This document shows positions 1 to 64,000 of a DNA stretch of 64,000 bases, piece by piece. Under the pieces are notes generated by a model. It made no database searches. It was not told the DNA's origin and saw nothing but the letters and a program-made list of their open reading frames with translations. The DNA lies in the NCBI GenBank assembly GCA_902826865.1, contig CADEGN010000003.1, forward strand, positions 1-64,000. Reading direction: 5' to 3'. The position numbers and the translations under genes were made by a program. Position 1 is the stretch's first letter, and each line of letters opens with the position of its first letter. This DNA is from an uncultured Myxococcales bacterium (GTDB lineage: Bacteria > Myxococcota_A > Polyangia > Nannocystales > Nannocystaceae).

Positions 1-1368
1 AGCGACGATGAGCTGGCGCGATGGGAGCGCGCGCGCGGATGCCCGGTTCCGGTCGAGCTCCTATGCTTGTACCGCCAAGCCAACGGGCTGCAGCTGCGGT
101 GGGTGGACACCGCGGATGAGACCTACGACCCCGAGCGCGACGACAAGACCAGCTTCGTGCGCGTTCCGTGGGGGCTCTACGATCAGGGCGGTCAAGCGGC
201 TGGGCTCCTCGACGTGCCCCCGATCGACGTTCTCGCCGAGCGCGACACGATCGGTTCCCAGTTCGAAGACGGTGACGCAGTGCTGGATCGGGCCGTCGTC
301 TTCGACAGCTTCGGCGAGTCCGAGGATGCCGTCCTCTACTTCGGCGACGGTGCAGGCGACCCGTGGGTCTCGGTGGCATCGGACCACCTCGCCGATTTGC
401 CTCCTCCGGGCGAGCACACGCTCTCGCAGTATCTGAACCACGTGCTGTCGACGTGGGCGTCGGTGTGGTACCGACGCGCGGGCGAGCCGCGGCGACTCGA
501 CGAGGTCCTGCGCCGTCGCACCGCCGTCGATCCGACGCGGCTGGTCGGTGAGCGGGTGATGTACATCGACGCCGGCCGCGGCCACTCGATCATGCACGGT
601 CGAGCGCTCTCGTTGGTCGACGCGCGACGGACCCCGTCGTCGTGGCTGTTCGCGCGCACGCTGGTGGAGGTCGCCGACGACCTCGGCGAGAGGATCTACG
701 TCCCGTTGCGCTCGCTCTTCCGACCGGATGAGGGCGACGCGTACGAGCGCCTGTGGGCCGACCGCGCGGCGCTCCGTCGGATCCTCGAGGGCCCCGCGCT
801 GCCGATGTTCGAGCAGCTGGCCCCGGTTGCGGAATCCCGCAAACGGTCGGGCCACTCCGGCGGGCCGGGTCTGCACGACGCGGCGTGGCCGTATGCGGCG
901 TTGTGCGCGATCGAGCCCGCGGAGCTGGCCGTCCACCTGCTGGGGGTGGCGGTCGAGACGTTGCTCGGCGATGCGCAGGTCAACGTCTGGCGGCCGATCA
1001 CATGGCCGCGAAATCTACCGCGCCGGCCGTGGCGGACCACAGGCAATATGGCCACACTCGCCGCCGCGTTGCTCGATGCCGTGGTCGTGCTCGTGGTGCG
1101 CCGAAATCCACCGCACGTGGCCGCGTGGCTCGGGCCCGACACCACGCGCCGCTTGCGAGGGGTGTTCTCGCTCAAGGCTGCCCGCGAGCCGCTACGCGGC
1201 TATGATCCGCGCACCGATGCCAGCACGGGGATCGGGTTTCTGTCGAGCGCCCTCGCGGGCAAGGCCCCGTCGATCTCCCTCGCGCCGATCGACCCGCTGC
1301 GTGGTGTCGAGTTCGGTGTGTCCGATCTGCGCGTGCTGCGGCCCTTGTCCAACGAACCGCCGACCTGA
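1..1368 (+). CDS. Partial protein with SMI1/KNR4-like N-terminal segment
   Basis: The reading frame is open from the first base of the window to the TGA at 1366-1368, so the gene starts upstream and 455 codons are visible. The first visible residues (ELARWERARGCPVP, then YRQANGLQL) resemble the core of SMI1/KNR4 (SUKH) domains, with a Trp/Glu helix, a PVP turn and an 'NG' loop. SUKH proteins are often immunity proteins or binding modules. The remaining ~400 residues match no family I recognise; they look soluble and mixed alpha/beta. The SUKH assignment is tentative because the start of the domain is missing. A TTG or ATG start near 63-67 would cut this domain, so I read through to base 1. 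Confidence 0.6.
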   Translation, partial: SDDELARWERARGCPVPVELLCLYRQANGLQLRWVDTADETYDPERDDKTSFVRVPWGLYDQGGQAAGLLDVPPIDVLAERDTIGSQFEDGDAVLDRAVVFDSFGESEDAVLYFGDGAGDPWVSVASDHLADLPPPGEHTLSQYLNHVLSTWASVWYRRAGEPRRLDEVLRRRTAVDPTRLVGERVMYIDAGRGHSIMHGRALSLVDARRTPSSWLFARTLVEVADDLGERIYVPLRSLFRPDEGDAYERLWADRAALRRILEGPALPMFEQLAPVAESRKRSGHSGGPGLHDAAWPYAALCAIEPAELAVHLLGVAVETLLGDAQVNVWRPITWPRNLPRRPWRTTGNMATLAAALLDAVVVLVVRRNPPHVAAWLGPDTTRRLRGVFSLKAAREPLRGYDPRTDASTGIGFLSSALAGKAPSISLAPIDPLRGVEFGVSDLRVLRPLSNEPPT

Positions 1369-1499
1369 GCGCACCTGCAGCGTGCTCGATTGCCGCAGCT
1401 ACGACCGACTTTCGGCAGCTGTCCCCGCCGACCAGTCGCGCGAGCAAGCGATGAGCAGCGCTTGAAGCGCGCGACCGCGGCATCGAGCGCACGCGAGCG

Positions 1500-3050
1500 T
1501 CACGTTCTCTCATGGTCGCGCTGCTCCGCGCGACGGAAGGCGAAGAACTCGCGGCGGTTGCGGGGGCCAAGGTATTTGTGCGGGTGAGGCATCTGCACCG
1601 AGCGCGGGTCGTCGCGGTAGGCCATCTTAAGCTGCTCGATGTCGTCGAGGTCGAACTTGCACAGGACCTTCATCGGATCGACGCCGTAGATCGGGGCGGC
1701 GTTGAGCCCGAGGATCTTGCGGCGGATCTCCGTCGTGATCTCGGGGTAGCCGTACATCTCGCGCATGCGCTCGGGGATCTGAAAGGTACGCAGGGCCGCG
1801 ATCTGGCCCTCGGGGCCGCCGTTGAACACGGAGTCCGTGCCGTAGATGATGCGGTCCTCGCCGACGTAGAGCAGCAGCTTGCCCAGCGCGTGGGCGGCCT
1901 GAGCCGGATCGACGAGCAGATTGAACCACGTCGATCCCAGCTCCGCATACACGTTGCCGGTGTTCGGGGGGATGCCAAACTCGAGGATCGCGCGGATCAT
2001 GCGATCGATGCCGCGCACGTTCTGCGGCGCGGCGTCGGGATCGTACGGGTGGTTCTCGTCGTTGCCGTTCTCCCAGCCGGAGTGATAGGTGAGAAACGTG
2101 ACGTCGGGGTTCTGACTTGCCGCCTCGACGAGATCGCGCGGCGATCCAGCGTGGTAGTAGTCGAAGTTCGTGCTCGTGATGCCGCGATGCGCCGCGATCA
2201 CCTTGATGCCGAGCTGGCGCGCCTTTTCGATGAAGGGCCCCCCCTGCGACTCGTTCGCAAGCCAGGGCTGATTGTACGGGTAGACCTTCCACGCGTTGAC
2301 CGGGAACATCTCCGAACAACTCTGCATGTAGTCGACCTCGCCCGGCAGGTTCATGTCGATGTTGCAGTGCAGGCGAAGTCTGTCGCCGCCGACCATCTCG
2401 AGGATCTCCTTGAGTTGCTCGATCGCACGGAGGTTGCCCTCGGCCGGATTCCGGGCGGCGGGGATGCCGGTGATGCACGCGACCGTCGTGCCGCCGTCGA
2501 CGAAGATCTGCTTGATGTAGTCGAGCGCCACCTCGGGTGGATCGGCGCCGCCCCAGCCCTCGCGGAATGGGGTTTGCGTGTGCGTCTGCACGTCGAACAC
2601 GAATTCGTCCGGGTCGTAGAGCAGCTCCTCCGCGCAGGCGGGGTCGCCGGTCGTGCTTTCGCCGACTTCGTAGGATCCGCTCGAGTCGACGGGGCCCGTC
2701 GAGCCACCGCCGGTCGTTGAGCCCGCTCCGCTGCTGCCGTCGCCACGGGTGCCGCCGCTGCTCGATCCTCCACTGCTGCCACCGGTTCCCCCGCCCGAAC
2801 CGCCGGAGTCGCCGCAAGCCGCCTGATTGATCGCGAACAGCGACGCAGCGATCCCGGCGGCACTGCGTGCGAACACTCGTCGACTCACGCCAAGTCGCTT
2901 GTGCTGCACCTCGACGATCTCGCGCCACAGCGCCTCGGCCCTACGCGCGCGTCCGGTCGGCGGCGAGGGCATGTACTCGCCGTTCGAGCACGGCGAGAAC
3001 TGAACGACGGACTCGATCGGCAACTCGGCGTCGGACTTTTTCGTCGGCAC
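1500..3050 (-). CDS. Exported amidohydrolase-2 family protein
   Basis: A 516-residue protein, probably a metal-dependent TIM-barrel hydrolase. Residues 1-60 are a charged leader with a PCSNGEY segment, then SRRVFARSAAG followed by a hydrophobic stretch, which looks like a twin-arginine (Tat) signal. A low-complexity Gly/Ser/Thr linker follows. The hydrolase domain shows DVQTHTQ, LHCNID, AAHRG, YHSGWE and a C-terminal YGTDS, which are the usual metal and catalytic positions of amidohydrolase_2 proteins. The first metal motif is HTQ instead of HxH, so activity is not certain. The GTG at 3050 is the outermost start; an ATG at 2972 would keep the signal but lose the PCSNGEY segment, which I recall from related proteins. 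The substrate is unknown. Confidence 0.75.
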   Translation of the reverse strand: MPTKKSDAELPIESVVQFSPCSNGEYMPSPPTGRARRAEALWREIVEVQHKRLGVSRRVFARSAAGIAASLFAINQAACGDSGGSGGGTGGSSGGSSSGGTRGDGSSGAGSTTGGGSTGPVDSSGSYEVGESTTGDPACAEELLYDPDEFVFDVQTHTQTPFREGWGGADPPEVALDYIKQIFVDGGTTVACITGIPAARNPAEGNLRAIEQLKEILEMVGGDRLRLHCNIDMNLPGEVDYMQSCSEMFPVNAWKVYPYNQPWLANESQGGPFIEKARQLGIKVIAAHRGITSTNFDYYHAGSPRDLVEAASQNPDVTFLTYHSGWENGNDENHPYDPDAAPQNVRGIDRMIRAILEFGIPPNTGNVYAELGSTWFNLLVDPAQAAHALGKLLLYVGEDRIIYGTDSVFNGGPEGQIAALRTFQIPERMREMYGYPEITTEIRRKILGLNAAPIYGVDPMKVLCKFDLDDIEQLKMAYRDDPRSVQMPHPHKYLGPRNRREFFAFRRAEQRDHERT

Positions 3051-3234
3051 GACGTCAGGCTACCAAGCCATGGCACGCGGGGGGTCCCGATCTCCGCAGG
3101 GGACGATCACGGGCTACGTCCCACCGGCAGAGCCGCTGACGTTGTGCTGCGCAGGTCAGCAGGCGCGCGAAGCGATTGCGCGTTCGCTAGGCCGCGACGA
3201 CACGAAACGGTGCCGCCGCGGCTCCCACGTTCCT

Positions 3235-4713
3235 CTACAGCCCCGTGAATGCTTCGTCGATGTCGCCGAGCGGGTCGGTCACACCGCAGGCCTGGGCGGC
3301 CCCGAGCAGTACGGCAGCCGGGTGTACCTCATCCGTCTTGATGTGACGGCCGGGGTTGAGCCCGAGGCCACGGCCGCCCGCCACGAGCACGACCATGTTC
3401 TCGGTCGAGTGCACGCCGACCGCATCGGCTTCAGGATCATAGCCCACGTTCCCCTCGAAGATCATGGTGAGGATGGTGTGGTCGATGAGCGGGACGCCGT
3501 CGACATCCTGTGTGTCCATGCACTTGCGGATGAGTCGGGCGAAGTGCTTGATGTGCCAGGCGATGGCGTCGGACAAGGGGGCAATCCCGGTCTGGGAACC
3601 ACCGAAGTGGGAGTACCCGTGGAGATCGTTGTCCCAGCCGATGGCGGGGCCCATCTTGAGATAGCACTTCCACTGGCCGAACATCAGGCTAGCGGCATTG
3701 GTCAGATCGCAGACGAATGCCATGTGGATGAGGTCGCTAAGAACCTCCGCACGCAGCTCTTCGTTGCTCCAGCCATTCTCCGGGGTCACCGGCCAGCTGC
3801 CTCCTGGATCGGTCAGCATCTCGCATTGTGCGCTGCCCGGCATCACGCCGTTCACCTTGTTTTCAAGTGCCCGCAACTCGTCGAGATGCTGCTCCATTCG
3901 GATCTTGTCCGCGTGGCCGAGCCGCGCGACGAGTCGCTCGGCGCTGCCACTCACCAAATCGAGCACGCTGCGGCGCTGCGCGATCTCAAACGCCGCGGCG
4001 GCGGCCTGGGCCGGATCGGGCGGCACGAAGCCGGTGAAGAGACTCTCCCAGGCAAGCCGCGGATTCACGACGGGATCGACGCGCGATACGCCGCCCGAGC
4101 CGTTGCTCTTCCACGACATCGCGCTCGTGTTACCACCGGCGGCCTTCGCCTCGACGCGGTAGGCCAACGCTGGCCTCCCTCCGCCGATGGCGTCGACGAC
4201 CATCTGGTCGATCGTCGGCCCGTGGGGGGCCTCGCTATAATCCGAACAGATGGTGCCCGAGATCTGCGGCGTGACCGTGCAGTAGTGGAACTTGATCGTG
4301 CGTCCGCCGGGCGGAAGATCGCCATCCGGGCCCCATGGCACCTTGAGCCCGGAGACGACGGTCAGCTCTTTCTGCACGTCAAACGCAGGCTGGTTCCCGC
4401 CGAACCCACTGTGGTACTGCCAAGGATCCGCGCCAACGGGGGAGAGCACGTGCTTGAGGTCGTACCCGGCTCCCTCGTTGTCCGGTGTCAACTGATCGCC
4501 CGGATACGTCGGGCCGCAACAGTCGTCGTCGGGCCAGTGGTTTCGCCCGATCGACGTGCCGACAAAGCTCGTCATGAACTTCGGGGACGCACCGCCGCCC
4601 GCGCGCGCTGCTCGTGAGGGCGCCATGATCTCAAGCGCAGGCAAGGCAAGTGCCACGCCACCGGCGCCGCGCAAGAATGTCCGTCGTGGAAGCCTGAACA
4701 CCCGTCCCATCAC
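3235..4713 (-). CDS. DUF1552 family exported protein
   Basis: A 492-residue protein with the DUF1552 layout. It opens with LPRRTFLRGAGG plus a hydrophobic stretch, a likely twin-arginine export signal. A conserved body follows, with a SFVGTSIGRNHWPDD segment and later blocks around HGYSHFGG and HTILTMIFEGN. DUF1552 proteins occur in planctomycetes and myxobacteria, almost always beside a DUF1592/1588 cytochrome-like protein; their biochemical role is unknown. Its ATG overlaps the stop of the upstream DUF1592 gene by four bases (4710-4713, ATGA), so the two are translationally coupled. A second copy of the pair lies at 19081-22196. Confidence 0.85.
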   Translation of the reverse strand: MMGRVFRLPRRTFLRGAGGVALALPALEIMAPSRAARAGGGASPKFMTSFVGTSIGRNHWPDDDCCGPTYPGDQLTPDNEGAGYDLKHVLSPVGADPWQYHSGFGGNQPAFDVQKELTVVSGLKVPWGPDGDLPPGGRTIKFHYCTVTPQISGTICSDYSEAPHGPTIDQMVVDAIGGGRPALAYRVEAKAAGGNTSAMSWKSNGSGGVSRVDPVVNPRLAWESLFTGFVPPDPAQAAAAAFEIAQRRSVLDLVSGSAERLVARLGHADKIRMEQHLDELRALENKVNGVMPGSAQCEMLTDPGGSWPVTPENGWSNEELRAEVLSDLIHMAFVCDLTNAASLMFGQWKCYLKMGPAIGWDNDLHGYSHFGGSQTGIAPLSDAIAWHIKHFARLIRKCMDTQDVDGVPLIDHTILTMIFEGNVGYDPEADAVGVHSTENMVVLVAGGRGLGLNPGRHIKTDEVHPAAVLLGAAQACGVTDPLGDIDEAFTGL

Positions 4714-6374
4714 TCACCCTCCCCAAGGACGCGGAAGCGCATCTCATCCGACGAGGCGATATCGAGCATGAGCGCTCGCAGGTTCAACTCGTCGCCGTTG
4801 TGCATCTCGGACAAACGCTGCAAAAATGGCGCATCAAGCTCGTCGGGTTCGGCTCGCCCAGACACATACCGATACAGCTGCTTCAGCGCACAGGCACGGA
4901 CACCATCATTGCTGAGCATCAGATCGCCAAGCCCCGCGGGCCCGTTGAATGCCCCGACGCCTGCGACCTCGCCGTCTCCGGTGATCTCGCACTCTGGTTT
5001 GCCGACGTCGTTGGCGCGCCAGGTGCCGTCGGCACCGTAGTTCTCCAGCCCGAAGCCGATACCGTCCATCAGCGAGTGGCACGACCCGCAGCCCCCCTCG
5101 CGATACTTGGCGTAGTGGTCGATCTTGCACCCGTCCGGCTCATCTCCGCCGGGCGGGTCGTCGGTGTTCTGACCGGGAGGCGGAGGTGGAATCGGTTGGC
5201 AGAACAGCCGCTCGCGGATCTCCTTGCCCCGCGTGGTCGGGCTCGTGTCTCCGAATTTCGCGCCCCACGCGAGCACTGCACCGTGGGATAGGAGGCCGCC
5301 TCTGCCGCTCTCGCCGTATTCGACCCAGCCGGGCATGTCGCCCTCGGGCGCGGGTAGGCCGTAGTGCTCGGCCAACGCCGGGGTCAGAAACGTCTCGGTG
5401 CTTGTGAAGAGCGACAGCCAGGATGCCTCCTCTTCGAACACCACGCGGCGCACCAGGGCGTTGGTCTCGGCCACCATGTCGGCCCTGATTCCTTCGGTTC
5501 CGCCGCCCGCGAAGCCGAGCCACAGGGAGTGGAACTGCTCCATGCCCTCGCGCGAGCGCTCGTCCAACAACATCTGCGTTGCGGCTGCGCGAACGTCGTC
5601 CTCGTTGGACAGCTTGCCGTCCTCCGCGAGGTCGAGGAGCGCATCGTCCGGAATCGTGCGCCACAGAAAGAACGACAGACGCGTGGCGATCTCCCAGTCT
5701 GTGAGCGCAACGATCTCGGGATTTCCCGGAACGGGTTCGCCGATTTCGACGCGATAGAGGAAGTTGGGATCCTGGAGCATCCCACGCACGACTGCCGCCG
5801 CGGCGACATGCCAGCTTTCGGCCTCCACGCCCTTCGCCAGCAACGACGCGTACTCGTCCACCTCTTCGGCGGTGAGCGGACGGCGAAACGCCTTGCGCCC
5901 CAGGCGCGTGATCAATCCGCGCAGACAGTCCGCGTCCTCGACGCCGGTGGGGACGCAGCCCGCGAGCTCCTCGAGCTTCGCCGGCTCGCCAAGCAGTCGC
6001 TGCCCGGCCTCGATCGCGACCTTCTCGGCCGCGGCGACCAACGCTTCGGACGGAGTCTGCTGGGCGTACTCGTTGTCGAAGGGAGTCAGCGCGTCGCCCG
6101 GCAAGAACACCGCCCCCGGCCGCGACGCATCGCCGATCAGATCCCGCACCGCGTTGTCGTACTCGCCAACGGACAACCGGCGCAGCCCACCGTGGGTGGC
6201 CGCCGCGGGGGTCTCGGTGCTGGTATCGCCCCCGCCGTCGCTGGCGCCATCGTCACCGGAGCCGCCGGGGCTCGACGCGGCCGAAGCAGCACCGTCGTCG
6301 CCTTGGGACGGGAGGCCGACACCGGAGTAACAGGCGGGCAGGGCACAGACGACCAGGGGTAGAGCGATGCGCAT
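4710..6374 (-). CDS. DUF1592/DUF1588/DUF1585 lipoprotein
   Basis: A 554-residue lipoprotein. The ATG at 6374 begins MRIALPLVVCALPAC, an export signal with lipobox cysteine, and a GAGG ribosome site lies just upstream. An in-frame start 45 bases earlier (6419) lacks these features. After a Gly/Ser/Asp linker come the domains of planctomycete-type cytochrome-related proteins: VGEYDNAVRDLIGD (DUF1587), a DUF1592-like region with RLSFFLWRTIPDDALL, a DUF1588 block with a CGSCH heme-type motif followed by GIGFGLENYG, and a C-terminal DUF1585 part. These proteins are thought to bind heme c. The gene overlaps the DUF1552 gene downstream, its usual partner. Confidence 0.85.
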   Translation of the reverse strand: MRIALPLVVCALPACYSGVGLPSQGDDGAASAASSPGGSGDDGASDGGGDTSTETPAAATHGGLRRLSVGEYDNAVRDLIGDASRPGAVFLPGDALTPFDNEYAQQTPSEALVAAAEKVAIEAGQRLLGEPAKLEELAGCVPTGVEDADCLRGLITRLGRKAFRRPLTAEEVDEYASLLAKGVEAESWHVAAAAVVRGMLQDPNFLYRVEIGEPVPGNPEIVALTDWEIATRLSFFLWRTIPDDALLDLAEDGKLSNEDDVRAAATQMLLDERSREGMEQFHSLWLGFAGGGTEGIRADMVAETNALVRRVVFEEEASWLSLFTSTETFLTPALAEHYGLPAPEGDMPGWVEYGESGRGGLLSHGAVLAWGAKFGDTSPTTRGKEIRERLFCQPIPPPPPGQNTDDPPGGDEPDGCKIDHYAKYREGGCGSCHSLMDGIGFGLENYGADGTWRANDVGKPECEITGDGEVAGVGAFNGPAGLGDLMLSNDGVRACALKQLYRYVSGRAEPDELDAPFLQRLSEMHNGDELNLRALMLDIASSDEMRFRVLGEGE

Positions 6375-6497
6375 CGTCAACCTCGGAGGTGAAGTCCGGG
6401 GACGAAGCCGCCTGGTCACCGAATTTCTTTGGTGGGATAGCTCGCTAAAAGAGCTCAGAACGGCCGTTGCCGCGCCATCGTCAGTGTATCAGAAGCG

Positions 6498-6743
6498 CTA
6501 ACCCGACGCGGTCGCGCTCGGCCAGATCTGCTCTCTTCGTTCGCTCAGCGCGGCGCGCACCAACGCGTTCAGGCCTTCGCATTGGCCCGCGTCCACCGAC
6601 TCGACGAGCTGCCTGCGCATACGCGGGTCCCAAAACCGCCGCAGATGGCTCGAGACACCGTCGATCGCGATCTCGCGATCGGGTTCCGCTTCGAAGAAAG
6701 CGGCGATCGCGTTCGCCATCATCACGAGCTTCTCGATCTTCAT
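6498..6743 (-). CDS. fdsD: Formate dehydrogenase delta subunit
   Basis: An 81-residue protein matching the small delta subunit of NAD-dependent formate dehydrogenases: KLVMMANAIAAFFEAEP, DGVSSHLRRFWDPRM and a C-terminal LVRAAL segment. FdsD is not catalytic and is thought to help assemble or stabilise the FdsABG complex. The start is the ATG at 6743, which overlaps the stop of fdsA (ATGA at 6740-6743). Longer frames upstream are only the other frame of fdsA. It is the last gene of the fdsGBAD operon. No fdsC (fdhD-type sulfurtransferase) follows, so that maturation factor must be elsewhere. Confidence 0.88.
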   Translation of the reverse strand: MKIEKLVMMANAIAAFFEAEPDREIAIDGVSSHLRRFWDPRMRRQLVESVDAGQCEGLNALVRAALSERREQIWPSATASG

Positions 6744-9589
6744 TCGGCCGTGTCGCTCCCATGACGTGGAAGCAGGCCGGCCTGTTCGACCGCCACGGCG
6801 TCGAACTCGCGCTGCCATTGCGATCGGGAATCGCTCTTGCGAACCTGCACGGCCGTGACCTTGTACTCCGGGCAGTTGGTGGCCCAATCGGAGTTTTCCG
6901 TGGTGACCACATTGGCGCCGGACTCGGGGTGATGAAACGTCGTGTAGACAACGCCGGGCTGGACGCGCTCGGTGAGCAGCGCACGCATGACGGTCGCGCC
7001 GATTCGGCTACGGATCTCGACGCGTTCGCCTTCACGGATCCCCCGCTGTTCAGCGTCGTGCGGGTGGATCTCCAGCACGTCTTCGTCGTGCCAAATCATG
7101 TTGGCGGTGCGGCGGGTTTGGGCCCCGACGTTGTACTGGGTGAGGATTCGCCCGGTCGTGAGCAGAAGCGGGAACTCGCGATTCGCCCGCTCCGTGGTCG
7201 GCACGTAGCGGGTGACGGCGAACTTACCCTTGCCCCGCACGAACTGCTGCATGTGCATGACCGGCGTCCCCTCCGGGGCTTGGTCGTTGCACGGCCACTG
7301 GATCGAGCCGAGGCGGTCGAGTTTCTCGTAGCTCACGCCGGTGAACGTCGGTGTGAGTCGAGCGATCTCATCCATGATCTCCGATGGGTGGGTATAGGGC
7401 ATCGGTACGCCCATCGCGGCGGCGAGCCTGGCGGTGACCTCCCAATCTGCGAGACCCGCGAGCGGCGGCTTCACCTTTCGCACGCGGTTGATCCGGCGCT
7501 CCGCGTTGGTGAACGTCCCGTCCTTCTCGAGGAAGGATGCCCCCGGCAAGAAGACGTGGGCATACTTCGCCGTTTCGGTGATGAATAGGTCCTGGACGAT
7601 TACGCACTCCATCGATCGCAGGGCGGCGAGAACGTTCTCGGTGTCGGGATCGGATTGGGCGATGTCTTCGCCTTGGACGTACAGACCCTTGAAGCTGTCA
7701 TCGAGGGCGGCATCAAACATGTTGGGGATCCGGAGGCCGGGTTCGGGCTGCACTCGGACGCCCCACTCGCGCTCGAATAATGCACGTACCGCGGGATCCG
7801 AAACGTGGCGATAGCCGGGGAGCTCGTGGGGGAACGAACCCATGTCGCATGAGCCCTGGACGTTGTTCTGACCGCGCAGCGGGTTGACGCCGACGCCGGG
7901 CCGACCGATGTGGCCGCAGGCCATCGCCAAGTTGGCGATGCCGATGACCATCGTCGATCCTTGGCTGTGTTCGGTGACGCCAAGGCCGTAATAGATCGCG
8001 CCGTTGCCGGCTTTCGCATAGAGCCGGGCCGCCGCGCGCACGTGGGCCGCGGGCACGCCCGTCACCGCCTCAAGCGTCTCCGGTGAGTTCTCCTCGCCAG
8101 CGATGAACGCCCGCCATTTCTCGAATGCTTCTCCCTCACACCTGGCTCGGACAAAGGGCTCGTTCAACAGCCCCTCGTTCACAACCACGTGGGCGAGGGC
8201 ATTGATGACAGCAACGTTGGTGCCGGGCCGCAGCTGCAAGTGATACGCAGCCTGGATGTGTGGCTGGCGAACGAGGTCGATGCGCCGCGGATCGACCACG
8301 ATCAGCTGAGCACCCTCGCGCAGGCGTTTCTTCATGCGCGAGGCGAATACTGGATGTGCGTCGGTGGGGTTGGCACCGATCACGATCATCACATCCGCGT
8401 GGTCGACCGAGTCGAAGTTCTGGGTGCCGGCCGACTCGCCGAGCGTGGCCTTGAGTCCATAGCCGGTGGGTGAGTGGCAAACCCGTGCGCACGTATCCAC
8501 GTTGTTGTTGCGAAATACCGCCCGCACCAACTTCTGCACGAGATAGGTCTCCTCGTTCGTGCAACGTGACGAGGTGATCGCACCGATCGCGCCATCGCCG
8601 TATTTGGACTGGATCCGCCGCAACTCGCTCGCCGTATGGGCGAAGGCCTCGTCCCAGCTCACCTCGCGCCACGGGTCATCGATGCTTGCCCGGATCATCG
8701 GCGTGGTGATCCGATCGGGGTGGGTGGCGTAGCCCCAGGCGAAGCGGCCCTTGACGCAGGAATGGCCGTGATTTGCGCCCCCTTGCTTGTCGGGGACCAT
8801 GCGCACGACTTCGCTGCCCTTCATTTCGGCTCGGAACGAGCAACCCACGCCGCAGTAGGCGCAAGTCGTGGCAACCACGTGATCCGGCTGCCCTCCATCC
8901 TCGAGCGACTTCTCCATCAAAGTGGCTGTCGGGCAGGCCTGCACGCATGCCCCGCACGAAACGCATTCGGACTCGAGAAACGACGTGGTTCCGGGTGCGA
9001 CCTTCGAATCGAAACCGCGACCGAGCACGGTAAGCGCGAACGTACCTTGGGTCTCTTCGCACGCGCGCACGCAGCGGGAGCACACGATGCACTTGCTCGG
9101 GTCGAAGGAGAAGTACGGGTTGCTCGTATCCTTGTCCGCGTTGAGGTGATTTTCACCATCGTAGCCGTAGCGAACCTCGCGGAGGCCGACTTTTCCGGCC
9201 ATCTCCTGCAGCTCGCAGTTCCCGTTGGCTGCGCAGGTGAGGCAGTCGAGCGGGTGATCGGAGATGTACAGCTCCATCACGCCGCGGCGCAGCTTTGCGA
9301 GCTCGGGGGACTGCGTCCGGATCTTCATCCCTGGCTCGACGAGAGTCGTGCACGAAGCGGGGTAGCCGCGGCGGCCCTCGATCTCAACTAAGCACAGGCG
9401 GCACGATCCGAACGCTTCGAGTTGATCGGTGGCGCAGAGCTTCGGCACGTTGACGCCGGCGAGCGATGCTGCGCGCATCACCGATGTGCCCTCCGGCACG
9501 TTGACGGTCGTGCCGTCGACCGTCACGACCACGCGCTTGGTCGAAATGCGAATCGGTGTACCCGGGTCGTTTTCGTGGATCGAGTACAT
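6740..9589 (-). CDS. fdsA: NAD-dependent formate dehydrogenase, alpha subunit (Mo/W, FeS)
   Basis: A 949-residue catalytic subunit of cytosolic formate dehydrogenase (formate + NAD+ to CO2 + NADH). In order: a plant-type [2Fe-2S] domain (VPKLCATDQ, GSCRLC), a His-Cys FeS segment, two ferredoxin-type [4Fe-4S] motifs (CIVCSRCVRAC and CVSCGACVQAC), and the molybdopterin oxidoreductase core starting with CAYCGVGC. The metal ligand is Cys in RVCHSPTGYG, so this is the non-selenium form. The C-terminal molydopterin-dinucleotide-binding domain includes LLLTTGRILTQYN. The start is the ATG at 9589, two bases after fdsB ends; the 39 extra codons upstream are a shadow of fdsB. Confidence 0.93.
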   Translation of the reverse strand: MYSIHENDPGTPIRISTKRVVVTVDGTTVNVPEGTSVMRAASLAGVNVPKLCATDQLEAFGSCRLCLVEIEGRRGYPASCTTLVEPGMKIRTQSPELAKLRRGVMELYISDHPLDCLTCAANGNCELQEMAGKVGLREVRYGYDGENHLNADKDTSNPYFSFDPSKCIVCSRCVRACEETQGTFALTVLGRGFDSKVAPGTTSFLESECVSCGACVQACPTATLMEKSLEDGGQPDHVVATTCAYCGVGCSFRAEMKGSEVVRMVPDKQGGANHGHSCVKGRFAWGYATHPDRITTPMIRASIDDPWREVSWDEAFAHTASELRRIQSKYGDGAIGAITSSRCTNEETYLVQKLVRAVFRNNNVDTCARVCHSPTGYGLKATLGESAGTQNFDSVDHADVMIVIGANPTDAHPVFASRMKKRLREGAQLIVVDPRRIDLVRQPHIQAAYHLQLRPGTNVAVINALAHVVVNEGLLNEPFVRARCEGEAFEKWRAFIAGEENSPETLEAVTGVPAAHVRAAARLYAKAGNGAIYYGLGVTEHSQGSTMVIGIANLAMACGHIGRPGVGVNPLRGQNNVQGSCDMGSFPHELPGYRHVSDPAVRALFEREWGVRVQPEPGLRIPNMFDAALDDSFKGLYVQGEDIAQSDPDTENVLAALRSMECVIVQDLFITETAKYAHVFLPGASFLEKDGTFTNAERRINRVRKVKPPLAGLADWEVTARLAAAMGVPMPYTHPSEIMDEIARLTPTFTGVSYEKLDRLGSIQWPCNDQAPEGTPVMHMQQFVRGKGKFAVTRYVPTTERANREFPLLLTTGRILTQYNVGAQTRRTANMIWHDEDVLEIHPHDAEQRGIREGERVEIRSRIGATVMRALLTERVQPGVVYTTFHHPESGANVVTTENSDWATNCPEYKVTAVQVRKSDSRSQWQREFDAVAVEQAGLLPRHGSDTAE

Positions 9590-9591
9590 TG

Positions 9592-11151
9592 CTACGCCCT
9601 TGTGCCCGAGGCGTTGGCCGCCGGGGTGCGTTCGATACCAAAGTCCTCCGGGAAGTGCTCGAGGGCGCTCTTCACCGGGTACGGCGTCATGCCGCCCATG
9701 GCGCACAGCGAGCCTTTCTCCATCGTGTCACACAGATCGCGCAGGAGCGCGAGTTGGTGCCGCGGCCGATCGCCCGCCCGCAAGCGGTCGAGCGTCTCTT
9801 TGCCTCGGACGGCGCCGATGCGACACGGCGTGCACTTGCCACACGACTCGATCGCGCAGAACTCGAAGGCGTAGCGGGCGAGCTTGGCCATGTCGGCAGT
9901 GTCGTCGAACGCGACGATTCCACCATGGCCGACGATCGCGCCCTTGGCCGCAAACGCCTCGTAGTCGAGGGGTAGATCGAAGTCGGCCGCGGGGATGTAT
10001 GCACCGAGCGGACCCCCGACCTGGACCGCCCGGATCGGTCGACCGCTCGCTGAGCCACCGCAGTAGTCGTACAGCAGCTCGCGCAGGGTGACCCCGAAGG
10101 CGCGCTCGACGAGACCGCCGCGCGCGATGTTGCCAGCGAGCTGAAACGCGAGCGTGCCGCGTGAGCGACCCAGGCCAAATTCGCGGTAATACGCGCCGCC
10201 CCGGGCCAAGATGATCGGAACGGATGCGAGCGTGACGACGTTGTTCAGCGCAGTGGGCTTGCCCCACAATCCTTGCACCGCCGGCATGGGTGGGCGATAG
10301 CGGACGATGCCGCGCTTCCCTTCTAGGCTCTCGAGCAGCGCGGTTTCCTCGCCGCACACATAGCTGCCGGCACCCATGCGCACTTCGAGCTCGAACGCCT
10401 TACCGCTGCCAAGGATACTTGGCCCTAAGTATCCGCCGGCCCGCGCGCTGGCGAGGGCCGTGTGTAGGGCGTCAGCCGCGTCGGGGTACTCCGAGCGGAG
10501 ATAGATGAATCCGGCCGTCGCCCCCGTGGCGAGTCCCGCGATGATCATGCCCTCGATCACCGCGAACGGGTCTCCCTCGAGCAGCATGCGATCGCTGAAC
10601 GTGCCGGAGTCGCCCTCGTCGGCGTTGCAGACCACGTATTTCTGGCTCGCTTCGGTCTCGAGAACCGTCTTCCACTTGATGCCGGTCGGAAACGCCGCGC
10701 CGCCTCGGCCGCGCAGGCCCGAGTCGAGCACGGTCGCCACGATCTGCTCGGGCGCCAGCTCGAGCGCCGCGCGCAGGCCGGCCCAGCCGCCGTGCGCGGC
10801 GTAGTCGTCGGTGTTGAGCGGATCGATGAGGCCGACGCGCCCGAACGTGAGTCGCTCCTGCTTCGCGAAGTACGGGATCGAATCCACGGGCCCGTGGCGC
10901 AGCGGGTGATCGGCGCCGTGAAGCATGCCCGCGGCGACCAACCCCGGCACTTGCTCGGGCGTCACCGGGCCGTACGCGATCCGACCGGAGCCCGTCACCA
11001 CTTCGACGAGTGGCTCGAGCCAGAGCATCCCGCGACTACCGTTGCGCACGATTCGTGCTTCGGGGGCCGCGGCCGCCATCGCGGCGGCCACCTGATCGGC
11101 GCCCATCGATCGCGCGGCCGCATCCCGCGGCACATACACCGTGGTCGTCAT
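9592..11151 (-). CDS. fdsB: NAD-dependent formate dehydrogenase, beta subunit (NuoF-like)
   Basis: A 519-residue flavoprotein subunit, similar to NuoF/HoxF, that passes electrons from the FeS chain to NAD+. The N-terminal ~120 residues form a thioredoxin-like region. Next come FMN/NAD-binding segments (LRGRGGAAFPTG and NADEGDSGTFSDR), a SLBB-like region, and near the C-terminus the NuoF [4Fe-4S] motif ESCGKCTPCRIG. Its start overlaps the stop of fdsG by four bases (11148-11151), and it ends two bases before fdsA, consistent with a single polycistronic message fdsG-fdsB-fdsA-fdsD. Confidence 0.92.
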   Translation of the reverse strand: MTTTVYVPRDAAARSMGADQVAAAMAAAAPEARIVRNGSRGMLWLEPLVEVVTGSGRIAYGPVTPEQVPGLVAAGMLHGADHPLRHGPVDSIPYFAKQERLTFGRVGLIDPLNTDDYAAHGGWAGLRAALELAPEQIVATVLDSGLRGRGGAAFPTGIKWKTVLETEASQKYVVCNADEGDSGTFSDRMLLEGDPFAVIEGMIIAGLATGATAGFIYLRSEYPDAADALHTALASARAGGYLGPSILGSGKAFELEVRMGAGSYVCGEETALLESLEGKRGIVRYRPPMPAVQGLWGKPTALNNVVTLASVPIILARGGAYYREFGLGRSRGTLAFQLAGNIARGGLVERAFGVTLRELLYDYCGGSASGRPIRAVQVGGPLGAYIPAADFDLPLDYEAFAAKGAIVGHGGIVAFDDTADMAKLARYAFEFCAIESCGKCTPCRIGAVRGKETLDRLRAGDRPRHQLALLRDLCDTMEKGSLCAMGGMTPYPVKSALEHFPEDFGIERTPAANASGTRA

Positions 11152-11678
11152 GGCTTCACCTGCGCTACGAGGCGATCGAACCGCTCAGGGGTGACGCGTC
11201 CGTAGAGCTTGCCGTCGACGGTGATCGACGGGCCGAGCGCGCAGTTGCCTAGGCAGTAAACGGGCTCCAGACTCACGGCTCCGTCGTCGCGCGTTGCGTG
11301 CATGGCCACGCGTAGCCGGGTGCACGCGTGTTCGACCAGGGCGTCCGCGCCCACCGCTTGGCAGGCCTCTGCGCGGCAGACCTTCACGATGCACCGACCC
11401 GGCGGAGCATCGCGGAAATCGTGGTAGTAGCTGACGACGCCGGCAACCTCCGCGCGCGAGAGGTTGAGCGCGTGCGCGATCGATGCGATCGCGGCGGGGG
11501 GTACATAGCCGATCCGCGCTGTCACATCGTGGAGGATCGGTAGCAGAGCGCCCGGTCGGGTGCGGTGGGCAGAGATCGCGGCATCGATCGCCGCAACGAT
11601 CTCGGGAGGGAGGTCGAGCGCGGGGGCGGCGGCGTCCGCTGCGTCCGCTCTGGGCGCGCGTTCTCGCATCGAAGCCAT
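11148..11678 (-). CDS. fdsG: NAD-dependent formate dehydrogenase, gamma subunit (NuoE-like)
   Basis: A 176-residue [2Fe-2S] subunit of the NuoE type. An N-terminal helical part (LLPILHDVTARIGYVP, VVSYYHDF) is followed by a thioredoxin-fold domain with the four ligand cysteines spread over CRAEAC and CLGNC (ALGPSITVDG follows). It is the first gene of the fds operon. The start is the ATG at 11678; longer frames running to 12053 lose similarity and cross the divergent radical SAM gene. The promoter presumably lies in the 265 bases between this gene and the radical SAM gene at 11944, but I could not pick out a clear -35/-10 pair. Confidence 0.9.
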   Translation of the reverse strand: MASMRERAPRADAADAAAPALDLPPEIVAAIDAAISAHRTRPGALLPILHDVTARIGYVPPAAIASIAHALNLSRAEVAGVVSYYHDFRDAPPGRCIVKVCRAEACQAVGADALVEHACTRLRVAMHATRDDGAVSLEPVYCLGNCALGPSITVDGKLYGRVTPERFDRLVAQVKP

Positions 11679-11943
11679 GGTAGCGCCAAAGCGCGGCGGG
11701 CAGCCAGGTTCCCGGGGGCGGCGGAGGCTCCGCGCATGTCGCCTTTCGCACGCGGCAGCCTTCGTTTGCCCATGGTCGCGCCGTGGTGGCGCCCGTGGTG
11801 GCGCGGTGCTCCCTGCACATCGCATCGCTCGTTTCGCCGTCAGCGCCCCCGGCGTACGCCTCGGGCGCGCGCTGGGGAACCCGTCGTGCGCGTCGGGACC
11901 TCCGGCCAGCTGGTCGACGCGAAAGTGCGTAGCGCAGGGCGGT

Positions 11944-13698
11944 ATGATGGATCGAATGCGCCCGGTTGATGCCGAGGAGACCGTCGGGTTCGGGCAAAAG
12001 CGCACCCAGCACGAGCAAGCCGCGCACCAGAAACGCAACTGGGTGCGGCTCACCTACGCCTGCAACGATCGCTGTGTGTTCTGCCTCGACGCCGATACAC
12101 ACGACGGTGAGATTCGCGATCGCGACCAGGTCAAGGCCCAGATCCTCGATGGCCGACGGAGCGGGGCTGAGCGCCTCATCCTATCGGGTGGTGAGCCGAC
12201 GATTCACCCCGACTTCGTCGACTTCATCCGTCTGGGTAAGGCCGCCGGCTACGCCCGCGTTCAGACGGTGACCAACGGCCGTATGTTCGCGTATGCGGAT
12301 TTCCTTCGTCGTGCTCTCGATGCGGGACTTGGCGAGATCACGTTCTCGATTCACGGCCCGGACGCGAGGATCCACGATGCTCTCGTCGGTGTCCCGGGCG
12401 CTTGGGCCGAGGAAATCTCCGGACTCAAGGCGGCGCTCGCCGACGGGCGCCCGATCGTCAACGTCGATATCTGCGTAAATCGGGCCAACGTTAAGCACTT
12501 GGCGGAAATGCTCGAGACGTACATCGCGATGGGGGTGAAAGAGTTCGATCTGTTGCAAGTCATCCCATTCGGCCGGGCCTATCGCGATGGGAAAGACACG
12601 CTATTTTACGATCTCGAGCAAGCCCGGCCGCACCTTGTCGCCGCGTTCGAGTACGCCCGCAAGCCTGGGATCCACATCTGGCTGAATCGCTTTCCGGTTG
12701 AACACCTCGAGGGCTTTGAGGAGCTCATCCAAGATCCTTACAAGCTGGGCGACGAGGTCCGCGGACGCAAGGAGGAGTTTGCGCGCTTGCTCGATCACGG
12801 GATGCCGCTCTCGTGCCGCGAGCCCGAGCGGTGCAAGTACTGCTACGTCGAGCGGCTGTGCGACCATCTCGATGAGACCCGTGCCGCGGTGGCGATCGGC
12901 GTGTTCGAGCTCGTGCGCATCGATACGCGATGGGAGGCCCTTCAGCCGCCGGTGTACGGGGGCGACCCGGCCAGCGCCCGTCGAGCCCGACACCTCCCAA
13001 TCGTGGGCGAGACCGCGGTGGGTGTGGACTTGCCCGCTCGTATCGCCAACAGCGGTGCTCGCACGGCGTGGGTGGTTGCCCCGGACGTTGCCGCGGCAGA
13101 ACAAGCCCTTACCCGGGTTCGGGGGCTCGAGCAGGTCGAGCTCGAGCTCGACGAAATCGAGGGGCTCGTTGCCCGCGATCCGCTGGCACCGCTTGCGGAT
13201 CGGTTGCTCACGACGGTGCGTGCCCGCAACCTGGCCCAGACCCAGGCCCTCGTCAGCTGGGCGCAGGGCGTCGAAGTCGTCGCGCCCCTGTCGCGCGAGG
13301 TCGCAGCGTGGCTCCTAAGCGAGGCGACATGGCCGCGGACGCTGGCGCTTAGCCTACCCAACCACGAGCTCGCGAGCACGGCGGCGACCGAAGACCCCGA
13401 CGTGCCCGCGGTGCTGCACGCGCTCGGCCAGCGCTTCGGCGGCGATTTCCCGGTGGAGAACGTCCCACATTGCATGTTGGGACGCGCCCCACGGCGACCG
13501 AGGCCCGTGCTCGATACGACCCTGTTCACCGACGGCGGAGGCGTGGAGATCTTCCGCTACACACGGCGGTTCATGCAGTCGCACTACCGCGTGAAGTCAC
13601 TGCGCTGTCGCGCTTGCGTGTTTGATGGGGAGTGTTCGGGCGTGCACGTCAACTACGTGCGTGCCCACGGCTTTGGTGCGCTGCAACCCGTGCGATAG
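11944..13698 (+). CDS. Radical SAM protein with two SPASM-like cysteine clusters
   Basis: A 584-residue radical SAM enzyme. The [4Fe-4S]/SAM motif is CNDRCVFC at residues 40-47, followed by a canonical SGGEPTIHP. Auxiliary cysteines come in two groups: C291, C297, C300 and C306 in the middle, and C555, C558 and C564 near the end in a CxxCx5CxG motif followed by a Tyr. The latter motif is shared with three radical SAM genes in the cluster at 22.7-29.8 kb, so all four are related. Residues ~320-530 separate the two clusters and are not recognisable. The gene stands alone, divergent from the fds operon. I chose the ATG at 11944 (ATGs at 11947 and 11956 are possible) because earlier in-frame codons overlap fdsG. 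No precursor peptide is visible beside it, so the substrate is unknown. Confidence 0.8.
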   Translation: MMDRMRPVDAEETVGFGQKRTQHEQAAHQKRNWVRLTYACNDRCVFCLDADTHDGEIRDRDQVKAQILDGRRSGAERLILSGGEPTIHPDFVDFIRLGKAAGYARVQTVTNGRMFAYADFLRRALDAGLGEITFSIHGPDARIHDALVGVPGAWAEEISGLKAALADGRPIVNVDICVNRANVKHLAEMLETYIAMGVKEFDLLQVIPFGRAYRDGKDTLFYDLEQARPHLVAAFEYARKPGIHIWLNRFPVEHLEGFEELIQDPYKLGDEVRGRKEEFARLLDHGMPLSCREPERCKYCYVERLCDHLDETRAAVAIGVFELVRIDTRWEALQPPVYGGDPASARRARHLPIVGETAVGVDLPARIANSGARTAWVVAPDVAAAEQALTRVRGLEQVELELDEIEGLVARDPLAPLADRLLTTVRARNLAQTQALVSWAQGVEVVAPLSREVAAWLLSEATWPRTLALSLPNHELASTAATEDPDVPAVLHALGQRFGGDFPVENVPHCMLGRAPRRPRPVLDTTLFTDGGGVEIFRYTRRFMQSHYRVKSLRCRACVFDGECSGVHVNYVRAHGFGALQPVR

Positions 13699-13724
13699 CC
13701 CGGCCGAGCGTGTCCCCACAACTG

Positions 13725-15416
13725 CTAGCCCGACGCCCCCGGCGAGCATCCGCGAATGCCGAGATCCATTGAGATGTTCGCATACGGGTCGCTAGCAGCG
13801 GTGAAGAACGGATCGACGGTTTCCATCGGTGCACCGTAGCCGTCGGTAAACACGCCGGCGAGGTCGGACGCGGTCGACTTGTTCCAATCGGTGCACCAGA
13901 CGGCGTCGGCCTCGGCGACCGACCGGGCATAGCTGCTATCCGCGTCGAGGTCGAAAAGGGCCTTGCGCTCGGCGTCGTCCATGCCGAGCTCGGCGGCGAT
14001 CCCCATGGCGAAGGTGGACTCGTCGCCGCGACGGGTCACATAGATGGTCTTCTCGCAACCGAGGTTGGCAAGCACCAAGGTGGGCGCGAGATCGGACCAG
14101 CCGCCCGCCGAGACCCGCGGGCCGTCGTCGCCGTCTGGGAGTTCAAGCGCGCGCGCGAGGCCGGGCTCGGCCGGTGAGTAGGCGAGGATCTCGCCCCACG
14201 TCGTGGTGCCCAACGGGAGAAACTTGCCCGTCTTGAGGTCGTCGAACCCGAGCGAATCCGCCTCCACCTGGGCCAGGTCGTCGGCCGCGCCCCAGTATCC
14301 GAAGCGGATGTCGTCGAACTCTACCGACAGCTCATAGGGTTCGGCGGCGAGGTAATCGGCCCGGGCGTCGGCGAACGCATCGACCGCGTAGCCGGTAAGT
14401 ACCGAGGTCGAGACCAATGCAGAGTGTTGCGCGCCAATCTGCTCTCCAAGCCGTTGCGGCACGTGATCGGGCGTCGCCAGCAACGCCGCGCGGTAGTCGG
14501 TGAGCATCGCCACAAACTCCGCGCCGCAGGTGCTACCGGCAAGCGGGAGTCCGGCGATCTCTTCCCAGCTCTTGCCCCGCGCATCGCCGGTCGCACAGCC
14601 GTCGAGCCAGGCGGCCATTCGCCCCGCGTCCTGAGGGCCGTAGCCGGCGTAGAAGTCAGCGATGCGGCCGATCTTGGCCGCGATCGCGCGGAAATCGAGA
14701 AGCCCGGGGCGCACGAAAATCGCCTTCGGGTTGCATCCCATCGCCGCTTGCTCTTCGGTGCATCCCACGGAAAACGAGCCGAGCTGCCCGAGCGCACCCG
14801 CGATATCCTGGACATGGAACGCGGGCTTGGGTGAGTTCGTGATCGTCTGGACGAGCTCCGGGTTGACCAGATCGCGAAGGTCGTCGGACTGCAGCAGCGC
14901 GAGCAGGGCGTCCTGAGCCGCGGACGGGTCCTCGGCGAGGAGAGCTTCGATTCCCGAGTCTCGATACGCCTTGGCGACTCCGCCCAGCTGACCAAACGCC
15001 ACGGCTTCGGGCGTCTCGCCCAGCACGCCCGCGTAGCCGATGAGAGACTTGAGCAAGAGCGAGATTCGCTCCCCTTGTTCGCCACGCGAACAGGATGCGT
15101 CGCCGCAGCGAGCGACCGCGGGGTTCATTTGCACGCTCTCGAGTATGAACTGTGTGATGCTGGCCGAGCTTCCGCCCGCTGAACCCCACAACGGTCCGTA
15201 GTGCTCCGTGATCCGAGCGAGCGACGCGAAGTGGGCGAAGATCAGCTCACCGTTGCCGCGGACCGCCACGCACACACGGCGCTCGCCGTCGGCAGAGTCA
15301 TCGGCGTCGTCACACTTCGCCCCTTCGCATCCGTCGTTGCCGGCGGTGTCGGAGGTTGTCGAGCAGGCCGGGAGCGCAGCAGCGAGAACGATCGGGAAGA
15401 GAGCCGTGTGTCGCAT
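13725..15416 (-). CDS. Patatin-like phospholipase lipoprotein (tentative)
   Basis: A 563-residue lipoprotein: MRHTALFPIVLAAALPAC is a clear signal with a lipobox cysteine, followed by an acidic linker. Residues ~50-95 contain RGNGELIFAHF and then WGSAGGSSASI, which resembles the oxyanion loop and nucleophile elbow (GxSxG/S) of patatins. A DGYGAPMETVD segment near the C-terminus could supply the catalytic Asp. Several Cys pairs suggest an exported, disulfide-bonded fold. Its position, with a 26-base gap to the convergent radical SAM gene, gives no functional hint. The patatin assignment rests on short motifs. Confidence 0.6.
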   Translation of the reverse strand: MRHTALFPIVLAAALPACSTTSDTAGNDGCEGAKCDDADDSADGERRVCVAVRGNGELIFAHFASLARITEHYGPLWGSAGGSSASITQFILESVQMNPAVARCGDASCSRGEQGERISLLLKSLIGYAGVLGETPEAVAFGQLGGVAKAYRDSGIEALLAEDPSAAQDALLALLQSDDLRDLVNPELVQTITNSPKPAFHVQDIAGALGQLGSFSVGCTEEQAAMGCNPKAIFVRPGLLDFRAIAAKIGRIADFYAGYGPQDAGRMAAWLDGCATGDARGKSWEEIAGLPLAGSTCGAEFVAMLTDYRAALLATPDHVPQRLGEQIGAQHSALVSTSVLTGYAVDAFADARADYLAAEPYELSVEFDDIRFGYWGAADDLAQVEADSLGFDDLKTGKFLPLGTTTWGEILAYSPAEPGLARALELPDGDDGPRVSAGGWSDLAPTLVLANLGCEKTIYVTRRGDESTFAMGIAAELGMDDAERKALFDLDADSSYARSVAEADAVWCTDWNKSTASDLAGVFTDGYGAPMETVDPFFTAASDPYANISMDLGIRGCSPGASG

Positions 15417-15571
15417 GGTAGGTTGATGTAGGCTGCCCGTTTCGCAGCAGGGCTCCTGCGCAGCCGCGTTTCCGTGTGGTTTCGAGTGCTTGCCAAGGCG
15501 GCACGGCGGGCGAGCGGGCGGTTTGGAGGCGGTCGGCGCTATCGCCTCCCCCGATCCGCTACCGTGACAAG

Positions 15572-15997
15572 GTGGGGTTTGCCGACGCGCCGGACTACGT
15601 CGCCGCGTTGCGCTCGTTCGTCGCAGCGTACGATGGCCCGCGCGCGCGCGCGGTTCGCCACGCGCCAGCGCTGTTCGAGTTCTATGCGCGACTGTTCGCC
15701 GATGATGCGGTCGGACGCGACGCGCGGGTGCTTGTGAACGCGGTCCTCGCGTACTTCGTCGTGCCCGAGGATCTTCTTCCCGAGGCGGAGCTCGGCCCGT
15801 GGGCCCTCATGGACGACGTCTACATCGCGAGCCATGTGTTTCGGATTCTCCGCCGCGAGCTGCCCGACGAAGTGATCGCGCGGGCGTGGAACGCCGAGGG
15901 CGATCTCGATGAGGTCATGGACTTCGTTCACGGCGAGGCCAGGACCGAGCTTGGCAAGCGAACGCGCGAGGTCCTGCGGCTGGCGGGCATCGGCTGA
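15572..15997 (+). CDS. DUF1232 (YkvA-like) small protein
   Basis: About 141 residues. The central block VLAYFVVPEDLLPEAELGPWALMDDVYIASHV corresponds to the DUF1232 hallmark, a hydrophobic segment, a Pro-rich 'P-DLLP' turn and an acidic DD pair. Function is unknown for the family. The frame extends upstream to 15476, but the residues before the GTG at 15572 look non-coding, so I place the start there with limited confidence. It faces away from the patatin-like gene. Confidence 0.6.
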   Translation: MGFADAPDYVAALRSFVAAYDGPRARAVRHAPALFEFYARLFADDAVGRDARVLVNAVLAYFVVPEDLLPEAELGPWALMDDVYIASHVFRILRRELPDEVIARAWNAEGDLDEVMDFVHGEARTELGKRTREVLRLAGIG

Positions 15998-16063
15998 CCC
16001 TCGGCGGTTGAGCGCAAACGGGCGCTGTAAGTCCCGCGGTTGCCGCGACGTTTGGTGCCGGCA

Positions 16064-16684
16064 ATGCGCAACCCCGCCCTGGGCTTTGCTCTCGTCGCGC
16101 TCTTCTCCCCGTCGCTCGCGCATGGGTCCGATCTCGGATTGGCCAGCGATCCAAGCTGGCGTGCGCGACGGGCCGAGCGACAGCGAGCGCTCGACGATCG
16201 CCTTGGCCTCGAGGACTTCCAGCGTGAACCCCGGCGCAAGGGTTTCTACATCGGCCTTGGGGTCGGCACGGGAGCGACGTTGTTTACCAACGCATTCGTA
16301 CCGTCGCTCGGTTATCGATTTGATCTCGGCGGTGCTCTCACCCATCGTTTCACCCTTGGTTTCGCAGGCGGACTCTGGGGCCATCTCGGCATGAAGAAGG
16401 ATGCCGCGGGGGTTCTCGATATCGTCGCGCGCGGGTACTTGCTTCGCGGGCTGTTCCTCGAGGGGGCGCTTGGTGCGACCAGCAACGCTCCGATTCCAAT
16501 GCAGCCCAAGCGTCCGGGCTTTGGTGGCTTCGTAGGGCTTGGGTATGAGTTTCGTCCGCTCAAGGTGTTGGGTGTCTCGCTGGCGGTCCAGTTCGACAAC
16601 CGCCTGCGCACAGATGGGCGTATCACCCAGGCCGTGCTGCTCAACTTCGGCCTCCGAGCCTATATAAATGGAAAGAAGTGGTGA
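16064..16684 (+). CDS. Outer-membrane beta-barrel-like secreted protein
   Basis: A 206-residue protein with a cleavable signal (MRNPALGFALVALFSPSLAHG). A short charged helix follows, and then alternating hydrophobic/glycine-rich strands (GFYIGLGVGTGATLF, FTLGFAGGLWGHLG, GFVGLGYEF, AVLLNFGLRAYI) typical of small outer-membrane barrels. The ATG at 16064 is preferred to an upstream TTG because it starts the signal peptide directly. No partner gene is evident. Confidence 0.65.
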   Translation: MRNPALGFALVALFSPSLAHGSDLGLASDPSWRARRAERQRALDDRLGLEDFQREPRRKGFYIGLGVGTGATLFTNAFVPSLGYRFDLGGALTHRFTLGFAGGLWGHLGMKKDAAGVLDIVARGYLLRGLFLEGALGATSNAPIPMQPKRPGFGGFVGLGYEFRPLKVLGVSLAVQFDNRLRTDGRITQAVLLNFGLRAYINGKKW

Positions 16685-16786
16685 CCGCCGCGGCCAACGG
16701 CACCGCGTGGTCATCCGCCGGCGCGGGCCCGGGATCGTGCTCGCGCCTTGCAGGCGCCAACCACGGCCTGTTAGCGTCGGCATGAC

Positions 16787-17380
16787 GTGGGCCAGACACT
16801 ACCGTTTCGATGCGCATGCGGCCAGATCCATGGCGAGCTCGCCGGTGTCTCACCGCGAACGTGCAACCGTGCGGTGTGTTATTGCCAAGACTGTCGCGCG
16901 TTCGCTCGCTGGCTTGGCACGCCCGATATCACAGATGCGTATGGTGGGACCGACATCGTCCAAGTCGCCCCTTCGAGCGTCACGTTTTCGGCGGGAAGTT
17001 CTCGTTTGCGGAGCATGCGTCTGTCGCCCAAGGGCTTGCTGCGGTGGTACAGCGACTGTTGCCGCGTTCCGATGGGCAACATGGTTTCGGTGGGTCTGCC
17101 GTTCGTCGGCATGGCGCGCGCACGGCTCGGCGATGTGCCATCGTCGGTGATTGGACCCCCGATCGGTATCAATGGCCGTTCTGCCATCGGCGGGATGCCG
17201 CCGGGTGCCGTGGCTCGCGCGCCGCTCGGCATGATCGTCCATGTCGTCCCGCTCATCTTCGGCTGGTGGTTGCGCGGGCGGGGGCGACCGTCTCCATACT
17301 TCACAGCGGAGGGCGTGCCGCTGGTGGTGCCGCAGGTGCTCACAGCCGAAGAACACGCGCCCCTGTACGCCCGAGCGTGA
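16787..17380 (+). CDS. GFA-like zinc protein (DUF6151-type)
   Basis: A 197-residue protein. The N-terminus has a zinc-type arrangement: FRCACGQIHGEL, then NRAVCYCQDCRAFARWL, and later YSDCCRVPMGN. This matches the glutathione-dependent formaldehyde-activating (GFA)/DUF6151 fold. The GTG start at 16787 gives a complete domain. A hydrophobic stretch (GMIVHVVPLIFGWWL) near residue 150 could be a membrane segment. The reaction is not known; many GFA-like proteins are not enzymes for formaldehyde. Confidence 0.65.
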   Translation: MGQTLPFRCACGQIHGELAGVSPRTCNRAVCYCQDCRAFARWLGTPDITDAYGGTDIVQVAPSSVTFSAGSSRLRSMRLSPKGLLRWYSDCCRVPMGNMVSVGLPFVGMARARLGDVPSSVIGPPIGINGRSAIGGMPPGAVARAPLGMIVHVVPLIFGWWLRGRGRPSPYFTAEGVPLVVPQVLTAEEHAPLYARA

Positions 17381-17476
17381 ATCGGTTCCGGCGTCCGGCT
17401 CATCCGATCCGGGCCCTCGTGCCCCGAAACCGGAGGCCCGTGCAACGACCCGCCGGCCTGGGTCGAGAGGGGCGGC

Positions 17477-18919
17477 ATGAAGCACATGTCCGTTCCGGTG
17501 GCCCTGCTGGGCATCACCGCATGCACTGCTCCCGATGTCGTTTCGATGACCGCCGACTACGACCTCGGTTCGACCGGCGTGGCCAGCTCCAGCGAGTCTG
17601 GATCGGGCCCCGGATCCTCGGAGGCCGACGCGACCGCTACCGACTCCACGGGCGGCATCGACCCCGGTGAGTCGAGCGGCAGCACCGGCGAGGAAGGAAT
17701 CGTCTGCGGCGACGGCGTGGTTGAGGGTGATGAAGTCTGTGATGACGGAATCAATGATGCACAGTACGGGGGCTGTGCCGCGGACTGCAGCGCGCTCGCG
17801 CCCCACTGCGGCGACGGAAAGACGCAGGACAGTGAAAACTGCGATGACGGCAACAAGGACAACGGAGACGGTTGCAACGTCGACTGCGTCGCCAGCGGTT
17901 CGGTCCTGTGGTCGCGACAACTGTCGGGGAACGTGTACCACGACCTTGCCCTGGACGACGAAGACGGCGTGCTCGCGGTGGCCAACACCTCCGCAAAGGT
18001 GCAGTACTACGACCGCGACGGAGTCCCCGGTTGGAGCATCGACGTCGCCGAAGACCGCGCCGTTGCGGTCGCGTGGCATCCGACCGAAGGCTGGGCGGTC
18101 ACGGGTACTACCGTGAGTAGTGACAACAAGGATGTCTGGTTCCGCCGGTACGACTCCGTCGGCGCGCAGCTGGCGTCGTTCTCGTACGAGACCAGCGATC
18201 GCGATGAGGTGTCTGACATCGCGTTCGACAGCGTCGGCGATATCTATGCCGTCGGCCGCGGAGGCGAGGACGCCGACGGAGTGGCGTGGTTGCGCAAGTA
18301 CACAAACACAGGTGCCGAGCTGTGGAGTCTGACCGTTGACGGTCCGGTCGACGAATCGGATCTGGCTGCGGGTGTGGTCGTGAGCGCCGACGACGAGGTG
18401 ATCGTAGCTGGCCACTCCCGCGTTTCCGGCAACGGCGACGATATCTGGGTGAAGAGCTACGACCCCGAGAAGAATCAGTTGTGGGGGGCCGAGTACAGCT
18501 CTCCTGATCACGACCGCGCGTTCGGCTTGGGCCTGCATCCTGCTGGAGGAGTCGTCGTCGCTGGAGCGGTGGACTCGATCGACGCGATGTGGGCGGGGCG
18601 CTTCGACGTCGGCGGCCTCGGTGTTACCAGCGGGGACGTGGCCGAACCTGGCGTCATTTCCGCGGGACTTTCGGCCGCGGTCGACTCGACGGGAGCCATC
18701 GTATTGATCGGGATCGTCCTTGACGGCGAAATGCGAGCGGGGATCCGCAAGTTCGACGCCGAGGGCGTACTGCTCTGGTCCACCAACGACGCGCCGGAGG
18801 GCGGGGGTGCAGGTGGTTTCTCCGTTGTGATCGATTCGCAGGACGCGATTATCGTCGCTGGGGGCTGGCAGGAGCCGGGGGTGGCGATGGACGGTTGGGT
18901 GCGCAAGTACGCGCCATGA
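17477..18919 (+). CDS. Lipoprotein with DUF4215 cysteine repeats and beta-propeller
   Basis: A 480-residue lipoprotein with the signal MKHMSVPVALLGITAC, then a Ser/Gly/Asp linker to about residue 72. Two Cys-rich DUF4215-type repeats follow (CGDGVVEGDEVCDDG and CGDGKTQDSENCDDGN), a disulfide module common on myxobacterial surfaces. The remaining ~330 residues are six or so repeats of the kind W-x-[KR]-x-[FY] with VAV/GHS strands, typical of PQQ-like or SBBP beta-propellers. It probably binds a ligand at the cell surface; no enzyme motif is visible. Confidence 0.8.
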   Translation: MKHMSVPVALLGITACTAPDVVSMTADYDLGSTGVASSSESGSGPGSSEADATATDSTGGIDPGESSGSTGEEGIVCGDGVVEGDEVCDDGINDAQYGGCAADCSALAPHCGDGKTQDSENCDDGNKDNGDGCNVDCVASGSVLWSRQLSGNVYHDLALDDEDGVLAVANTSAKVQYYDRDGVPGWSIDVAEDRAVAVAWHPTEGWAVTGTTVSSDNKDVWFRRYDSVGAQLASFSYETSDRDEVSDIAFDSVGDIYAVGRGGEDADGVAWLRKYTNTGAELWSLTVDGPVDESDLAAGVVVSADDEVIVAGHSRVSGNGDDIWVKSYDPEKNQLWGAEYSSPDHDRAFGLGLHPAGGVVVAGAVDSIDAMWAGRFDVGGLGVTSGDVAEPGVISAGLSAAVDSTGAIVLIGIVLDGEMRAGIRKFDAEGVLLWSTNDAPEGGGAGGFSVVIDSQDAIIVAGGWQEPGVAMDGWVRKYAP

Positions 18920-19080
18920 GAGCTTGGTAGTCAGGCACTCCTTCTACGCGACTAAGGCGATCCAACTCCGGGGTCGCCAGCCCCCGACTCGAGATCCATC
19001 TCGCTCGCGCGAGACAAAGTCGCAGCTCGCGTGACTCGTCGTCAGTGCGAGCTGATACGATCCGAACTCGCGGGAGACCG

Positions 19081-20775
19081 ATGATTCGACGTATCTCGAG
19101 GATGGGCCCGCTCGTCGTCGGGACTGCGCTGGCCGGTGGATGCTACGCGGGTGGGTCAGGCTCGAACGCGATGGACGATGCGGCCGACGGTTCTGGCTCC
19201 GCCGCCGATGGCGATGACGCCGACGACGGACCGGGCGCGTACCCCGATGAGTTGCCGGCGCCAAGCCACCGCGTCGCACGACTCACCCATGAGCAATGGG
19301 ACAACACCGTCCGCGATCTCTTTTATCTGGATAGCGCGACGGGCCTGGCGGGCGAGTTTCGGCCTGATGCGGGCGTGTCCGGCTACTTGTTCGATAACGC
19401 GGCGCACAACCTGAGTGTCGACGAAGCCCTGTGGTCGGGCTACACCGTGGCTGCGGCCGAGGTTGCCGAGCTGGCCGCGAGCGATCCCGAGGTGCTCGCC
19501 GCGATAGGCAGCGGCGAGGATCCCGAGGCGTTTGTGCGCACATTCGGTCGGCGTGCGTTCCGGCGCGCGCTCGACGACGAGGAGATCACGCGCTATGTCG
19601 CACTCTTCGACGCCGCGCCGGAACTCTACGGGGTTACGGCGAGCTTCGAAGTGGGGGTGCGCCTGGTACTCGAGACGATGTTGCAATCGCCGCACTTCCT
19701 CTACCGCATCGAGCGAAGCGACGCCGTCGTTGGCGATGTCATCCCGCTCAGTAGCGACGAGGTCGCGTCGCGCCTTTCTTACTTCCTGTGGCGGTCGATG
19801 CCCGACGACGAGCTATTTGCTGCCGCCGACGATGACCTGCTGCGCGACCACGTGGAGATCGAATCCCACGCCCTCCGTATGCTCGCCGACCCCCGCGCCC
19901 GGCCCGTCGTTGGGTACTTTCACGACGCGCTTCTCGACGCCGACAAGATCGCGAATGCTGACCCGAACAGCACGATCTACGATGTTCCCCTCGATCTCGG
20001 CCAGCGCGCGCTGCAGGAGCAGCGGCGATTCCTCGAAGATATCGTGTTCGACAGCCGTGGAAGTTGGCGCGACGCATTGACGTCCTCGAGCACATGGGTC
20101 GACGCCGAGCTCGCTGCGGTCTACGGGCTTACCGGCGACTTCGGATCGGAGTTCGTCCGGGTCGAGCTCGATAGCAGTCAGAGGCGCGGTCTGCTCACGC
20201 ACGTCGGATTCCTGGCCGCAAATGCCACGTCTGTGCAGCCCGATCCGATCCACCGCGGCGTGTTCATCGCCAAGCGCCTGGCATGTGCAACGCTGCCTCC
20301 GCCGCCTGACAACGTGCCGCCCCTGCCGCCGATCGACCCGAGTCAGACGAACCGGCAAGTGATCGAGACGCTGACGGAGCAGCCGGGCAGCAACTGCGCG
20401 GGCTGCCACGCCGGCATTATCAATCCGTTCGGCTTTCCGTTCGAGAGCTTCGATGCCGTGGGCGCGTACCGGACGCTCGACAACGGCCAGCCCGTCGATA
20501 CGTCTTCAAGCGTTCCGCTGGGTAACGAGGTCACCCAGGTCGGCAACGCGCTCGACCTGGTGGTCGCGCTCGCGGAGAGTGAAGCGGTTCACCGCTGCTA
20601 TGCGAGCTACTGGGTGCAGTACGCGTTCGGTCGAGTGCTAGCGGATGAGGATGGCGCGTTGGTCGATCGGCTCGGCATTGGTTCCGCCGCCGACGATCTC
20701 TCGATCGAGGATCTTCTCGTCGGCGTCGTCACATCACGAGCATTCCTGAGCCGTGCAACGGAGGAGCTGCCATGA
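19081..20775 (+). CDS. DUF1592/DUF1588/DUF1585 lipoprotein (second copy)
   Basis: A 564-residue lipoprotein whose ATG follows a GGGAG ribosome site. The signal is MIRRISRMGPLVVGTALAGGC. It has the same domain order as the protein at 4710-6374: THEQWDNTVRDLF (DUF1587), FRRALDDEEI, a DUF1592 region with RLSYFLWRSMPDDEL, a DUF1588 block with CAGCHAGIINPFGF, and a DUF1585 tail. The CAGCH is a likely heme-binding motif. The gene overlaps the DUF1552 gene by four bases (20772-20775), repeating the organisation of the first pair. Confidence 0.85.
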   Translation: MIRRISRMGPLVVGTALAGGCYAGGSGSNAMDDAADGSGSAADGDDADDGPGAYPDELPAPSHRVARLTHEQWDNTVRDLFYLDSATGLAGEFRPDAGVSGYLFDNAAHNLSVDEALWSGYTVAAAEVAELAASDPEVLAAIGSGEDPEAFVRTFGRRAFRRALDDEEITRYVALFDAAPELYGVTASFEVGVRLVLETMLQSPHFLYRIERSDAVVGDVIPLSSDEVASRLSYFLWRSMPDDELFAAADDDLLRDHVEIESHALRMLADPRARPVVGYFHDALLDADKIANADPNSTIYDVPLDLGQRALQEQRRFLEDIVFDSRGSWRDALTSSSTWVDAELAAVYGLTGDFGSEFVRVELDSSQRRGLLTHVGFLAANATSVQPDPIHRGVFIAKRLACATLPPPPDNVPPLPPIDPSQTNRQVIETLTEQPGSNCAGCHAGIINPFGFPFESFDAVGAYRTLDNGQPVDTSSSVPLGNEVTQVGNALDLVVALAESEAVHRCYASYWVQYAFGRVLADEDGALVDRLGIGSAADDLSIEDLLVGVVTSRAFLSRATEELP

Positions 20776-22196
20776 AGATGATGGGCAGACGTGCGGTGCT
20801 GCGAGGCGTCGGTGGGATTTCACTGACGTTGCCGGTGCTCGAGGGCCTCCTGCCGCGGAGGGCGAGGGGAGGCGGCGCGGCGATCGAACCCTTCGCAGTT
20901 TTCTTTCGCCAGGCCAACGGTGTGGCCGCGGCGCAGTCGAGCGACGTCGGTGAAGAGCCCGAGCGCTTCTGGCCCACGCAGCTGGGCGCGCTTTCGGCCG
21001 CGACAATGCTGCCGGGCGAGCGCGCCGTCGGCGAGCTCGTCGATCACGCGCCGCGACTGCTCGTTGTCGGCAACGTCAACAAGGACGGCTTCGACTACGG
21101 CTGCGGACATGCGTTTGGGATGATGACAGGGCTAACCGCGCAGGGCGTGTTCGATCCAAGCGCCACCGAGCCCGAAGCGAACGGCGAGTCTCTCGACCAC
21201 CGCATCGGTCGCGAGCTCAACTCCGGGGGGCGTGACTCCTTGTTTCTCTACGCCGGCTCGACGTCTGGGGCGCTCGGCGGCGGTGGGTGTTCGTATCGCG
21301 GGCCGGGCGATCGTCGGGAGTTCATCCACAGTCCGGTGCAGGCGTACCAGCTAGTTGCCGGTCTCCCTGGGCAGGAGCTCGACGAGACGCTCGTCGCCCG
21401 CAAGAAGAGCATCAACGATCTCGTCCGCGGCGAGATGACCTCCTTGCTCGGGGGCACGAAGCTGAGTGGCGATGATCGCCTTCGTATCGAGCAGCATCTC
21501 GACGCGATTCGCGACCTCGAGGGCGCGCTGGGTTGCAGCCTGAGCGCCGACCAAGAGATGATGCTCGAGGGCATGTCGGCTGGCTACGATAGCGAGGATG
21601 GCCGCCTGGTCCTTGCCGCCGCACGCTTGCATATCGACGTCGCCGCGCTCGCGATCGCGTGCGGCTATACGCGGTCGGTGGCGATCCAGATCGGCGTGTC
21701 GAACAACAATACGACCCGCTTCGAAAACCTCGACAACGGCACCCTGATGGAGAACTACCACTACGTTTCCCATCGCTTGCTCTCCAACGGTGACACTGGC
21801 GAGATCATCCCCAACTCGGACATCCTTCACCACCACGTGGACGTTCAGCACGCGCGTACGTTCAAGCACCTGCTCGATCGACTCGTCGAGCACATCGCGC
21901 CAAACGGTCAGCCGCTCCTCGACTCTGGCGTCGCCATGTGGTGGAACGACCTTGCGAACGGTCCCGACCACAGCCGCTTCAACTGCCCGGTGATCCTCGC
22001 CGGCAGTGCGGGGGGCTACCTCAAGCAGGGGCAGTATGTGCGTGCCGACGGGGGCGACTATGACGGCAACAACGCGAAGCTGCTTAACACCATCGGCACT
22101 GCGGTTGGCCTCACGAACGCTGCCGGTGGTCCGCTGGACGACTTCGGTGATACGTCATTCGTCTCAACGGGCTTGCTCGACGCGATCCGTGCGTGA
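20772..22196 (+). CDS. DUF1552 family exported protein (second copy)
   Basis: A 474-residue protein beginning MKMMGRRAVLRGVGG, a Tat-like signal, followed by the DUF1552 pattern: FFRQANGVAA near the N-terminus, GCGHAFGMMTGLT, ELNSGGRDSLFLYAGS, and a late HYVSHRLLSNG / DILHHHVDVQHAR histidine-rich region. It overlaps the DUF1592 gene before it. Sequence identity to the copy at 3235-4713 seems low from reading, so this is an old duplication or a separately acquired pair. Confidence 0.85.
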   Translation: MKMMGRRAVLRGVGGISLTLPVLEGLLPRRARGGGAAIEPFAVFFRQANGVAAAQSSDVGEEPERFWPTQLGALSAATMLPGERAVGELVDHAPRLLVVGNVNKDGFDYGCGHAFGMMTGLTAQGVFDPSATEPEANGESLDHRIGRELNSGGRDSLFLYAGSTSGALGGGGCSYRGPGDRREFIHSPVQAYQLVAGLPGQELDETLVARKKSINDLVRGEMTSLLGGTKLSGDDRLRIEQHLDAIRDLEGALGCSLSADQEMMLEGMSAGYDSEDGRLVLAAARLHIDVAALAIACGYTRSVAIQIGVSNNNTTRFENLDNGTLMENYHYVSHRLLSNGDTGEIIPNSDILHHHVDVQHARTFKHLLDRLVEHIAPNGQPLLDSGVAMWWNDLANGPDHSRFNCPVILAGSAGGYLKQGQYVRADGGDYDGNNAKLLNTIGTAVGLTNAAGGPLDDFGDTSFVSTGLLDAIRA

Positions 22197-22206
22197 GGGC
22201 GGTGTG

Positions 22207-22755
22207 TCACAGGCCCGGCAGCGGTAGCGTGTCGCGCCAAGCGTACGCGATCTTGGTGGTGGGCCGCGAACCGAGCTGAATCCGTTCGTCGGCGATCGCA
22301 ACCGCACCGCAGCCCTCGTAGACGAAGCGCGCGTCATTCTCGGCGAGGACCCACACCATCACCGGCGCGAGTCCCCGCTCGACGATCTGCCAGAGTGCGT
22401 GGACCAACAGCCGTCGCCCAGCGCCGCGGCGCTGCCAGGTTGGATGGAGGTAGAGCTCGTAGATCTCACCAAGGCACGAAAATCTCCGATCGCGCTGCGG
22501 CCCACACCACGCGTAGCCAAACGGCAGGTTGTCATCGTCCTGGGCGATCCAAACGTGTTCGCCGGGCGCGCGCTCCCCGATGGCCCGCCGCATGCGCTCC
22601 CCATCTCCAACTACAATTCGCTCGAGCGTGCGCGCGGGGATGATCTCACGGTAGGCGGCGCGCCAGCTCGCCGCGCGCACGAATGCGAGCCGCGGCGCGT
22701 CCCCCGGTCGCGCGGCGCGAATCGAGAATGACTGCGTCGGTGCCCCCACGGGCAT
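22207..22755 (-). CDS. GNAT family N-acetyltransferase
   Basis: A 182-residue protein with GNAT architecture: FSIRAARPGDAPRLAFVRA at the N-terminus, then the acetyl-CoA-binding motif A IYELYLHPTWQRRGAGRRLL (the R/Q-x-x-G-x-G/A loop), and a C-terminal strand with Y-x-x-C-G-A. The substrate cannot be told. Its start overlaps by 28 bases the likely start of the divergent radical SAM-peroxiredoxin gene at 22728, so the control regions of the two genes must be shared or internal. Confidence 0.8.
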   Translation of the reverse strand: MPVGAPTQSFSIRAARPGDAPRLAFVRAASWRAAYREIIPARTLERIVVGDGERMRRAIGERAPGEHVWIAQDDDNLPFGYAWCGPQRDRRFSCLGEIYELYLHPTWQRRGAGRRLLVHALWQIVERGLAPVMVWVLAENDARFVYEGCGAVAIADERIQLGSRPTTKIAYAWRDTLPLPGL

Positions 22756-24239
22756 CTGGGCAGGTTAGCACTCCCGCGTGTCGCTGCGCTATCCTGGTCG
22801 GAAGGAGGATCCAAACGTCCCTGGCAAGTCATTCTGGGACAGGCCGCGCGCGCCGCCGTGCCGACCTAAAAACAGGCACCACTTGCAACAGCAATTGCGT
22901 GTTCTGTGTGATCGGCGATCACCTGTTCACCGGCGATCGCACCACCGAGGCTTGCATTGCCGAACTCCGCGAGAGCCGAGCGACCTGCGACGATGTCGTG
23001 TTTACGGGGGCCGAGGTCAGCATCCGTCCGGACTTCTTTACGCTCGTGCATGCCGCCCGGCAGCTCGGGTACCAGCGGATCCAAGTGCAGACGAACGGAC
23101 GCATGTTCGCCTATCGCGAGTTCTGCGAGCGCGCCGTTGCAGCTGGCGCCAATGAGTTTTCGCCCTCGATTCACGGCCATCAGGCGAAACTCCACGACGG
23201 TCTAACGCGTGCGGAGGGGTCATTCGCCCAGATCGTTTCGGCGATCGAACACTTGGTCGCCCTCGGCCAACGCGTCGTGACGAACACGGTGATCACCAAG
23301 CAGAACGCGCGGCACCTTCCCGCTTTGGCCCGCATGCTGATCGATCTCGGCGTCGCGCAGTACCAGTTGGCTTTCCCGCACCCTACAGGACACGCGGCGA
23401 CGTATTTCGCGGGCGTGGTGCCGCGGATGTCGGAGATCGCGGAGTACGTGCACGCAGCGCTCGCGCTCGGCCGTGCGGCCGGGGTGATGTGCATGGCTGA
23501 AGCGATCCCTTTTTGCCACATGCACGGCTACGAGGACGCCGTCGCCGAGCTTCACATCCCGCCGACGGAGATCGTTTACGACGGCTACGTGGTGCCAGAC
23601 TACGCGGCCGATCGGATCGCCCGCGGCAAGGTTCGCTTCGCCGGATGCGCGACCTGCCGGTTCGAGCCGATCTGCGAGGGTCCGTGGAAGGAGTACCCGG
23701 CGCGCATGGGTGACGCCGAGTTTATCGCGGTCCCCGGGCCGCGGATCGTCGACCCTGCGCTGGTGTTGGACGGTCGCTGGCGAGCGCTCGGCCGCGTTGT
23801 ACCGCCGACGGTGCGCGCCGGCGCAAGCTGGCGCGCTCTCTGCTTCGTCCCCGAGGCTGGCTCACCGGCGTGCAGCCGCCAGCTTCGGGGCTTGGTCCGC
23901 GATCGTACGCGCTTGCGCGAGGCAGGCATCGACGTCGTGGTGATCTCGCCTGATCGGCCCGAGGTTCAGCTGGCCTGGGCCGCTGGCTGCGGATCATCCC
24001 TGGCGCTCATCTCGGACGTTGATCACAGCCTTGCCGTCGCCTGCGATGCGCCCGGGCGCACCAGCGTCATCGTCGATCCCAACGGACGCATCGCCCACCT
24101 CGTGCTCGACGTTGATGTCGACGCCCATGCGGCCCAGCTCGTCGCAGCGATCGTTCGTCTTCGCGCTCCGCCGCGCCCGCTCGGTGTTGCCGAAGACCTG
24201 GTGGTCCTCCGCCGAAACGTCGCTGGAGCGGCTCCGTGA
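22728..24239 (+). CDS. Radical SAM enzyme fused to a peroxiredoxin-like domain
   Basis: A 503-residue protein and the first gene of the Hxs-type cluster. Residues 53-60 hold the radical SAM motif CNSNCVFC. The usual GGEP motif appears as TGAEVS (near residue 94), a marked departure. An auxiliary cysteine motif CATCRFEPICEG (C307, C310, C316) closes the SPASM-like part. Residues ~367-475 look like a peroxiredoxin/AhpC-TSA domain: LCFVPEAGSPACSRQ (peroxidatic-type C382), VVVISPDR, LALISDVD and TSVIVDPNGRIAHLV. I know of no standard enzyme with this fusion. The ATG at 22728 is the only canonical start that keeps the domain; a Shine-Dalgarno-like AAGGAGGA at 22802-22809 points to a shorter form from CTG 22821. 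The end overlaps the next gene (GTGA). Confidence 0.82.
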   Translation: MTASVPPRASGQVSTPACRCAILVGRRIQTSLASHSGTGRARRRADLKTGTTCNSNCVFCVIGDHLFTGDRTTEACIAELRESRATCDDVVFTGAEVSIRPDFFTLVHAARQLGYQRIQVQTNGRMFAYREFCERAVAAGANEFSPSIHGHQAKLHDGLTRAEGSFAQIVSAIEHLVALGQRVVTNTVITKQNARHLPALARMLIDLGVAQYQLAFPHPTGHAATYFAGVVPRMSEIAEYVHAALALGRAAGVMCMAEAIPFCHMHGYEDAVAELHIPPTEIVYDGYVVPDYAADRIARGKVRFAGCATCRFEPICEGPWKEYPARMGDAEFIAVPGPRIVDPALVLDGRWRALGRVVPPTVRAGASWRALCFVPEAGSPACSRQLRGLVRDRTRLREAGIDVVVISPDRPEVQLAWAAGCGSSLALISDVDHSLAVACDAPGRTSVIVDPNGRIAHLVLDVDVDAHAAQLVAAIVRLRAPPRPLGVAEDLVVLRRNVAGAAP

Positions 24240-26038
24240 AGGCGCTGATCAAGGTCGGCTACGCGTGCAACGAGCACTGCACCTTTTGCCACACCCAGGA
24301 GCTCCGCGAGATCCAGGGCACGAGCGCCGACGTTGAACGCAAGATCGATCGCGCCAAAGCTCTTGGCCACACGATGGTCGTGCTCTCGGGCGGCGAACCG
24401 ACGATCCGACCTGAGCTCATGCATTGGGCCGGACGCGTCGCTGCCGCCGGCATGGACTTTGGTCTCGTTACCAACGGGCTCGTCCTCGCCTACGCTGAGG
24501 TCCTCGAACGCCTCCTCGCGCTGCGCCTACGTTACGTGTACATGTCGCTCCACTGTGGCGTGGGGGAGACCCACGATCGAATGGTTCGAGCGGAGTCGTT
24601 CGCCACGGCTCTGCGAGCGCTCGACAATCTCCAGGGCCGCGGATTGCAGCTGACGGTCAATTGCGTGGTGACGCGCGCCAACCTCCGACAGCTGCGCTCG
24701 CTCGTCGATGTGATCGCGCCACGCACCGATGCCGTGCTTAAGTTCTCGGCGGTCGAACCGAAGGGAGGGGCCCTGCGCCTGCACGACCTTGTGGTCCCGC
24801 GCATCTCAGAGTCCGCGGCCGCCGTGCTCGACGCGCTCACCTACGGCCGGGCGGTGATGCCCGGGGGCGATGCTCGCCTGCGTCACGGTGGATTTCCGCT
24901 GTGCCTGCTGCCCGGCTTCGAGCACTCCTACGACGATCTGCGCACCCACGCCTACTGGACGATGGTTGAGACCGACGAGGCCAACTTCTACCCCGTCGAC
25001 GATCGCAACAAGCAGCATCCGTCGCCGACGTGCGACGATTGCCGGCTTCGCGGGCCGTGTCCCGGCCTGTTTCGCGCGTACCACCAACGCTACGGCGCCG
25101 ATGAGCTGCGGCCGCAGACGCTCGGCGTCCGCGGCAACGCGTTCGACTGGGTGCTCGAAGCAGTCGATGATGCGCCGTCGCAGGGATGCCCGCTCCGCGA
25201 CGACGGTGTGACTCCGTGGGAGCCGGCACGGCATCTCTTCGTGCGTCACCAGGGCCGCGTTGCCCGCTACCGCGCGACGACGCGCGATTTTCACGACGAT
25301 ACGCTCACGCGGGCAAAGCACGAGCTCGGGCAGATCTACCTCGACGCCTCTCGCAAACCCGCGCCGAACGATTTTGCCCGCGATCTCGTCAAGCTATCGC
25401 GCAGCGAGATGTGTTCGCCGTGTCCGGAGCGGGCGCACTGTACGGGGATGTTCGAGCCCGAATTCTCCGACGTGTTCGAACGCGACGACGCCGCAGTGCG
25501 AACCCGGCTCGCAGCCTTGGCCGGCGACGTGCTGGAGATCGGCTGCGGATACGGGCGCACCACCGATGTTTGGCGCCCCGGCCTCGAGGGGGGCACGCTG
25601 CGCTACACGGCGGTCGACCCGGACCCGGAGGCGATCGCAGCCACGCAGGCCGCGCTGCCGGCCGCAACGCTGCACTGCGGCGAAGCCGAGCTTGTGCTGA
25701 CCGCACTGCCGACCGGCGGCTTCGACCACGCGGTGGCCCTGCACGCCTGGAATCATCTCGGCGATGCTGTGGCGGTGATCGATGCCCTCGCGCGCGTCGT
25801 CCGTCCTGGCGGCGAGCTGTGGCTGGTCGACGATGGCGTGTTCGGGCTGGCCCGTACGCGGGCCCAGCACGAGCTCGCGCAGCGCAGCGAGGCGGCGTTG
25901 CAGCACCACCGCAACGACGATGCCGGGCGCGCCCATGCGAGGATCGCGGGGCGCGGCTGGACGTTGGTGGAGCGCCATGACGTCGGGCCCACCACCAGCA
26001 ACCAGTGGCTGCTACGCTACCAGCGGTGCCCGACATGA
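24236..26038 (+). CDS. Radical SAM enzyme fused to a SAM-dependent methyltransferase
   Basis: A 600-residue fusion starting at a GTG that overlaps the preceding stop. The radical SAM motif CNEHCTFC is at residues 11-18, with a canonical SGGEPTIRP at 51-59. Auxiliary cysteines follow in CDDCRLRGPCPG (C266, C269, C275) and again in CSPCPERAHC (C393, C396, C402). Residues ~430-600 form a class I methyltransferase: motif I VLEIGCGYGRT, an acidic AVDPDPEA strand end, and the post-motif VRPGGELWLVDDG. It probably installs a radical modification and a methyl group, or a related change, on a peptide. The methyltransferase may instead act alone. The gene ends in an ATGA overlap with the next gene. Confidence 0.85.
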   Translation: MKALIKVGYACNEHCTFCHTQELREIQGTSADVERKIDRAKALGHTMVVLSGGEPTIRPELMHWAGRVAAAGMDFGLVTNGLVLAYAEVLERLLALRLRYVYMSLHCGVGETHDRMVRAESFATALRALDNLQGRGLQLTVNCVVTRANLRQLRSLVDVIAPRTDAVLKFSAVEPKGGALRLHDLVVPRISESAAAVLDALTYGRAVMPGGDARLRHGGFPLCLLPGFEHSYDDLRTHAYWTMVETDEANFYPVDDRNKQHPSPTCDDCRLRGPCPGLFRAYHQRYGADELRPQTLGVRGNAFDWVLEAVDDAPSQGCPLRDDGVTPWEPARHLFVRHQGRVARYRATTRDFHDDTLTRAKHELGQIYLDASRKPAPNDFARDLVKLSRSEMCSPCPERAHCTGMFEPEFSDVFERDDAAVRTRLAALAGDVLEIGCGYGRTTDVWRPGLEGGTLRYTAVDPDPEAIAATQAALPAATLHCGEAELVLTALPTGGFDHAVALHAWNHLGDAVAVIDALARVVRPGGELWLVDDGVFGLARTRAQHELAQRSEAALQHHRNDDAGRAHARIAGRGWTLVERHDVGPTTSNQWLLRYQRCPT

Positions 26039-26514
26039 GTGAGTCCCTCTTCGGTATGCCCCCCGCCAACGTCGACGCCGACATCGCCGAGGGTCGGGTC
26101 GCGCTGACCGTCGACACCTCGCTGCATTCGCTCGATGCGATCTACGCGGCGGCCTATGCGTTCATCGGCCGGTGCTATGTGCTCCTCGAGCGGCCCGCGC
26201 CCGAGCGCGTGCGGGTGGTGCTCGCTCCCAAGCCAAGCGGTGCCGACGGGGACGCCTTGCGGGCGCTGATCGGCGAATTCGCCAACGAACTGCTCTCGGC
26301 CACGTGGCGGCGCGAGATCACGCGTTCAAACCGTGCGCTGATCGAGGCCGTCACCATGCAGGCGTTCGCAGGTGCCCTTGGGTCGCCATCGCTCGACGAC
26401 CTCGAGGCGTTTCAGTTTGGCGACGAGCCATTCGAGGACCCCCTCGGGATCGCGCAATCGTGGGAGGAGAAGTACCGCAAGAAACCGCGGACGCCCGAGG
26501 AGCCCACCGAATGA
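26035..26514 (+). CDS. HxsD-like protein, long form
   Basis: A 159-residue protein. The N-terminal ~95 residues fit the small HxsD family of His-Xaa-Ser systems: VALTVDTSLHSLDAIYAAAYAFIGR, then YVLLERP, RVRVVLAPK and GEFANELL. The family is found beside hxsB/hxsC radical SAM genes and is presumed to help bind the precursor. The C-terminal ~65 residues (to KKPRTPEEPTE) are extra compared with the usual ~100-residue HxsD. It starts by an ATGA overlap with the methyltransferase fusion and ends by another with the next gene. Assignment is from pattern and context. Confidence 0.72.
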   Translation: MSESLFGMPPANVDADIAEGRVALTVDTSLHSLDAIYAAAYAFIGRCYVLLERPAPERVRVVLAPKPSGADGDALRALIGEFANELLSATWRREITRSNRALIEAVTMQAFAGALGSPSLDDLEAFQFGDEPFEDPLGIAQSWEEKYRKKPRTPEEPTE

Positions 26515-26732
26515 TCGAGCTCCGGTTTCATCGCGATCTCTACGCGGGCACGGCGATCGACAGCGCGTTGGGCCGGTTTGCTGGGGTCGCGCGGTTCGTC
26601 CGCCGTGAAGATGGCGCAGACTTCGTCGTCGAGGTCCACGCGCAATCGCCCGGGCGCGAGCGCACGGTTGCGGGCGAGCTGGCCAACTTCGCCCTCGGAC
26701 TCACCGTCGAAGCCGGAGGACCCGATCGATGA
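26511..26732 (+). CDS. HxsD-like protein, short form
   Basis: A 73-residue protein, MIELRFHRDLYAGTAIDSAL at its start. It has the same pattern as the gene before it: a first strand, Tyr, an Ala-rich helix, a 'FVVEV' strand, and a closing GELANFAL that parallels GEFANELL in the longer protein. I therefore read it as a minimal HxsD paralog. Both of its ends are ATGA overlaps, with the long form upstream and hxsB downstream, so it is made in step with both. It is too short to be an enzyme and probably acts in peptide recognition or as a subunit. Confidence 0.65.
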   Translation: MIELRFHRDLYAGTAIDSALGRFAGVARFVRREDGADFVVEVHAQSPGRERTVAGELANFALGLTVEAGGPDR

Positions 26733-28204
26733 AGCTACCGGTTTCGGACAGCCGCTCATATGCAGCCTTCTTTCGCTTCCGCGAGCTCGGAGAGCACGTC
26801 GTCGTGACCAGTCTCGAGGGCGAATGGGTCGTCCTTCGCCGCGACGAGTTCTCGGCGTTCGCCAATGGCAAGGTCGAGCCCGGAAGCGACCTCGACGTCC
26901 GCCTGCAGGCACGCAACCTCGTGCGGGAGCACTTCGACGTCCGCCGCGCCGCCGAGACGATGGCGCGTCGGCGTCGTTTCGTTCACGGCGGGCCAAACCT
27001 CCACCTTGTGGTCGTCACGTTACGGTGCAACGAGACATGCGTGTACTGCCACGCCTCGCGCGCCGATCTCGATGCGGTCCACACCGATATGACGCCGGAG
27101 ATCGCCGACGCGACGGTCGACATGATCCTCCGTACCACGAGCCCCCACGTGACGATCGAGTTTCAGGGGGGCGAACCGTTGGTCGCGTTCCCGATCGTGG
27201 AGCGCATCGTCGAGCGCGCCGTCGAGAAGAACCGCTCCGCGGGCAAACAGCTCGAGTTTACGATGGTCAGCAACCTCGCCCTGATGGATGAGGACAAGCT
27301 CCGCTGGCTCCTTGGGCACCGCGTGCAGATCTGCACCAGCATCGACGGGGCTAAGTCGCTCCACGACAAACAGCGCGTGCTCCCGATGGCGTCGAGTTGG
27401 GACACGGCGACCAAGTGGATCGCGCGGATCAACGCGGCCTACGCCGAGGCCGGGCTGGATCCGACGCTGTACCACGTGGAGGCCCTCCTCACGACCACGC
27501 GCGAAACGTTGAGTCGCTGGCGCGAGGTCGTAGATACGTACGTAGAGCTCGGTTGTCGCGCGCTCTTCTTGCGCCCGGTTGATCCCTTCGGCTTCGCGGA
27601 GAAAACCCGGCGCGTGGTCGAGTACCCACGCGCCGAATATCTCGCGTTTTATCGCCACGCGCTTGACTACATCATCGAGAAGAACCGAGCTGGTGTGGAG
27701 ATTCTCGAGCGCTACGCGGCGATCTTTCTGACCAAGATCCTCACCGGCGATGATCCGAATTTCCTGGATATCCGCAGTCCGGGCGGTGCCGGGATCGGGC
27801 AACTCGCCTACAACTTCGACGGCAAGGTCTTCAGCTCGGATGAGGGCCGGATGCTCGCTGCGGCGGGGGATCCCACCTTCTTGCTGGGCGATGTCCGGAG
27901 CTCAAGCTACCGCGAGATCGTCGGTCACCCGACGATCCGGGCGATGGCGATCGCGTCGAACCTGGATGGTCAACCGGACTGCATCGATTGCACATACGTC
28001 CCCTACTGTGGGACCCAGCCCGAGCACAATCACAAAACGCTCGGGACGATGATGGGTCGAATGCGGGAGAGCTCGATGTGTGCTGTGCACAAGGGCATCC
28101 AGGACATCTTGTTTGAGAAGCTGGCGACGGCGGACAACGAAACTCTCGAGATCCTCCGCCGCTGGACCACCATCCGGCCGCGCGAGCACTTCCTGCAACC
28201 GTGA
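26729..28204 (+). CDS. hxsB: His-Xaa-Ser system radical SAM maturase HxsB
   Basis: A 491-residue radical SAM enzyme that fits HxsB along its length. The N-terminal ~90 residues (FRFRELGEHVVVTSLEGEW, LRRDEFSAF) form a small recognition-type domain. Then come TLRCNETCVYC (C100, C104, C107), IEFQGGEPLVAFP, and a C-terminal SPASM-type set with CIDCTYVPYCG (C418, C421, C427) and a last Cys at 451. HxsB enzymes act with HxsC and HxsD on a His-Xaa-Ser repeat protein; the exact bond formed is not something I can state. It is coupled by overlap to the short HxsD-like gene. The precursor gene comes 259 bases downstream. Confidence 0.88.
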   Translation: MKLPVSDSRSYAAFFRFRELGEHVVVTSLEGEWVVLRRDEFSAFANGKVEPGSDLDVRLQARNLVREHFDVRRAAETMARRRRFVHGGPNLHLVVVTLRCNETCVYCHASRADLDAVHTDMTPEIADATVDMILRTTSPHVTIEFQGGEPLVAFPIVERIVERAVEKNRSAGKQLEFTMVSNLALMDEDKLRWLLGHRVQICTSIDGAKSLHDKQRVLPMASSWDTATKWIARINAAYAEAGLDPTLYHVEALLTTTRETLSRWREVVDTYVELGCRALFLRPVDPFGFAEKTRRVVEYPRAEYLAFYRHALDYIIEKNRAGVEILERYAAIFLTKILTGDDPNFLDIRSPGGAGIGQLAYNFDGKVFSSDEGRMLAAAGDPTFLLGDVRSSSYREIVGHPTIRAMAIASNLDGQPDCIDCTYVPYCGTQPEHNHKTLGTMMGRMRESSMCAVHKGIQDILFEKLATADNETLEILRRWTTIRPREHFLQP

Positions 28205-28409
28205 GGCGGCGCACCGGTGAGCGGGGCTGGCATCGACCACGGCCTCGGCGGCTGTGCGCGCCGTTTCGCGCCCCTCCCAAGAGCCCCAGGCCGGCCCTCA
28301 CGATGCCGAGAAAGCCCGCGGCGTTGCCGCGCGACCCGCAGGGCCCGTGCGATCTCCCGTCCCAGCGCCCGCTGCCGGTGTCTGCGGCGTGACCCACGGG
28401 CCGGCTGGT

Positions 28410-28441
28410 TTGTCACCGAGCCAAGCCTTGGGCCTGATAAC
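28410..28441 (+). promoter_or_regulatory. Weak promoter candidate before the precursor gene
   Basis: TTGTCA at 28410-28415 and GATAAC at 28436-28441 resemble -35 and -10 boxes but are separated by 20 bases, wider than the usual 16-18. The only gap in the operon (28205-28463) lies here, which would be a sensible place for extra transcription of the precursor. Evidence is weak. Confidence 0.15.
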
Positions 28442-28463
28442 ATGCCGAGCTGGGGAGCCCGCT

Positions 28464-28742
28464 ATGCCCGACGACCCGTCGTCTGACGCAACGACGGACC
28501 TGCCGGTCCCGAGCTACACAGCGACGCCAACGGCGTTACTCACCAGCGAGCAGCGCGAGGTCTCCGCGCGTGCCCGCGCGAACGCTGACGAGCGCCCGAA
28601 CGACGTCCGAGGCGAGCAGGCGATGGCTGTTCCAACACACTGTTCCCACGGCAGCCACGGATCCCACGGCAGCCACGGATCTCACGGCAGCCACGGATCC
28701 CACGGCAGCCATGGATCCCATGGCTCGCACGGGAGCTGGTGA
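28464..28742 (+). CDS. hxsA: His-Gly-Ser repeat RiPP precursor (HxsA-like)
   Basis: A 92-residue peptide, not an enzyme. Residues 1-58 are an acidic, Pro/Ala/Thr-rich leader-like segment (MPDDPSSDATTDLP at the start, SEQREVSARARANADERP in the middle). One cysteine (C60) and one Ser precede exactly ten tandem His-Gly-Ser units (residues 62-91), and the protein ends in Trp92. His-Xaa-Ser repeats are the signature of HxsA, the target in Hxs systems, here with Xaa always Gly. GGGGAG at 28452-28457 is a good ribosome site for the ATG at 28464; in-frame codons further upstream are less convincing. The next gene begins on the base after its TGA. Confidence 0.85.
   Translation: MPDDPSSDATTDLPVPSYTATPTALLTSEQREVSARARANADERPNDVRGEQAMAVPTHCSHGSHGSHGSHGSHGSHGSHGSHGSHGSHGSW
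28647..28736 (+). repeat. Tandem repeat coding ten His-Gly-Ser units
   Basis: Ten 9-base units. The synonymous codons alternate GGC-AGC and GGA-TCC (TCT in the fourth unit), so the true DNA period over the first eight units is 18 bases. The last two units differ: CAT-GGC-TCG, then CAC-GGG-AGC, the last of which contains the GGGAG before the next start codon. Confidence 0.95.
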
Positions 28743-29789
28743 ATGGTGCGGGGAAGCATCGAACAGCGCGTTGCCGGCAAACGTGAACGGGTGCACGTGC
28801 TCACCGGTGCCGTGTGCAACAACAATTGCATCTTCTGTATGGAGGAGGATCGGGACGGCAGGTACCAGACGAATTCGGCAACGACCGACGCGACGGTGCG
28901 GTGGATCCTCGAACACAACCGAGACACCGAGGAGGTCTGCTTCACCTCCGGCGAGCCGACCACGAATCCCGCGTTGCCGCGATGGATCGCCATGGCCAAG
29001 GCCGCGGGCGTTCCGACCATAAGCGTCATGACCAACGGGCGCGCCCTGTCGTACGAGCGCTACGCGAAGGGCCTCGTCGCGGCCGGGCTCAACCGCGTCT
29101 ACATCTCCATCCATGGCCACGAGGCGCGCCTGCACGAGGGCCTGACCCGCACCCCGGACAGCTTCGCCCAGACCGTCGCCGGACTCGACGTGGTCGCCGG
29201 GCTGCGGCGCTACGGAGTTGCGCTGCACACTTCAACCGTGGTCACGAAGCGAAACCTGCCGCATGTGACCGCGATCTATCGGTTCTTGCGCAGCCACGGC
29301 GTCGATCAGGTCGTGTTCAATGTGATGCAGGCCAACGGAAGAGCCGACACCTATTTCGAGCAGCTGTTTCCCACCTACAGCGAGATCGCCGGTGAATTCG
29401 CCCGTTTCGTGCACGAACAGGCCCGCATCGAGTCCCGGCCGATGGCGTTCCTCGTCGATATTCCGCTGTGCACCACCGAGGGCGTGCCCGACTTCAACCG
29501 TGGCTACGTGGAGAGCTACGTGCACTTTGAGCCGAGCGTCACAGGCCAAGGTGGTGGGACCGATGCCGGCCTGCTCTCGGCCGAGGCCCTCGCCGAGCGT
29601 CGTACGGGATCGAGTGGCGAGCTAGTTCGCATTCGCCGCGCGGACCTCGACGATGCGCGTCGACACAAGCGCGAGGCGTGCGGACGTTGCCGCTACAATG
29701 GCGTCTGCGAAGGCGTGTGGGGCAACTACCTCCGGCGCTACGGCTGGAACGAATTCGAACCCACGCCGGCGGAGGCGGTTGCGCAGTGA
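28743..29789 (+). CDS. Radical SAM enzyme adjacent to precursor (HxsC position)
   Basis: A 348-residue radical SAM protein with CNNNCIFC at residues 25-32, FTSGEPTTNP (SGE in place of GGE) near residue 70, SIHGHEA at 122-128, and an auxiliary CGRCRYNGVCEG (C313, C316, C322) followed by NYLRRYG. It sits where an HxsC-type second maturase would be expected and has the right length. Its sequence looks closer to the radical SAM part of the gene at 22728 than to HxsC as I remember it, so I give no symbol. Its ATG directly follows the precursor stop with no spacer, and its ribosome site GGGAG (28731-28735) is inside the last HGS repeat. Confidence 0.83.
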   Translation: MVRGSIEQRVAGKRERVHVLTGAVCNNNCIFCMEEDRDGRYQTNSATTDATVRWILEHNRDTEEVCFTSGEPTTNPALPRWIAMAKAAGVPTISVMTNGRALSYERYAKGLVAAGLNRVYISIHGHEARLHEGLTRTPDSFAQTVAGLDVVAGLRRYGVALHTSTVVTKRNLPHVTAIYRFLRSHGVDQVVFNVMQANGRADTYFEQLFPTYSEIAGEFARFVHEQARIESRPMAFLVDIPLCTTEGVPDFNRGYVESYVHFEPSVTGQGGGTDAGLLSAEALAERRTGSSGELVRIRRADLDDARRHKREACGRCRYNGVCEGVWGNYLRRYGWNEFEPTPAEAVAQ

Positions 29790-32002
29790 CCGACGAGCCC
29801 AAGGTGGACGAGCTCGCGCACAAGCGCGCGACCGTGGACGAGCCTGCGGCCGCGAAGCGACCGACCAACTTCGTTCAGCCGCGCATGTCTCTCGAACCGC
29901 GGGCTGGGACCCAGCGCGTGCTGTACGTCGGCGAGAGCACCCGTGAGCTCACTACGCTCACGGGGCTACTCGCGGATGCGAGTGACCCGAAGTACGTCGT
30001 CGATCACGCGGCGGATGATCAACTCGCGATCGCGGCGGTCAGCTCCGCGGAGTACGACGCGCTGCTCGTCGACGTCGCCGACGACCAACGCCTGTGGACC
30101 CGCCTGCTCCGCGACCGCCGACTTCCGCCGATTCCGGTGGTGGCGATCGATAGCATCGGCAAGCCGGCCCAGCGTACCGCCCGTCGTTCCACCCTCGTTC
30201 AGGAGGGGGCCGATGCCGTCGTACTCCGATCCGAGCTAAGCGGTGCGTTGCTTGAGGCGACGATCCACGCGGCCGTTGAGCGCGGCCGAATGCGTAAGGC
30301 GCTCTCGGAAGTTCAAGAGCGGTTCGCCCTCGCCGTGCGTGGGAGCAACGACGGTGTGTGGGAGTGGCTCCTCGATTCCGGCGAGATGCACTTTTCCCGC
30401 CGCTGGCGCGAGTTGCTCGGGTACGGACTCGACGATCTCTCCAACTCCGTCGACGAGTGGTTTGGGCGCGTGCATCCCGGGGACCTTGCGGCCCTGCGCG
30501 CAGACATTGAGACCCATCTGGCCGGCGAGAAGGCGTTCCACGAGAACGAGCACCGCTTGCGTGCCAGCGACGGGACCTACCGCTGGGTAATCAGTCGTGG
30601 GGTCGTGCAACGCGATGCCGTGGGTCGTCCGTTGCGCATGGCTGGTTCGCTGACCGATACCTCAGACTATCGCCTGCGCGAGCAGAAGCTCCGCGATGAG
30701 AGCCGCCAGGATCCGCTCACGGGCCTACCGCGGCGTGAGCCCTTCATGGAGCGGGTCTCCCGCGCAATCGAGCTCAGGCAACAGGACGAAAACTACTCTT
30801 ACACCGTGCTGATGATCGACGTTGATCGATTCCGTTGGTTGGCCGACAGCATCGGCCACCAGGCCGCCGATTCAGTCCTGGCCATCCTCGCCCGTCGTTT
30901 GATCGGTTGCGTGCGACCGGAGGACATGGTGGCGCGCTTCGGCGGCGACAAGTTCGCGGTGATGCTTGAGAACCTCGACGACGTCAACGCCGGCACCGAT
31001 ATCGCCAATAGGATCCGCACCGCGATTCACGATCCGTTCGAGGTCGAGGGCCAGACTGTCTACGCGACGGTTAGCATCGGACTCACGTCGAGCGCGCGCA
31101 ACTACGACGATCCCGACGAGATCATCAGCGACGTGAGCGCTGCGGCCAACAAGGCCAAGGAGCGGGGCCAGGACCGTCATGAGGTCTTCGAAACCAAGAT
31201 GCGCATCGACGCGCTCACCCACTTGCGGCTCGAGGTAGCGCTACGGCAGGCGGTCGAACGCAGCGAGTTCGAGCTCAACTACCAGCCAATCGTGGCGCTC
31301 GACAGCAGGCGGCTGGTGGGATTCGAGGCGCTGACGCGGTGGCGCCATCCGCGACGCGGACTGGTACCGCCATCCGAGTTCATCCCCGTCGCGGAGCAAA
31401 CCGGGCTGATTCTGCCGATCGGGCGCTGGGCGATCGCAGAGGCAGTGCGCCAGCTCAAGCGCTGGAACGAGGCGCTGCCCGAGCACCAGCCGCTGACGAT
31501 GAGTGTCAACCTTTCGGGGAGGCAGCTCGCCGATCCGCGGCTTCTCGAGGAGATCGAGATCGCGTTGGCCAACAGTGACCTGCCGCCTGGATCGCTGCGC
31601 ATGGAGCTCACCGAGAGCGTGCTGATGGAGAACGCGGAGACGGTCCTGCGGGTCCTCGAGAGTCTGCGGAGCGCCGGCGTGCGGATCTGGGTCGACGATT
31701 TCGGCACCGGGTACTCATCACTTTCGTACCTGCACCGATTCCCCGTCGACGGTCTGAAGATCGACAAGTCGTTCGTCGACGTTCTCGACGGAAGCGAGCA
31801 CGGGGCCGCGATGATCCGGACGATCGTTGGGTTGGCACAAGCTCTCCATGTCGAGGTGATCGCCGAAGGGATCGAGCACCGATCGCAGGCTGAAGAGCTC
31901 CTCCGGCTCGGCTGTCCGCGTGGGCAGGGTTTTCTGTTCGGCGAACCCCTGCGCCCGGCCCGGGTCGCCGAGATCTACTCGGCGGTTCCGGTGGCCAAGT
32001 AA
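29786..32002 (+). CDS. PAS-GGDEF-EAL protein, probable c-di-GMP phosphodiesterase
   Basis: A 738-residue signalling protein. Residues ~35-160 resemble a degenerate receiver domain (VLYVGES, ALLVDVADD). A PAS domain follows (LAVRGSNDGVWEWLLDSGEM, with PAC-like YRWVISRG). The GGDEF domain carries GGDKF instead of GGDEF, so cyclase activity is doubtful. The EAL domain looks complete: FEALTRWRHP, SVNLSGRQL, MELTESVLM, DDFGTGYSS, LKIDKSFV, EGIE and GQGF. It should therefore lower c-di-GMP, perhaps with GTP sensing by the GGDEF part. The GTG at 29786 overlaps the stop of the radical SAM gene, with GGAGG at 29771-29775. This places it in the Hxs operon. Longer in-frame starts run back into that gene. 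Confidence 0.85.
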   Translation: MTDEPKVDELAHKRATVDEPAAAKRPTNFVQPRMSLEPRAGTQRVLYVGESTRELTTLTGLLADASDPKYVVDHAADDQLAIAAVSSAEYDALLVDVADDQRLWTRLLRDRRLPPIPVVAIDSIGKPAQRTARRSTLVQEGADAVVLRSELSGALLEATIHAAVERGRMRKALSEVQERFALAVRGSNDGVWEWLLDSGEMHFSRRWRELLGYGLDDLSNSVDEWFGRVHPGDLAALRADIETHLAGEKAFHENEHRLRASDGTYRWVISRGVVQRDAVGRPLRMAGSLTDTSDYRLREQKLRDESRQDPLTGLPRREPFMERVSRAIELRQQDENYSYTVLMIDVDRFRWLADSIGHQAADSVLAILARRLIGCVRPEDMVARFGGDKFAVMLENLDDVNAGTDIANRIRTAIHDPFEVEGQTVYATVSIGLTSSARNYDDPDEIISDVSAAANKAKERGQDRHEVFETKMRIDALTHLRLEVALRQAVERSEFELNYQPIVALDSRRLVGFEALTRWRHPRRGLVPPSEFIPVAEQTGLILPIGRWAIAEAVRQLKRWNEALPEHQPLTMSVNLSGRQLADPRLLEEIEIALANSDLPPGSLRMELTESVLMENAETVLRVLESLRSAGVRIWVDDFGTGYSSLSYLHRFPVDGLKIDKSFVDVLDGSEHGAAMIRTIVGLAQALHVEVIAEGIEHRSQAEELLRLGCPRGQGFLFGEPLRPARVAEIYSAVPVAK

Positions 32003-32015
32003 CACGAACGCAAAA

Positions 32016-32047
32016 GAACGCCGGCATCGGGGGCGATGCCGGCGTTC
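32016..32047. terminator. Strong hairpin terminator between convergent genes
   Basis: A perfect 14-bp inverted repeat (GAACGCCGGCATCG / CGATGCCGGCGTTC) with a GGGG loop lies between the end of the GGDEF/EAL gene and the end of the AgmX-type gene. Read on the minus strand it is followed by TTTTG, a short T-tract, so it is best as a terminator for the minus-strand gene. It probably also stops the Hxs operon. Confidence 0.85.
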
Positions 32048-32067
32048 AAGCGGCTACGGGCGAGCCG

Positions 32068-33318
32068 TTAGAATTGCACGGGGTAGGTCGTGCCCTGCTG
32101 GGCGGACCCGAAGCGCTGGAACGTCGCTGACTTGAGCGCGTCCGCGACGCACTTACCGGCGGGCAGGCTATCGTGCGGAGCGAGAGCTTCGGCGGACAGA
32201 ACCTCCCCGGAATCCCCGGAGATGGAGACCTTCACGCGAACTGTCGTCCCAGGCTCGATCGCGTGCTGCGACCCGCACGCTTTGGCTTTGCCCTTCGCCG
32301 AGGAGAACCCCTCGCGGATCTGCTGGGCCGTCAGTTTGTCGGCCAACGCAGAATCGAGATCGGCAGCTGCGCGGCTCTTCCGCAGGATCTCGCCGCAGCC
32401 GGGCTTGCTCGGATCGAGCACACACTCCTTGCGGTGGCGCTCGTCGATCTCCTTAGGGTCGGCAAACGGATCCTCGGCAGGTCCGCTCGGTGGCGCCTTG
32501 GCGCCGGGCGCCGACTTCTCGGCCGCGGGCTCTTCTGCGCCTTTCTTGGCGCGCCCTTTCTTTACGCTGACGTCGACCTTCTCCTCGGCCTGCGGTTCCG
32601 GGGGCGGCTCTACGACCTCCTCGGGTTCGGGTTCGGGTTCGGGGGGCGGCGGTGCTTCGACCTTCGGTGCTGGCCTGGGCTCGACCTTGGGTGGCGGCTC
32701 AGGCTTTCGCTCCGACGCGCTTGCTGCGCTGCGAACCTCGGTGTTGGCCACCTTCGGCGGAGGGCTGTTGTCGCGCATCGCGTACCAGCCGATCCCGAGT
32801 AACGCCACGGCCGCGGCTGCGATCCACAGGCCGTTGTTGTTCTTCGGCTCCGCGGAACTTGGGCGCGGCGTCGATGCTGCGGAAACGCTCACCGGGGCGC
32901 TCGGCCGAGAACCCGCGAGTGCAGCTGCGGCGGCCGCTTCGGCGGCGCGTTCTTCCCGCTCTTCCACGGACGTCGCCGGCTTCGCCGTTGCCGCCGACGT
33001 CGCTGGCTTGGCCTCGGGCGCAATGGTGGGAGGGATGATCGGAGGCGATGGTTTTACGGGCTCGACCTCGGTGGCAGGGATCTTCTTCGCCAGGGGTTCG
33101 ATTCTGTTGGCAGCCTCGGCTGGCCCGGGTGCCGCCGCAACGCTGGCCACGAGGCCCGCTGTCTCGATCTCGTCGACCTCTTCGAGCGCGTCGTGGTCGT
33201 TGTCGTGGTCTTCGCTCTCCTCGATTCCGAGCGACGCGGCGACTTCCATGATGTCAGAGAGACCCGAGCTCTCCGCAGGAGCGCGCTCTCCGTCTTTGTC
33301 TTCAGCAACGGTACCCAT
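32068..33318 (-). CDS. Membrane protein with AgmX/TonB-like C-terminal domain
   Basis: A 416-residue protein. Residues 1-150 are cytoplasmic, acidic and low-complexity (SDIMEVAASLGIEES, then Pro/Ala/Lys-rich). One membrane segment follows (GLWIAAAAVALLGIGWYAM, about residue 172), then a Pro/Glu/Lys-rich periplasmic spacer. The last ~110 residues form an AgmX/PglI-type C-terminal domain (KACGSQHAIEPGTTVRVKVS, GKCVADALKSATFQRF). Such proteins occur in myxobacterial envelope and gliding-motility systems. The ATG at 33318 has AAGGA nine bases upstream and is better than the longer frame from 33369. It is followed by the hairpin at 32016-32047. Confidence 0.75.
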   Translation of the reverse strand: MGTVAEDKDGERAPAESSGLSDIMEVAASLGIEESEDHDNDHDALEEVDEIETAGLVASVAAAPGPAEAANRIEPLAKKIPATEVEPVKPSPPIIPPTIAPEAKPATSAATAKPATSVEEREERAAEAAAAAALAGSRPSAPVSVSAASTPRPSSAEPKNNNGLWIAAAAVALLGIGWYAMRDNSPPPKVANTEVRSAASASERKPEPPPKVEPRPAPKVEAPPPPEPEPEPEEVVEPPPEPQAEEKVDVSVKKGRAKKGAEEPAAEKSAPGAKAPPSGPAEDPFADPKEIDERHRKECVLDPSKPGCGEILRKSRAAADLDSALADKLTAQQIREGFSSAKGKAKACGSQHAIEPGTTVRVKVSISGDSGEVLSAEALAPHDSLPAGKCVADALKSATFQRFGSAQQGTTYPVQF

Positions 33319-33627
33319 TTCAGGTAATCCTTCCGCACACAGGGGGCCGCGGCACTGGGCCGCACGCATTTGGGTTCACTGTGGTCCCCCTCACGGTCCA
33401 CCGCGAACGCGGGCTCATTGTAGCTCGGGTCATGGCGGACCGCCGGTAGGGGTGCACGGTGGGAGCGTGACCTAGCATGGTGACGTTGTCGCGCCGGCGC
33501 CATGGCCTTACGGCCACGCGGATCATCGCCCATCTAGCTACATGGCGCTCGAACGTGATTCCTTCGTGGGTCTCGGGCCGTGTCACTGCTGCAGTCATTG
33601 CCCCGGCCGGGCGCGGGCTTCATCGCG
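33319..33627. other. Intergenic stretch with no gene seen
   Basis: About 310 bases between two minus-strand genes. It must hold the promoter of the AgmX-type gene, but I found no convincing -35/-10 pair, hairpin or small gene. Short frames here have no start context or recognisable sequence. Confidence 0.5.
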
Positions 33628-35043
33628 TCAGGGTGCGTGCGGCTCGGGAGCGTTCGGGCGGCCAGTTGGCTCCGCGGGCGCGGCCGAAGATGGCGAAGCC
33701 GCGCCTCCAGCCGCGTCGTTCGGTCCTTGGCCCGCGTCGAGACTGGCCGGCCCCAGCTTGCCGCGATTCCGCTTGAGCCAGTTCTCGTTGCGCTCGCGCC
33801 GCTGGGCCTCGAGATCTTCGGGTGTCTTCTTGAGCATACGCGCCGACTCACCCGCGAGGATCTCGAGGATCTTCGCGGCCTGTTTGGTCTCGAAGCGACC
33901 CCACAGGTGGAGCTCGCGATCCACACGGTCGACTTCTAGCATGTCGATGACCATCGACTTGATCATCATGCCCTTCAGACCGGTGAGCTTGTTGGGAAGT
34001 TCTTCCTTCCACCAGTTCTCGGCCGCCTTCGCGTCCACAACGGAAGCGAATTCGACGCGCAGGAACAGTTCAGGATCTTCCGTCGCCTCGACCGAGAGCT
34101 CGATCCCATTGGGCGCCTCGAACGGCAGGTTCACGCGCTTGAGCGCGGCGCGGATGTCCTTCATCACCAGCTGAAGCCCGGCAGTTGGCTGGGTAGCGGC
34201 GAAACGGCGCAAGCGCGCGAGGTTGGCGACGAAGTTGCCGGACGTCTTCGTGCTACCGACCTCGTCGGCCAGGATCTGTGGGAGAAACTCCTCGCGCACG
34301 TACACCGCCACGCGATCCGGTAGCAGCACGAACCACCGCGCGTCGAGGTCGGGGTCGTTGCCGTCGGCCGGGCGCGGGTTGCCGCGAACGATCCCATTTT
34401 CTTCGATCCACTCGATGACATCGTCGTTACGCCGCGCCGCACGCTCGATGGCACGCATGACGTCGTCGCGGCTCATCTTGTACTCCACCGCGAGGAACGT
34501 CTGCCGCCAATCGCGGATGTCAGGGCTCGCGATCACGATGTACTCGAAGTCGCCCAGGGCATCGAATCCGCCCCCTGCGATGAGGTAGTCGAAGTCGGGC
34601 AGCGGCGCCATCAAGTCAACCGCCGGCTCGCGAAAGCTCAGCTTGCGGATCTTCTTGGGGACCAACATCGCGTAAAACGTGCTGTTGGTCGGTCCAAGCT
34701 GGTCGACTTTCGAGCGGCGCTCGCCGAGGTCGTGATCGTCGCCCGGTTCGGGTTTCGCCGGTTCGGGTTTCGCCGGCTCGGGTTTCGCCGGCTCGGGTTT
34801 CGCCGGCTCGGGTTTCGCCGGCTCGGGTGTTGTCGGTTCAGATTTCGGCGGAGGCGGCGCGGTGCCCTGGACCTTGTCGGGATCGATTAGTTCGACCTCC
34901 GTGAACTCGAACTCGTGGTCGAGGTCAAGGTCTGGGACGAAACGCAGGGCGCCCCACAGCACGGGTGCTGCGTGCAGGACGCCCGACGCGATCGCCGAGA
35001 GCAGGTGTCGGCCGCGTGCGCGCATCCGAACGGCTTGGAACAT
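33628..35043 (-). CDS. TonB-like envelope protein with EPAKP repeats
   Basis: A 471-residue protein. The N-terminus has one membrane segment (HLLSAIASGVLHAAPVLWGAL), then FEFTEVELIDPD, which resembles the start of TonB. A Pro-rich spacer with five EPAKP repeats follows. The rest (~330 residues) is a folded region I do not recognise; it has FRFVLL-like strands and a helical C-terminus, and ends in a low-complexity Pro/Ala tail. The fold is probably periplasmic. TonB similarity is limited to the N-terminal layout; there is no TonB C-terminal domain. Its partner is unknown. Confidence 0.65.
   Translation of the reverse strand: MFQAVRMRARGRHLLSAIASGVLHAAPVLWGALRFVPDLDLDHEFEFTEVELIDPDKVQGTAPPPPKSEPTTPEPAKPEPAKPEPAKPEPAKPEPAKPEPGDDHDLGERRSKVDQLGPTNSTFYAMLVPKKIRKLSFREPAVDLMAPLPDFDYLIAGGGFDALGDFEYIVIASPDIRDWRQTFLAVEYKMSRDDVMRAIERAARRNDDVIEWIEENGIVRGNPRPADGNDPDLDARWFVLLPDRVAVYVREEFLPQILADEVGSTKTSGNFVANLARLRRFAATQPTAGLQLVMKDIRAALKRVNLPFEAPNGIELSVEATEDPELFLRVEFASVVDAKAAENWWKEELPNKLTGLKGMMIKSMVIDMLEVDRVDRELHLWGRFETKQAAKILEILAGESARMLKKTPEDLEAQRRERNENWLKRNRGKLGPASLDAGQGPNDAAGGAASPSSAAPAEPTGRPNAPEPHAP
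34751..34825. repeat. Five 15-bp tandem repeats coding EPAKP
   Basis: Five consecutive copies of GGTTTCGCCGGCTCG (first copy GGTTCG at its end) inside the TonB-like gene, encoding EPAKP on the minus strand. Near-identical codons suggest recent slippage expansion of the Pro-rich spacer. Confidence 0.9.
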
Positions 35044-35201
35044 AGCATTCGCGCAGGGGGACGTCGAAAAGCGCCGCGATCGGACCGTGGCCCGGGAGAC
35101 CGGCGATGCAGCCTTTTTGAACGCCCTGGGTCGAGGGTCTCCAACTGTGCGCGGTTTGCTGCTAGCTTGTCGCGCGGGACGATCCTCTTGTGGAGTTTGG
35201 C

Positions 35202-36662
35202 ATGTCGCGAAACTGGCTTCTTTTCTCGGGTGTGACGGCAGCGGCGGCGTTGGTCGCGTGCGGTGGTGGCGGCGGCGCTACGCCGGGTACGGATGGCAGC
35301 GGTACAGCCATGTCCGCGACCGACACGATGACGAGCAACGACACGACGGCGGGCATGACCGGGAGCATGACCACCAATCCGATGTCGACCACGACCAATG
35401 CCGACACGACGGCTGGAAGCGAGAGCTCGGGTTCCGAGACCGACACCGGGGTTCCCGCGTGTCCGTACACGCCCGTCGACGGAATGCCGAGCGTCTCGCT
35501 CGAGCTCGTGGCCAACGGCTGGGATCGGCCGGTGCTTGCGATCGGCGATCCGCAGGTGCCCGATCGGCTCTTTGTCGTGGAACAGGGCGGCTCGATCAAG
35601 ATCCTCGAGCCCGGGCAGGCCTCCGCCCCCGACGATTCTTTCTTGCAGCTCGACGTACCTTGCGCCGGCAACAACACCATCGGCTGCGAGCAGGGCCTGC
35701 TCGGATTTGCGTTTCACCCCGACTTCCCGACCGATCCCCGCGTTTACGTCTCGTACACGGCGGCCGCGGGTCAGACGCGTGTCAGCGAGTTCCGCCTGGC
35801 GGAGGGCGATGCAAACCACGCCGATCCGGCCAGCGAGCGCATCGTGATCGAAGGTGCGCAACCGTTCGGCAACCACAACGGTGGGATGATCGCGTTCGGA
35901 CAGGACGGCTATCTCTACGTCGGTCTCGGTGACGGAGGATCCTCCGACGACCAACCCCAGCAAACCGGTCGTGATCCGGGCGTCATTTTGGCCAAGATGC
36001 TGCGCATCGGGGTCGAGCCCGACGGCACGCCGGACAATCCCGTCGCGTGCAGCCCGCAATACTGCGACATGCTCGGGCCGTACGACTACACGATCCCGGC
36101 CGACAACCCATTTGTGGACGATCCGGACTTCGCGCCGGAGACCTACGCTTGGGGGTTCCGCAACCCGTGGCGGTTCAGCTTCGACGTGATGACCGGCGAT
36201 CTGTACGTTGGCGATGTCGGGCAGGGGGACTGGGAGGAGGTCGACCTCGTCGTGGCCGGCGGCGACTACGGCTGGAGCGTCATGGAGGGCAACCATTGCT
36301 TCGACGGCCCCTGTGAAACCACCGCGACGTTGGGTGAAACCAACTCGGACGGGATCACCACGCCCATCGCCGAGTACAGCCACAACGAGGGCTGTTCGAT
36401 CACCGGTGGCGCTGTCTATCGGTCGTGTGAGGTGCCCGGTTGGGAGGGCGTCTATACCTATGCCGACTACTGCTCAGGTCGGATGTACGGGCTCGTGAAG
36501 GGCCAAGACGAAGTCACCCAGCTCGGGATGTTGCTGGACACGGGCAACCTCGTCCTTGGCACCGGCTGGAACGCCTGGGGCGATGTCTACGTGACGACCC
36601 TGGAGACTGTCCCGGGTGGCCCCATCGGAGATGGTTTCGTTTATCGGCTCGCACCGGGTTGA
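35202..36662 (+). CDS. PQQ-dependent sugar dehydrogenase-type lipoprotein (copy 1)
   Basis: A 486-residue lipoprotein: MSRNWLLFSGVTAAAALVAC is the signal, followed by a Thr/Ser/Met-rich linker to about residue 80. The folded part is a glucose/sorbosone dehydrogenase (GSDH) type six-bladed propeller: NGWDRPVLAIGDPQ, LFVVEQGGSIKIL, GLLGFAFHPDF, NHNGGMIAFGQDGYLYVGLGDGG, AWGFRNPWRFSFD and VGQGDWEEVDLV. Enzymes of this family oxidise sugars using PQQ; many homologs (HHIP/YliI-like) have no proven substrate. The ATG at 35202 has GGAG six bases upstream, better than the GTG at 35190. A close paralog follows directly. Confidence 0.85.
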   Translation: MSRNWLLFSGVTAAAALVACGGGGGATPGTDGSGTAMSATDTMTSNDTTAGMTGSMTTNPMSTTTNADTTAGSESSGSETDTGVPACPYTPVDGMPSVSLELVANGWDRPVLAIGDPQVPDRLFVVEQGGSIKILEPGQASAPDDSFLQLDVPCAGNNTIGCEQGLLGFAFHPDFPTDPRVYVSYTAAAGQTRVSEFRLAEGDANHADPASERIVIEGAQPFGNHNGGMIAFGQDGYLYVGLGDGGSSDDQPQQTGRDPGVILAKMLRIGVEPDGTPDNPVACSPQYCDMLGPYDYTIPADNPFVDDPDFAPETYAWGFRNPWRFSFDVMTGDLYVGDVGQGDWEEVDLVVAGGDYGWSVMEGNHCFDGPCETTATLGETNSDGITTPIAEYSHNEGCSITGGAVYRSCEVPGWEGVYTYADYCSGRMYGLVKGQDEVTQLGMLLDTGNLVLGTGWNAWGDVYVTTLETVPGGPIGDGFVYRLAPG

Positions 36663-36691
36663 GTCGCAGCCCTTTCGCTTGGAGATCGCTC

Positions 36692-38170
36692 ATGTTTCGC
36701 ACACGCTCAAAACTGTTGATGGCTTGCATGACACTGGTGGCCTGTGGCGGCGACGATGCCGGCGCGGACGGCAACGGCACCTCGGGGACCGCGGCCACCG
36801 AAACCTCGGCTGAAAGCAGCGCTACCAACCCGGCGACGACGGGGGAATCGAGCGGACAGCCCGCGACGAGCGCGGTCGACTCAACGACGGGCAGCGGCGC
36901 CACCGCGACAGGGACCGACTCCACTGGGGCGAGCGGGACCGATTCAGGCGAGACCGGTGCGCCAGCGTGCCCGTACGCGCCGACCACCGGCGAATTCGGC
37001 CTGACCTTGGTCGCGACCGGGTTTGATCGGCCGGTGCAGGTCGTCGGTGATCCGCAGGTTCCCGATCGCCTGTTCGTGGTGGAGCAGGGCGGATCGATCA
37101 AGATCCTCGAGCCCGGTGCCAACATGGCGCCCGAGGATCCATTCCTCGAGCTCGACTCCCACCCCGGAAATCCGGAGTTCATCGGCGACGAACGGGGCCT
37201 GCTCGGCTTCGCACTCCACGCCGACTTCCCCGCCGATCCGCGGGTGTACGTGGCGTACCAACCCGGAGGCGATGGGTCCTCCCCGCGCCTGCGCATCGAG
37301 GAGTACCAGCTCGCCGAGGGTGATCCCGCCCACGCCGATCCTGCGTCCGCGCGGACTGTGATGGAGCTCGACGACCTGGCGTCGAATCACAACGGCGGGA
37401 TGCTCACGTTCGGGCCCGACGGCTGGTTGTACATCGCGACCGGCGACGGTGGACAGGGCGGCGATTTCTACATGACGGGCCAGAACACGACCGTTGCCGA
37501 TGCCAAGATCCTCAGGATCGGCGTCGAGCCCGACGGGGAGGAAGATAACCCGCTCGCGTGCCCCAGCTGCATGCGGCTTGGGCCGTTCGATTACACGATC
37601 CCCGAAGACAACCCGTTCGCCAGCGATCCGGCGCAGGCGCGAGAGACCTACGCCTGGGGGTTCCGTAACCCCTGGCGATTCGCCTTCGATTCCCTCACTG
37701 GCGAGCTGTATGTCGCCGACGTCGGTCAGGGCGACCGCGAGGAGGTCGATGTCGTCGCGATGGGCGCCAACTACGGGTGGAGCGATATGGAGGGATTCGA
37801 CTGCTACAACGATAACGGTTGTGATGTGATCGAAACGCCCAATGCCACCAACGTCGATGATCTGACCATGCCGATCATCGACTACTCCCACTCGAATGGC
37901 CGCTGCTCCGTGACCGGTGGTGCGGTCTACCGGTCGTGCGAAGTTGAGGACTGGCAGGGCGTGTACGTCTACGGGGACTTCTGCAGCGGCGAGCTGTTCG
38001 GCCTGCGCTGGGACGGGACCGAAGTCGAAGACCTCGGCGTCCTGCTCGACACGGGGGAACGGATCCTGGGCAACGGCTGGAACGCCTGGGGTGACGTCTA
38101 CATCACCACGGTTGAGACCGAGGGCGGCACATTAATCACCGACGGCAAGATTTACCGCGTGTCGCCGTGA
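36692..38170 (+). CDS. PQQ-dependent sugar dehydrogenase-type lipoprotein (copy 2)
   Basis: A 492-residue lipoprotein, plainly a tandem duplicate of the gene before it. Signal MFRTRSKLLMACMTLVAC, a Thr/Ser/Gly linker, then the same GSDH blocks: TGFDRPVQVVGDPQ, LFVVEQGGSIKIL, GLLGFALHADF, NHNGGMLTFGPDGWLYIATGDGG, AWGFRNPWRFAFD and VGQGDREEVDVV. It starts 29 bases after copy 1 with GGAG at 36681-36684. The long frame upstream (from 36440) is a shadow of copy 1. The linkers differ completely while the enzyme cores are similar, as expected if only the core is under selection. Confidence 0.85.
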   Translation: MFRTRSKLLMACMTLVACGGDDAGADGNGTSGTAATETSAESSATNPATTGESSGQPATSAVDSTTGSGATATGTDSTGASGTDSGETGAPACPYAPTTGEFGLTLVATGFDRPVQVVGDPQVPDRLFVVEQGGSIKILEPGANMAPEDPFLELDSHPGNPEFIGDERGLLGFALHADFPADPRVYVAYQPGGDGSSPRLRIEEYQLAEGDPAHADPASARTVMELDDLASNHNGGMLTFGPDGWLYIATGDGGQGGDFYMTGQNTTVADAKILRIGVEPDGEEDNPLACPSCMRLGPFDYTIPEDNPFASDPAQARETYAWGFRNPWRFAFDSLTGELYVADVGQGDREEVDVVAMGANYGWSDMEGFDCYNDNGCDVIETPNATNVDDLTMPIIDYSHSNGRCSVTGGAVYRSCEVEDWQGVYVYGDFCSGELFGLRWDGTEVEDLGVLLDTGERILGNGWNAWGDVYITTVETEGGTLITDGKIYRVSP

Positions 38171-38199
38171 TCAACGCAGTCACTGATCGAGGATCGCCA

Positions 38200-39228
38200 A
38201 TGACGAACACCTACGAACGACTCTGTGTCCTTGCGGCCCTCGGAACGTCGCTGCTTGCCTGTGGGTGCGGCGGCGGTGCGTCGTCGGGTGAGACAACCGG
38301 CCCGGGTACGTCGACCGGGGAAGCAACGACCTCGGCGGCGAATACCGGCCATGACTCCACGGGGACCACGGCCGCCGATGCCACCACCGCCGCCGGCTCT
38401 ACAACAGAGTCCAGCGCGGGCGCCGGTAACATGTTTCCCAAGCTCGATGTCGGTGGGGCACCGGACATAGGGGTTCCCCCGGAGGAGGGGTGCAACAAGG
38501 TCGACTTCCTGTTCGTGATCGACAACTCGAGCAGCATGGAACCGCATCAGGCCAACCTGGTGGCGAACTTCCCTGGTTTCATCTCGGGCATCGAGGGCGC
38601 CCTGGATTCCGCGTCCGACTACCAAGTCGGGGTGATTACCACCGACGCGTATGCGTTCAACGTGCCCCAGTGCCAACAGCTGGGAGCGTTGGTGGTACAG
38701 ACGGGCGGAGCTTCGTCGAGCAACATGGCGTGCGGGCCCTACGACGAGGGCTTCAACTTCATGACGGACGAGGACGACCTGGTCGAGACGTTCTCGTGCG
38801 CCGCCGAAGTTGGCTCTGGCGGAAGCGGCAATGAGCAGCCGATGCTCGCCCTCGCCAATGCGGTCACGCGGGCGCACGGCGACAACGATGAATGCAATGA
38901 GGGTTTCTTGCGCGACGACTCGCTCCTCGTCGTCGTCATCATCGGCAACGAGAACGACAACTCCCCGGGTACCCCGATGGAGTACTATCAGACGGTGTTG
39001 ACCGCTCGCAGCGACATTCCGGAAAATGTCGTCGTCATGGCGATCACCGATTCACCCGGCAATCCGTGTGGTTTCGGTGCCTCCGTCGAAGTCTCGCAGT
39101 TCACCCAGCTCTGGGGTGCGAACGGCTTTATCGTGCCCTTCTGCGACGGCGACTACGGCCCGTTCTTTGCCGAAGCGGTGGGGATCATCGACGCCGCCTG
39201 CGAGAACTTCATGCCGCCGCCCGAATAA
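38200..39228 (+). CDS. von Willebrand A-like lipoprotein
   Basis: A 342-residue lipoprotein following copy 2 of the sugar dehydrogenases. The ATG at 38200 has GAGGA at 38189-38193. The signal (ERLCVLAALGTSLLAC) is followed by a Thr/Gly linker. The main domain has a MIDAS-like VDFLFVIDNSSSM, FPGFISGI, a mid-domain RDDSLLVVVIIGNEND strand and a C-terminal WGANGFIVPFCDGDY. vWA domains bind divalent metal and mediate protein contacts. A paralog is at 43253-44371. Its closeness suggests it may be transcribed with the two dehydrogenase genes. Confidence 0.82.
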   Translation: MTNTYERLCVLAALGTSLLACGCGGGASSGETTGPGTSTGEATTSAANTGHDSTGTTAADATTAAGSTTESSAGAGNMFPKLDVGGAPDIGVPPEEGCNKVDFLFVIDNSSSMEPHQANLVANFPGFISGIEGALDSASDYQVGVITTDAYAFNVPQCQQLGALVVQTGGASSSNMACGPYDEGFNFMTDEDDLVETFSCAAEVGSGGSGNEQPMLALANAVTRAHGDNDECNEGFLRDDSLLVVVIIGNENDNSPGTPMEYYQTVLTARSDIPENVVVMAITDSPGNPCGFGASVEVSQFTQLWGANGFIVPFCDGDYGPFFAEAVGIIDAACENFMPPPE

Positions 39229-39287
39229 CGGGGCCGAGACAAGCGGTCGCGCTGGAACCTTGGCTTGGGATGTGCCAGCGCGCCGGA

Positions 39288-40238
39288 TCACGGCACGACC
39301 GGCCTGCCGTCCGGCGCGAGGTCGACGTGGTCCGTCGGACCTTGAGCGGCCATATCAAGCGCGCGGAGGCGCTTGACCAGCGGATGGGTCGGCCCGTCGT
39401 CGGCGGTGGGCTCCTCGCTCCCCCGTTCCACGTCGCGCAGCATCACCAGGATCGAGATCCGGCGGTTGCGCGGATCGAGCGGCTTGTGCCACAGCCGCGG
39501 GCGACGATCGGCGTAGCCGCGCACCTCAATGACCTGTTCGTCACGGATCCCGCTGTCGATGAGGAGTCGGCGAGCCGTGTGGGCGCGATCGGACGAGAGC
39601 TCCCAGTTTCCGAGCCGGCCCGGCGAGCGCGCTGCATCGGTGTGCCCCTCGATTACGAGGTGATTCGGCAGCGTCCCGATTTCCTTGGCAATGGCGGCAA
39701 GTACAGGTCTCGCAGCTGGGTTGATCTTGGTACCGCCCGGGGAGAACAGTTGGTCGTGCTCGCTGTCTTGGATCTCGATGCGAAGTCCTTCCTCGACGGC
39801 GGTGAGCTCGACGTGTCTCGCCCACGAATCCATGTGTAATGCGAGCAAGGCCTGGGTGAGTCGGCTGCGCGCGTTGGATAGCTCGGGCAACTCCTTCGTT
39901 GGACGGTGGTCGGCGCCGTTGCCACCGGACAGATTCGTGTCCACGGCGACCGCGGTGTTGCCCCCGCCAAAGAACCCAGCCCCGCCAGTGTTCGGTCCGG
40001 TGTTGATCTCCGTGTTGCCTCCGCTCTCGATGCCGAGCGGATCGCGGAAGTAGGCACCGACGGCGGACTTGGTCTGCGGGCTCTGGGCGACGAGCCAAAG
40101 CACCATGAAAAGCGCCATCATCGCGGTTACAAAGTCAGCAAACGCGACTTTCCAGGCGCCCCCGTGGTGACCGCCGTGGCCGTGGGCCTTCTTCTTGACG
40201 ATGATTATCGGTCGCTTGTCGCCTGCGTCTCCGGACAT
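39288..40238 (-). CDS. motB: Motor stator protein MotB
   Basis: A 316-residue stator subunit. A His/Gly-rich N-terminus (HGHGGHHGG) precedes the single membrane helix, VAFADFVTAMMALFMVLWLV, with the Asp expected to carry protons. The C-terminal OmpA-like peptidoglycan-binding domain has VIEGHTDAARSPG and ELSSDRAHTARRLL. MotB anchors MotA in the wall to drive a rotary or gliding motor. It lies three bases after motA. No other flagellar gene is present, so the pair is isolated here. Confidence 0.9.
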   Translation of the reverse strand: MSGDAGDKRPIIIVKKKAHGHGGHHGGAWKVAFADFVTAMMALFMVLWLVAQSPQTKSAVGAYFRDPLGIESGGNTEINTGPNTGGAGFFGGGNTAVAVDTNLSGGNGADHRPTKELPELSNARSRLTQALLALHMDSWARHVELTAVEEGLRIEIQDSEHDQLFSPGGTKINPAARPVLAAIAKEIGTLPNHLVIEGHTDAARSPGRLGNWELSSDRAHTARRLLIDSGIRDEQVIEVRGYADRRPRLWHKPLDPRNRRISILVMLRDVERGSEEPTADDGPTHPLVKRLRALDMAAQGPTDHVDLAPDGRPVVP

Positions 40239-40241
40239 GAC

Positions 40242-41096
40242 TCACCCCTTGGCCGCGCGGCACGCCTTCTCGAGTTCGTCGAAGCTCGGCCGCTCGAGGA
40301 CAGTTATCGAGCGGCGCGCGAACTCGACGGCGATCGACGGTGATACGCCCTTGGCGTGGGCAAGCAGCCCGTGTTTCATGCACTCGACGAACTTGCCGAG
40401 CTCGGCGTTGCGGTGGCCCATCGCTGCGGCGAGAGGGCTAAATACGCCGTAAGACAACAAGATGCCGAGGAACGTTCCGACCAACGCCGAGGCTACGCTC
40501 ATGCCGACCTCGGTCGGCGGTCCGTCGATCTTCTCCATCGTGATGACGATGCCGAGCACCGCGGCGACGATGCCGAGGCCAGGGAGTGCGTCCGACACGG
40601 AGCTTAGTGCTGCCGGTGCCTTGGCCTCCTCGCTGTGGACCGTTTCCATGTCTACGTCCATCAGACTCTCGAGGTCGTGCGGATCAGCAGATCCAGAGAC
40701 GATCACCTTCATGGTGTCGGTCATGAACTCCGTCGCGTGGTGGTCTTTCAGCACGCTCGGGTACTTGGCGAAGATGGAACTCTTGTTCGGGTCGTTGATG
40801 TGCTCTTCCCACCCAAGCAAGCCGGCGCGTTGGGCGAGCTGAAACAACTCGTACTGGAGCGTGAGGAGCTCGAGATACTCCTTCTTTCCAGGTCGCGCTC
40901 CCGCCAGGCCCTTGAGCTGTCCGACCATGGCCTTGATGACCTTCATCGGCGTGCTCACCACCAGCGAGCCCATCGCGGCGCCAAGGATGATCACGAACTC
41001 GTGCGGCTGGTTGAGCACCGCGAGGTTACCGTGGTGCATGAGGTAACCGGCGATGACCGAGCCGATGACGATGAGCAGGCCGACGAAACTGATCAT
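40242..41096 (-). CDS. motA: Motor stator protein MotA
   Basis: A 284-residue integral membrane protein with four membrane segments: near the N-terminus MISFVGLLIVIGSVIAGYL and FVIILGAAMGSLVVS, and later LPGLGIVAAVLGIVITM and VGTFLGILLSYGVFSPL. The central loop and the conserved Pro in DALPGLG are typical of MotA. It forms the ion channel with MotB. The 3-base gap to motB indicates one transcription unit. In myxobacteria such stators can serve envelope motors and not only flagella; which applies here cannot be read from the sequence. Confidence 0.9.
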   Translation of the reverse strand: MISFVGLLIVIGSVIAGYLMHHGNLAVLNQPHEFVIILGAAMGSLVVSTPMKVIKAMVGQLKGLAGARPGKKEYLELLTLQYELFQLAQRAGLLGWEEHINDPNKSSIFAKYPSVLKDHHATEFMTDTMKVIVSGSADPHDLESLMDVDMETVHSEEAKAPAALSSVSDALPGLGIVAAVLGIVITMEKIDGPPTEVGMSVASALVGTFLGILLSYGVFSPLAAAMGHRNAELGKFVECMKHGLLAHAKGVSPSIAVEFARRSITVLERPSFDELEKACRAAKG

Positions 41097-41298
41097 TTTG
41101 GCGAACGGGCGGCGCGAGATGGACCCGTCGTGGATCGTCTAGGCTTGCGCGTCCGCCGGGCCAGTCGCGGTTCGGGGCCGCGCGACCTCGGGTTGACCCG
41201 TGGGCGGCCACATGGACGGCCGCGGGCCGGATCCAAGGCCGCGGGTTTCGGCGCGGCCGCAACCGTGTCCCCCGTCTGGGACAGGCGACCCACCCGGG

Positions 41299-43152
41299 TT
41301 ACGCGCGGCGCCTTCGCCGACGCGCAAGCAACACGAACCCGCCCAACGGCAGGAGTGTGGAACTGCCCCCGGTACCCGGAGTTGCACAGCTGCAGCCACC
41401 ACCGCCGCCTTCGCTGGCAGCGTCGCCGCCACTGCCGCTCTCCTCGCTCGCGGTCGTGGCAGCCCCTGTCGACGATGACGGCCCGCTGGCGCTTGTACTG
41501 GCGCTTGCCCCCGCCGTTGTATCGGCGCCGGTACCTGACGAGCTCGCCGCGCTGGGCCCGAACCCGGTGATCGGAATCGTCACCTGGGCGCTGACCAGCT
41601 CGAGTGGCGGAGCGCCGCCTGCGTCCTCGAAGAGGGCGAGTACATCCATGCCCGCCGAGTTCGTGACGTTTTCGTCGGCGAGAAACTGCACATATTCCGG
41701 GGTGTTGATCAGGTACAGCAAGCGGACGTCGATCGTAAGCACGTCATCGTCCGCATTCTCGGGCGTCGCATCTACCACCTCCGGTGCGGCCGGAAACGCA
41801 TACGTCGCGATGTCGAAATTTGGCCAAGCTCCGTCGTCGCCGAGCGTGTAGCGATCGCCGACCGGATCCGTTTGCGGATCGGGTGAAAGGCCGCGTGGCG
41901 GAATGCGCGTGTCCTCGACCCAGTGGTTGTTTCGAAGGAGGTGAAACGTGGTGCCGTCGGCCTGATCGTCAGCGATGGCGCGATAGGTGCGCAGTTGCCC
42001 ATCTTGCTCGATGCCGGCGGCAGCGTCGTAGCGACCCGAGCTGTAAACGACTTCGTCGCCGTAACGACCGACGACCTCGAGCCACATCACGCGCCCCTCC
42101 GAGTAGCCGGTCGGAAGCTTGTGTCCGGTGTTGTTTGTGACCGTGATCTCCAACCCGGACAGGCCAACCGACAGGTCCACCTCAGACGGCGGCACGAGTT
42201 CGACGGTGGCTGCGGTCGGTAGCAACAGGTCGATCAGCTCGAGGGCGTTGTCGTAGAAGAAGTCGGGGATCTCATCGGTCCCCGCTGTGCCGTAGATTCC
42301 CTTGAGCAGCTCGAGCACGAACCGGTTGGCGCCAGCCAGATCGTGGCGCCGGCCGCCGGTGGCGTGCGTGATCCCGGCGTTGGCGTTCTCGAAGCAGCCC
42401 GGCATCTCGGTCATCGCCGCCATGTGGCAGTCCTGGCACGAGCGAAACCCTTCGCCGGGCAGAGCGAATGCGCTGCCGAGCCATTCGCTGTAGGTTCGTT
42501 GTTCGTTGAAGGCAAAGCCGAGTCCATTGCCGTCGTCGTCGACGCGCTCGCGTGTGGTGGTTACGTCATGGCAAGTACCGCACAAGCGCGAGTCGCCGAG
42601 GGTTGGATCTTGGATCCATTCATGGGGTGGGGCGCCGATCTCGGTTTCGTAGAAGAACGGGCCCCGGCGCGGAACCGTGCCATTCACAGGGACGTCATCG
42701 ATCGTGTACTGCGCGTTGCCGGGTTCGACGCCCGCTTCGGCAATGGAGCGGTGGCAGACTTCGCACTCGACGCCGTCGAGGTCGCTCGGCTGGAGCTCGT
42801 CGATCGAAATTGCGCCCCCGCGGCCCTCGAGGAACGCGCGGGGGGAGTGGCACCGGACGCACAGAATCGTCTCGTCCGCGTCATCCTGACTCGCGATCGC
42901 GACGCCGGCCCAGAACACCGGATCACGAGAGGCGTTTGCCATCATCGATCCACGCCAGCCAAAAAACGGTGCGTAGTAAGGTGCGTCGCCGTGCGGCTCG
43001 ATGTTGCCGTAACTGTGGCAGTTCTGGCAGCCCGTCGGCGTGTTCAGCGGGTTGGCGAGGGAGTTGGGTTCGGTCGGCGCCGCGAGGGCGAGCTGAGGCC
43101 AGGTGGCGCTTGTCAAGATCGAGAGGGTCGCCAGCGTGCGCAGGCTCGACAT
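41299..43152 (-). CDS. Five-heme c-type cytochrome with MYXO-CTERM tail
   Basis: A 617-residue exported protein. The ATG at 43152 begins a signal peptide (MSSLRTLATLSILTSATWPQ); the frame before it is non-coding. Five CxxCH heme motifs are visible: CQNCH, CVRCH, CEVCH, CGTCH and CQDCH, all in the N-terminal 300 residues. A middle region with Ig/propeller-like strands follows (ITVTNNTGHKLPTGY), then a Ser/Thr/Ala linker. The end, CSCATPG, a hydrophobic stretch and RRRRRR, is the MYXO-CTERM sorting signal. It is probably a surface or outer-membrane electron carrier; the redox partner is unknown. Confidence 0.85.
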   Translation of the reverse strand: MSSLRTLATLSILTSATWPQLALAAPTEPNSLANPLNTPTGCQNCHSYGNIEPHGDAPYYAPFFGWRGSMMANASRDPVFWAGVAIASQDDADETILCVRCHSPRAFLEGRGGAISIDELQPSDLDGVECEVCHRSIAEAGVEPGNAQYTIDDVPVNGTVPRRGPFFYETEIGAPPHEWIQDPTLGDSRLCGTCHDVTTTRERVDDDGNGLGFAFNEQRTYSEWLGSAFALPGEGFRSCQDCHMAAMTEMPGCFENANAGITHATGGRRHDLAGANRFVLELLKGIYGTAGTDEIPDFFYDNALELIDLLLPTAATVELVPPSEVDLSVGLSGLEITVTNNTGHKLPTGYSEGRVMWLEVVGRYGDEVVYSSGRYDAAAGIEQDGQLRTYRAIADDQADGTTFHLLRNNHWVEDTRIPPRGLSPDPQTDPVGDRYTLGDDGAWPNFDIATYAFPAAPEVVDATPENADDDVLTIDVRLLYLINTPEYVQFLADENVTNSAGMDVLALFEDAGGAPPLELVSAQVTIPITGFGPSAASSSGTGADTTAGASASTSASGPSSSTGAATTASEESGSGGDAASEGGGGGCSCATPGTGGSSTLLPLGGFVLLARRRRRRA

Positions 43153-43252
43153 ATGACGTATGGTACAAGACGTTGCGTGCGCCGAGCGTCGCGACGAAAA
43201 CGATCGGTCGATTTTCTCACGACACCGCATCGCACGCGCCAAAAGCACGGCA

Positions 43253-44371
43253 ATGCGCGAAGTTCTGTTCCTCCGCCGCGCCGCCGGGAAGAGCGCGGCG
43301 CTCCTTTTCGCTATTTTCGGACAGGTCAGCGCGTGCGCGCCGGAGGGGCGGGGAACGAGTGGGCCGTTCGCGCCGACGGGCATGGGTGACAGTGGGGGCG
43401 CGCACTCGTCGGCCGACGGGGATCCTGCCACCGAGGCCGGGAGGGGCCCCGGCGGCGACGAGTCGAACGGGCCGGGCCCCACGACCATGGACGAGATCAA
43501 ATTCGATACGCCATCGGGAGGCAGCGGAAGTCTCGAAGGTGGTCACTCCGGCGAGGGCTGCGAGAAGGTCGACTTCCTGTTCGTGATCGACAACTCGTCT
43601 TCGATGGGGGACAACCAGCAGAATCTAGTCACGAGTTTTCCCGGCTTCATCGACGCGATTCGCTCGACGCTCGACGCCCACGACTACCACATCATGGTGG
43701 TCGACTCGGACGAAGACGGGGTGCTGAGTCAGTGCAACGGCAACACGTGCGGCACGAGCTGGCCGCGCCCCGCCTGTTGCCCGCCCCTCAGTGGCTGCAA
43801 TTTCACGATGGGATCGGGGCGCAACATCTCCGCCAACGGGAGCCCGTGCGGTTTCAGCGGGGGTGGGCAGTATCTGACCGACGCCGACATCGACGTCGAG
43901 AGTACATTTCAATGTGCTGCGCGTGTCGGCACAAGCGGGAATCAGAACGAAATGCCGATGACGGCAATGCTGCGCAGCGTGAGCGCCGAGCTCAACTCTG
44001 CCGGCGAGTGCAACGATGGGTTCATTCGCGACGACGCGATTTTGGTGGTGACCGTCGTATCGGACGCCAATTCGGTGACCGCGAACATCGAACACGCGAC
44101 CGGCAACGCCGCAACGTGGAGGGAGGCCCTCGTCGCGGCAAAGGGCGGAAACGCGGACGCCATCGTCGTCGTTGGCTTGTTCGGCGATCAGGATCTTCCC
44201 GGTGGCTTATGCAACGGCGATCAGGCTGGCCCTGAATACCGCGCCTGGGTGGAGTCGTTTGGCAGTCGCGGGTTCCAGGGCAGTGTGTGTCTCGCCGACT
44301 ACAGCCAGGTGTTTTCACAGGCCGTCGCCACGATCGACGCGACGTGCGACGAGTTCGTGCCCGAAGGGTAG
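43253..44371 (+). CDS. von Willebrand A-like lipoprotein (paralog)
   Basis: A 372-residue lipoprotein, paralogous to 38200-39228. The signal is LLFAIFGQVSAC after MREVLFLRRAAGKSA. A Gly/Ser/Asp linker follows, then VDFLFVIDNSSSM, FPGFIDAIRS, a Cys-rich insert (CNGNTCGTSWPRPACC), RDDAILVVTVVSDAN and a closing ATIDATCDEF. The ATG at 43253 begins the signal; an ATG at 43160 gives an unlikely 31-residue extension. It is divergent from the multiheme gene, about 100 bases away, so the two may share a control region. Confidence 0.8.
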   Translation: MREVLFLRRAAGKSAALLFAIFGQVSACAPEGRGTSGPFAPTGMGDSGGAHSSADGDPATEAGRGPGGDESNGPGPTTMDEIKFDTPSGGSGSLEGGHSGEGCEKVDFLFVIDNSSSMGDNQQNLVTSFPGFIDAIRSTLDAHDYHIMVVDSDEDGVLSQCNGNTCGTSWPRPACCPPLSGCNFTMGSGRNISANGSPCGFSGGGQYLTDADIDVESTFQCAARVGTSGNQNEMPMTAMLRSVSAELNSAGECNDGFIRDDAILVVTVVSDANSVTANIEHATGNAATWREALVAAKGGNADAIVVVGLFGDQDLPGGLCNGDQAGPEYRAWVESFGSRGFQGSVCLADYSQVFSQAVATIDATCDEFVPEG

Positions 44372-44436
44372 TGGCGGCCTTCGCGGGTGAACCGGACGGA
44401 CGGCGCAGGAAACTGCGAGCGCAGCCGACCGAGCCA

Positions 44437-45810
44437 TCAGCCCGCGGGGTTGCAGACGTTGTTCTGCAGTCCCCAGCCGGTCATGTCCGAATACGTGTAG
44501 GGGGCAGTCAAGCCGGCGTAGCTTCCAACCGACGCGAGCGTGTTGGGGTCGATCTTGTGGGCGACGGCTGTCACTGCCCAGACGTAGCCGCCGACGTCGA
44601 GGCTAATCCCCTTCACGGTGCCACCGCCCACCGCCGCCTGCCCGCCGATTTGCGCGGTATCGGGGTCGATCCACACGATGCCGTCCTGCCCCGCGCCGCT
44701 GCTGGACACCGATGCCACCCAGATCCGCCCGTCTGCGCCCTGTTGGATCCCGCCTTGGCTAGCGAAGCCCCCCACGGTGGTCCAACTCTGCGAATCGGGA
44801 TCGAAACGTGCGGCGCCGAGATTGCCACCGTAGCTCGATAGCCACGGCCGGCCGGCGTTGTCGACAGCGATCCCGTAGCCGGCGAATCCGTTGGAGGGAA
44901 GCTCGAACACCTGCGCCTGGAGGGTCGCGGCGTCGATCTTTGCCAGTCTTCCGCCGGTACCGTTGTGCGCGATCCAGAAGTTTCCTTCGGGATCGACGGC
45001 CCCACCATAGGCTCCAAATCCCCCGCACGTGAACCCCTGAACTTCCACCGTGTCGAGCACGGTGCCGTCGGCACCATCGAGGCGATGGACGAAGACGTTG
45101 CCGAATCCACCCGTGCCCGGGGAGAAGCCGCCACCGCAGCCCGAGGTCCATACCGCCTCGTCGTCGCAGGAGACAGGATTCACGTCGCCGGCCCACGCGA
45201 CCGGGCGTTGCGTCGTGTAGGAGTCGAACGCGGTGTACCAGTCGATGCAATCGTCCTCTCCCCACGGCAGGACGTTGTTGGCTCCGCTTGAGGTCTGCAA
45301 GCCCGCCACGCCGTTTCGGTTGGGATCGCAGAACTGCTCACGCGCCCACACCTTTACGACGCCGCCGTAACGGTTGGCGACCGCAACGGCGCGACCTCCC
45401 AGGCTTACCGAAGTGCGCGATGGATTGCCAGCACCGTCCGGACGCGTCAAGTATCTCCCCTCCTCTTGCAACGTCACCGTGTTGATCTTCGAAACCGTGC
45501 TCTGCAGCGAGTTCGCCACCCAAATGTACGACCACTCGTCGGTGCCGCAGCCGCATTCGTCGGGTTGCGATCCCTCGCCCGCCCCCTCGCCGTTGGTGAC
45601 GTCGAACTTGGCTCCGTCGTCGGTCGGGTTTCCCGAGGTGAAGTTGCTGTCGGCAGCGCTACCCGCAGCGCCGGAGGTCGGCTCGCCGGGGCTCCCCTCC
45701 GAAACAGCGTCAGCGCCGCCGGTGCCGTCGCCGAACAGAGACGACCCGCGATCTGGGCTGCCGCAGGACGTGAGGACGAGCCCAAGGAGGATCGCGACGC
45801 GAGGTCCCAT
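44437..45810 (-). CDS. Streptogramin-lyase-like beta-propeller lipoprotein
   Basis: A 457-residue lipoprotein. The ATG at 45810 opens MGPRVAILLGLVLTSC, an export signal with a lipobox cysteine, then a Gly/Ser/Asp linker to about residue 75. The fold is a seven-bladed propeller resembling Vgb/SMP-30: SYIWVANSLQSTVSKI, GNFWIAHNGTGGRLAKID, GYGIAVDNAGRPWLSS and GRIWVASVSSSG. It has many Cys residues and is probably surface exposed. No catalytic set is evident, so binding is the safest role. Confidence 0.75.
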   Translation of the reverse strand: MGPRVAILLGLVLTSCGSPDRGSSLFGDGTGGADAVSEGSPGEPTSGAAGSAADSNFTSGNPTDDGAKFDVTNGEGAGEGSQPDECGCGTDEWSYIWVANSLQSTVSKINTVTLQEEGRYLTRPDGAGNPSRTSVSLGGRAVAVANRYGGVVKVWAREQFCDPNRNGVAGLQTSSGANNVLPWGEDDCIDWYTAFDSYTTQRPVAWAGDVNPVSCDDEAVWTSGCGGGFSPGTGGFGNVFVHRLDGADGTVLDTVEVQGFTCGGFGAYGGAVDPEGNFWIAHNGTGGRLAKIDAATLQAQVFELPSNGFAGYGIAVDNAGRPWLSSYGGNLGAARFDPDSQSWTTVGGFASQGGIQQGADGRIWVASVSSSGAGQDGIVWIDPDTAQIGGQAAVGGGTVKGISLDVGGYVWAVTAVAHKIDPNTLASVGSYAGLTAPYTYSDMTGWGLQNNVCNPAG

Positions 45811-46067
45811 CCGCTCCGTTATTGGCCAACCTGCGCCAACAACGTGAGGCAATCGTCCGAGGGGCGCCGCGCCCCGGACGTCGAAGGCAGCCGGAGGCGA
45901 GGCCGCGTGGACGGGCCAGGGCAGGCCGGTCACGGCGTCCGCGCCAGGCGGGGGGCTACACCACAGCCTACGAGCGATTCAGTCCACGCGCGGGCGTCTA
46001 TTCCTGGCGCGGATCTCTGCTGTCGTCGGGGCAGTTGACCACGGCTCGGCTACCATCGCATCCGCGC

Positions 46068-47753
46068 GTGCTAGAGCGACTCTATAAGGATCACATCGTC
46101 GCGCCACCGGGTTTTAGTCGCTGGCGGGTTCCCCCGGCTTCGATCGCGATCCACCTGTGCATCGGTTCGGTGTACGCGTGGAGCATTTTCAACGCGCCGC
46201 TCGTGCGACTCGACGGCGTCGTGGCGAGCTCCGCCGACGACTGGGCGCTCGACAGCGTTGTGTGGGTCTTCTCGGTCGCGATCGTGTTTCTCGGAATGAC
46301 GGCCGCGGTCGCAGGACGGTGGCTCGAACGCGTCGGCCCACGAATGGTGGGCGTGGTTGCTGCGTGTTGCTGGGGTGGCGGCTTTGCCCTCGGGGGCCTC
46401 GGGATCGTCACGCGTCAACTCTGGCTGCTCTACCTCGGCTACGGCGTGCTCGGCGGTGCGGGGCTGGGGCTCGGCTACGTCTCGCCGGTCAGCACGCTGA
46501 TCCGGTGGTTCCCTGATCGTCGTGGCATGGCCACAGGCATGGCGATCATGGGCTTCGGCGGCGGCGCGATGGTGGCGGTGCCGCTGCAGCAGCGGCTGCT
46601 CGCCAGCTTCTACCGCGCACCGGAGTACCTCGGCACCATCGACTCGGTCCGGCTCTTCACCGAGGGAGGGCGGCGGCTGGCCGAGTTCGGCGGTCGCATG
46701 CGCGAGGTCGTGGTCGTCGGCCCCGGCGACGTCGCTGGCCTAACGCTACCGGGCCCCGAGGGCGTCTACGTCGTTGGCACGGGCGATGCCGGCATCGCGG
46801 GTACGTTTTTCGTGTTGGGGATCGCCTACGCAATCATCATGCTCGTCGCGGCCTTTTCGTATCGCGTGCCAGCCGAGGGTTGGACGCCGCGCGGCTGGAG
46901 CCCGCCAGCCGCCGCGGATAGTAAGCGCAAGATGATCACGACGCACCACGTCGATATCGACGAGGCGCTGCGTACGCCGCAGTTCTATCTGATCTGGCTT
47001 GTGCTCTGCTTCAACGTCACCGCGGGGCTCGGGGTGCTCGGCGTGGCGAAGACCATGATGACCGATCTGTTCGGTCGCGCGCTGCCCGAGCTCGTTGACG
47101 GCGCGTTCGCAGCGACCTACGTGCTCATCATCAGCGTGTTCAACATGGTGGGTCGTTTCGGGTGGGCGAGCTTGTCCGATGTCATCGGGCGCAAGCGGGT
47201 CTATTCCATCTTCTTTGGGCTCGGCATCGTGCTCTACCTCTTCGTGCCGGTTTGTGCGGCGGGGGCCGGCGGCGGCCGCCCGCTGTTATGGCTGGTGGCG
47301 TTTTACGCCACTACCATGATCATCTTCACGATGTACGGCGGCGGGTTTGCGACGATTCCCGCCTACCTCGCGGATATCTTCGGCACGAAGTTCGTGGGTG
47401 GTATCCATGGCCGGACCCTGACAGCGTGGAGCGTCGCGGGCGTGCTCGGTCCATTCGTGCTGACAACGCTGCGCGCGCGGGCAGAGCTCGCCGCGATTCG
47501 CAATCTGGCTGCCACGGTCGATCCCGGTGCGTTTGTCGCAACCTTCGGAGTCGGCGTGGGCGAGCTCGACGCGTTGGTCGCGGCGAAGACAGTGACCCTT
47601 GCCAAGCTGATGGCGATCGCTCCGGTGGGCACGCTCGACCCATCGATCACGCTCTACAACAGCACGATGTACGTGATGGCTGGGCTTCTGGCGGTTGCGC
47701 TCGTGGCGAATCTGGTGCTGCGACCGGTTGACGCAAAGCACCACATTGCGTGA
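46068..47753 (+). CDS. MFS transporter, oxalate/formate antiporter (OFA) family
   Basis: A protein of about 561 residues. APPGFSRWRVPPASIAIHLC at the start of the fold, then GSVYAWSIFNAPL and LGLGYVSPVSTLIRWFPDRR, are hallmarks of OFA transporters (twelve membrane helices). There is an extra periplasmic loop of ~60 residues between helices 6 and 7 (REVVVVGPGDVAGLTLPG). OFA proteins exchange oxalate and formate or carry other monocarboxylates. A formate role would fit the fds operon at 6-12 kb, but distance makes this only a suggestion. The GTG at 46068 gives an N-terminus like other OFA proteins; the frame extends to 45822, where Arg-rich codons look non-coding. Confidence 0.8.
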   Translation: MLERLYKDHIVAPPGFSRWRVPPASIAIHLCIGSVYAWSIFNAPLVRLDGVVASSADDWALDSVVWVFSVAIVFLGMTAAVAGRWLERVGPRMVGVVAACCWGGGFALGGLGIVTRQLWLLYLGYGVLGGAGLGLGYVSPVSTLIRWFPDRRGMATGMAIMGFGGGAMVAVPLQQRLLASFYRAPEYLGTIDSVRLFTEGGRRLAEFGGRMREVVVVGPGDVAGLTLPGPEGVYVVGTGDAGIAGTFFVLGIAYAIIMLVAAFSYRVPAEGWTPRGWSPPAAADSKRKMITTHHVDIDEALRTPQFYLIWLVLCFNVTAGLGVLGVAKTMMTDLFGRALPELVDGAFAATYVLIISVFNMVGRFGWASLSDVIGRKRVYSIFFGLGIVLYLFVPVCAAGAGGGRPLLWLVAFYATTMIIFTMYGGGFATIPAYLADIFGTKFVGGIHGRTLTAWSVAGVLGPFVLTTLRARAELAAIRNLAATVDPGAFVATFGVGVGELDALVAAKTVTLAKLMAIAPVGTLDPSITLYNSTMYVMAGLLAVALVANLVLRPVDAKHHIA

Positions 47754-47847
47754 TCTGAGGGGCTCACCGAGCGGCGGTCCCTTGTTGGGGGGCGGCCCAC
47801 AGGATGATCGCATCACAATAGGCGATGCCTGCGGCCAATCCGCTCGC

Positions 47848-48492
47848 ATGCGTATCCATCAAGTCGCCCGAGCGATTGTGCTCCTCGTCTTGGGCTGTCA
47901 ATCGGAACCCACGGACCCCGCCGGGGTCCCCGGCACAACCTCCGACAACGCGACCACAGCTGATCCGAGTGTTGGGTCGTCCTTCGATCCCGTCAGTGCC
48001 AGTGCCGGGATCTCAGAGGGCGCAGGCGACGGTCCTGGTTCGGACGGCGGTGATGACGGGATCACGTCGTCGGTCGGTCCCGGCACGGGCACGGGCGAAG
48101 ATGGGGCGGCGACCGCGGGCAGCGGCCTCGCAACCGCGGGCAGTGATGGCTCGGCGGGCACGGTTGGCGGTGACTCCGCGACGGTCGGTAGCGAGGGCAT
48201 TGGCGACAGTGGTGCCGCCGTTGACTGCATGTCACTGATGGATGAGGCGAGCTGCACGGACGCCGACTGTGAGTGGTTCGGCGACGCGATGTTCGGTGTG
48301 TGCATCGGTGGATTTCCCGGTGGCACCGGCGGGCTTCCCGGTGGCACCGGCGGATTTCCCGGTGACACCGGTGGATTTCCCGGCGGCACCGGCGGCTTTG
48401 GTGACATTTGCGAGGGCTTCGACATGGCGATCTGCCAACAGATTCCGCTATGCACATGGAGCGAGGTGACGGACACCTGCGAAGGCGCCTGA
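47848..48492 (+). CDS. Lipoprotein with FPGGTG tandem repeats
   Basis: A 214-residue lipoprotein. MRIHQVARAIVLLVLGC is the signal. Nearly 120 residues of Ser/Thr/Gly/Asp linker follow, then VDCMSLMDEASCTDADC, and four GFPGGTG-type units (residues 155-182), ending with a Cys-rich DICEGFDMAICQQIPLCTW tail. The Cys-x-Asp-Cys segments suggest a disulfide-bonded module (EB/DUF-like). It is likely displayed on the cell surface. No enzyme motif is seen. It follows the transporter at a distance of 95 bases. Confidence 0.7.
   Translation: MRIHQVARAIVLLVLGCQSEPTDPAGVPGTTSDNATTADPSVGSSFDPVSASAGISEGAGDGPGSDGGDDGITSSVGPGTGTGEDGAATAGSGLATAGSDGSAGTVGGDSATVGSEGIGDSGAAVDCMSLMDEASCTDADCEWFGDAMFGVCIGGFPGGTGGLPGGTGGFPGDTGGFPGGTGGFGDICEGFDMAICQQIPLCTWSEVTDTCEGA
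48310..48393 (+). repeat. Four 21-bp tandem repeats coding GFPGGTG
   Basis: Four consecutive 21-base units encode GFPGGTG, GLPGGTG, GFPGDTG and GFPGGTG in the preceding lipoprotein gene. The units differ by few bases, so this array may vary in number between strains. Confidence 0.9.
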
Positions 48493-48627
48493 TCGTGATC
48501 CCTGGGCCACCTTGAGCCACGGTGTGCGCGCGACCAAGCTGCAGGCCGTTGTTCCAACTGCGTCGCGCACCCGCAATGCACGTGACGCCCAGGCGCACGC
48601 TCGGCATTGATGCGGTATGGTACGGCC

Positions 48628-49176
48628 ATGCCGCGAGGCGGTGATCGAGGTCCATCGGGACGCGCTTGGCGGCGCCCACAAACCACCGCGTTGGTGCCCG
48701 GCCTGCGCAGGCTCGCCGTCGGACTGGTGCTCTGCTTCGTTTGTTCGTGCAACGGGGATGGCACGAGTCGGGTCCCAAGCGGACCGAAGCAGCCCCAGGA
48801 AGCGGGCGAACAAACCCTGCCGGTCGGCAATCCTGCCCGTGGATACGAGGCGCAGCCCGACTACGATGCGCAGGCGGCCGAGTTGCGCGTCCGCGTTGCG
48901 CCGCGCTTGCCCGATCCGCTGCCGCCGGTGCACGAGGCGTGCACGCAGATGTTCGACGCGGCTGCCGCTTACTACGGTCGGAGCGAGCCGAAGGCGGAGT
49001 CTCCGGTGAAGGCGCTGGCGGCCAGCCACGCGGCGGACCTGGCTGCCTGCGAGCGCGAGACGTCGCCGGCCGCAGCGCGTTGCGTGGCGTTGCTGGTGGC
49101 CGAGGACGTCGGCGAACTGCCGTGGTTGCTCGACCAGTGCTCGCGTGCGTTTCCCTTGGCTGCGGGCCCCGGGTAA
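48628..49176 (+). CDS. Hypothetical lipoprotein
   Basis: A 182-residue protein with an Arg-rich start and a late hydrophobic signal (RRLAVGLVLCFVCSC) ending in a lipobox cysteine. The mature part is helical and charged (YDAQAAELRVRVAPRL, CERETSPAAARCVALL), with three pairs of Cys. Nothing identifies its function. The start could also be the ATG at 48610. The gene runs in the same direction as the CapA-like gene that begins 87 bases later. Confidence 0.6.
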   Translation: MPRGGDRGPSGRAWRRPQTTALVPGLRRLAVGLVLCFVCSCNGDGTSRVPSGPKQPQEAGEQTLPVGNPARGYEAQPDYDAQAAELRVRVAPRLPDPLPPVHEACTQMFDAAAAYYGRSEPKAESPVKALAASHAADLAACERETSPAAARCVALLVAEDVGELPWLLDQCSRAFPLAAGPG

Positions 49177-49262
49177 GAGGGAAGGCGCGAGAACAGCAGG
49201 ACAGCCCCGCTTTCGTCCCGATTTCGCCGGCAGGGCGGAGGTCGGCTACCCTCCGTTCGCCG

Positions 49263-50465
49263 ATGACGCGTTCGCGACGCTTCATGCTCGTGGGTGGACT
49301 TGCGCTGGTGGCTTGCTCACCGCGCGCCGCGGACATCAGCGCGACGGTGAGCGGTGCCCCACCGCGCGACGCCGGCACGATCTCGCCGCCGGCTGCACGT
49401 GCGCCGGCGGTTGTGGCTGCCCCCGTTGCCGCGCCGTCCGAGGGTGCCTCCGCGCCGCCACCGTCACCGTCGCGCGCCCGTACGCTCGAGCTCACCTTCG
49501 TCGGGGATGTGATCTTCGGCCGATACCGCGGATCCGGTTTTGATCCGATCCCCGAGGGTGACTTTCCCGTGTTCGGCGAAATCGCAGACATGCTCGCCTC
49601 GGACGTTCTCGTCGGCAACCTCGAGACGCCGATCGTCCGCGATCTACCGCTCGCGAGCCCGATCGGCTCCCGCTATCGATTCGGCGCGTCGCCCGAGCTC
49701 GCCAGGCATTTGCGCGACGGCGGCTTTTCGGTGATGAGCCTGGCGAACAATCACTGGTACGACCAACGCATCGCGGGTGTCGCGCAATCGCCGGAGATCC
49801 TTCGCGAGCTAGGTGTGATGCCGATCGGAGCTGCGGTGCGTGAGCCGCCGGTGTTTCGTGTGGAGACGTTCGAGAAGGCCGGCTGGAAGATCGGCTTCAT
49901 CGCGATCACGACCCGAACCAACGCGCCGGTGCGCGAAGGTGGACCGATCCTTCCTTACCTACCCACCGACGAGATCAAAAAGACGATTGCTCCCGTGATC
50001 ACGGACGCCCGCGGAACCCACGATATCGTGGTGGTGGTTGTCCACTGGGGAGAGGAGTACGCCGAGGCACCGAACTACGCGCAGGTCTCCGCTGCGCACG
50101 CCATGATCGATGCGGGGGCTGATCTCGTGATCGGTCACCATCCGCACGTGCTCCAGGCCATCGAACGTTACGGCCAAGGGGTCGTCGCCTACTCCCTCGG
50201 CAACTTCTTGTTTGAGAACACCCACGATATCCCGCGGCTCACCGGTGTGCTGCGCGTTCGCGCCCGTGCTGAGGGGCGCTGCCTCGAGCGCGTGGTGTTT
50301 CACCCGGCGTACATCAAACGGCTTCCGGTCCAACACCCGGTCCCGGCGACCGGCGGCCTCGGCAAGCGTGTGCGCCAGCGAGTGATCGATCAGGCATCGC
50401 GATTCGACACCTCGTTCAGCGTCGAGGGTGAGGAGCTTGTCCTCACGGCTCCAGGTTGTCCGTGA
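49263..50465 (+). CDS. CapA/PgsA-type metallophosphatase-like lipoprotein
   Basis: A 400-residue protein. MTRSRRFMLVGGLALVAC is a lipoprotein signal, followed by a Pro/Ala-rich linker. The domain from about residue 75 has the CapA pattern: ELTFVGDVIFGR, GNLETPIV, SLANNHWYDQR, HWGEEYAE, VIGHHPHVLQAIE and SLGNFLFEN. CapA/PgsA proteins take part in export of poly-gamma-glutamate or other capsule polymers and resemble metallophosphoesterases. No polymer synthesis genes are next to it, so the role here is open. The ATG at 49263 starts the signal; the long in-frame extension to 48666 is shadow. Confidence 0.85.
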   Translation: MTRSRRFMLVGGLALVACSPRAADISATVSGAPPRDAGTISPPAARAPAVVAAPVAAPSEGASAPPPSPSRARTLELTFVGDVIFGRYRGSGFDPIPEGDFPVFGEIADMLASDVLVGNLETPIVRDLPLASPIGSRYRFGASPELARHLRDGGFSVMSLANNHWYDQRIAGVAQSPEILRELGVMPIGAAVREPPVFRVETFEKAGWKIGFIAITTRTNAPVREGGPILPYLPTDEIKKTIAPVITDARGTHDIVVVVVHWGEEYAEAPNYAQVSAAHAMIDAGADLVIGHHPHVLQAIERYGQGVVAYSLGNFLFENTHDIPRLTGVLRVRARAEGRCLERVVFHPAYIKRLPVQHPVPATGGLGKRVRQRVIDQASRFDTSFSVEGEELVLTAPGCP

Positions 50466-50572
50466 GCGCGCACGCGGATCGCGTTTTGCGCGTACCCAAT
50501 CTGTGAGCAGGACCCCGCGATGATCTCCGGCGAGGGTTGGAGCCGGCGTCCGCAGCTCGGTCCTATCGCCGC

Positions 50573-51295
50573 ATGAAACGACCACGTCTCCTGCTGCTCG
50601 CCGCGTTCGCCGCCGGATGCTCTCAACACGCCTCGCCGGTGGAATTTCGCATCGATCCTGTCTGCGTCGATGACGCTTCCGCACCTGACGCCGAATGGAC
50701 CTGCGACGAGGCGCTGGTGATCGATTGCAATGATGGCGCCGTGCCGGATGAGATCTACGTCGAGGTCGGTGCGGGGGCCTGCGGAGGCCTCGATCTCCAG
50801 CCGGTTGATCCGCCCAGCGAGATTGGTGAGCACGACATCGTCGTAGTCGACGGCAACTCAGGGCAGGCGGTGTGCGAGACGACCCTGACGATCACCGATA
50901 CCGTCGCGCCAGTGTTCACGACCGTGGATGTCCCGCTATGGCCGCCCAACCACAAGATGCACACGGTCGACGTTATCGAAGACTGCATCGATTCGATCGA
51001 TGAGTGCGACCCGGATTGGACCGCGGCGATCGACTTCGTCGCTGGCGACGAGCCCGACGACGACCGGGGCGATGGTCACACGTCTGCGGACGCGAAGTTG
51101 ATATCGGCGACCGCGGCCAGCCTACGGGCCGAGCGCCAGGGCGGTGGTGACGGTCGCGTTTACACCATCGGTTTCACGGTCACCGACGGATCGGGCAACG
51201 CGACCCCAGGAACGTGCCGGGTGCTTGTGGTTCACGATCAAGGCAAGGCGGAGGCCAGCGACGACGGCGAGGCTTGGCGCATCGAGCCGTCGTGA
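50573..51295 (+). CDS. Secreted lipoprotein with Ig-like LWPPNHK motif
   Basis: A 240-residue lipoprotein (MKRPRLLLLAAFAAGC signal). The central part, ITDTVAPVF followed by VPLWPPNHKMHTVDV, is a motif common in extracellular Ig-like/HYR-type domains. Acidic Cys-rich strands surround it (CDEALVIDCNDG, CIDSIDECDPDW), and an YTIGFTVTDGSGN strand closes the domain. It is probably a surface adhesive or binding protein; no enzymatic motif is visible. Confidence 0.7.
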   Translation: MKRPRLLLLAAFAAGCSQHASPVEFRIDPVCVDDASAPDAEWTCDEALVIDCNDGAVPDEIYVEVGAGACGGLDLQPVDPPSEIGEHDIVVVDGNSGQAVCETTLTITDTVAPVFTTVDVPLWPPNHKMHTVDVIEDCIDSIDECDPDWTAAIDFVAGDEPDDDRGDGHTSADAKLISATAASLRAERQGGGDGRVYTIGFTVTDGSGNATPGTCRVLVVHDQGKAEASDDGEAWRIEPS

Positions 51296-51359
51296 AGGTA
51301 CCCCGGCGGTGTTTCGCGGCTGAACTGGACGAGAAGTCAGCTGCGACGACTACTCGTGG

Positions 51360-52742
51360 ATGACAGCAAGAAATCGCCCACGACCGCGCGCCATCGCCGG
51401 GGCCCCGACCGCGCTCCTTGTAGTGGCCCACACGATTGCGGCCTGCGGAGGCCCAGCGAAGCCGACCCTCTCCTCGACGGAGGACGAGGGAGGCATGGGG
51501 CCAGCGGCGACGAGTAGCTCCGAGAGCACGGCAGGTCCCGGCGGCGACATCGGATCCGCTACTGAGATGACAACCGCGCAGATAACAACGGGCGGCGCAG
51601 AAGGCTCCGGTGGAGGCACGAGCGCAGACTCGACGGGGGGCGAGGGCAGTGATTGTGCGCCGTATCCCGGACCGCTGCGGTCAGGCAGCACGTTCTACGT
51701 GGCGACCGACGGATCCGACACACGCTCGTGTGACGAGGCGATGGATCGGGGCACGCCACGCGGCACGATCTCAGGGATGGGCGAGTGCGTCGCCCCCGGT
51801 GACACCGTCGTCGTGCTTCCGGGGATCTACAATGAGGCCGTCCGTACGACGACGGACGGAGCCGAAGGCGCGCCGATTCGCTACCTGTCGGAGCAGAAGT
51901 GGGGAGCGCAAATCGCAGGCGTGCCCGAATACACGCTCGCCGTGTGGTGGCTGGAGGCCGACTACATCGAGATCATCGGCTTCGAGGTGACCGGCAACGG
52001 GAGCGTTGGCGTGTCTATGCGCGGATCGTACGGCCTGGCCGCGGAGAATCACGTGCACCACATCCAATCGCCGACATGTTCGGACAACGTAAATTCCGGC
52101 CTCAACGGCGGCCCACCTGGCGCCGATTTCAACAGCGCCGTGCGCAACGTTGTCCACGATATCGCCAACAACTGCCCCGAAGAGAGCGCATACGCGTTCT
52201 ATTGGGGATACCGTGGCGGAACGATCGCCAACAACATCGCCTACCGCACCATGGGATACGGGATTCATCTTTGGCACCATCCGGTCGGCACGCAGGTGTT
52301 GCACAACCTGGTATTCGCGGTCGACGGTCATGGCATGGTCTTCGGGGGTCAGGGAGACGAGGGCGACGCGGAGGACCTCTTGATCGCGAACAACATCATC
52401 TACGGGAACAATTTCGGCATCCGCATCATGGGCAACCAGGGAGCCGGCAATGTCGTGCGGGACAATATCTTCTTCGCCAACACCGGTCCGTCCATCGGAT
52501 CCATGATTGACCACGACACCTTGATCGAGAATGTCATGGAGGTAGATCCGTTGCTCGTGGACTATCAGGCCGATGGTTCGGGCGACTACCGTCTCCAGGC
52601 GGGCTCTCCGGCGATCGACAGCGGGGTCGTCGACATCACCCCGCTTGTGGAGATCAACGTCGACCACGATGGCGGACCGCGCCTGCTGGGCGCGGGTCCG
52701 GACATCGGTCCCTACGAGTTTGGCGCGAATTGCCGCGACTAG
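51360..52742 (+). CDS. Right-handed beta-helix lipoprotein (lyase-like fold)
   Basis: A 460-residue lipoprotein. The signal ends in HTIAAC, followed by a Ser/Thr/Gly linker to about residue 100. The fold starts with FYVATDGSD, then repeated short strands with Asn ladders: YIEIIGFEVTGNGSVGV, GGTIANNIAYRTMGYGI, LLIANNIIYGNNFGIRIMG and NVVRDNIFFANTG. These are typical of parallel beta-helix proteins, often polysaccharide lyases or glycosidases. It closes with DYRLQAGSPAIDSG and GPDIGPYEFG, which are common ends of this fold. Substrate unknown. Confidence 0.82.
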   Translation: MTARNRPRPRAIAGAPTALLVVAHTIAACGGPAKPTLSSTEDEGGMGPAATSSSESTAGPGGDIGSATEMTTAQITTGGAEGSGGGTSADSTGGEGSDCAPYPGPLRSGSTFYVATDGSDTRSCDEAMDRGTPRGTISGMGECVAPGDTVVVLPGIYNEAVRTTTDGAEGAPIRYLSEQKWGAQIAGVPEYTLAVWWLEADYIEIIGFEVTGNGSVGVSMRGSYGLAAENHVHHIQSPTCSDNVNSGLNGGPPGADFNSAVRNVVHDIANNCPEESAYAFYWGYRGGTIANNIAYRTMGYGIHLWHHPVGTQVLHNLVFAVDGHGMVFGGQGDEGDAEDLLIANNIIYGNNFGIRIMGNQGAGNVVRDNIFFANTGPSIGSMIDHDTLIENVMEVDPLLVDYQADGSGDYRLQAGSPAIDSGVVDITPLVEINVDHDGGPRLLGAGPDIGPYEFGANCRD

Positions 52743-52791
52743 GGTGTCACTGCTGCCGTTCTCAAAGCGGCCGAAAGCGTGCACAGGCTCG

Positions 52792-53796
52792 TTAGCTCGA
52801 AGCGCTAGCGAGCAGATCGGCCACCATGGTGAGCGCAGGCCTGAGTTCCGTGGCGGCCTTGATCCCTTCGAAGGACCGCGCTAGCTCGGCCTGGGTTGGA
52901 CCAGCATAGCGGAGCCACTGCTTGAGCTTGCCCAGGGCGCCGTGCTCGCTGACTCCGCGTGCGCGCAGCTTGGCCGCGTAGTCGCTGACGAGTGCGGCGA
53001 ACCATCGACCGTCGAATCCAGGCGCGGGCCCGCGGACCCGCTGAAAGAGCCGCGGGTCGCCCATAGCTCCGCGTCCGATCATGAACGCGTCGCAGCCGCT
53101 CGCCGCCCGACAGGCCGCGATGTCGTCGACGGTCCGTAAATCGCCGTTGGCCACCACTGGAATCGTCACGGCGTGGCGAGCCCGGCCAATCGCGTGCCAG
53201 TCGACAGGGGGGCGATAGAGTTGCGTCCGCGTGCGCGCGTGGATCGTCAGCCACGCTGCGCCGCCGGCCTCGGCAGCGCGCGCGATGTCCACGATGCCCG
53301 CGGGAGAATCCCATCCGAGCCGCACCTTGGCGCTCACGTGCACCGCTTCCCCGACGGCCGCCCGCACAGCGGCGACCACCGCCTCGATCCGGCAGGGCGT
53401 CCGAAGCAAGCTCGCCCCACCATCGTGGTTATTGACGGTGCGCGCGGGACACCCGAAGTTGATGTCGATCACGCGGGCCCCCAGGTCGGCGATCGTAGCT
53501 GCGGTAGCGGCCATCGCCGCGGGCGCGCTGCCGAGGATCTGTACGGCCACGCGCACGCCTGCCCGCGTGCGGGCGCCGTTGGCCAACTCGGGTACCTCCC
53601 GCAGTAGCACGTGGGCGGGAACCGCCGTGCCAGTCACGCGCACGAACTCGGACACGCACAGATCGATTTCGCTCGCCCCGCCATCGATGTCGGTCATCAC
53701 CTCGCGCCAGACCGAACACGTTATCCCATCCATCGGCGCCAGCAGCAGGACCAGATCACGCGATCGCGTGGCGTCGATCGGCAACTGTCCACCCAT
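52792..53796 (-). CDS. dusC: tRNA-dihydrouridine synthase (DusC-like)
   Basis: A flavoenzyme of 334 residues that reduces uridine to dihydrouridine in tRNA. It has LLLAPMDGITCSVWREVMT (FMN region, most like DusC), INFGCPARTVNNHDGG with the catalytic Cys, VSAKVRLGWD, TIHARTRTQLY, VVANGDL and MIGRGAMGDP. The C-terminal helical domain is present. The position modified (U16 in DusC) is inferred from similarity. The ATG at 53796 is preferred; a GTG at 53802 is also in frame and overlaps the preceding stop. The two genes upstream run in the same direction. Confidence 0.82.
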   Translation of the reverse strand: MGGQLPIDATRSRDLVLLLAPMDGITCSVWREVMTDIDGGASEIDLCVSEFVRVTGTAVPAHVLLREVPELANGARTRAGVRVAVQILGSAPAAMAATAATIADLGARVIDINFGCPARTVNNHDGGASLLRTPCRIEAVVAAVRAAVGEAVHVSAKVRLGWDSPAGIVDIARAAEAGGAAWLTIHARTRTQLYRPPVDWHAIGRARHAVTIPVVANGDLRTVDDIAACRAASGCDAFMIGRGAMGDPRLFQRVRGPAPGFDGRWFAALVSDYAAKLRARGVSEHGALGKLKQWLRYAGPTQAELARSFEGIKAATELRPALTMVADLLASASS

Positions 53797-53798
53797 GA

Positions 53799-54125
53799 TC
53801 ACTTCTCCGTGTCGAGGTCGAGGTCGAGCTGCTTGTCGAGCGCTGCAGACCAGGGGACCAGCATGAACTCGTAAACTCGCTCCTTTCGGCTAGCCCCGCT
53901 CGGATCGCGCCGGTTGACCACGCGGCACAGGAAGCCGCACGGCGTGAGCCGGCGACGGCTGAGCAGGGCCCAAATTTCTTGTTCGACCGAACTGGCCGCA
54001 AACCCGTCACCGGCCAGGGCGTCAACGATCGCGCCCATCGAGATGCCGCTCGGGCCGGCTTGCTCGGCGAGGTCGAGTACAGCCGCCGTGATCGGTGAGG
54101 CGGGCGCGGGGGCAGGGTTCGTCAT
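53799..54125 (-). CDS. Hypothetical helical protein
   Basis: A 108-residue protein. Residues 10-60 (ITAAVLDLAEQAGPSGISMG, then VEQEIWALLSRRRLTPCGF) look like a winged-helix DNA-binding or protein-binding domain. The C-terminus is acidic (LDLDLDTEK). The ATG at 54125 clears the neighbouring lipoprotein gene; a GTG/ATG at 54161 would overlap it. Its stop touches the start of the dusC-like gene, so the two are probably cotranscribed. Function unknown. Confidence 0.55.
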   Translation of the reverse strand: MTNPAPAPASPITAAVLDLAEQAGPSGISMGAIVDALAGDGFAASSVEQEIWALLSRRRLTPCGFLCRVVNRRDPSGASRKERVYEFMLVPWSAALDKQLDLDLDTEK

Positions 54126-54138
54126 CCGGGGCCAGGCC

Positions 54139-54924
54139 TCAAGGATGGTAGTCGAGATCATTGGTGATGATCACCGACGAGAGCATTGCCGCCGTGGGCG
54201 GTAGTTCGGTTGCATCACCGGCTTCGGCGTTGCGGAACTCGAGGGTATGCTGGCCAGCCGCGAAGTCGAACACCGCCATGCTGTCGTCGCTGCAGTCGGG
54301 TCCGTGGGTGGAGATTGCCTGCCAGGACCAGGGCGTAGCCACCGTATCGCAGCCGTAGTCCCAGTTGACTTCCGAACCTGAGCCATCGACCTCGACGTAA
54401 TACGAATCGGCGAACTCGCCCGGCAAAAGGTCAAACGGGCCGGGTTCGCCGTCGTAGACCTGGACCCAAATCGCGTACTCATCTGCACAATCGGCCGCAA
54501 ACGTGAACGAGATCGTGCCCGACTCGGCGATCTCCGAGTACGCGACGGTACCGAAGATCTGCATCGGCGGAACGACCACTCCTTGGTCGGCCGTTTGCTG
54601 GAGCATCACGGTGGGTGGCGAGTCGCAGGGGTCGACCGCAGCGGTCGTGCCCGCGTCGTCCCCCGCCGACGTAGCCGCTGCTGAGGTCCCGTCCCCAGCG
54701 GCACTCGTCGTTGTGTTGACACCGGTGTCGACGTCCGGCGCGTCGGTGGTCGAGTTTGCTGCGTCCGACGCGGTGTCGGTGGCAGCGTTCGATGGGCCCG
54801 CGCTGGCAGTGTCGTCGGAACCACCCGTCGACCCGAGCTGCGCGCTGCCGCCACTACCGCCCGTGCCAGCAAATGTGCACGCTGTCACCATCACGAGCGC
54901 AAGAGCGGCGGGGCGGGTGATCAT
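54139..54924 (-). CDS. Hypothetical Ser/Thr-rich lipoprotein
   Basis: A 261-residue lipoprotein. MITRPAALALVMVTAC is the signal. Residues ~20-110 are a Thr/Ser/Ala/Asp linker. The folded part (ISFTFAADCADEYAIWVQVYD, YYVEVDGSGSEVNWDYGC, HTLEFRNAEAG) resembles a carbohydrate-binding or jelly-roll domain, suggested only by its alternating strands and Cys. It ends 14 bases before the small hypothetical gene begins on the same strand. Confidence 0.7.
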   Translation of the reverse strand: MITRPAALALVMVTACTFAGTGGSGGSAQLGSTGGSDDTASAGPSNAATDTASDAANSTTDAPDVDTGVNTTTSAAGDGTSAAATSAGDDAGTTAAVDPCDSPPTVMLQQTADQGVVVPPMQIFGTVAYSEIAESGTISFTFAADCADEYAIWVQVYDGEPGPFDLLPGEFADSYYVEVDGSGSEVNWDYGCDTVATPWSWQAISTHGPDCSDDSMAVFDFAAGQHTLEFRNAEAGDATELPPTAAMLSSVIITNDLDYHP

Positions 54925-55006
54925 CGGCGTCGGGAGCAGACCAGCTTATCACAGGCCCACTCCGTCGTCGGAGGAGCGAATGGTGAAACTGCGCGGGCTG
55001 CTAGGA

Positions 55007-56059
55007 CTATGGGTAGGGGCTTTGGAGGTCGGGATCCGCGCTTGTGAACCAACGGCTGGCGACGCGCACTGCATTGGTTGCGGCTCCGAGACGAAGATTG
55101 TCGCCAATGATCGTGGCACAGAAGCTGCGATCATCGGCATTCCGCGGATCAGCTCGAAGGCGGCCGACGAAGGCGCGGTCGCGCTCCGTCAGGCACGTCA
55201 ACGCGCTGAGGCCGTCGCCCGCCGTGCCGCGAACCAGCCGGAGGTAGGGTGCCAATCGTTCGTCGCCAAGGAGCGCCTCGAGTTGGTGGGCGGTCGCCGA
55301 CTGGCCGACGGTGATCCACGCGTTGATGTAGTGACCCACCGCCACTGGAACGCGGCAACACTGGGCAGAAATCGCGAGGTCCGGAAGGTCCAAGATCTTG
55401 CGGCTTTCGAACGTCAACTTGCGCTCCTCGGCCGAGAACCCGCTTTCGTCGGTCTTGCCGTTGTGAGGCACGGTGTTGCCGGCATAGCGGTCGCTCGCAA
55501 ATGGCCGGCCGAGGCGGTCGGGCGCGGCATACCCTCGTGCGGCGTCCGTTAGAAACTCGTCGAGCGGAGCGATCCCGGCACCGCTGATCGCCTGGTACGT
55601 ACTGACGGTGGCGCTGCGCAATCCGAAGCGAGTGGCGATCGGTCCGCATGCCAGCGCAAACGGGATCGTCGTGCAGTTTGGATTCGCCACCAGCCGAACG
55701 CTTGGATCGACGAGTCGCGCGTTCACGCCCGCGACCACGAGCGGGACCTGCGGGTCGGCGCGATACGTGTTGCTCTTGTCGACGACCCGATAGCCGAGCT
55801 CGAGCAGGCGCGGGACGTAGCGTTTGCTATGCTCGTCGTCGAGCGCGACGAACGCGAGGTCGCCGCGGGGAGCCGCATCGCCTTCGAGCGCGGCGGCGGC
55901 TGAGACGGGCCACGTCCGCCCGGCCAATTCGAGCGTCTGATCGCGACTGGCAAACAACGCGAGTTCGGCGGTGGGCCACGCGCGTTGCGCCAGCTCGATG
56001 GTCTCGCGTCCAACCAGGCCGGTGGCCCCGAGGATGCAGATGCGCATGGATGCGGTCAT
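55007..56059 (-). CDS. asd: Aspartate-semialdehyde dehydrogenase
   Basis: A 350-residue enzyme that makes aspartate semialdehyde, the branch point to lysine/diaminopimelate, threonine and methionine. ICILGATGLVGRETI is the NADP-binding loop. LVANPNCTTIP holds the catalytic Cys, and ISGAG and RVPVAVGHYINAW match later active-site blocks. The ATG at 56059 (MTASMRIC) and that at 56047 are both possible; both keep the dinucleotide loop. It is flanked by unrelated genes, as is common for asd. Confidence 0.88.
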   Translation of the reverse strand: MTASMRICILGATGLVGRETIELAQRAWPTAELALFASRDQTLELAGRTWPVSAAAALEGDAAPRGDLAFVALDDEHSKRYVPRLLELGYRVVDKSNTYRADPQVPLVVAGVNARLVDPSVRLVANPNCTTIPFALACGPIATRFGLRSATVSTYQAISGAGIAPLDEFLTDAARGYAAPDRLGRPFASDRYAGNTVPHNGKTDESGFSAEERKLTFESRKILDLPDLAISAQCCRVPVAVGHYINAWITVGQSATAHQLEALLGDERLAPYLRLVRGTAGDGLSALTCLTERDRAFVGRLRADPRNADDRSFCATIIGDNLRLGAATNAVRVASRWFTSADPDLQSPYP

Positions 56060-56127
56060 AACACGCTCGCCGCGGCGGCGGAACACACCGGTTGATCGCC
56101 CGACACACCTGCGGCGATCCTGCCGGC

Positions 56128-56856
56128 GTGTCTGACGCTCCGTTTCTGACGGCCAGCTGGCTCGATTTGGTGCTCCTGACGTGGCAGGTCGACGCCGAAC
56201 TTCTCGCGACCGTCATGCCGGCGGGTCTAGATCCCGATCGCCGCCCTGGTGATCCTGAGGGCGTGGGGTACGTCAGTCTCGTCGCATTCCGCTTCGTCGA
56301 CACACGGGTTCACGGAATTGCCGTGCCGCTGCACGGCAGCTTCCCCGAGATCAACCTCCGCACCTACGTGCGCGAACGCGAGGGGCTGCGCCGTCGCGGG
56401 GTTACGTTCGTGGCCGAGCTCGTCCCAAAGCCGGCGATCTCGGCCATCGCCAACCTTCTCTATCACGAGCACTACCGCACGGTCCCGATGGAGTGTGACG
56501 CACACGACACAGCAACCGGCGAGCGGGTGTTTTCGTGTCATGTCCGACTCGGTGAACGCGAGCACGGCCTCACCATCCGTGGCGCGCGACCGGCGATCGT
56601 GCCGGCGGCAGATTCAGTGGAGCACTTCTTCAAGGAGCACGAGTGGGGGTTCGGACGCGACGGCGACGGACAGACGGTGGTCTACCGCGTCGAGCATCCC
56701 GAGTGGGGGATCTATCCAACGTCGCGGGAGCTGCTGGAGCTTCGCTTCGGTTTTTCCGAGTTGTATGGAGCGCCGTGGGACTCCTTGGATGATCGCGATC
56801 CCGATCACATCGCGTTTGCCGTCGGTTCGAATGTCGCCGTGTTCCCGAAGGAGTGA
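56128..56856 (+). CDS. DUF2071 family protein
   Basis: A protein of about 242 residues with the DUF2071 (YqjF-like) pattern. FLTASWLDLVLLTWQVDAELL opens the domain; FPEINLRTYVREREG and GVTFVAELV follow, then a VEHFFKEHEWGFGRD block and YPTSRELLELRFGFSELYG. Function is unknown for the family. The GTG at 56128 is chosen because residues before it look non-coding; a TTG at 56092 is possible. It is divergent from asd. Confidence 0.78.
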   Translation: MSDAPFLTASWLDLVLLTWQVDAELLATVMPAGLDPDRRPGDPEGVGYVSLVAFRFVDTRVHGIAVPLHGSFPEINLRTYVREREGLRRRGVTFVAELVPKPAISAIANLLYHEHYRTVPMECDAHDTATGERVFSCHVRLGEREHGLTIRGARPAIVPAADSVEHFFKEHEWGFGRDGDGQTVVYRVEHPEWGIYPTSRELLELRFGFSELYGAPWDSLDDRDPDHIAFAVGSNVAVFPKE

Positions 56857-56857
56857 A

Positions 56858-58222
56858 TCAGCGGGCGCGTTCGATATGACGGGGAATCAGCACTTCGAAG
56901 GTTGTCCCCCATCCAACCTGGCTCTGGAAGCGGATGTCTCCGCCGCTCTGGTGCGCAATGCCGAGTGCCGTCGGTAAGCCCAGACCGGTACCGCCGCTCC
57001 GCGGCTTGGTGGTGAAGAACGGCTCAAACACTCGGTCATGGAGCGCAGGATCGATACCGTGACCCGTATCTGTGATCGCGAACCGGACGTAATCGCCGGC
57101 TGGGAGTCTCGCGAATCCCTGGAGTGCTGCCTCTTCCATGGTGACGCAGCTCGCCTCGATTCGTAACTTGCCACCGTGAGGCATTGAATCGCGCGCGTTG
57201 ACCACGAGATTGACGAGGGCAAGATCGAGCTGGCCGCGGTCGACATGGATCCGCCAGGACGAGGGCTCTGCACGGACCGAAAGTTCAATATCCTCGCCAA
57301 TCACCGGCCGAATCATTTGCTCGAGATCAGCGAGGACGATGGAAGGTTCGACCGTGCGCGGTGCGAGGACCTGTTGGCGGCTAAACGCCAGGAGCTGCCG
57401 GGTGAGTACAGCGGCACGCTCCGTGGCGACGCTAATTGCGGCGACTTGGGATGCCGCCGGATCCTCAGGTGGCGTACTCGCCGCAAGGACGCTGGAACTA
57501 CCCATCATTACGGCCAATAGATTGTTGAAATCGTGCGCCACTGCGCCCGCCAATCGACCCATGCTTTCGAGCTGCTCGGTCCGATCGAGAAGCTCCTGAG
57601 CCTCATCGCGATCGGCCTCGGCCTGGCGGCGGGTTCGGGCTGCCGCCTGGTAGGCCTCAATGAAATGAGCGTTTTGAATCGCGAAGCCGGCCAATCGCGC
57701 CACGTGTTCGGCGATGGCGATATCCCCACTACCGAATCGCGCCGAATCCGGGCGAGTCCGCTCCAAGACCATTCGTCCGGAATGTTCTTCAGATCCGATT
57801 GCCACCGCTATTCGATCGATTTCCGTCGGGGCGGCGTCGTGGGTGCCGGGACGCAACCAACGCGCCCGCTCCTGCGGCTCGTCGCAGCCGGGTACGTCGA
57901 GAAAAATGAAGCACGCGTCGGCGAGCGTTTCACCCGCGCGGCGACATATCGTCTCGAGCGCTTCGTCGATGTGAATTGTCGGGTCCGAAACGACCCGGAC
58001 CAACTCGGATACGAGTCGTAGGCGCGATTCGTCCTGATCGTTCCCGGCGCTCAATCTCCAGCAACCTTGCCGCGTCTGCGATTTCACCGCAAGAGCGAGC
58101 TCGCAGCTGGCGGTTCGCGAGCGTTGGCCGCGCAGCCATCTCGGACATGCCGGGCATTGGGAACCAGCCGTGAGCACCGTTCCACTCCGACCCGCTGTGC
58201 GGACCGGATCCCAATACGGCAC
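56858..58222 (-). CDS. GAF-domain histidine kinase
   Basis: A histidine kinase of up to 454 residues. A likely GAF domain spans ~65-185. A coiled linker leads to the phosphoacceptor in [15 protein letters not shown], then NLVVNARDSMPHGGK (N box), DTGHGID (G1) and [18 protein letters not shown] (F and G2 boxes). There is no receiver domain, so its partner regulator is elsewhere or is the receiver of the next protein. The ATG at 58222 is the outer limit; the first ~56 residues have weak coding character, and a TTG at 58054 would start directly before the GAF domain. It is 30 bases after a related hybrid kinase. Confidence 0.78.
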   Translation of the reverse strand: MPYWDPVRTAGRSGTVLTAGSQCPACPRWLRGQRSRTASCELALAVKSQTRQGCWRLSAGNDQDESRLRLVSELVRVVSDPTIHIDEALETICRRAGETLADACFIFLDVPGCDEPQERARWLRPGTHDAAPTEIDRIAVAIGSEEHSGRMVLERTRPDSARFGSGDIAIAEHVARLAGFAIQNAHFIEAYQAAARTRRQAEADRDEAQELLDRTEQLESMGRLAGAVAHDFNNLLAVMMGSSSVLAASTPPEDPAASQVAAISVATERAAVLTRQLLAFSRQQVLAPRTVEPSIVLADLEQMIRPVIGEDIELSVRAEPSSWRIHVDRGQLDLALVNLVVNARDSMPHGGKLRIEASCVTMEEAALQGFARLPAGDYVRFAITDTGHGIDPALHDRVFEPFFTTKPRSGGTGLGLPTALGIAHQSGGDIRFQSQVGWGTTFEVLIPRHIERAR

Positions 58223-58251
58223 GAATCAGATCCTCGTTCCGGCGGGGCCGA

Positions 58252-60069
58252 TCAGCCAGCGATCCTCGACCGACGGTTCGCGGCGGCACGATCGAGGGCC
58301 TCGCGCACACCGCGCTGAAGGGCGTCGGGTGTGATCGGCTTGCGCAGAAAGTCGACCCCACCATCGCCAAGCCCCCGGGCACGGATGACATCCTCTGCGT
58401 AGCCCGAGATATAGAGGCAGCCGATGTCGGGCCGGAGTTTCTGCACGGACGCGGCGAGAACTCGTCCGCCCACCCGAGGCATGATGAGGTCGGTCACGAG
58501 CAGGTGGATCTGTTGCTTGGTTTCGGTGGCGATGCGCAGGGCGTGTTCGCAGTCTTCCGCTTCGAGCACGAGGTAACCGCTTGCCTCGAGGATCGTCCGC
58601 ACCACGTCACGCAGTGCCGGCTCGTCCTCAACCAATAGGATCGTCTCGTCTCCGCCCAGGAGCCCCGGCGAGTCCACGCGGGGTAGCTCGGCAGTCGCAG
58701 CCATGGTGCGTGGCAGGTAGACCGAGAACGTGCTCCCGCGGCCAGGGGTGGACACCACGTCGATGCAACCGCCGCTCTGGCGAACGATCCCGAGTGCCGT
58801 GGCTAAGCCGAGTCCGGTCCCGTGACCGGGTGGCTTGGTGGTGAAGAACGGCTCGAAGATGGACTCGCGAGTCGCCGCGTCGATGCCGGTGCCGGTGTCG
58901 GAAACGGAGACAACCAAGTACGCGCCCGGGATCAAGCCGAGATGCTCGAGGCGGGGACCACCGTCGACCTCCGTCGCGCGGGTCTCGATCGCGATCTCGC
59001 CGCCCTGGGGCATGGCATCGCGCGCGTTTACCAAGAGGTTGAGCAACACCTGTTGCAACTGATTGGGGTCGACCTTCGTTCGGGCGCCCCCGCAGCCTTG
59101 GCGCACCCGCAGCGAGACGCCCGACCCCAGGGTCCCGGCCGCGAGCCTCTCTGCCTCGCGGACGAGCACGTCGAGCTGCACGCTCTGGGGGTGGAGCAGC
59201 TGCTTGCCGCTGAACGCGAGGAGTTGGTGTGTCAGCTCGGCTGCGCACTCAGATGCGTACTTCACCGACTCGAGTTCTTGGCGAAGCGGCGAGTCCTCGT
59301 CAAGCTGCCACAATAGCAACGTTGTGTGGCTCAGCACGATCGACAGGAGGTTGTTGAAGTCATGGGCGATCCCACCGGCGAGGCGGCCGAGCGCGTCCAT
59401 CTTGAGGGCTTGGCGCAGGCGCGAGCGCACGTGCTGCAGGTCGTCGTTGGCCCGGGCGCTGCGGTCGATCTCGGCCTCAGCTATTTCGCGCAGGTGCACG
59501 TTGGTTATCGCCAGCGAGGCGTGGTGTACCAGGTCGACGGCGCGCTGGAGATCGAACGACTCAATCGATGAACTCGCTCGGAATACCGCGATCATGCCCG
59601 CGACGCCATCGCCGATGCGCAACGGCAAGAGCAGAGTGCTCCGCATGCCGAGGTCGGTCATCGCTATCGTTCCCAGCCCGTCGGCGAGCGACTGCAAGGA
59701 CACGGGTTCTCCGGTGGCCATCACCCGCTGCGGGATCGGGTACGCATCCGTTTCGATGCGTTGGCCAAGGACCTGGATACGCGCGTTGTGCCGCGGATCC
59801 CGGGTCCACACGCTTCGTACCGTCAACGCGTCGGTCGGTCGGGCGCGCGTCAGCACCACGCAGGCATCGCCCATCAGCCGGCCGACCCACTGGGCCGTCG
59901 CGTCGTGCAACGTGGCCGAGGTCCGACTCGCCCGCGCGAAGGCCTCCATGGCATCCGACAACGAAGCAACGTGATCGCCGACGCTAAGTAGGGTCGCCTC
60001 CGTGGCACGTTCCAGCACGATCGGAGTGTAGAGTGGTCGCCGGGAATAGGCAGCTTCGGATCGGGACAT
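58252..60069 (-). CDS. GAF-domain hybrid histidine kinase with receiver
   Basis: A 605-residue hybrid kinase. GAF-like region ~65-200, phosphoacceptor in [55 protein letters not shown], then a receiver domain: [14 protein letters not shown], phospho-accepting Asp in LLVTDLIMP, and DFLRKPI. The kinase part is close to the next protein's, so the two arose by duplication. The ATG at 60069 is preferred over the longer frame to 60105. With only one receiver in the pair, it could serve both kinases. No output domain is seen. Confidence 0.85.
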
Positions 60070-60255
60070 CCGGCATTTTTTCGTCCGGTCGACACCGGGT
60101 GGCACATCTCAACGCGCCGGACTCCCCGCGCACCCGATGTAGGGGCGAGCGCAGACCACCTTAGGGCTCGCCTCCAGCACGCTGCCCGTCGTGGCGTGTG
60201 GGCGATTGAATGCAGCCGTGGCACGGGCGCGGGCTCCGTGATAGCCACGGCTGGC

Positions 60256-62277
60256 ATGACCGCCCGCGCCGAGCTACCCGCCAGATCCTGCGACGATGAG
60301 CTCCATCGAGAGATGGTGCGGACGATCAAGGCCCTCGTGATCGACGCAGTCGAGGAAGCCAAGTCCGGCCACCCGGGGATGCCCATGGGTACCGCGGACA
60401 TGGCGGCCGTGTTGTGGCTGCGCTATCTCGCCCACGATCCGTCGTGCCCCAGCTGGCCCGATCGTGATCGATTCGTTCTGAGCGCTGGCCACGGTTCGAT
60501 GCTGCTGTACGCGCTGCTGCACCTGAGCGGTTACGACCTCCCGCTCGACGAACTGCGGAGGTTTCGCCGGTTGCATTCCAAGACGCCGGGCCATCCGGAG
60601 GCCGGCCACACCGTCGGCGTCGAGGCTACAACCGGCCCGCTCGGGTCCGGCTTCGCCGCCGCGGTGGGGCTCGCGATCGCCGAGCGGATCCTGGCCGATC
60701 GTTTCAACCGTCCCGGCTACCCGATCGTCGATCACATGACCTACGGCATCTGCAGCGACGGCGACCTCATGGAGGGGATCGCTTCCGAGGCGGCAAGCGT
60801 TGCGGGTCACCTCGGGCTGGGGAAGCTCGTTTTTCTGTACGACAGCAACCGAATCACGATCGACGGTTCCACCGAGCTCGCTTTCACCGAGGACGTGTGT
60901 GCGCGCTTCAGTGCCTACGGCTGGCATGTTGAGCGCTGCGACGGACACGACCCTGCATCGGTCGCGGCGGCGCTCGCGGCCGCCCGTGCCGCGACAGATC
61001 GCCCGAGTATGATCGAGTGCCGGACAACGATCGGCAAAGGCGCGCCGAACAAGGCGGGGACCTCGGCCAGTCACGGGGCACCGCTCGGCAAGGCCGAGGT
61101 GGAGGCCACCAAGGTAGCGATGGGTTGGCCGCTAGAACCCACATTTGTCGTACCCAAGCAGTTGCGTGCGCGCCTGGACGAGTGCCGGGCGACCCTCGCG
61201 GCCGCTCGTACCCGGTGGGAAACTGAGTTCGAGCGCTATCGGCAAGCGTACCCAGAGCTCGCCGCGACGTTCGAGAGCGAGCAGCGCGGCGATGTACCAC
61301 AGGCTGTGTTCGACGCCCTTCCGCGCTTCCCGCCCGGCACGCCGGTGGCCACCCGCAAGGCGGGTCAGAAGATCCTAGCCGCCTTGGTGGGGGCCCACGC
61401 GCCGATCGTGGGCGGTTCAGCCGACCTCGCCGAGAGCAATGGCGTTCATCTGACCGATCTGCCCAGCCACGATCGTTCGAGACCCGGTGGGCGGTTGATC
61501 CACTACGGTGTGCGCGAGCATGGGATGGGCGGGATCAGTAACGGTCTTGCGCTGCATGGTGGGTTGCGGCCGTATGACGCCACGTTCCTTATCTTTTCGG
61601 ATTTCATGCGGGGAGCGCTGCGGCTGTCCGCGCTCATGCAATTGCCGGTGGTCCACGTGTTCAGCCACGACAGCTTCTGGCTTGGCGAGGATGGCCCGAC
61701 GCACCAACCGATCGAGCAATGTATGACCTTGCGCATGATCCCCGGCCTCGACGTGGTGCGGCCCGGCGACGCGAAGGAGACGGTCGGCGCGTGGCGGCTT
61801 GCGCTGCAGCGCAAGCGCGGCGACGGGCCCACGGCAATCCTCGTGACCCGCCAGAACCTCCCGACCTTGGCGGAGACCCGGGAAGACATCTCCTGTGGCG
61901 GTTACGTCCTATGGGATCCGCCTGGGACGAGCGCCAGTGATCTCCATGGGATCCTAATCGCCACCGGCTCAGAGTTGTCCTTGGCCTATGATGCGGCCAA
62001 GGAGCTGCAACGCCGCGGTGTTGGGGTCCGGGTGGTTTCTTTGCCGTGCTGGTCGGCGTTCGAGCGACAGCCCCAGGCGTGGCGTGATGAAGTCTTGCCG
62101 CCCGCGCTCACCCGCCGGCTTGCGGTCGAAGCGGGTGTCACCCTCGGTTGGGGGCGATGGGCGACGGCCGCCCATGGGATCGATCACTTCGGCGCCTCGG
62201 CACCGGGGGAGGACCTCGCCCGCGAGTTCGGATTCACCGTCGATCGCGTGATCGAGCACTACCTCAAGCTGGGCTAG
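60256..62277 (+). CDS. tkt: Transketolase
   Basis: A 673-residue thiamine-diphosphate enzyme of the pentose phosphate pathway that moves two-carbon units between sugar phosphates. [40 protein letters not shown]...DSN (TPP motif), [22 protein letters not shown] and [16 protein letters not shown] are all present. The ATG at 60256 begins directly at the family's conserved start; the frame to 60196 is extra. It is preceded by the kinase genes on the other strand and followed after five bases by a convergent gene. Confidence 0.93.
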
Positions 62278-62282
62278 GGAAC

Positions 62283-63173
62283 TCACCCAGGCTCAAGCAC
62301 GAACGGGTAGGTCACCACGACACTCCCGCCCTCTGGGGCTGGGAACCGCCAGCGTCCCACCGCCGTCACCATGCACTTGCCGACCGTGGCGTCCGCAAGG
62401 CTGGACTCCGTGACCGTAGCGTCCTTGACCGCGCCATCCGAAACGATCTTGAAGGTCACCACGACTTTCCCCGCCAGCGAGGGATCCCGGGCGAGACCCT
62501 CATTGTAGCAGCCGCGGATCTCGTCGATATGCGTGGCGACCACCTTGCGGATCTCGTCTTTCGCCAGGCGGCCGTTGCCGACGGGCTTCGTCTCGAACAT
62601 CGCCGTCAGCACCACGCCAGCCAGGCCTGACAAGCTGGACGACTCACCGCCAGCGTCCGGGATCGTCCCCAGGATCACAGGCACGTTGAGCGGTCCAGAC
62701 GGGACGTCGAGCTCGCGCGTCCACGGCGTGTGCCCGGCGCGATGGACCCGGATGAGGTGTTTGCCCGCGGCTATGTTGGTTGCGACAAAGGGCGACGGAC
62801 CGTCGATGGCGCGTCCATCGATCTCGACGGAAGCGTCGGGCGGCACCACCGAGATGGTGAGATGCGCGGGCGCGTGTGCTTGGCCGCCGACGGCTGGGGC
62901 GAGCGGCGGGAACGATGGTTGTGGGCGCGAGATCGCGAGCACGAGGGCGGCCGCTGCAGCGGCCCCCACTGCGACCACCGCCACGGTCGTGGCGAGATGC
63001 CTGCGCCATGCGGTCCGTGGTGCCCAGCCTTCGGTTGCCGCCGGGATCGGTGCCGACCAGTGCTCTTGGATCCTAACTAGCACGCGTTCCTCCAGATGCT
63101 CCGGCATCGCCGGGACCGTCCACGCCTCGAGGGTTTCCCGCGGAAGTTCGTCCGCTTCGAATCGATCAGTCAT
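62283..63173 (-). CDS. PEGA and AgmX-type membrane protein, possible anti-sigma factor
   Basis: A 296-residue membrane protein. The N-terminal ~50 residues (DELPRETLEAWTVPAMPEHLEER) are cytosolic; one membrane helix follows (TVAVVAVGAAAAAALVLAI). A PEGA domain (LTISVVPPDASVEIDGR, AAGKHLIRVHRAGH) leads to a C-terminal AgmX/PglI domain (IRGCYNEGLARDPSLAGKVV, VGRWRFPAP). The start ATG at 63173 overlaps the stop of the sigma factor gene by four bases. The layout and coupling resemble anti-sigma factors, though no ZAS-type motif is visible. The related C-terminal domain at 32068-33318 is in a different setting. Confidence 0.75.
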   Translation of the reverse strand: MTDRFEADELPRETLEAWTVPAMPEHLEERVLVRIQEHWSAPIPAATEGWAPRTAWRRHLATTVAVVAVGAAAAAALVLAISRPQPSFPPLAPAVGGQAHAPAHLTISVVPPDASVEIDGRAIDGPSPFVATNIAAGKHLIRVHRAGHTPWTRELDVPSGPLNVPVILGTIPDAGGESSSLSGLAGVVLTAMFETKPVGNGRLAKDEIRKVVATHIDEIRGCYNEGLARDPSLAGKVVVTFKIVSDGAVKDATVTESSLADATVGKCMVTAVGRWRFPAPEGGSVVVTYPFVLEPG

Positions 63174-63823
63174 CGCGCATCTTCTCCAAGCGTTTGGTCC
63201 AAGCGTTTGGCGAGGGCCGCGCGAGCCCGAAACAATCTCGACTTCACCGTTCCAATGTCGACACCGAGGATCTCGGCGATCTCGGCGTAGTCGAAGTCGT
63301 GGTAGGCCCGCAGAACAAATGCGGCGCGGATCTCTGGGCCCAGCTCGCCGACCGCGTCTGCGACCGCCCGGCCGATCGCCTGCTGTTCGGCGCGTCCCTG
63401 CGGGTCCTCCCGCTGATCTGACGGTTCGCTCGCATTGAGGTCGAGGGAGACCACCGCGCGGGGAACTTGGCGGCGCAGTGCGTCGATGGCCGTCCGGGCA
63501 GCGACCGTCGTCACCCACTTTGTCAGTTGAGGTGCCCCCTCATAGCGGAGGCGGGGTAGGGCGGTGAGGACAGCCACAAGGGCGTCCTGTGTCACATCTT
63601 CCGCGGCGCGCCGCTCGCCAGCACGGGCGAGCATGCGCCATACCAGTGCCCACACAACTCGGCCGTAACGGCGCACGAACCGCGCCTGCGCCCAGTTTTC
63701 GCCACGTTGGGCGGCGTTCACCGTCGCGGGTTCAAGGGCGTCGGCGCCGTATGCGAGTCGGAGCGTCGCCGTCACGGACACGGTGATCGCGAGCCGAGAG
63801 AAAAGGTTCCCCGGGTCCGGCAA
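63170..63823 (-). CDS. ECF-type RNA polymerase sigma factor
   Basis: A sigma factor of up to 217 residues. Region 2: ENWAQARFVRRYGRVVWALVWRML and EDVTQDALVAVLTALPRL. Region 4: VADAVGELGPEIRAAFVLRA, FDYAEIAEILGVDIGTVKSRLFRARAAL, which is the helix-turn-helix that reads the -35 box. It overlaps the downstream PEGA/AgmX gene, its likely regulator. The TTG at 63823 is the outer limit and has no good ribosome site; GTG codons at 63781 and 63775 are alternatives that still include region 2. Confidence 0.85.
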   Translation of the reverse strand: MPDPGNLFSRLAITVSVTATLRLAYGADALEPATVNAAQRGENWAQARFVRRYGRVVWALVWRMLARAGERRAAEDVTQDALVAVLTALPRLRYEGAPQLTKWVTTVAARTAIDALRRQVPRAVVSLDLNASEPSDQREDPQGRAEQQAIGRAVADAVGELGPEIRAAFVLRAYHDFDYAEIAEILGVDIGTVKSRLFRARAALAKRLDQTLGEDAR

Positions 63824-63906
63824 GAACTGACCGGGTTGTCGTGAAAAAAATCGCGCGGAAGGCGAAGGATTGCGCGACTGTGATCCATACCCTGTCGGGG
63901 GCCACG

Positions 63907-64000
63907 ATGCACGGTTGGACCAGTCGATGGTGCGCGGTCGTGGCGCTCTCGTGCGCGACGGCGGGCTGCAGCGATCCTGTAGGGCATGCCGGGGACGATG
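63907..64000 (+). CDS. Partial lipoprotein, cut at window end
   Basis: The first 31 codons of a gene that runs out of the window. MHGWTSRWCAVVALSCATAGC is a signal peptide with a lipobox cysteine, continuing with SDPVGHAGDD. It is divergent from the sigma factor gene, sharing a short A-rich region (63842-63850) that could hold promoters for both. Function cannot be told. Confidence 0.55.
   Translation, partial: MHGWTSRWCAVVALSCATAGCSDPVGHAGDD

Follow-up and report, generated by a model that had tools for sequence, protein, structure and literature searches.

A predicted enlarged His-Xaa-Ser maturation locus of the HxsA4/HxsC4 type in Myxococcota, with two radical SAM fusion proteins and a fifth radical SAM protein encoded upstream

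The His-Xaa-Ser (Hxs) system was reportedly predicted in 2011 by Haft and Basu. The locus described here shares with that system (TIGR03976/03977/03978) HxsB, HxsD, an HxsC-like partner and a His-Xaa-Ser repeat precursor, all encoded co-directionally, but it is without canonical HxsC and has in its place HxsC4 and at least three further HxsC-like radical SAM (rSAM) proteins. The subtype names HxsA4, HxsC4 and HxsD-like are already known from NCBIfam (NF038313, NF038332, NF038315), and the peptide, the HxsC4 protein encoded by the adjacent gene and the HxsD-like protein of our locus exceed the respective cut-offs; what is new is the enlarged enzyme set, comprising two fusions and a fifth rSAM, of which the proteins labeled P0001 (rSAM-peroxiredoxin, Prx), P0002 (rSAM-methyltransferase, MT) and P0009 (the fifth rSAM) fall outside the NCBIfam names. 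The literature searched had no report of HxsA4, of HxsC4 or of a product with HGS repeats; it named no product of any Hxs system and no modification of one, and HxsB appears there only as an uncharacterized cluster (PMC9062424).

Two other groups of enzymes invite comparison. The rSAMs that make triceptides, or three-residue cyclophanes (MscB, HaaB, YhhB), form His C2-Cβ(Ala) and Phe C4-Cβ(Ser) links at i/i+2, and our locus has in common with them a motif three residues long in which i is aromatic and i+2 is Ser or Ala (PMC11002830), whereas its HxsB scores below all cyclophane-family cut-offs and has only half of the SPASM Cys set. As far as the accessible portion of the source goes, RiPP rSAM methyltransferases of classes A–C comprise rSAM-only, cobalamin-domain and HemN-like-domain enzymes (PMC11285071); P0002 would likewise combine rSAM chemistry with methyl transfer, but it differs from the classes set out in that portion in joining an rSAM/twitch part to a four-Cys module and a classical class I methyltransferase.

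The DNA analyzed, hereafter the window, is a 64,000-nucleotide stretch on contig 3 of an 8.5-Mb Myxococcota genome. A first-pass annotation had described eight co-directional genes at 22.7–32.0 kb, separated by 0–4 base junctions apart from a single 259-base gap, and this layout was borne out. All eight genes lie on the + strand and encode HxsB, an HxsC4-type protein, HxsD, an HxsD-like protein, HxsA4, two HxsC-like rSAM fusions and a PAS-GGDEF-EAL protein; 4-base overlaps occur at 24236–24239, 26035–26038, 26511–26514, 26729–26732, and 29786–29789, and the peptide stop at 28742 abuts the next start at 28743 with no bases between. The start proposed for the first gene, 22728, was not upheld: CTG 22821 is the more likely one, because it stands about ten bases after the Shine-Dalgarno sequence AAGGAGG and the starts of relatives immediately precede RRADLKTG. 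The 259-bp gap (28205–28463, + strand) contains an extended −10-like element, TGnTAnnAT, at 28435–28443 that is similar in three congeners, and from this alignment we infer a probable separate hxsA promoter. GTG 28254 was rejected as the start of the peptide gene; ATG 28464 agrees with the family start. Flanking the cluster are adjacent DUF1592-type (PSD4/PSCyt3) and DUF1552 (HXXSHH) genes that precede it and are probably unrelated (19045–22196, + strand), and three long ORFs without a Pfam match, which are putative genes, downstream (32068–36383, − strand).

The Hxs identity given to the locus withstood comparison with the curated NCBIfam cut-offs. HxsB (26729–28204) scored 537 against a cut-off of 370 (TIGR03978), HxsD (26035–26514) 50.0 bits, exactly at the cut-off of 50 (TIGR03976), the HxsD-like protein (26511–26732) 63.7 against 41 (NF038315), the 92-aa HxsA4 precursor (28464–28742) 73.8 against 55 (NF038313), and the product of the gene after the peptide (P0007, 28743–29789) 607 against 500 (NF038332), so that the last is assigned as an HxsC4-type enzyme. 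P0001 and P0002 reached only 173 and 79 bits with the HxsC4 model, far below its cut-off of 500, and none of P0001, P0002 and P0009 met the cut-off of a named NCBIfam family among the matches listed. In a tree, P0001-like and HxsC4 proteins each formed one group (SH-aLRT 98 and 100, respectively) and P0002-like proteins grouped together apart from a long-branched canonical HxsC row; the two label changes for P0002-like proteins arise only because this very long-branched sequence falls with them. Canonical HxsC (TIGR03977) was rejected as the partner: P0007 scored 84.7 vs. 267.9 bits, the window genome gave no match at E ≤ 1e-25, and only 2 of 53 Myxococcota genomes tested had a protein over the cut-off.

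All four rSAM proteins of the cluster carry CxxxCxxC and match Pfam Radical_SAM at 37.9–75.2 bits (cut-off 29.5). The first-pass annotation had counted three rSAMs besides HxsB, which is correct for the interval; HxsC4 fills the HxsC slot, however, hence only two are extra there, and the inventory missed a fifth rSAM of the pathway 9 kb upstream (11.9–13.7 kb). The fused peroxiredoxin-like and methyltransferase domains that it had proposed are real, with matches of 44.7 bits to AhpC/TSA (cut-off 26) and 51.6 bits to a methyltransferase family (cut-off 21.2). Assembly errors were ruled out as the origin of the fusions, which are the same in independent genomes.

HxsB has the rSAM Cys motif and one auxiliary Cys set (C418, C421, C427, and C451) that is invariant in 45 of 45 sequences. 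The full SPASM pattern for two auxiliary clusters (CX9-15GX4C plus CX2CX5CX3C...C) was not met, as the other half is absent and only those four residues are invariant outside the rSAM motif. HxsB also fell below all cut-offs for cyclophane-forming families (AmcB 47.5/425, YhhB 47.2/445, FxsB 38.6/370) and scored nearer to PapB, QhpD and CcpM, which are mostly thioether formers; the solved structure nearest to it by sequence is 5wgg, which we take to be the thioether maturase CteB. A 47-row alignment supports the predicted homology of HxsD and includes a conserved C-terminal motif, DDPLGIAxSWEEK. At L138–L145, a C-terminal DDPLGIAxPWEEK, possibly a docking tail, is nearly invariant across families. 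The AlphaFold model of HxsD has a β-α-β-β-α-α fold. An RRE of the PqqD-like winged-helix type was considered for HxsD and rejected, as the fold differs and the 50 best PDB matches (lowest E 0.008) include no PqqD or RRE. At four loci (L156–L159, in genomes G072, G057, G103, and G052), an HxsD and HxsD-like pair lies directly 5′ of a stand-alone methyltransferase with no adjoining HxsB, an arrangement hinting that HxsD pairs may serve several enzymes.

The two fusions are unusual enzyme designs: an HxsC-type rSAM with a BCP peroxiredoxin, and an HxsC-type rSAM with a four-Cys middle module and a class I methyltransferase. In P0001 (22821–24239), whose rSAM part is HxsC4-like, the BCP/PrxQ-type peroxidatic motif PxxxT/SxxC is met (PEAGSPAC in the window, PxxxSPxC in relatives), and the resolving Cys (x4-C), kept in most relatives, is lost in the window. 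The Prx fusion is confined, among loci examined, to the genus of the window, L033, and L060/L064; Prx lineages with a readable peptide have HCS at the first repeat, but so do many lineages without Prx, which leaves a link between the fusion and this Cys tentative at most. In other families a P0001-like rSAM without Prx adjoins HxsB. P0002 (24236–26038, 600 aa) has invariant Cys residues in the rSAM motif (C11/15/18) and in a first auxiliary set (C223, C266/269/275); a second set (C318, C393/396/402) is near-invariant and stays with the MT half where the halves are split. Its AlphaFold model (pLDDT 93.5) resembles BlsE/SkfB together with class I methyltransferases, and no solved counterpart of the whole joined protein was found among the top structural matches. 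Unfused P0002-like rSAMs also adjoin HxsB in other families.

The last gene of the cluster (29786–32002) encodes the PAS-GGDEF-EAL protein, identified by Pfam and conserved motifs. GGDKF replaces GGDEF in the window and in L031, L032, L034, and L167, so the GG(D/E)EF signature of an active diguanylate cyclase is not met, and the EAL, DDFGTG and KIDK motifs are intact; from these residues we read the protein as a putative c-di-GMP phosphodiesterase. Its gene adjoins Hxs genes in L031–L034 and L167.

P0009, the fifth HxsC-like rSAM (11944–13698, start approximate, + strand), is 584 aa long, has two CxxCx5C motifs and matches Radical_SAM at 68.6 bits; its best NCBIfam match is HxsC4, under the cut-off. 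Full-length relatives stand beside Hxs genes, and it is ~45–60% identical over its length to rSAMs near Hxs genes at many loci. In a survey of 78 genomes, P0009 was present in 53 of 56 HxsB-positive vs. 1 of 22 HxsB-negative genomes, a count not corrected for phylogeny and with mostly small genomes as the latter controls, and 38 of the 54 carriers had another Hxs gene no more than 20 kb away from it. The sole HxsB-negative carrier (G140) has weak HxsA4 matches. Because genomes that lack HxsC4 have it too, P0009 looks more central than HxsC4. Just upstream of it are genes for a NuoG-like molybdopterin oxidoreductase and a NuoF-like flavoprotein of the formate-dehydrogenase type (6740–11151, − strand).

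HxsC4 relatives were taken from genomes, and their loci were annotated with profiles built in this analysis. Gene order is conserved in relatives: the full series rSAM-Prx, rSAM-MT, HxsD, HxsD-like, HxsB, HxsA4, HxsC4, EAL recurs in four other genomes (L031–L034), which argues against a chance cluster. In Enhygromyxa, Kofleriaceae, Sandaracinaceae and others (L047, L049–L052, L085, L087), the cluster is shorter, with no Prx or EAL; in two Archangium MAGs (L060, L064), the Prx fusion is retained and the EAL gene is absent. Across 379 Myxococcota genomes, HxsC4 exceeded its cut-off in 35 and HxsB in 125 (126 in the count used for the co-occurrence comparison). HxsB was present in every HxsC4 genome (35/35), in every genome with the full rSAM-MT fusion (32/32) and in 111 of the 113 HxsA4 genomes counted (all without correction for phylogeny). 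In family f28, one locus holds HxsD, HxsD-like, HxsB and a P0002-like rSAM together, and a second holds HxsC4-like, P0001-like and P0009-like rSAMs; in some genera of family f2, a P0001-like rSAM adjoins HxsB and the HxsD pair lies 5′ of the stand-alone methyltransferase (L132–L135, L156–L159). Since other lineages hold them in separate loci, the enzymes appear to form a single pathway rather than a cluster that arose by chance. Co-occurrence and linkage thus support the earlier suggestion of a pathway richer than the core Hxs system; the multiply modified peptide proposed as its product remains an inference, with no modification observed.

The HxsA4 peptide has a leader of the form xxLPSF...QREISDKAxxxAD and, in the window, a tail HCS-(HGS)10-W at 28638–28739 with perfect HGS repeats. 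Across the ten HGS units the codons vary (three for Gly and four for Ser, the latter from both Ser families) and the amino acids do not, from which we infer that selection acts on the protein. The tail consensus in 58 complete relatives is H(C/A/G)S-(HGS)n-HG(S/Q)W, with the HG(S/Q)W end in all 58; of 799 middle triplets scored, 786 were HGS, seven HAS and six HGQ. A few peptide rows were counted from a later repeat, which inflated the “G” class at the first position. Repeat number ranged from 6 to 50 per peptide. In the longest repeat tail seen (L191, genome G020), HAS is interspersed among the 49 His-x-Ser/Thr matches. Whether or not a lineage has HxsC4, its tail is the same, and we therefore infer that the core modification should depend on HxsB, HxsD and the fifth rSAM, with the rest decorating.

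We consider it probable (roughly 0.8) that the locus encodes an enlarged version of an HxsA4/HxsC4-type maturation system, which is a claim about the pathway and not about its chemistry. What we observed, and what the claim rests on, is the assignment to families, the gene order, the co-occurrence and linkage, and the invariance of the catalytic Cys and of the tail; that all of the rSAMs act on the HxsA4 peptide, and every chemical step, is inferred, with no product or activity measured. In such a system, the HxsD pair would bind the HxsA4 leader, and HxsB with the phylum-wide HxsC-like rSAM (11.9–13.7 kb), aided by the HxsD pair, would act on the repeat triplets, HxsB and the HxsC-like rSAMs presumably processing them one after another. 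Depending on the lineage, HxsC4, P0001 and P0002 may in addition cross-link, oxidize or methylate the repeats or the Cys/Trp caps, the methyltransferase and peroxiredoxin parts might serve to finish or protect, and the phosphodiesterase at the operon end could couple production or use to c-di-GMP in the clade of the window. For the core chemistry, our leading guess is that His-to-Ser cross-links (i to i+2) are made iteratively, one on each HGS; we hold it weakly because HxsB is far below the cyclophane-family cut-offs and nearer to mostly thioether formers (PapB, QhpD, CcpM, 5wgg). The guess is an analogy, suggested by triceptide chemistry (PMC11002830).

The evidence also bears on other explanations. 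The HxsA4, HxsC4 and HxsD-like families already stand in NCBIfam, the Prx fusion and EAL gene are restricted to few clades, and eight HxsC4 genomes lack the full rSAM-MT fusion, all of which would suit a plain HxsA4/HxsC4 system in which the two fusions and the EAL gene are lineage neighbors with other substrates. We find this unlikely given that HxsB accompanies all 32 rSAM-MT fusions, that unfused P0001-like and P0002-like rSAMs adjoin HxsB in other families, and that HxsD pairs also stand directly 5′ of a stand-alone methyltransferase (L156–L159). Less likely still, the HGS peptide is left unmodified as a structural or metal-binding tail and the rSAMs make a small molecule; the almost one-to-one co-occurrence of HxsA4 and HxsB (111/113) and the invariance of tail and caps where accessory enzymes differ tell against this idea, which draws only on the lack of any observed modification so far.

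The precursors of PQQ and mycofactocin are examples of resident cofactor-type maturation, and the HxsA4 peptide may similarly become, through its maturation, a resident protein of cofactor or metal-binding type and not a secreted bioactive RiPP, a proposal to which we give somewhat less than even odds. It concerns the use of the product and is compatible with an enlarged Hxs maturation system. We found no recurrent transporter, protease/peptidase or immunity family near Hxs loci, which is unusual for a secreted RiPP and counts against our preferred explanation; because exporter, peptidase and immunity families do not recur, we regard a resident role (cofactor, metal-binding, structural) as being as likely as a secreted one. 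The near-invariance of the tail phylum-wide, the spread of HxsB over 125 of 379 genomes, the scattering of genes over unlinked loci and the His-rich repeat with a Cys near its start point the same way, but a repeat number of 6 to 50 is odd for a defined cofactor and the accessory enzymes differ between lineages. Going further, it is conceivable, if rather doubtful, that a phylum-level Myxococcota line of at least five rSAMs turns the 6–50-unit His-Gly-Ser polymer into a rigid chain, cross-linked many times over, capped and, in some lineages, also methylated, with a resident structural or redox role; if true, this chain would be a peptide-derived material with no characterized counterpart.

The locus and its relatives supply a complete inventory of parts, in which a core set is joined by three optional modules that are each gained or lost in nature, and cultured hosts exist (Nannocystis, Enhygromyxa, Polyangium, and Minicystis), so that the function of Hxs enzymes becomes directly testable. 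Outside the phylum, a 10-kb contig of 33% GC from a Candidatus Altiarchaeota archaeon MAG (JAUUZA010000022.1, positions 1–10355; L108) carries an end-truncated HxsB-like gene (307.5 bits vs. a cut-off of 370), several further rSAM genes and a gene for a His-Ser/Thr repeat peptide that is hydrophobic over a stretch at its N-terminus and contains CSCGC shortly before its end. This is possibly an archaeal Hxs system, or else a mis-binned contig.
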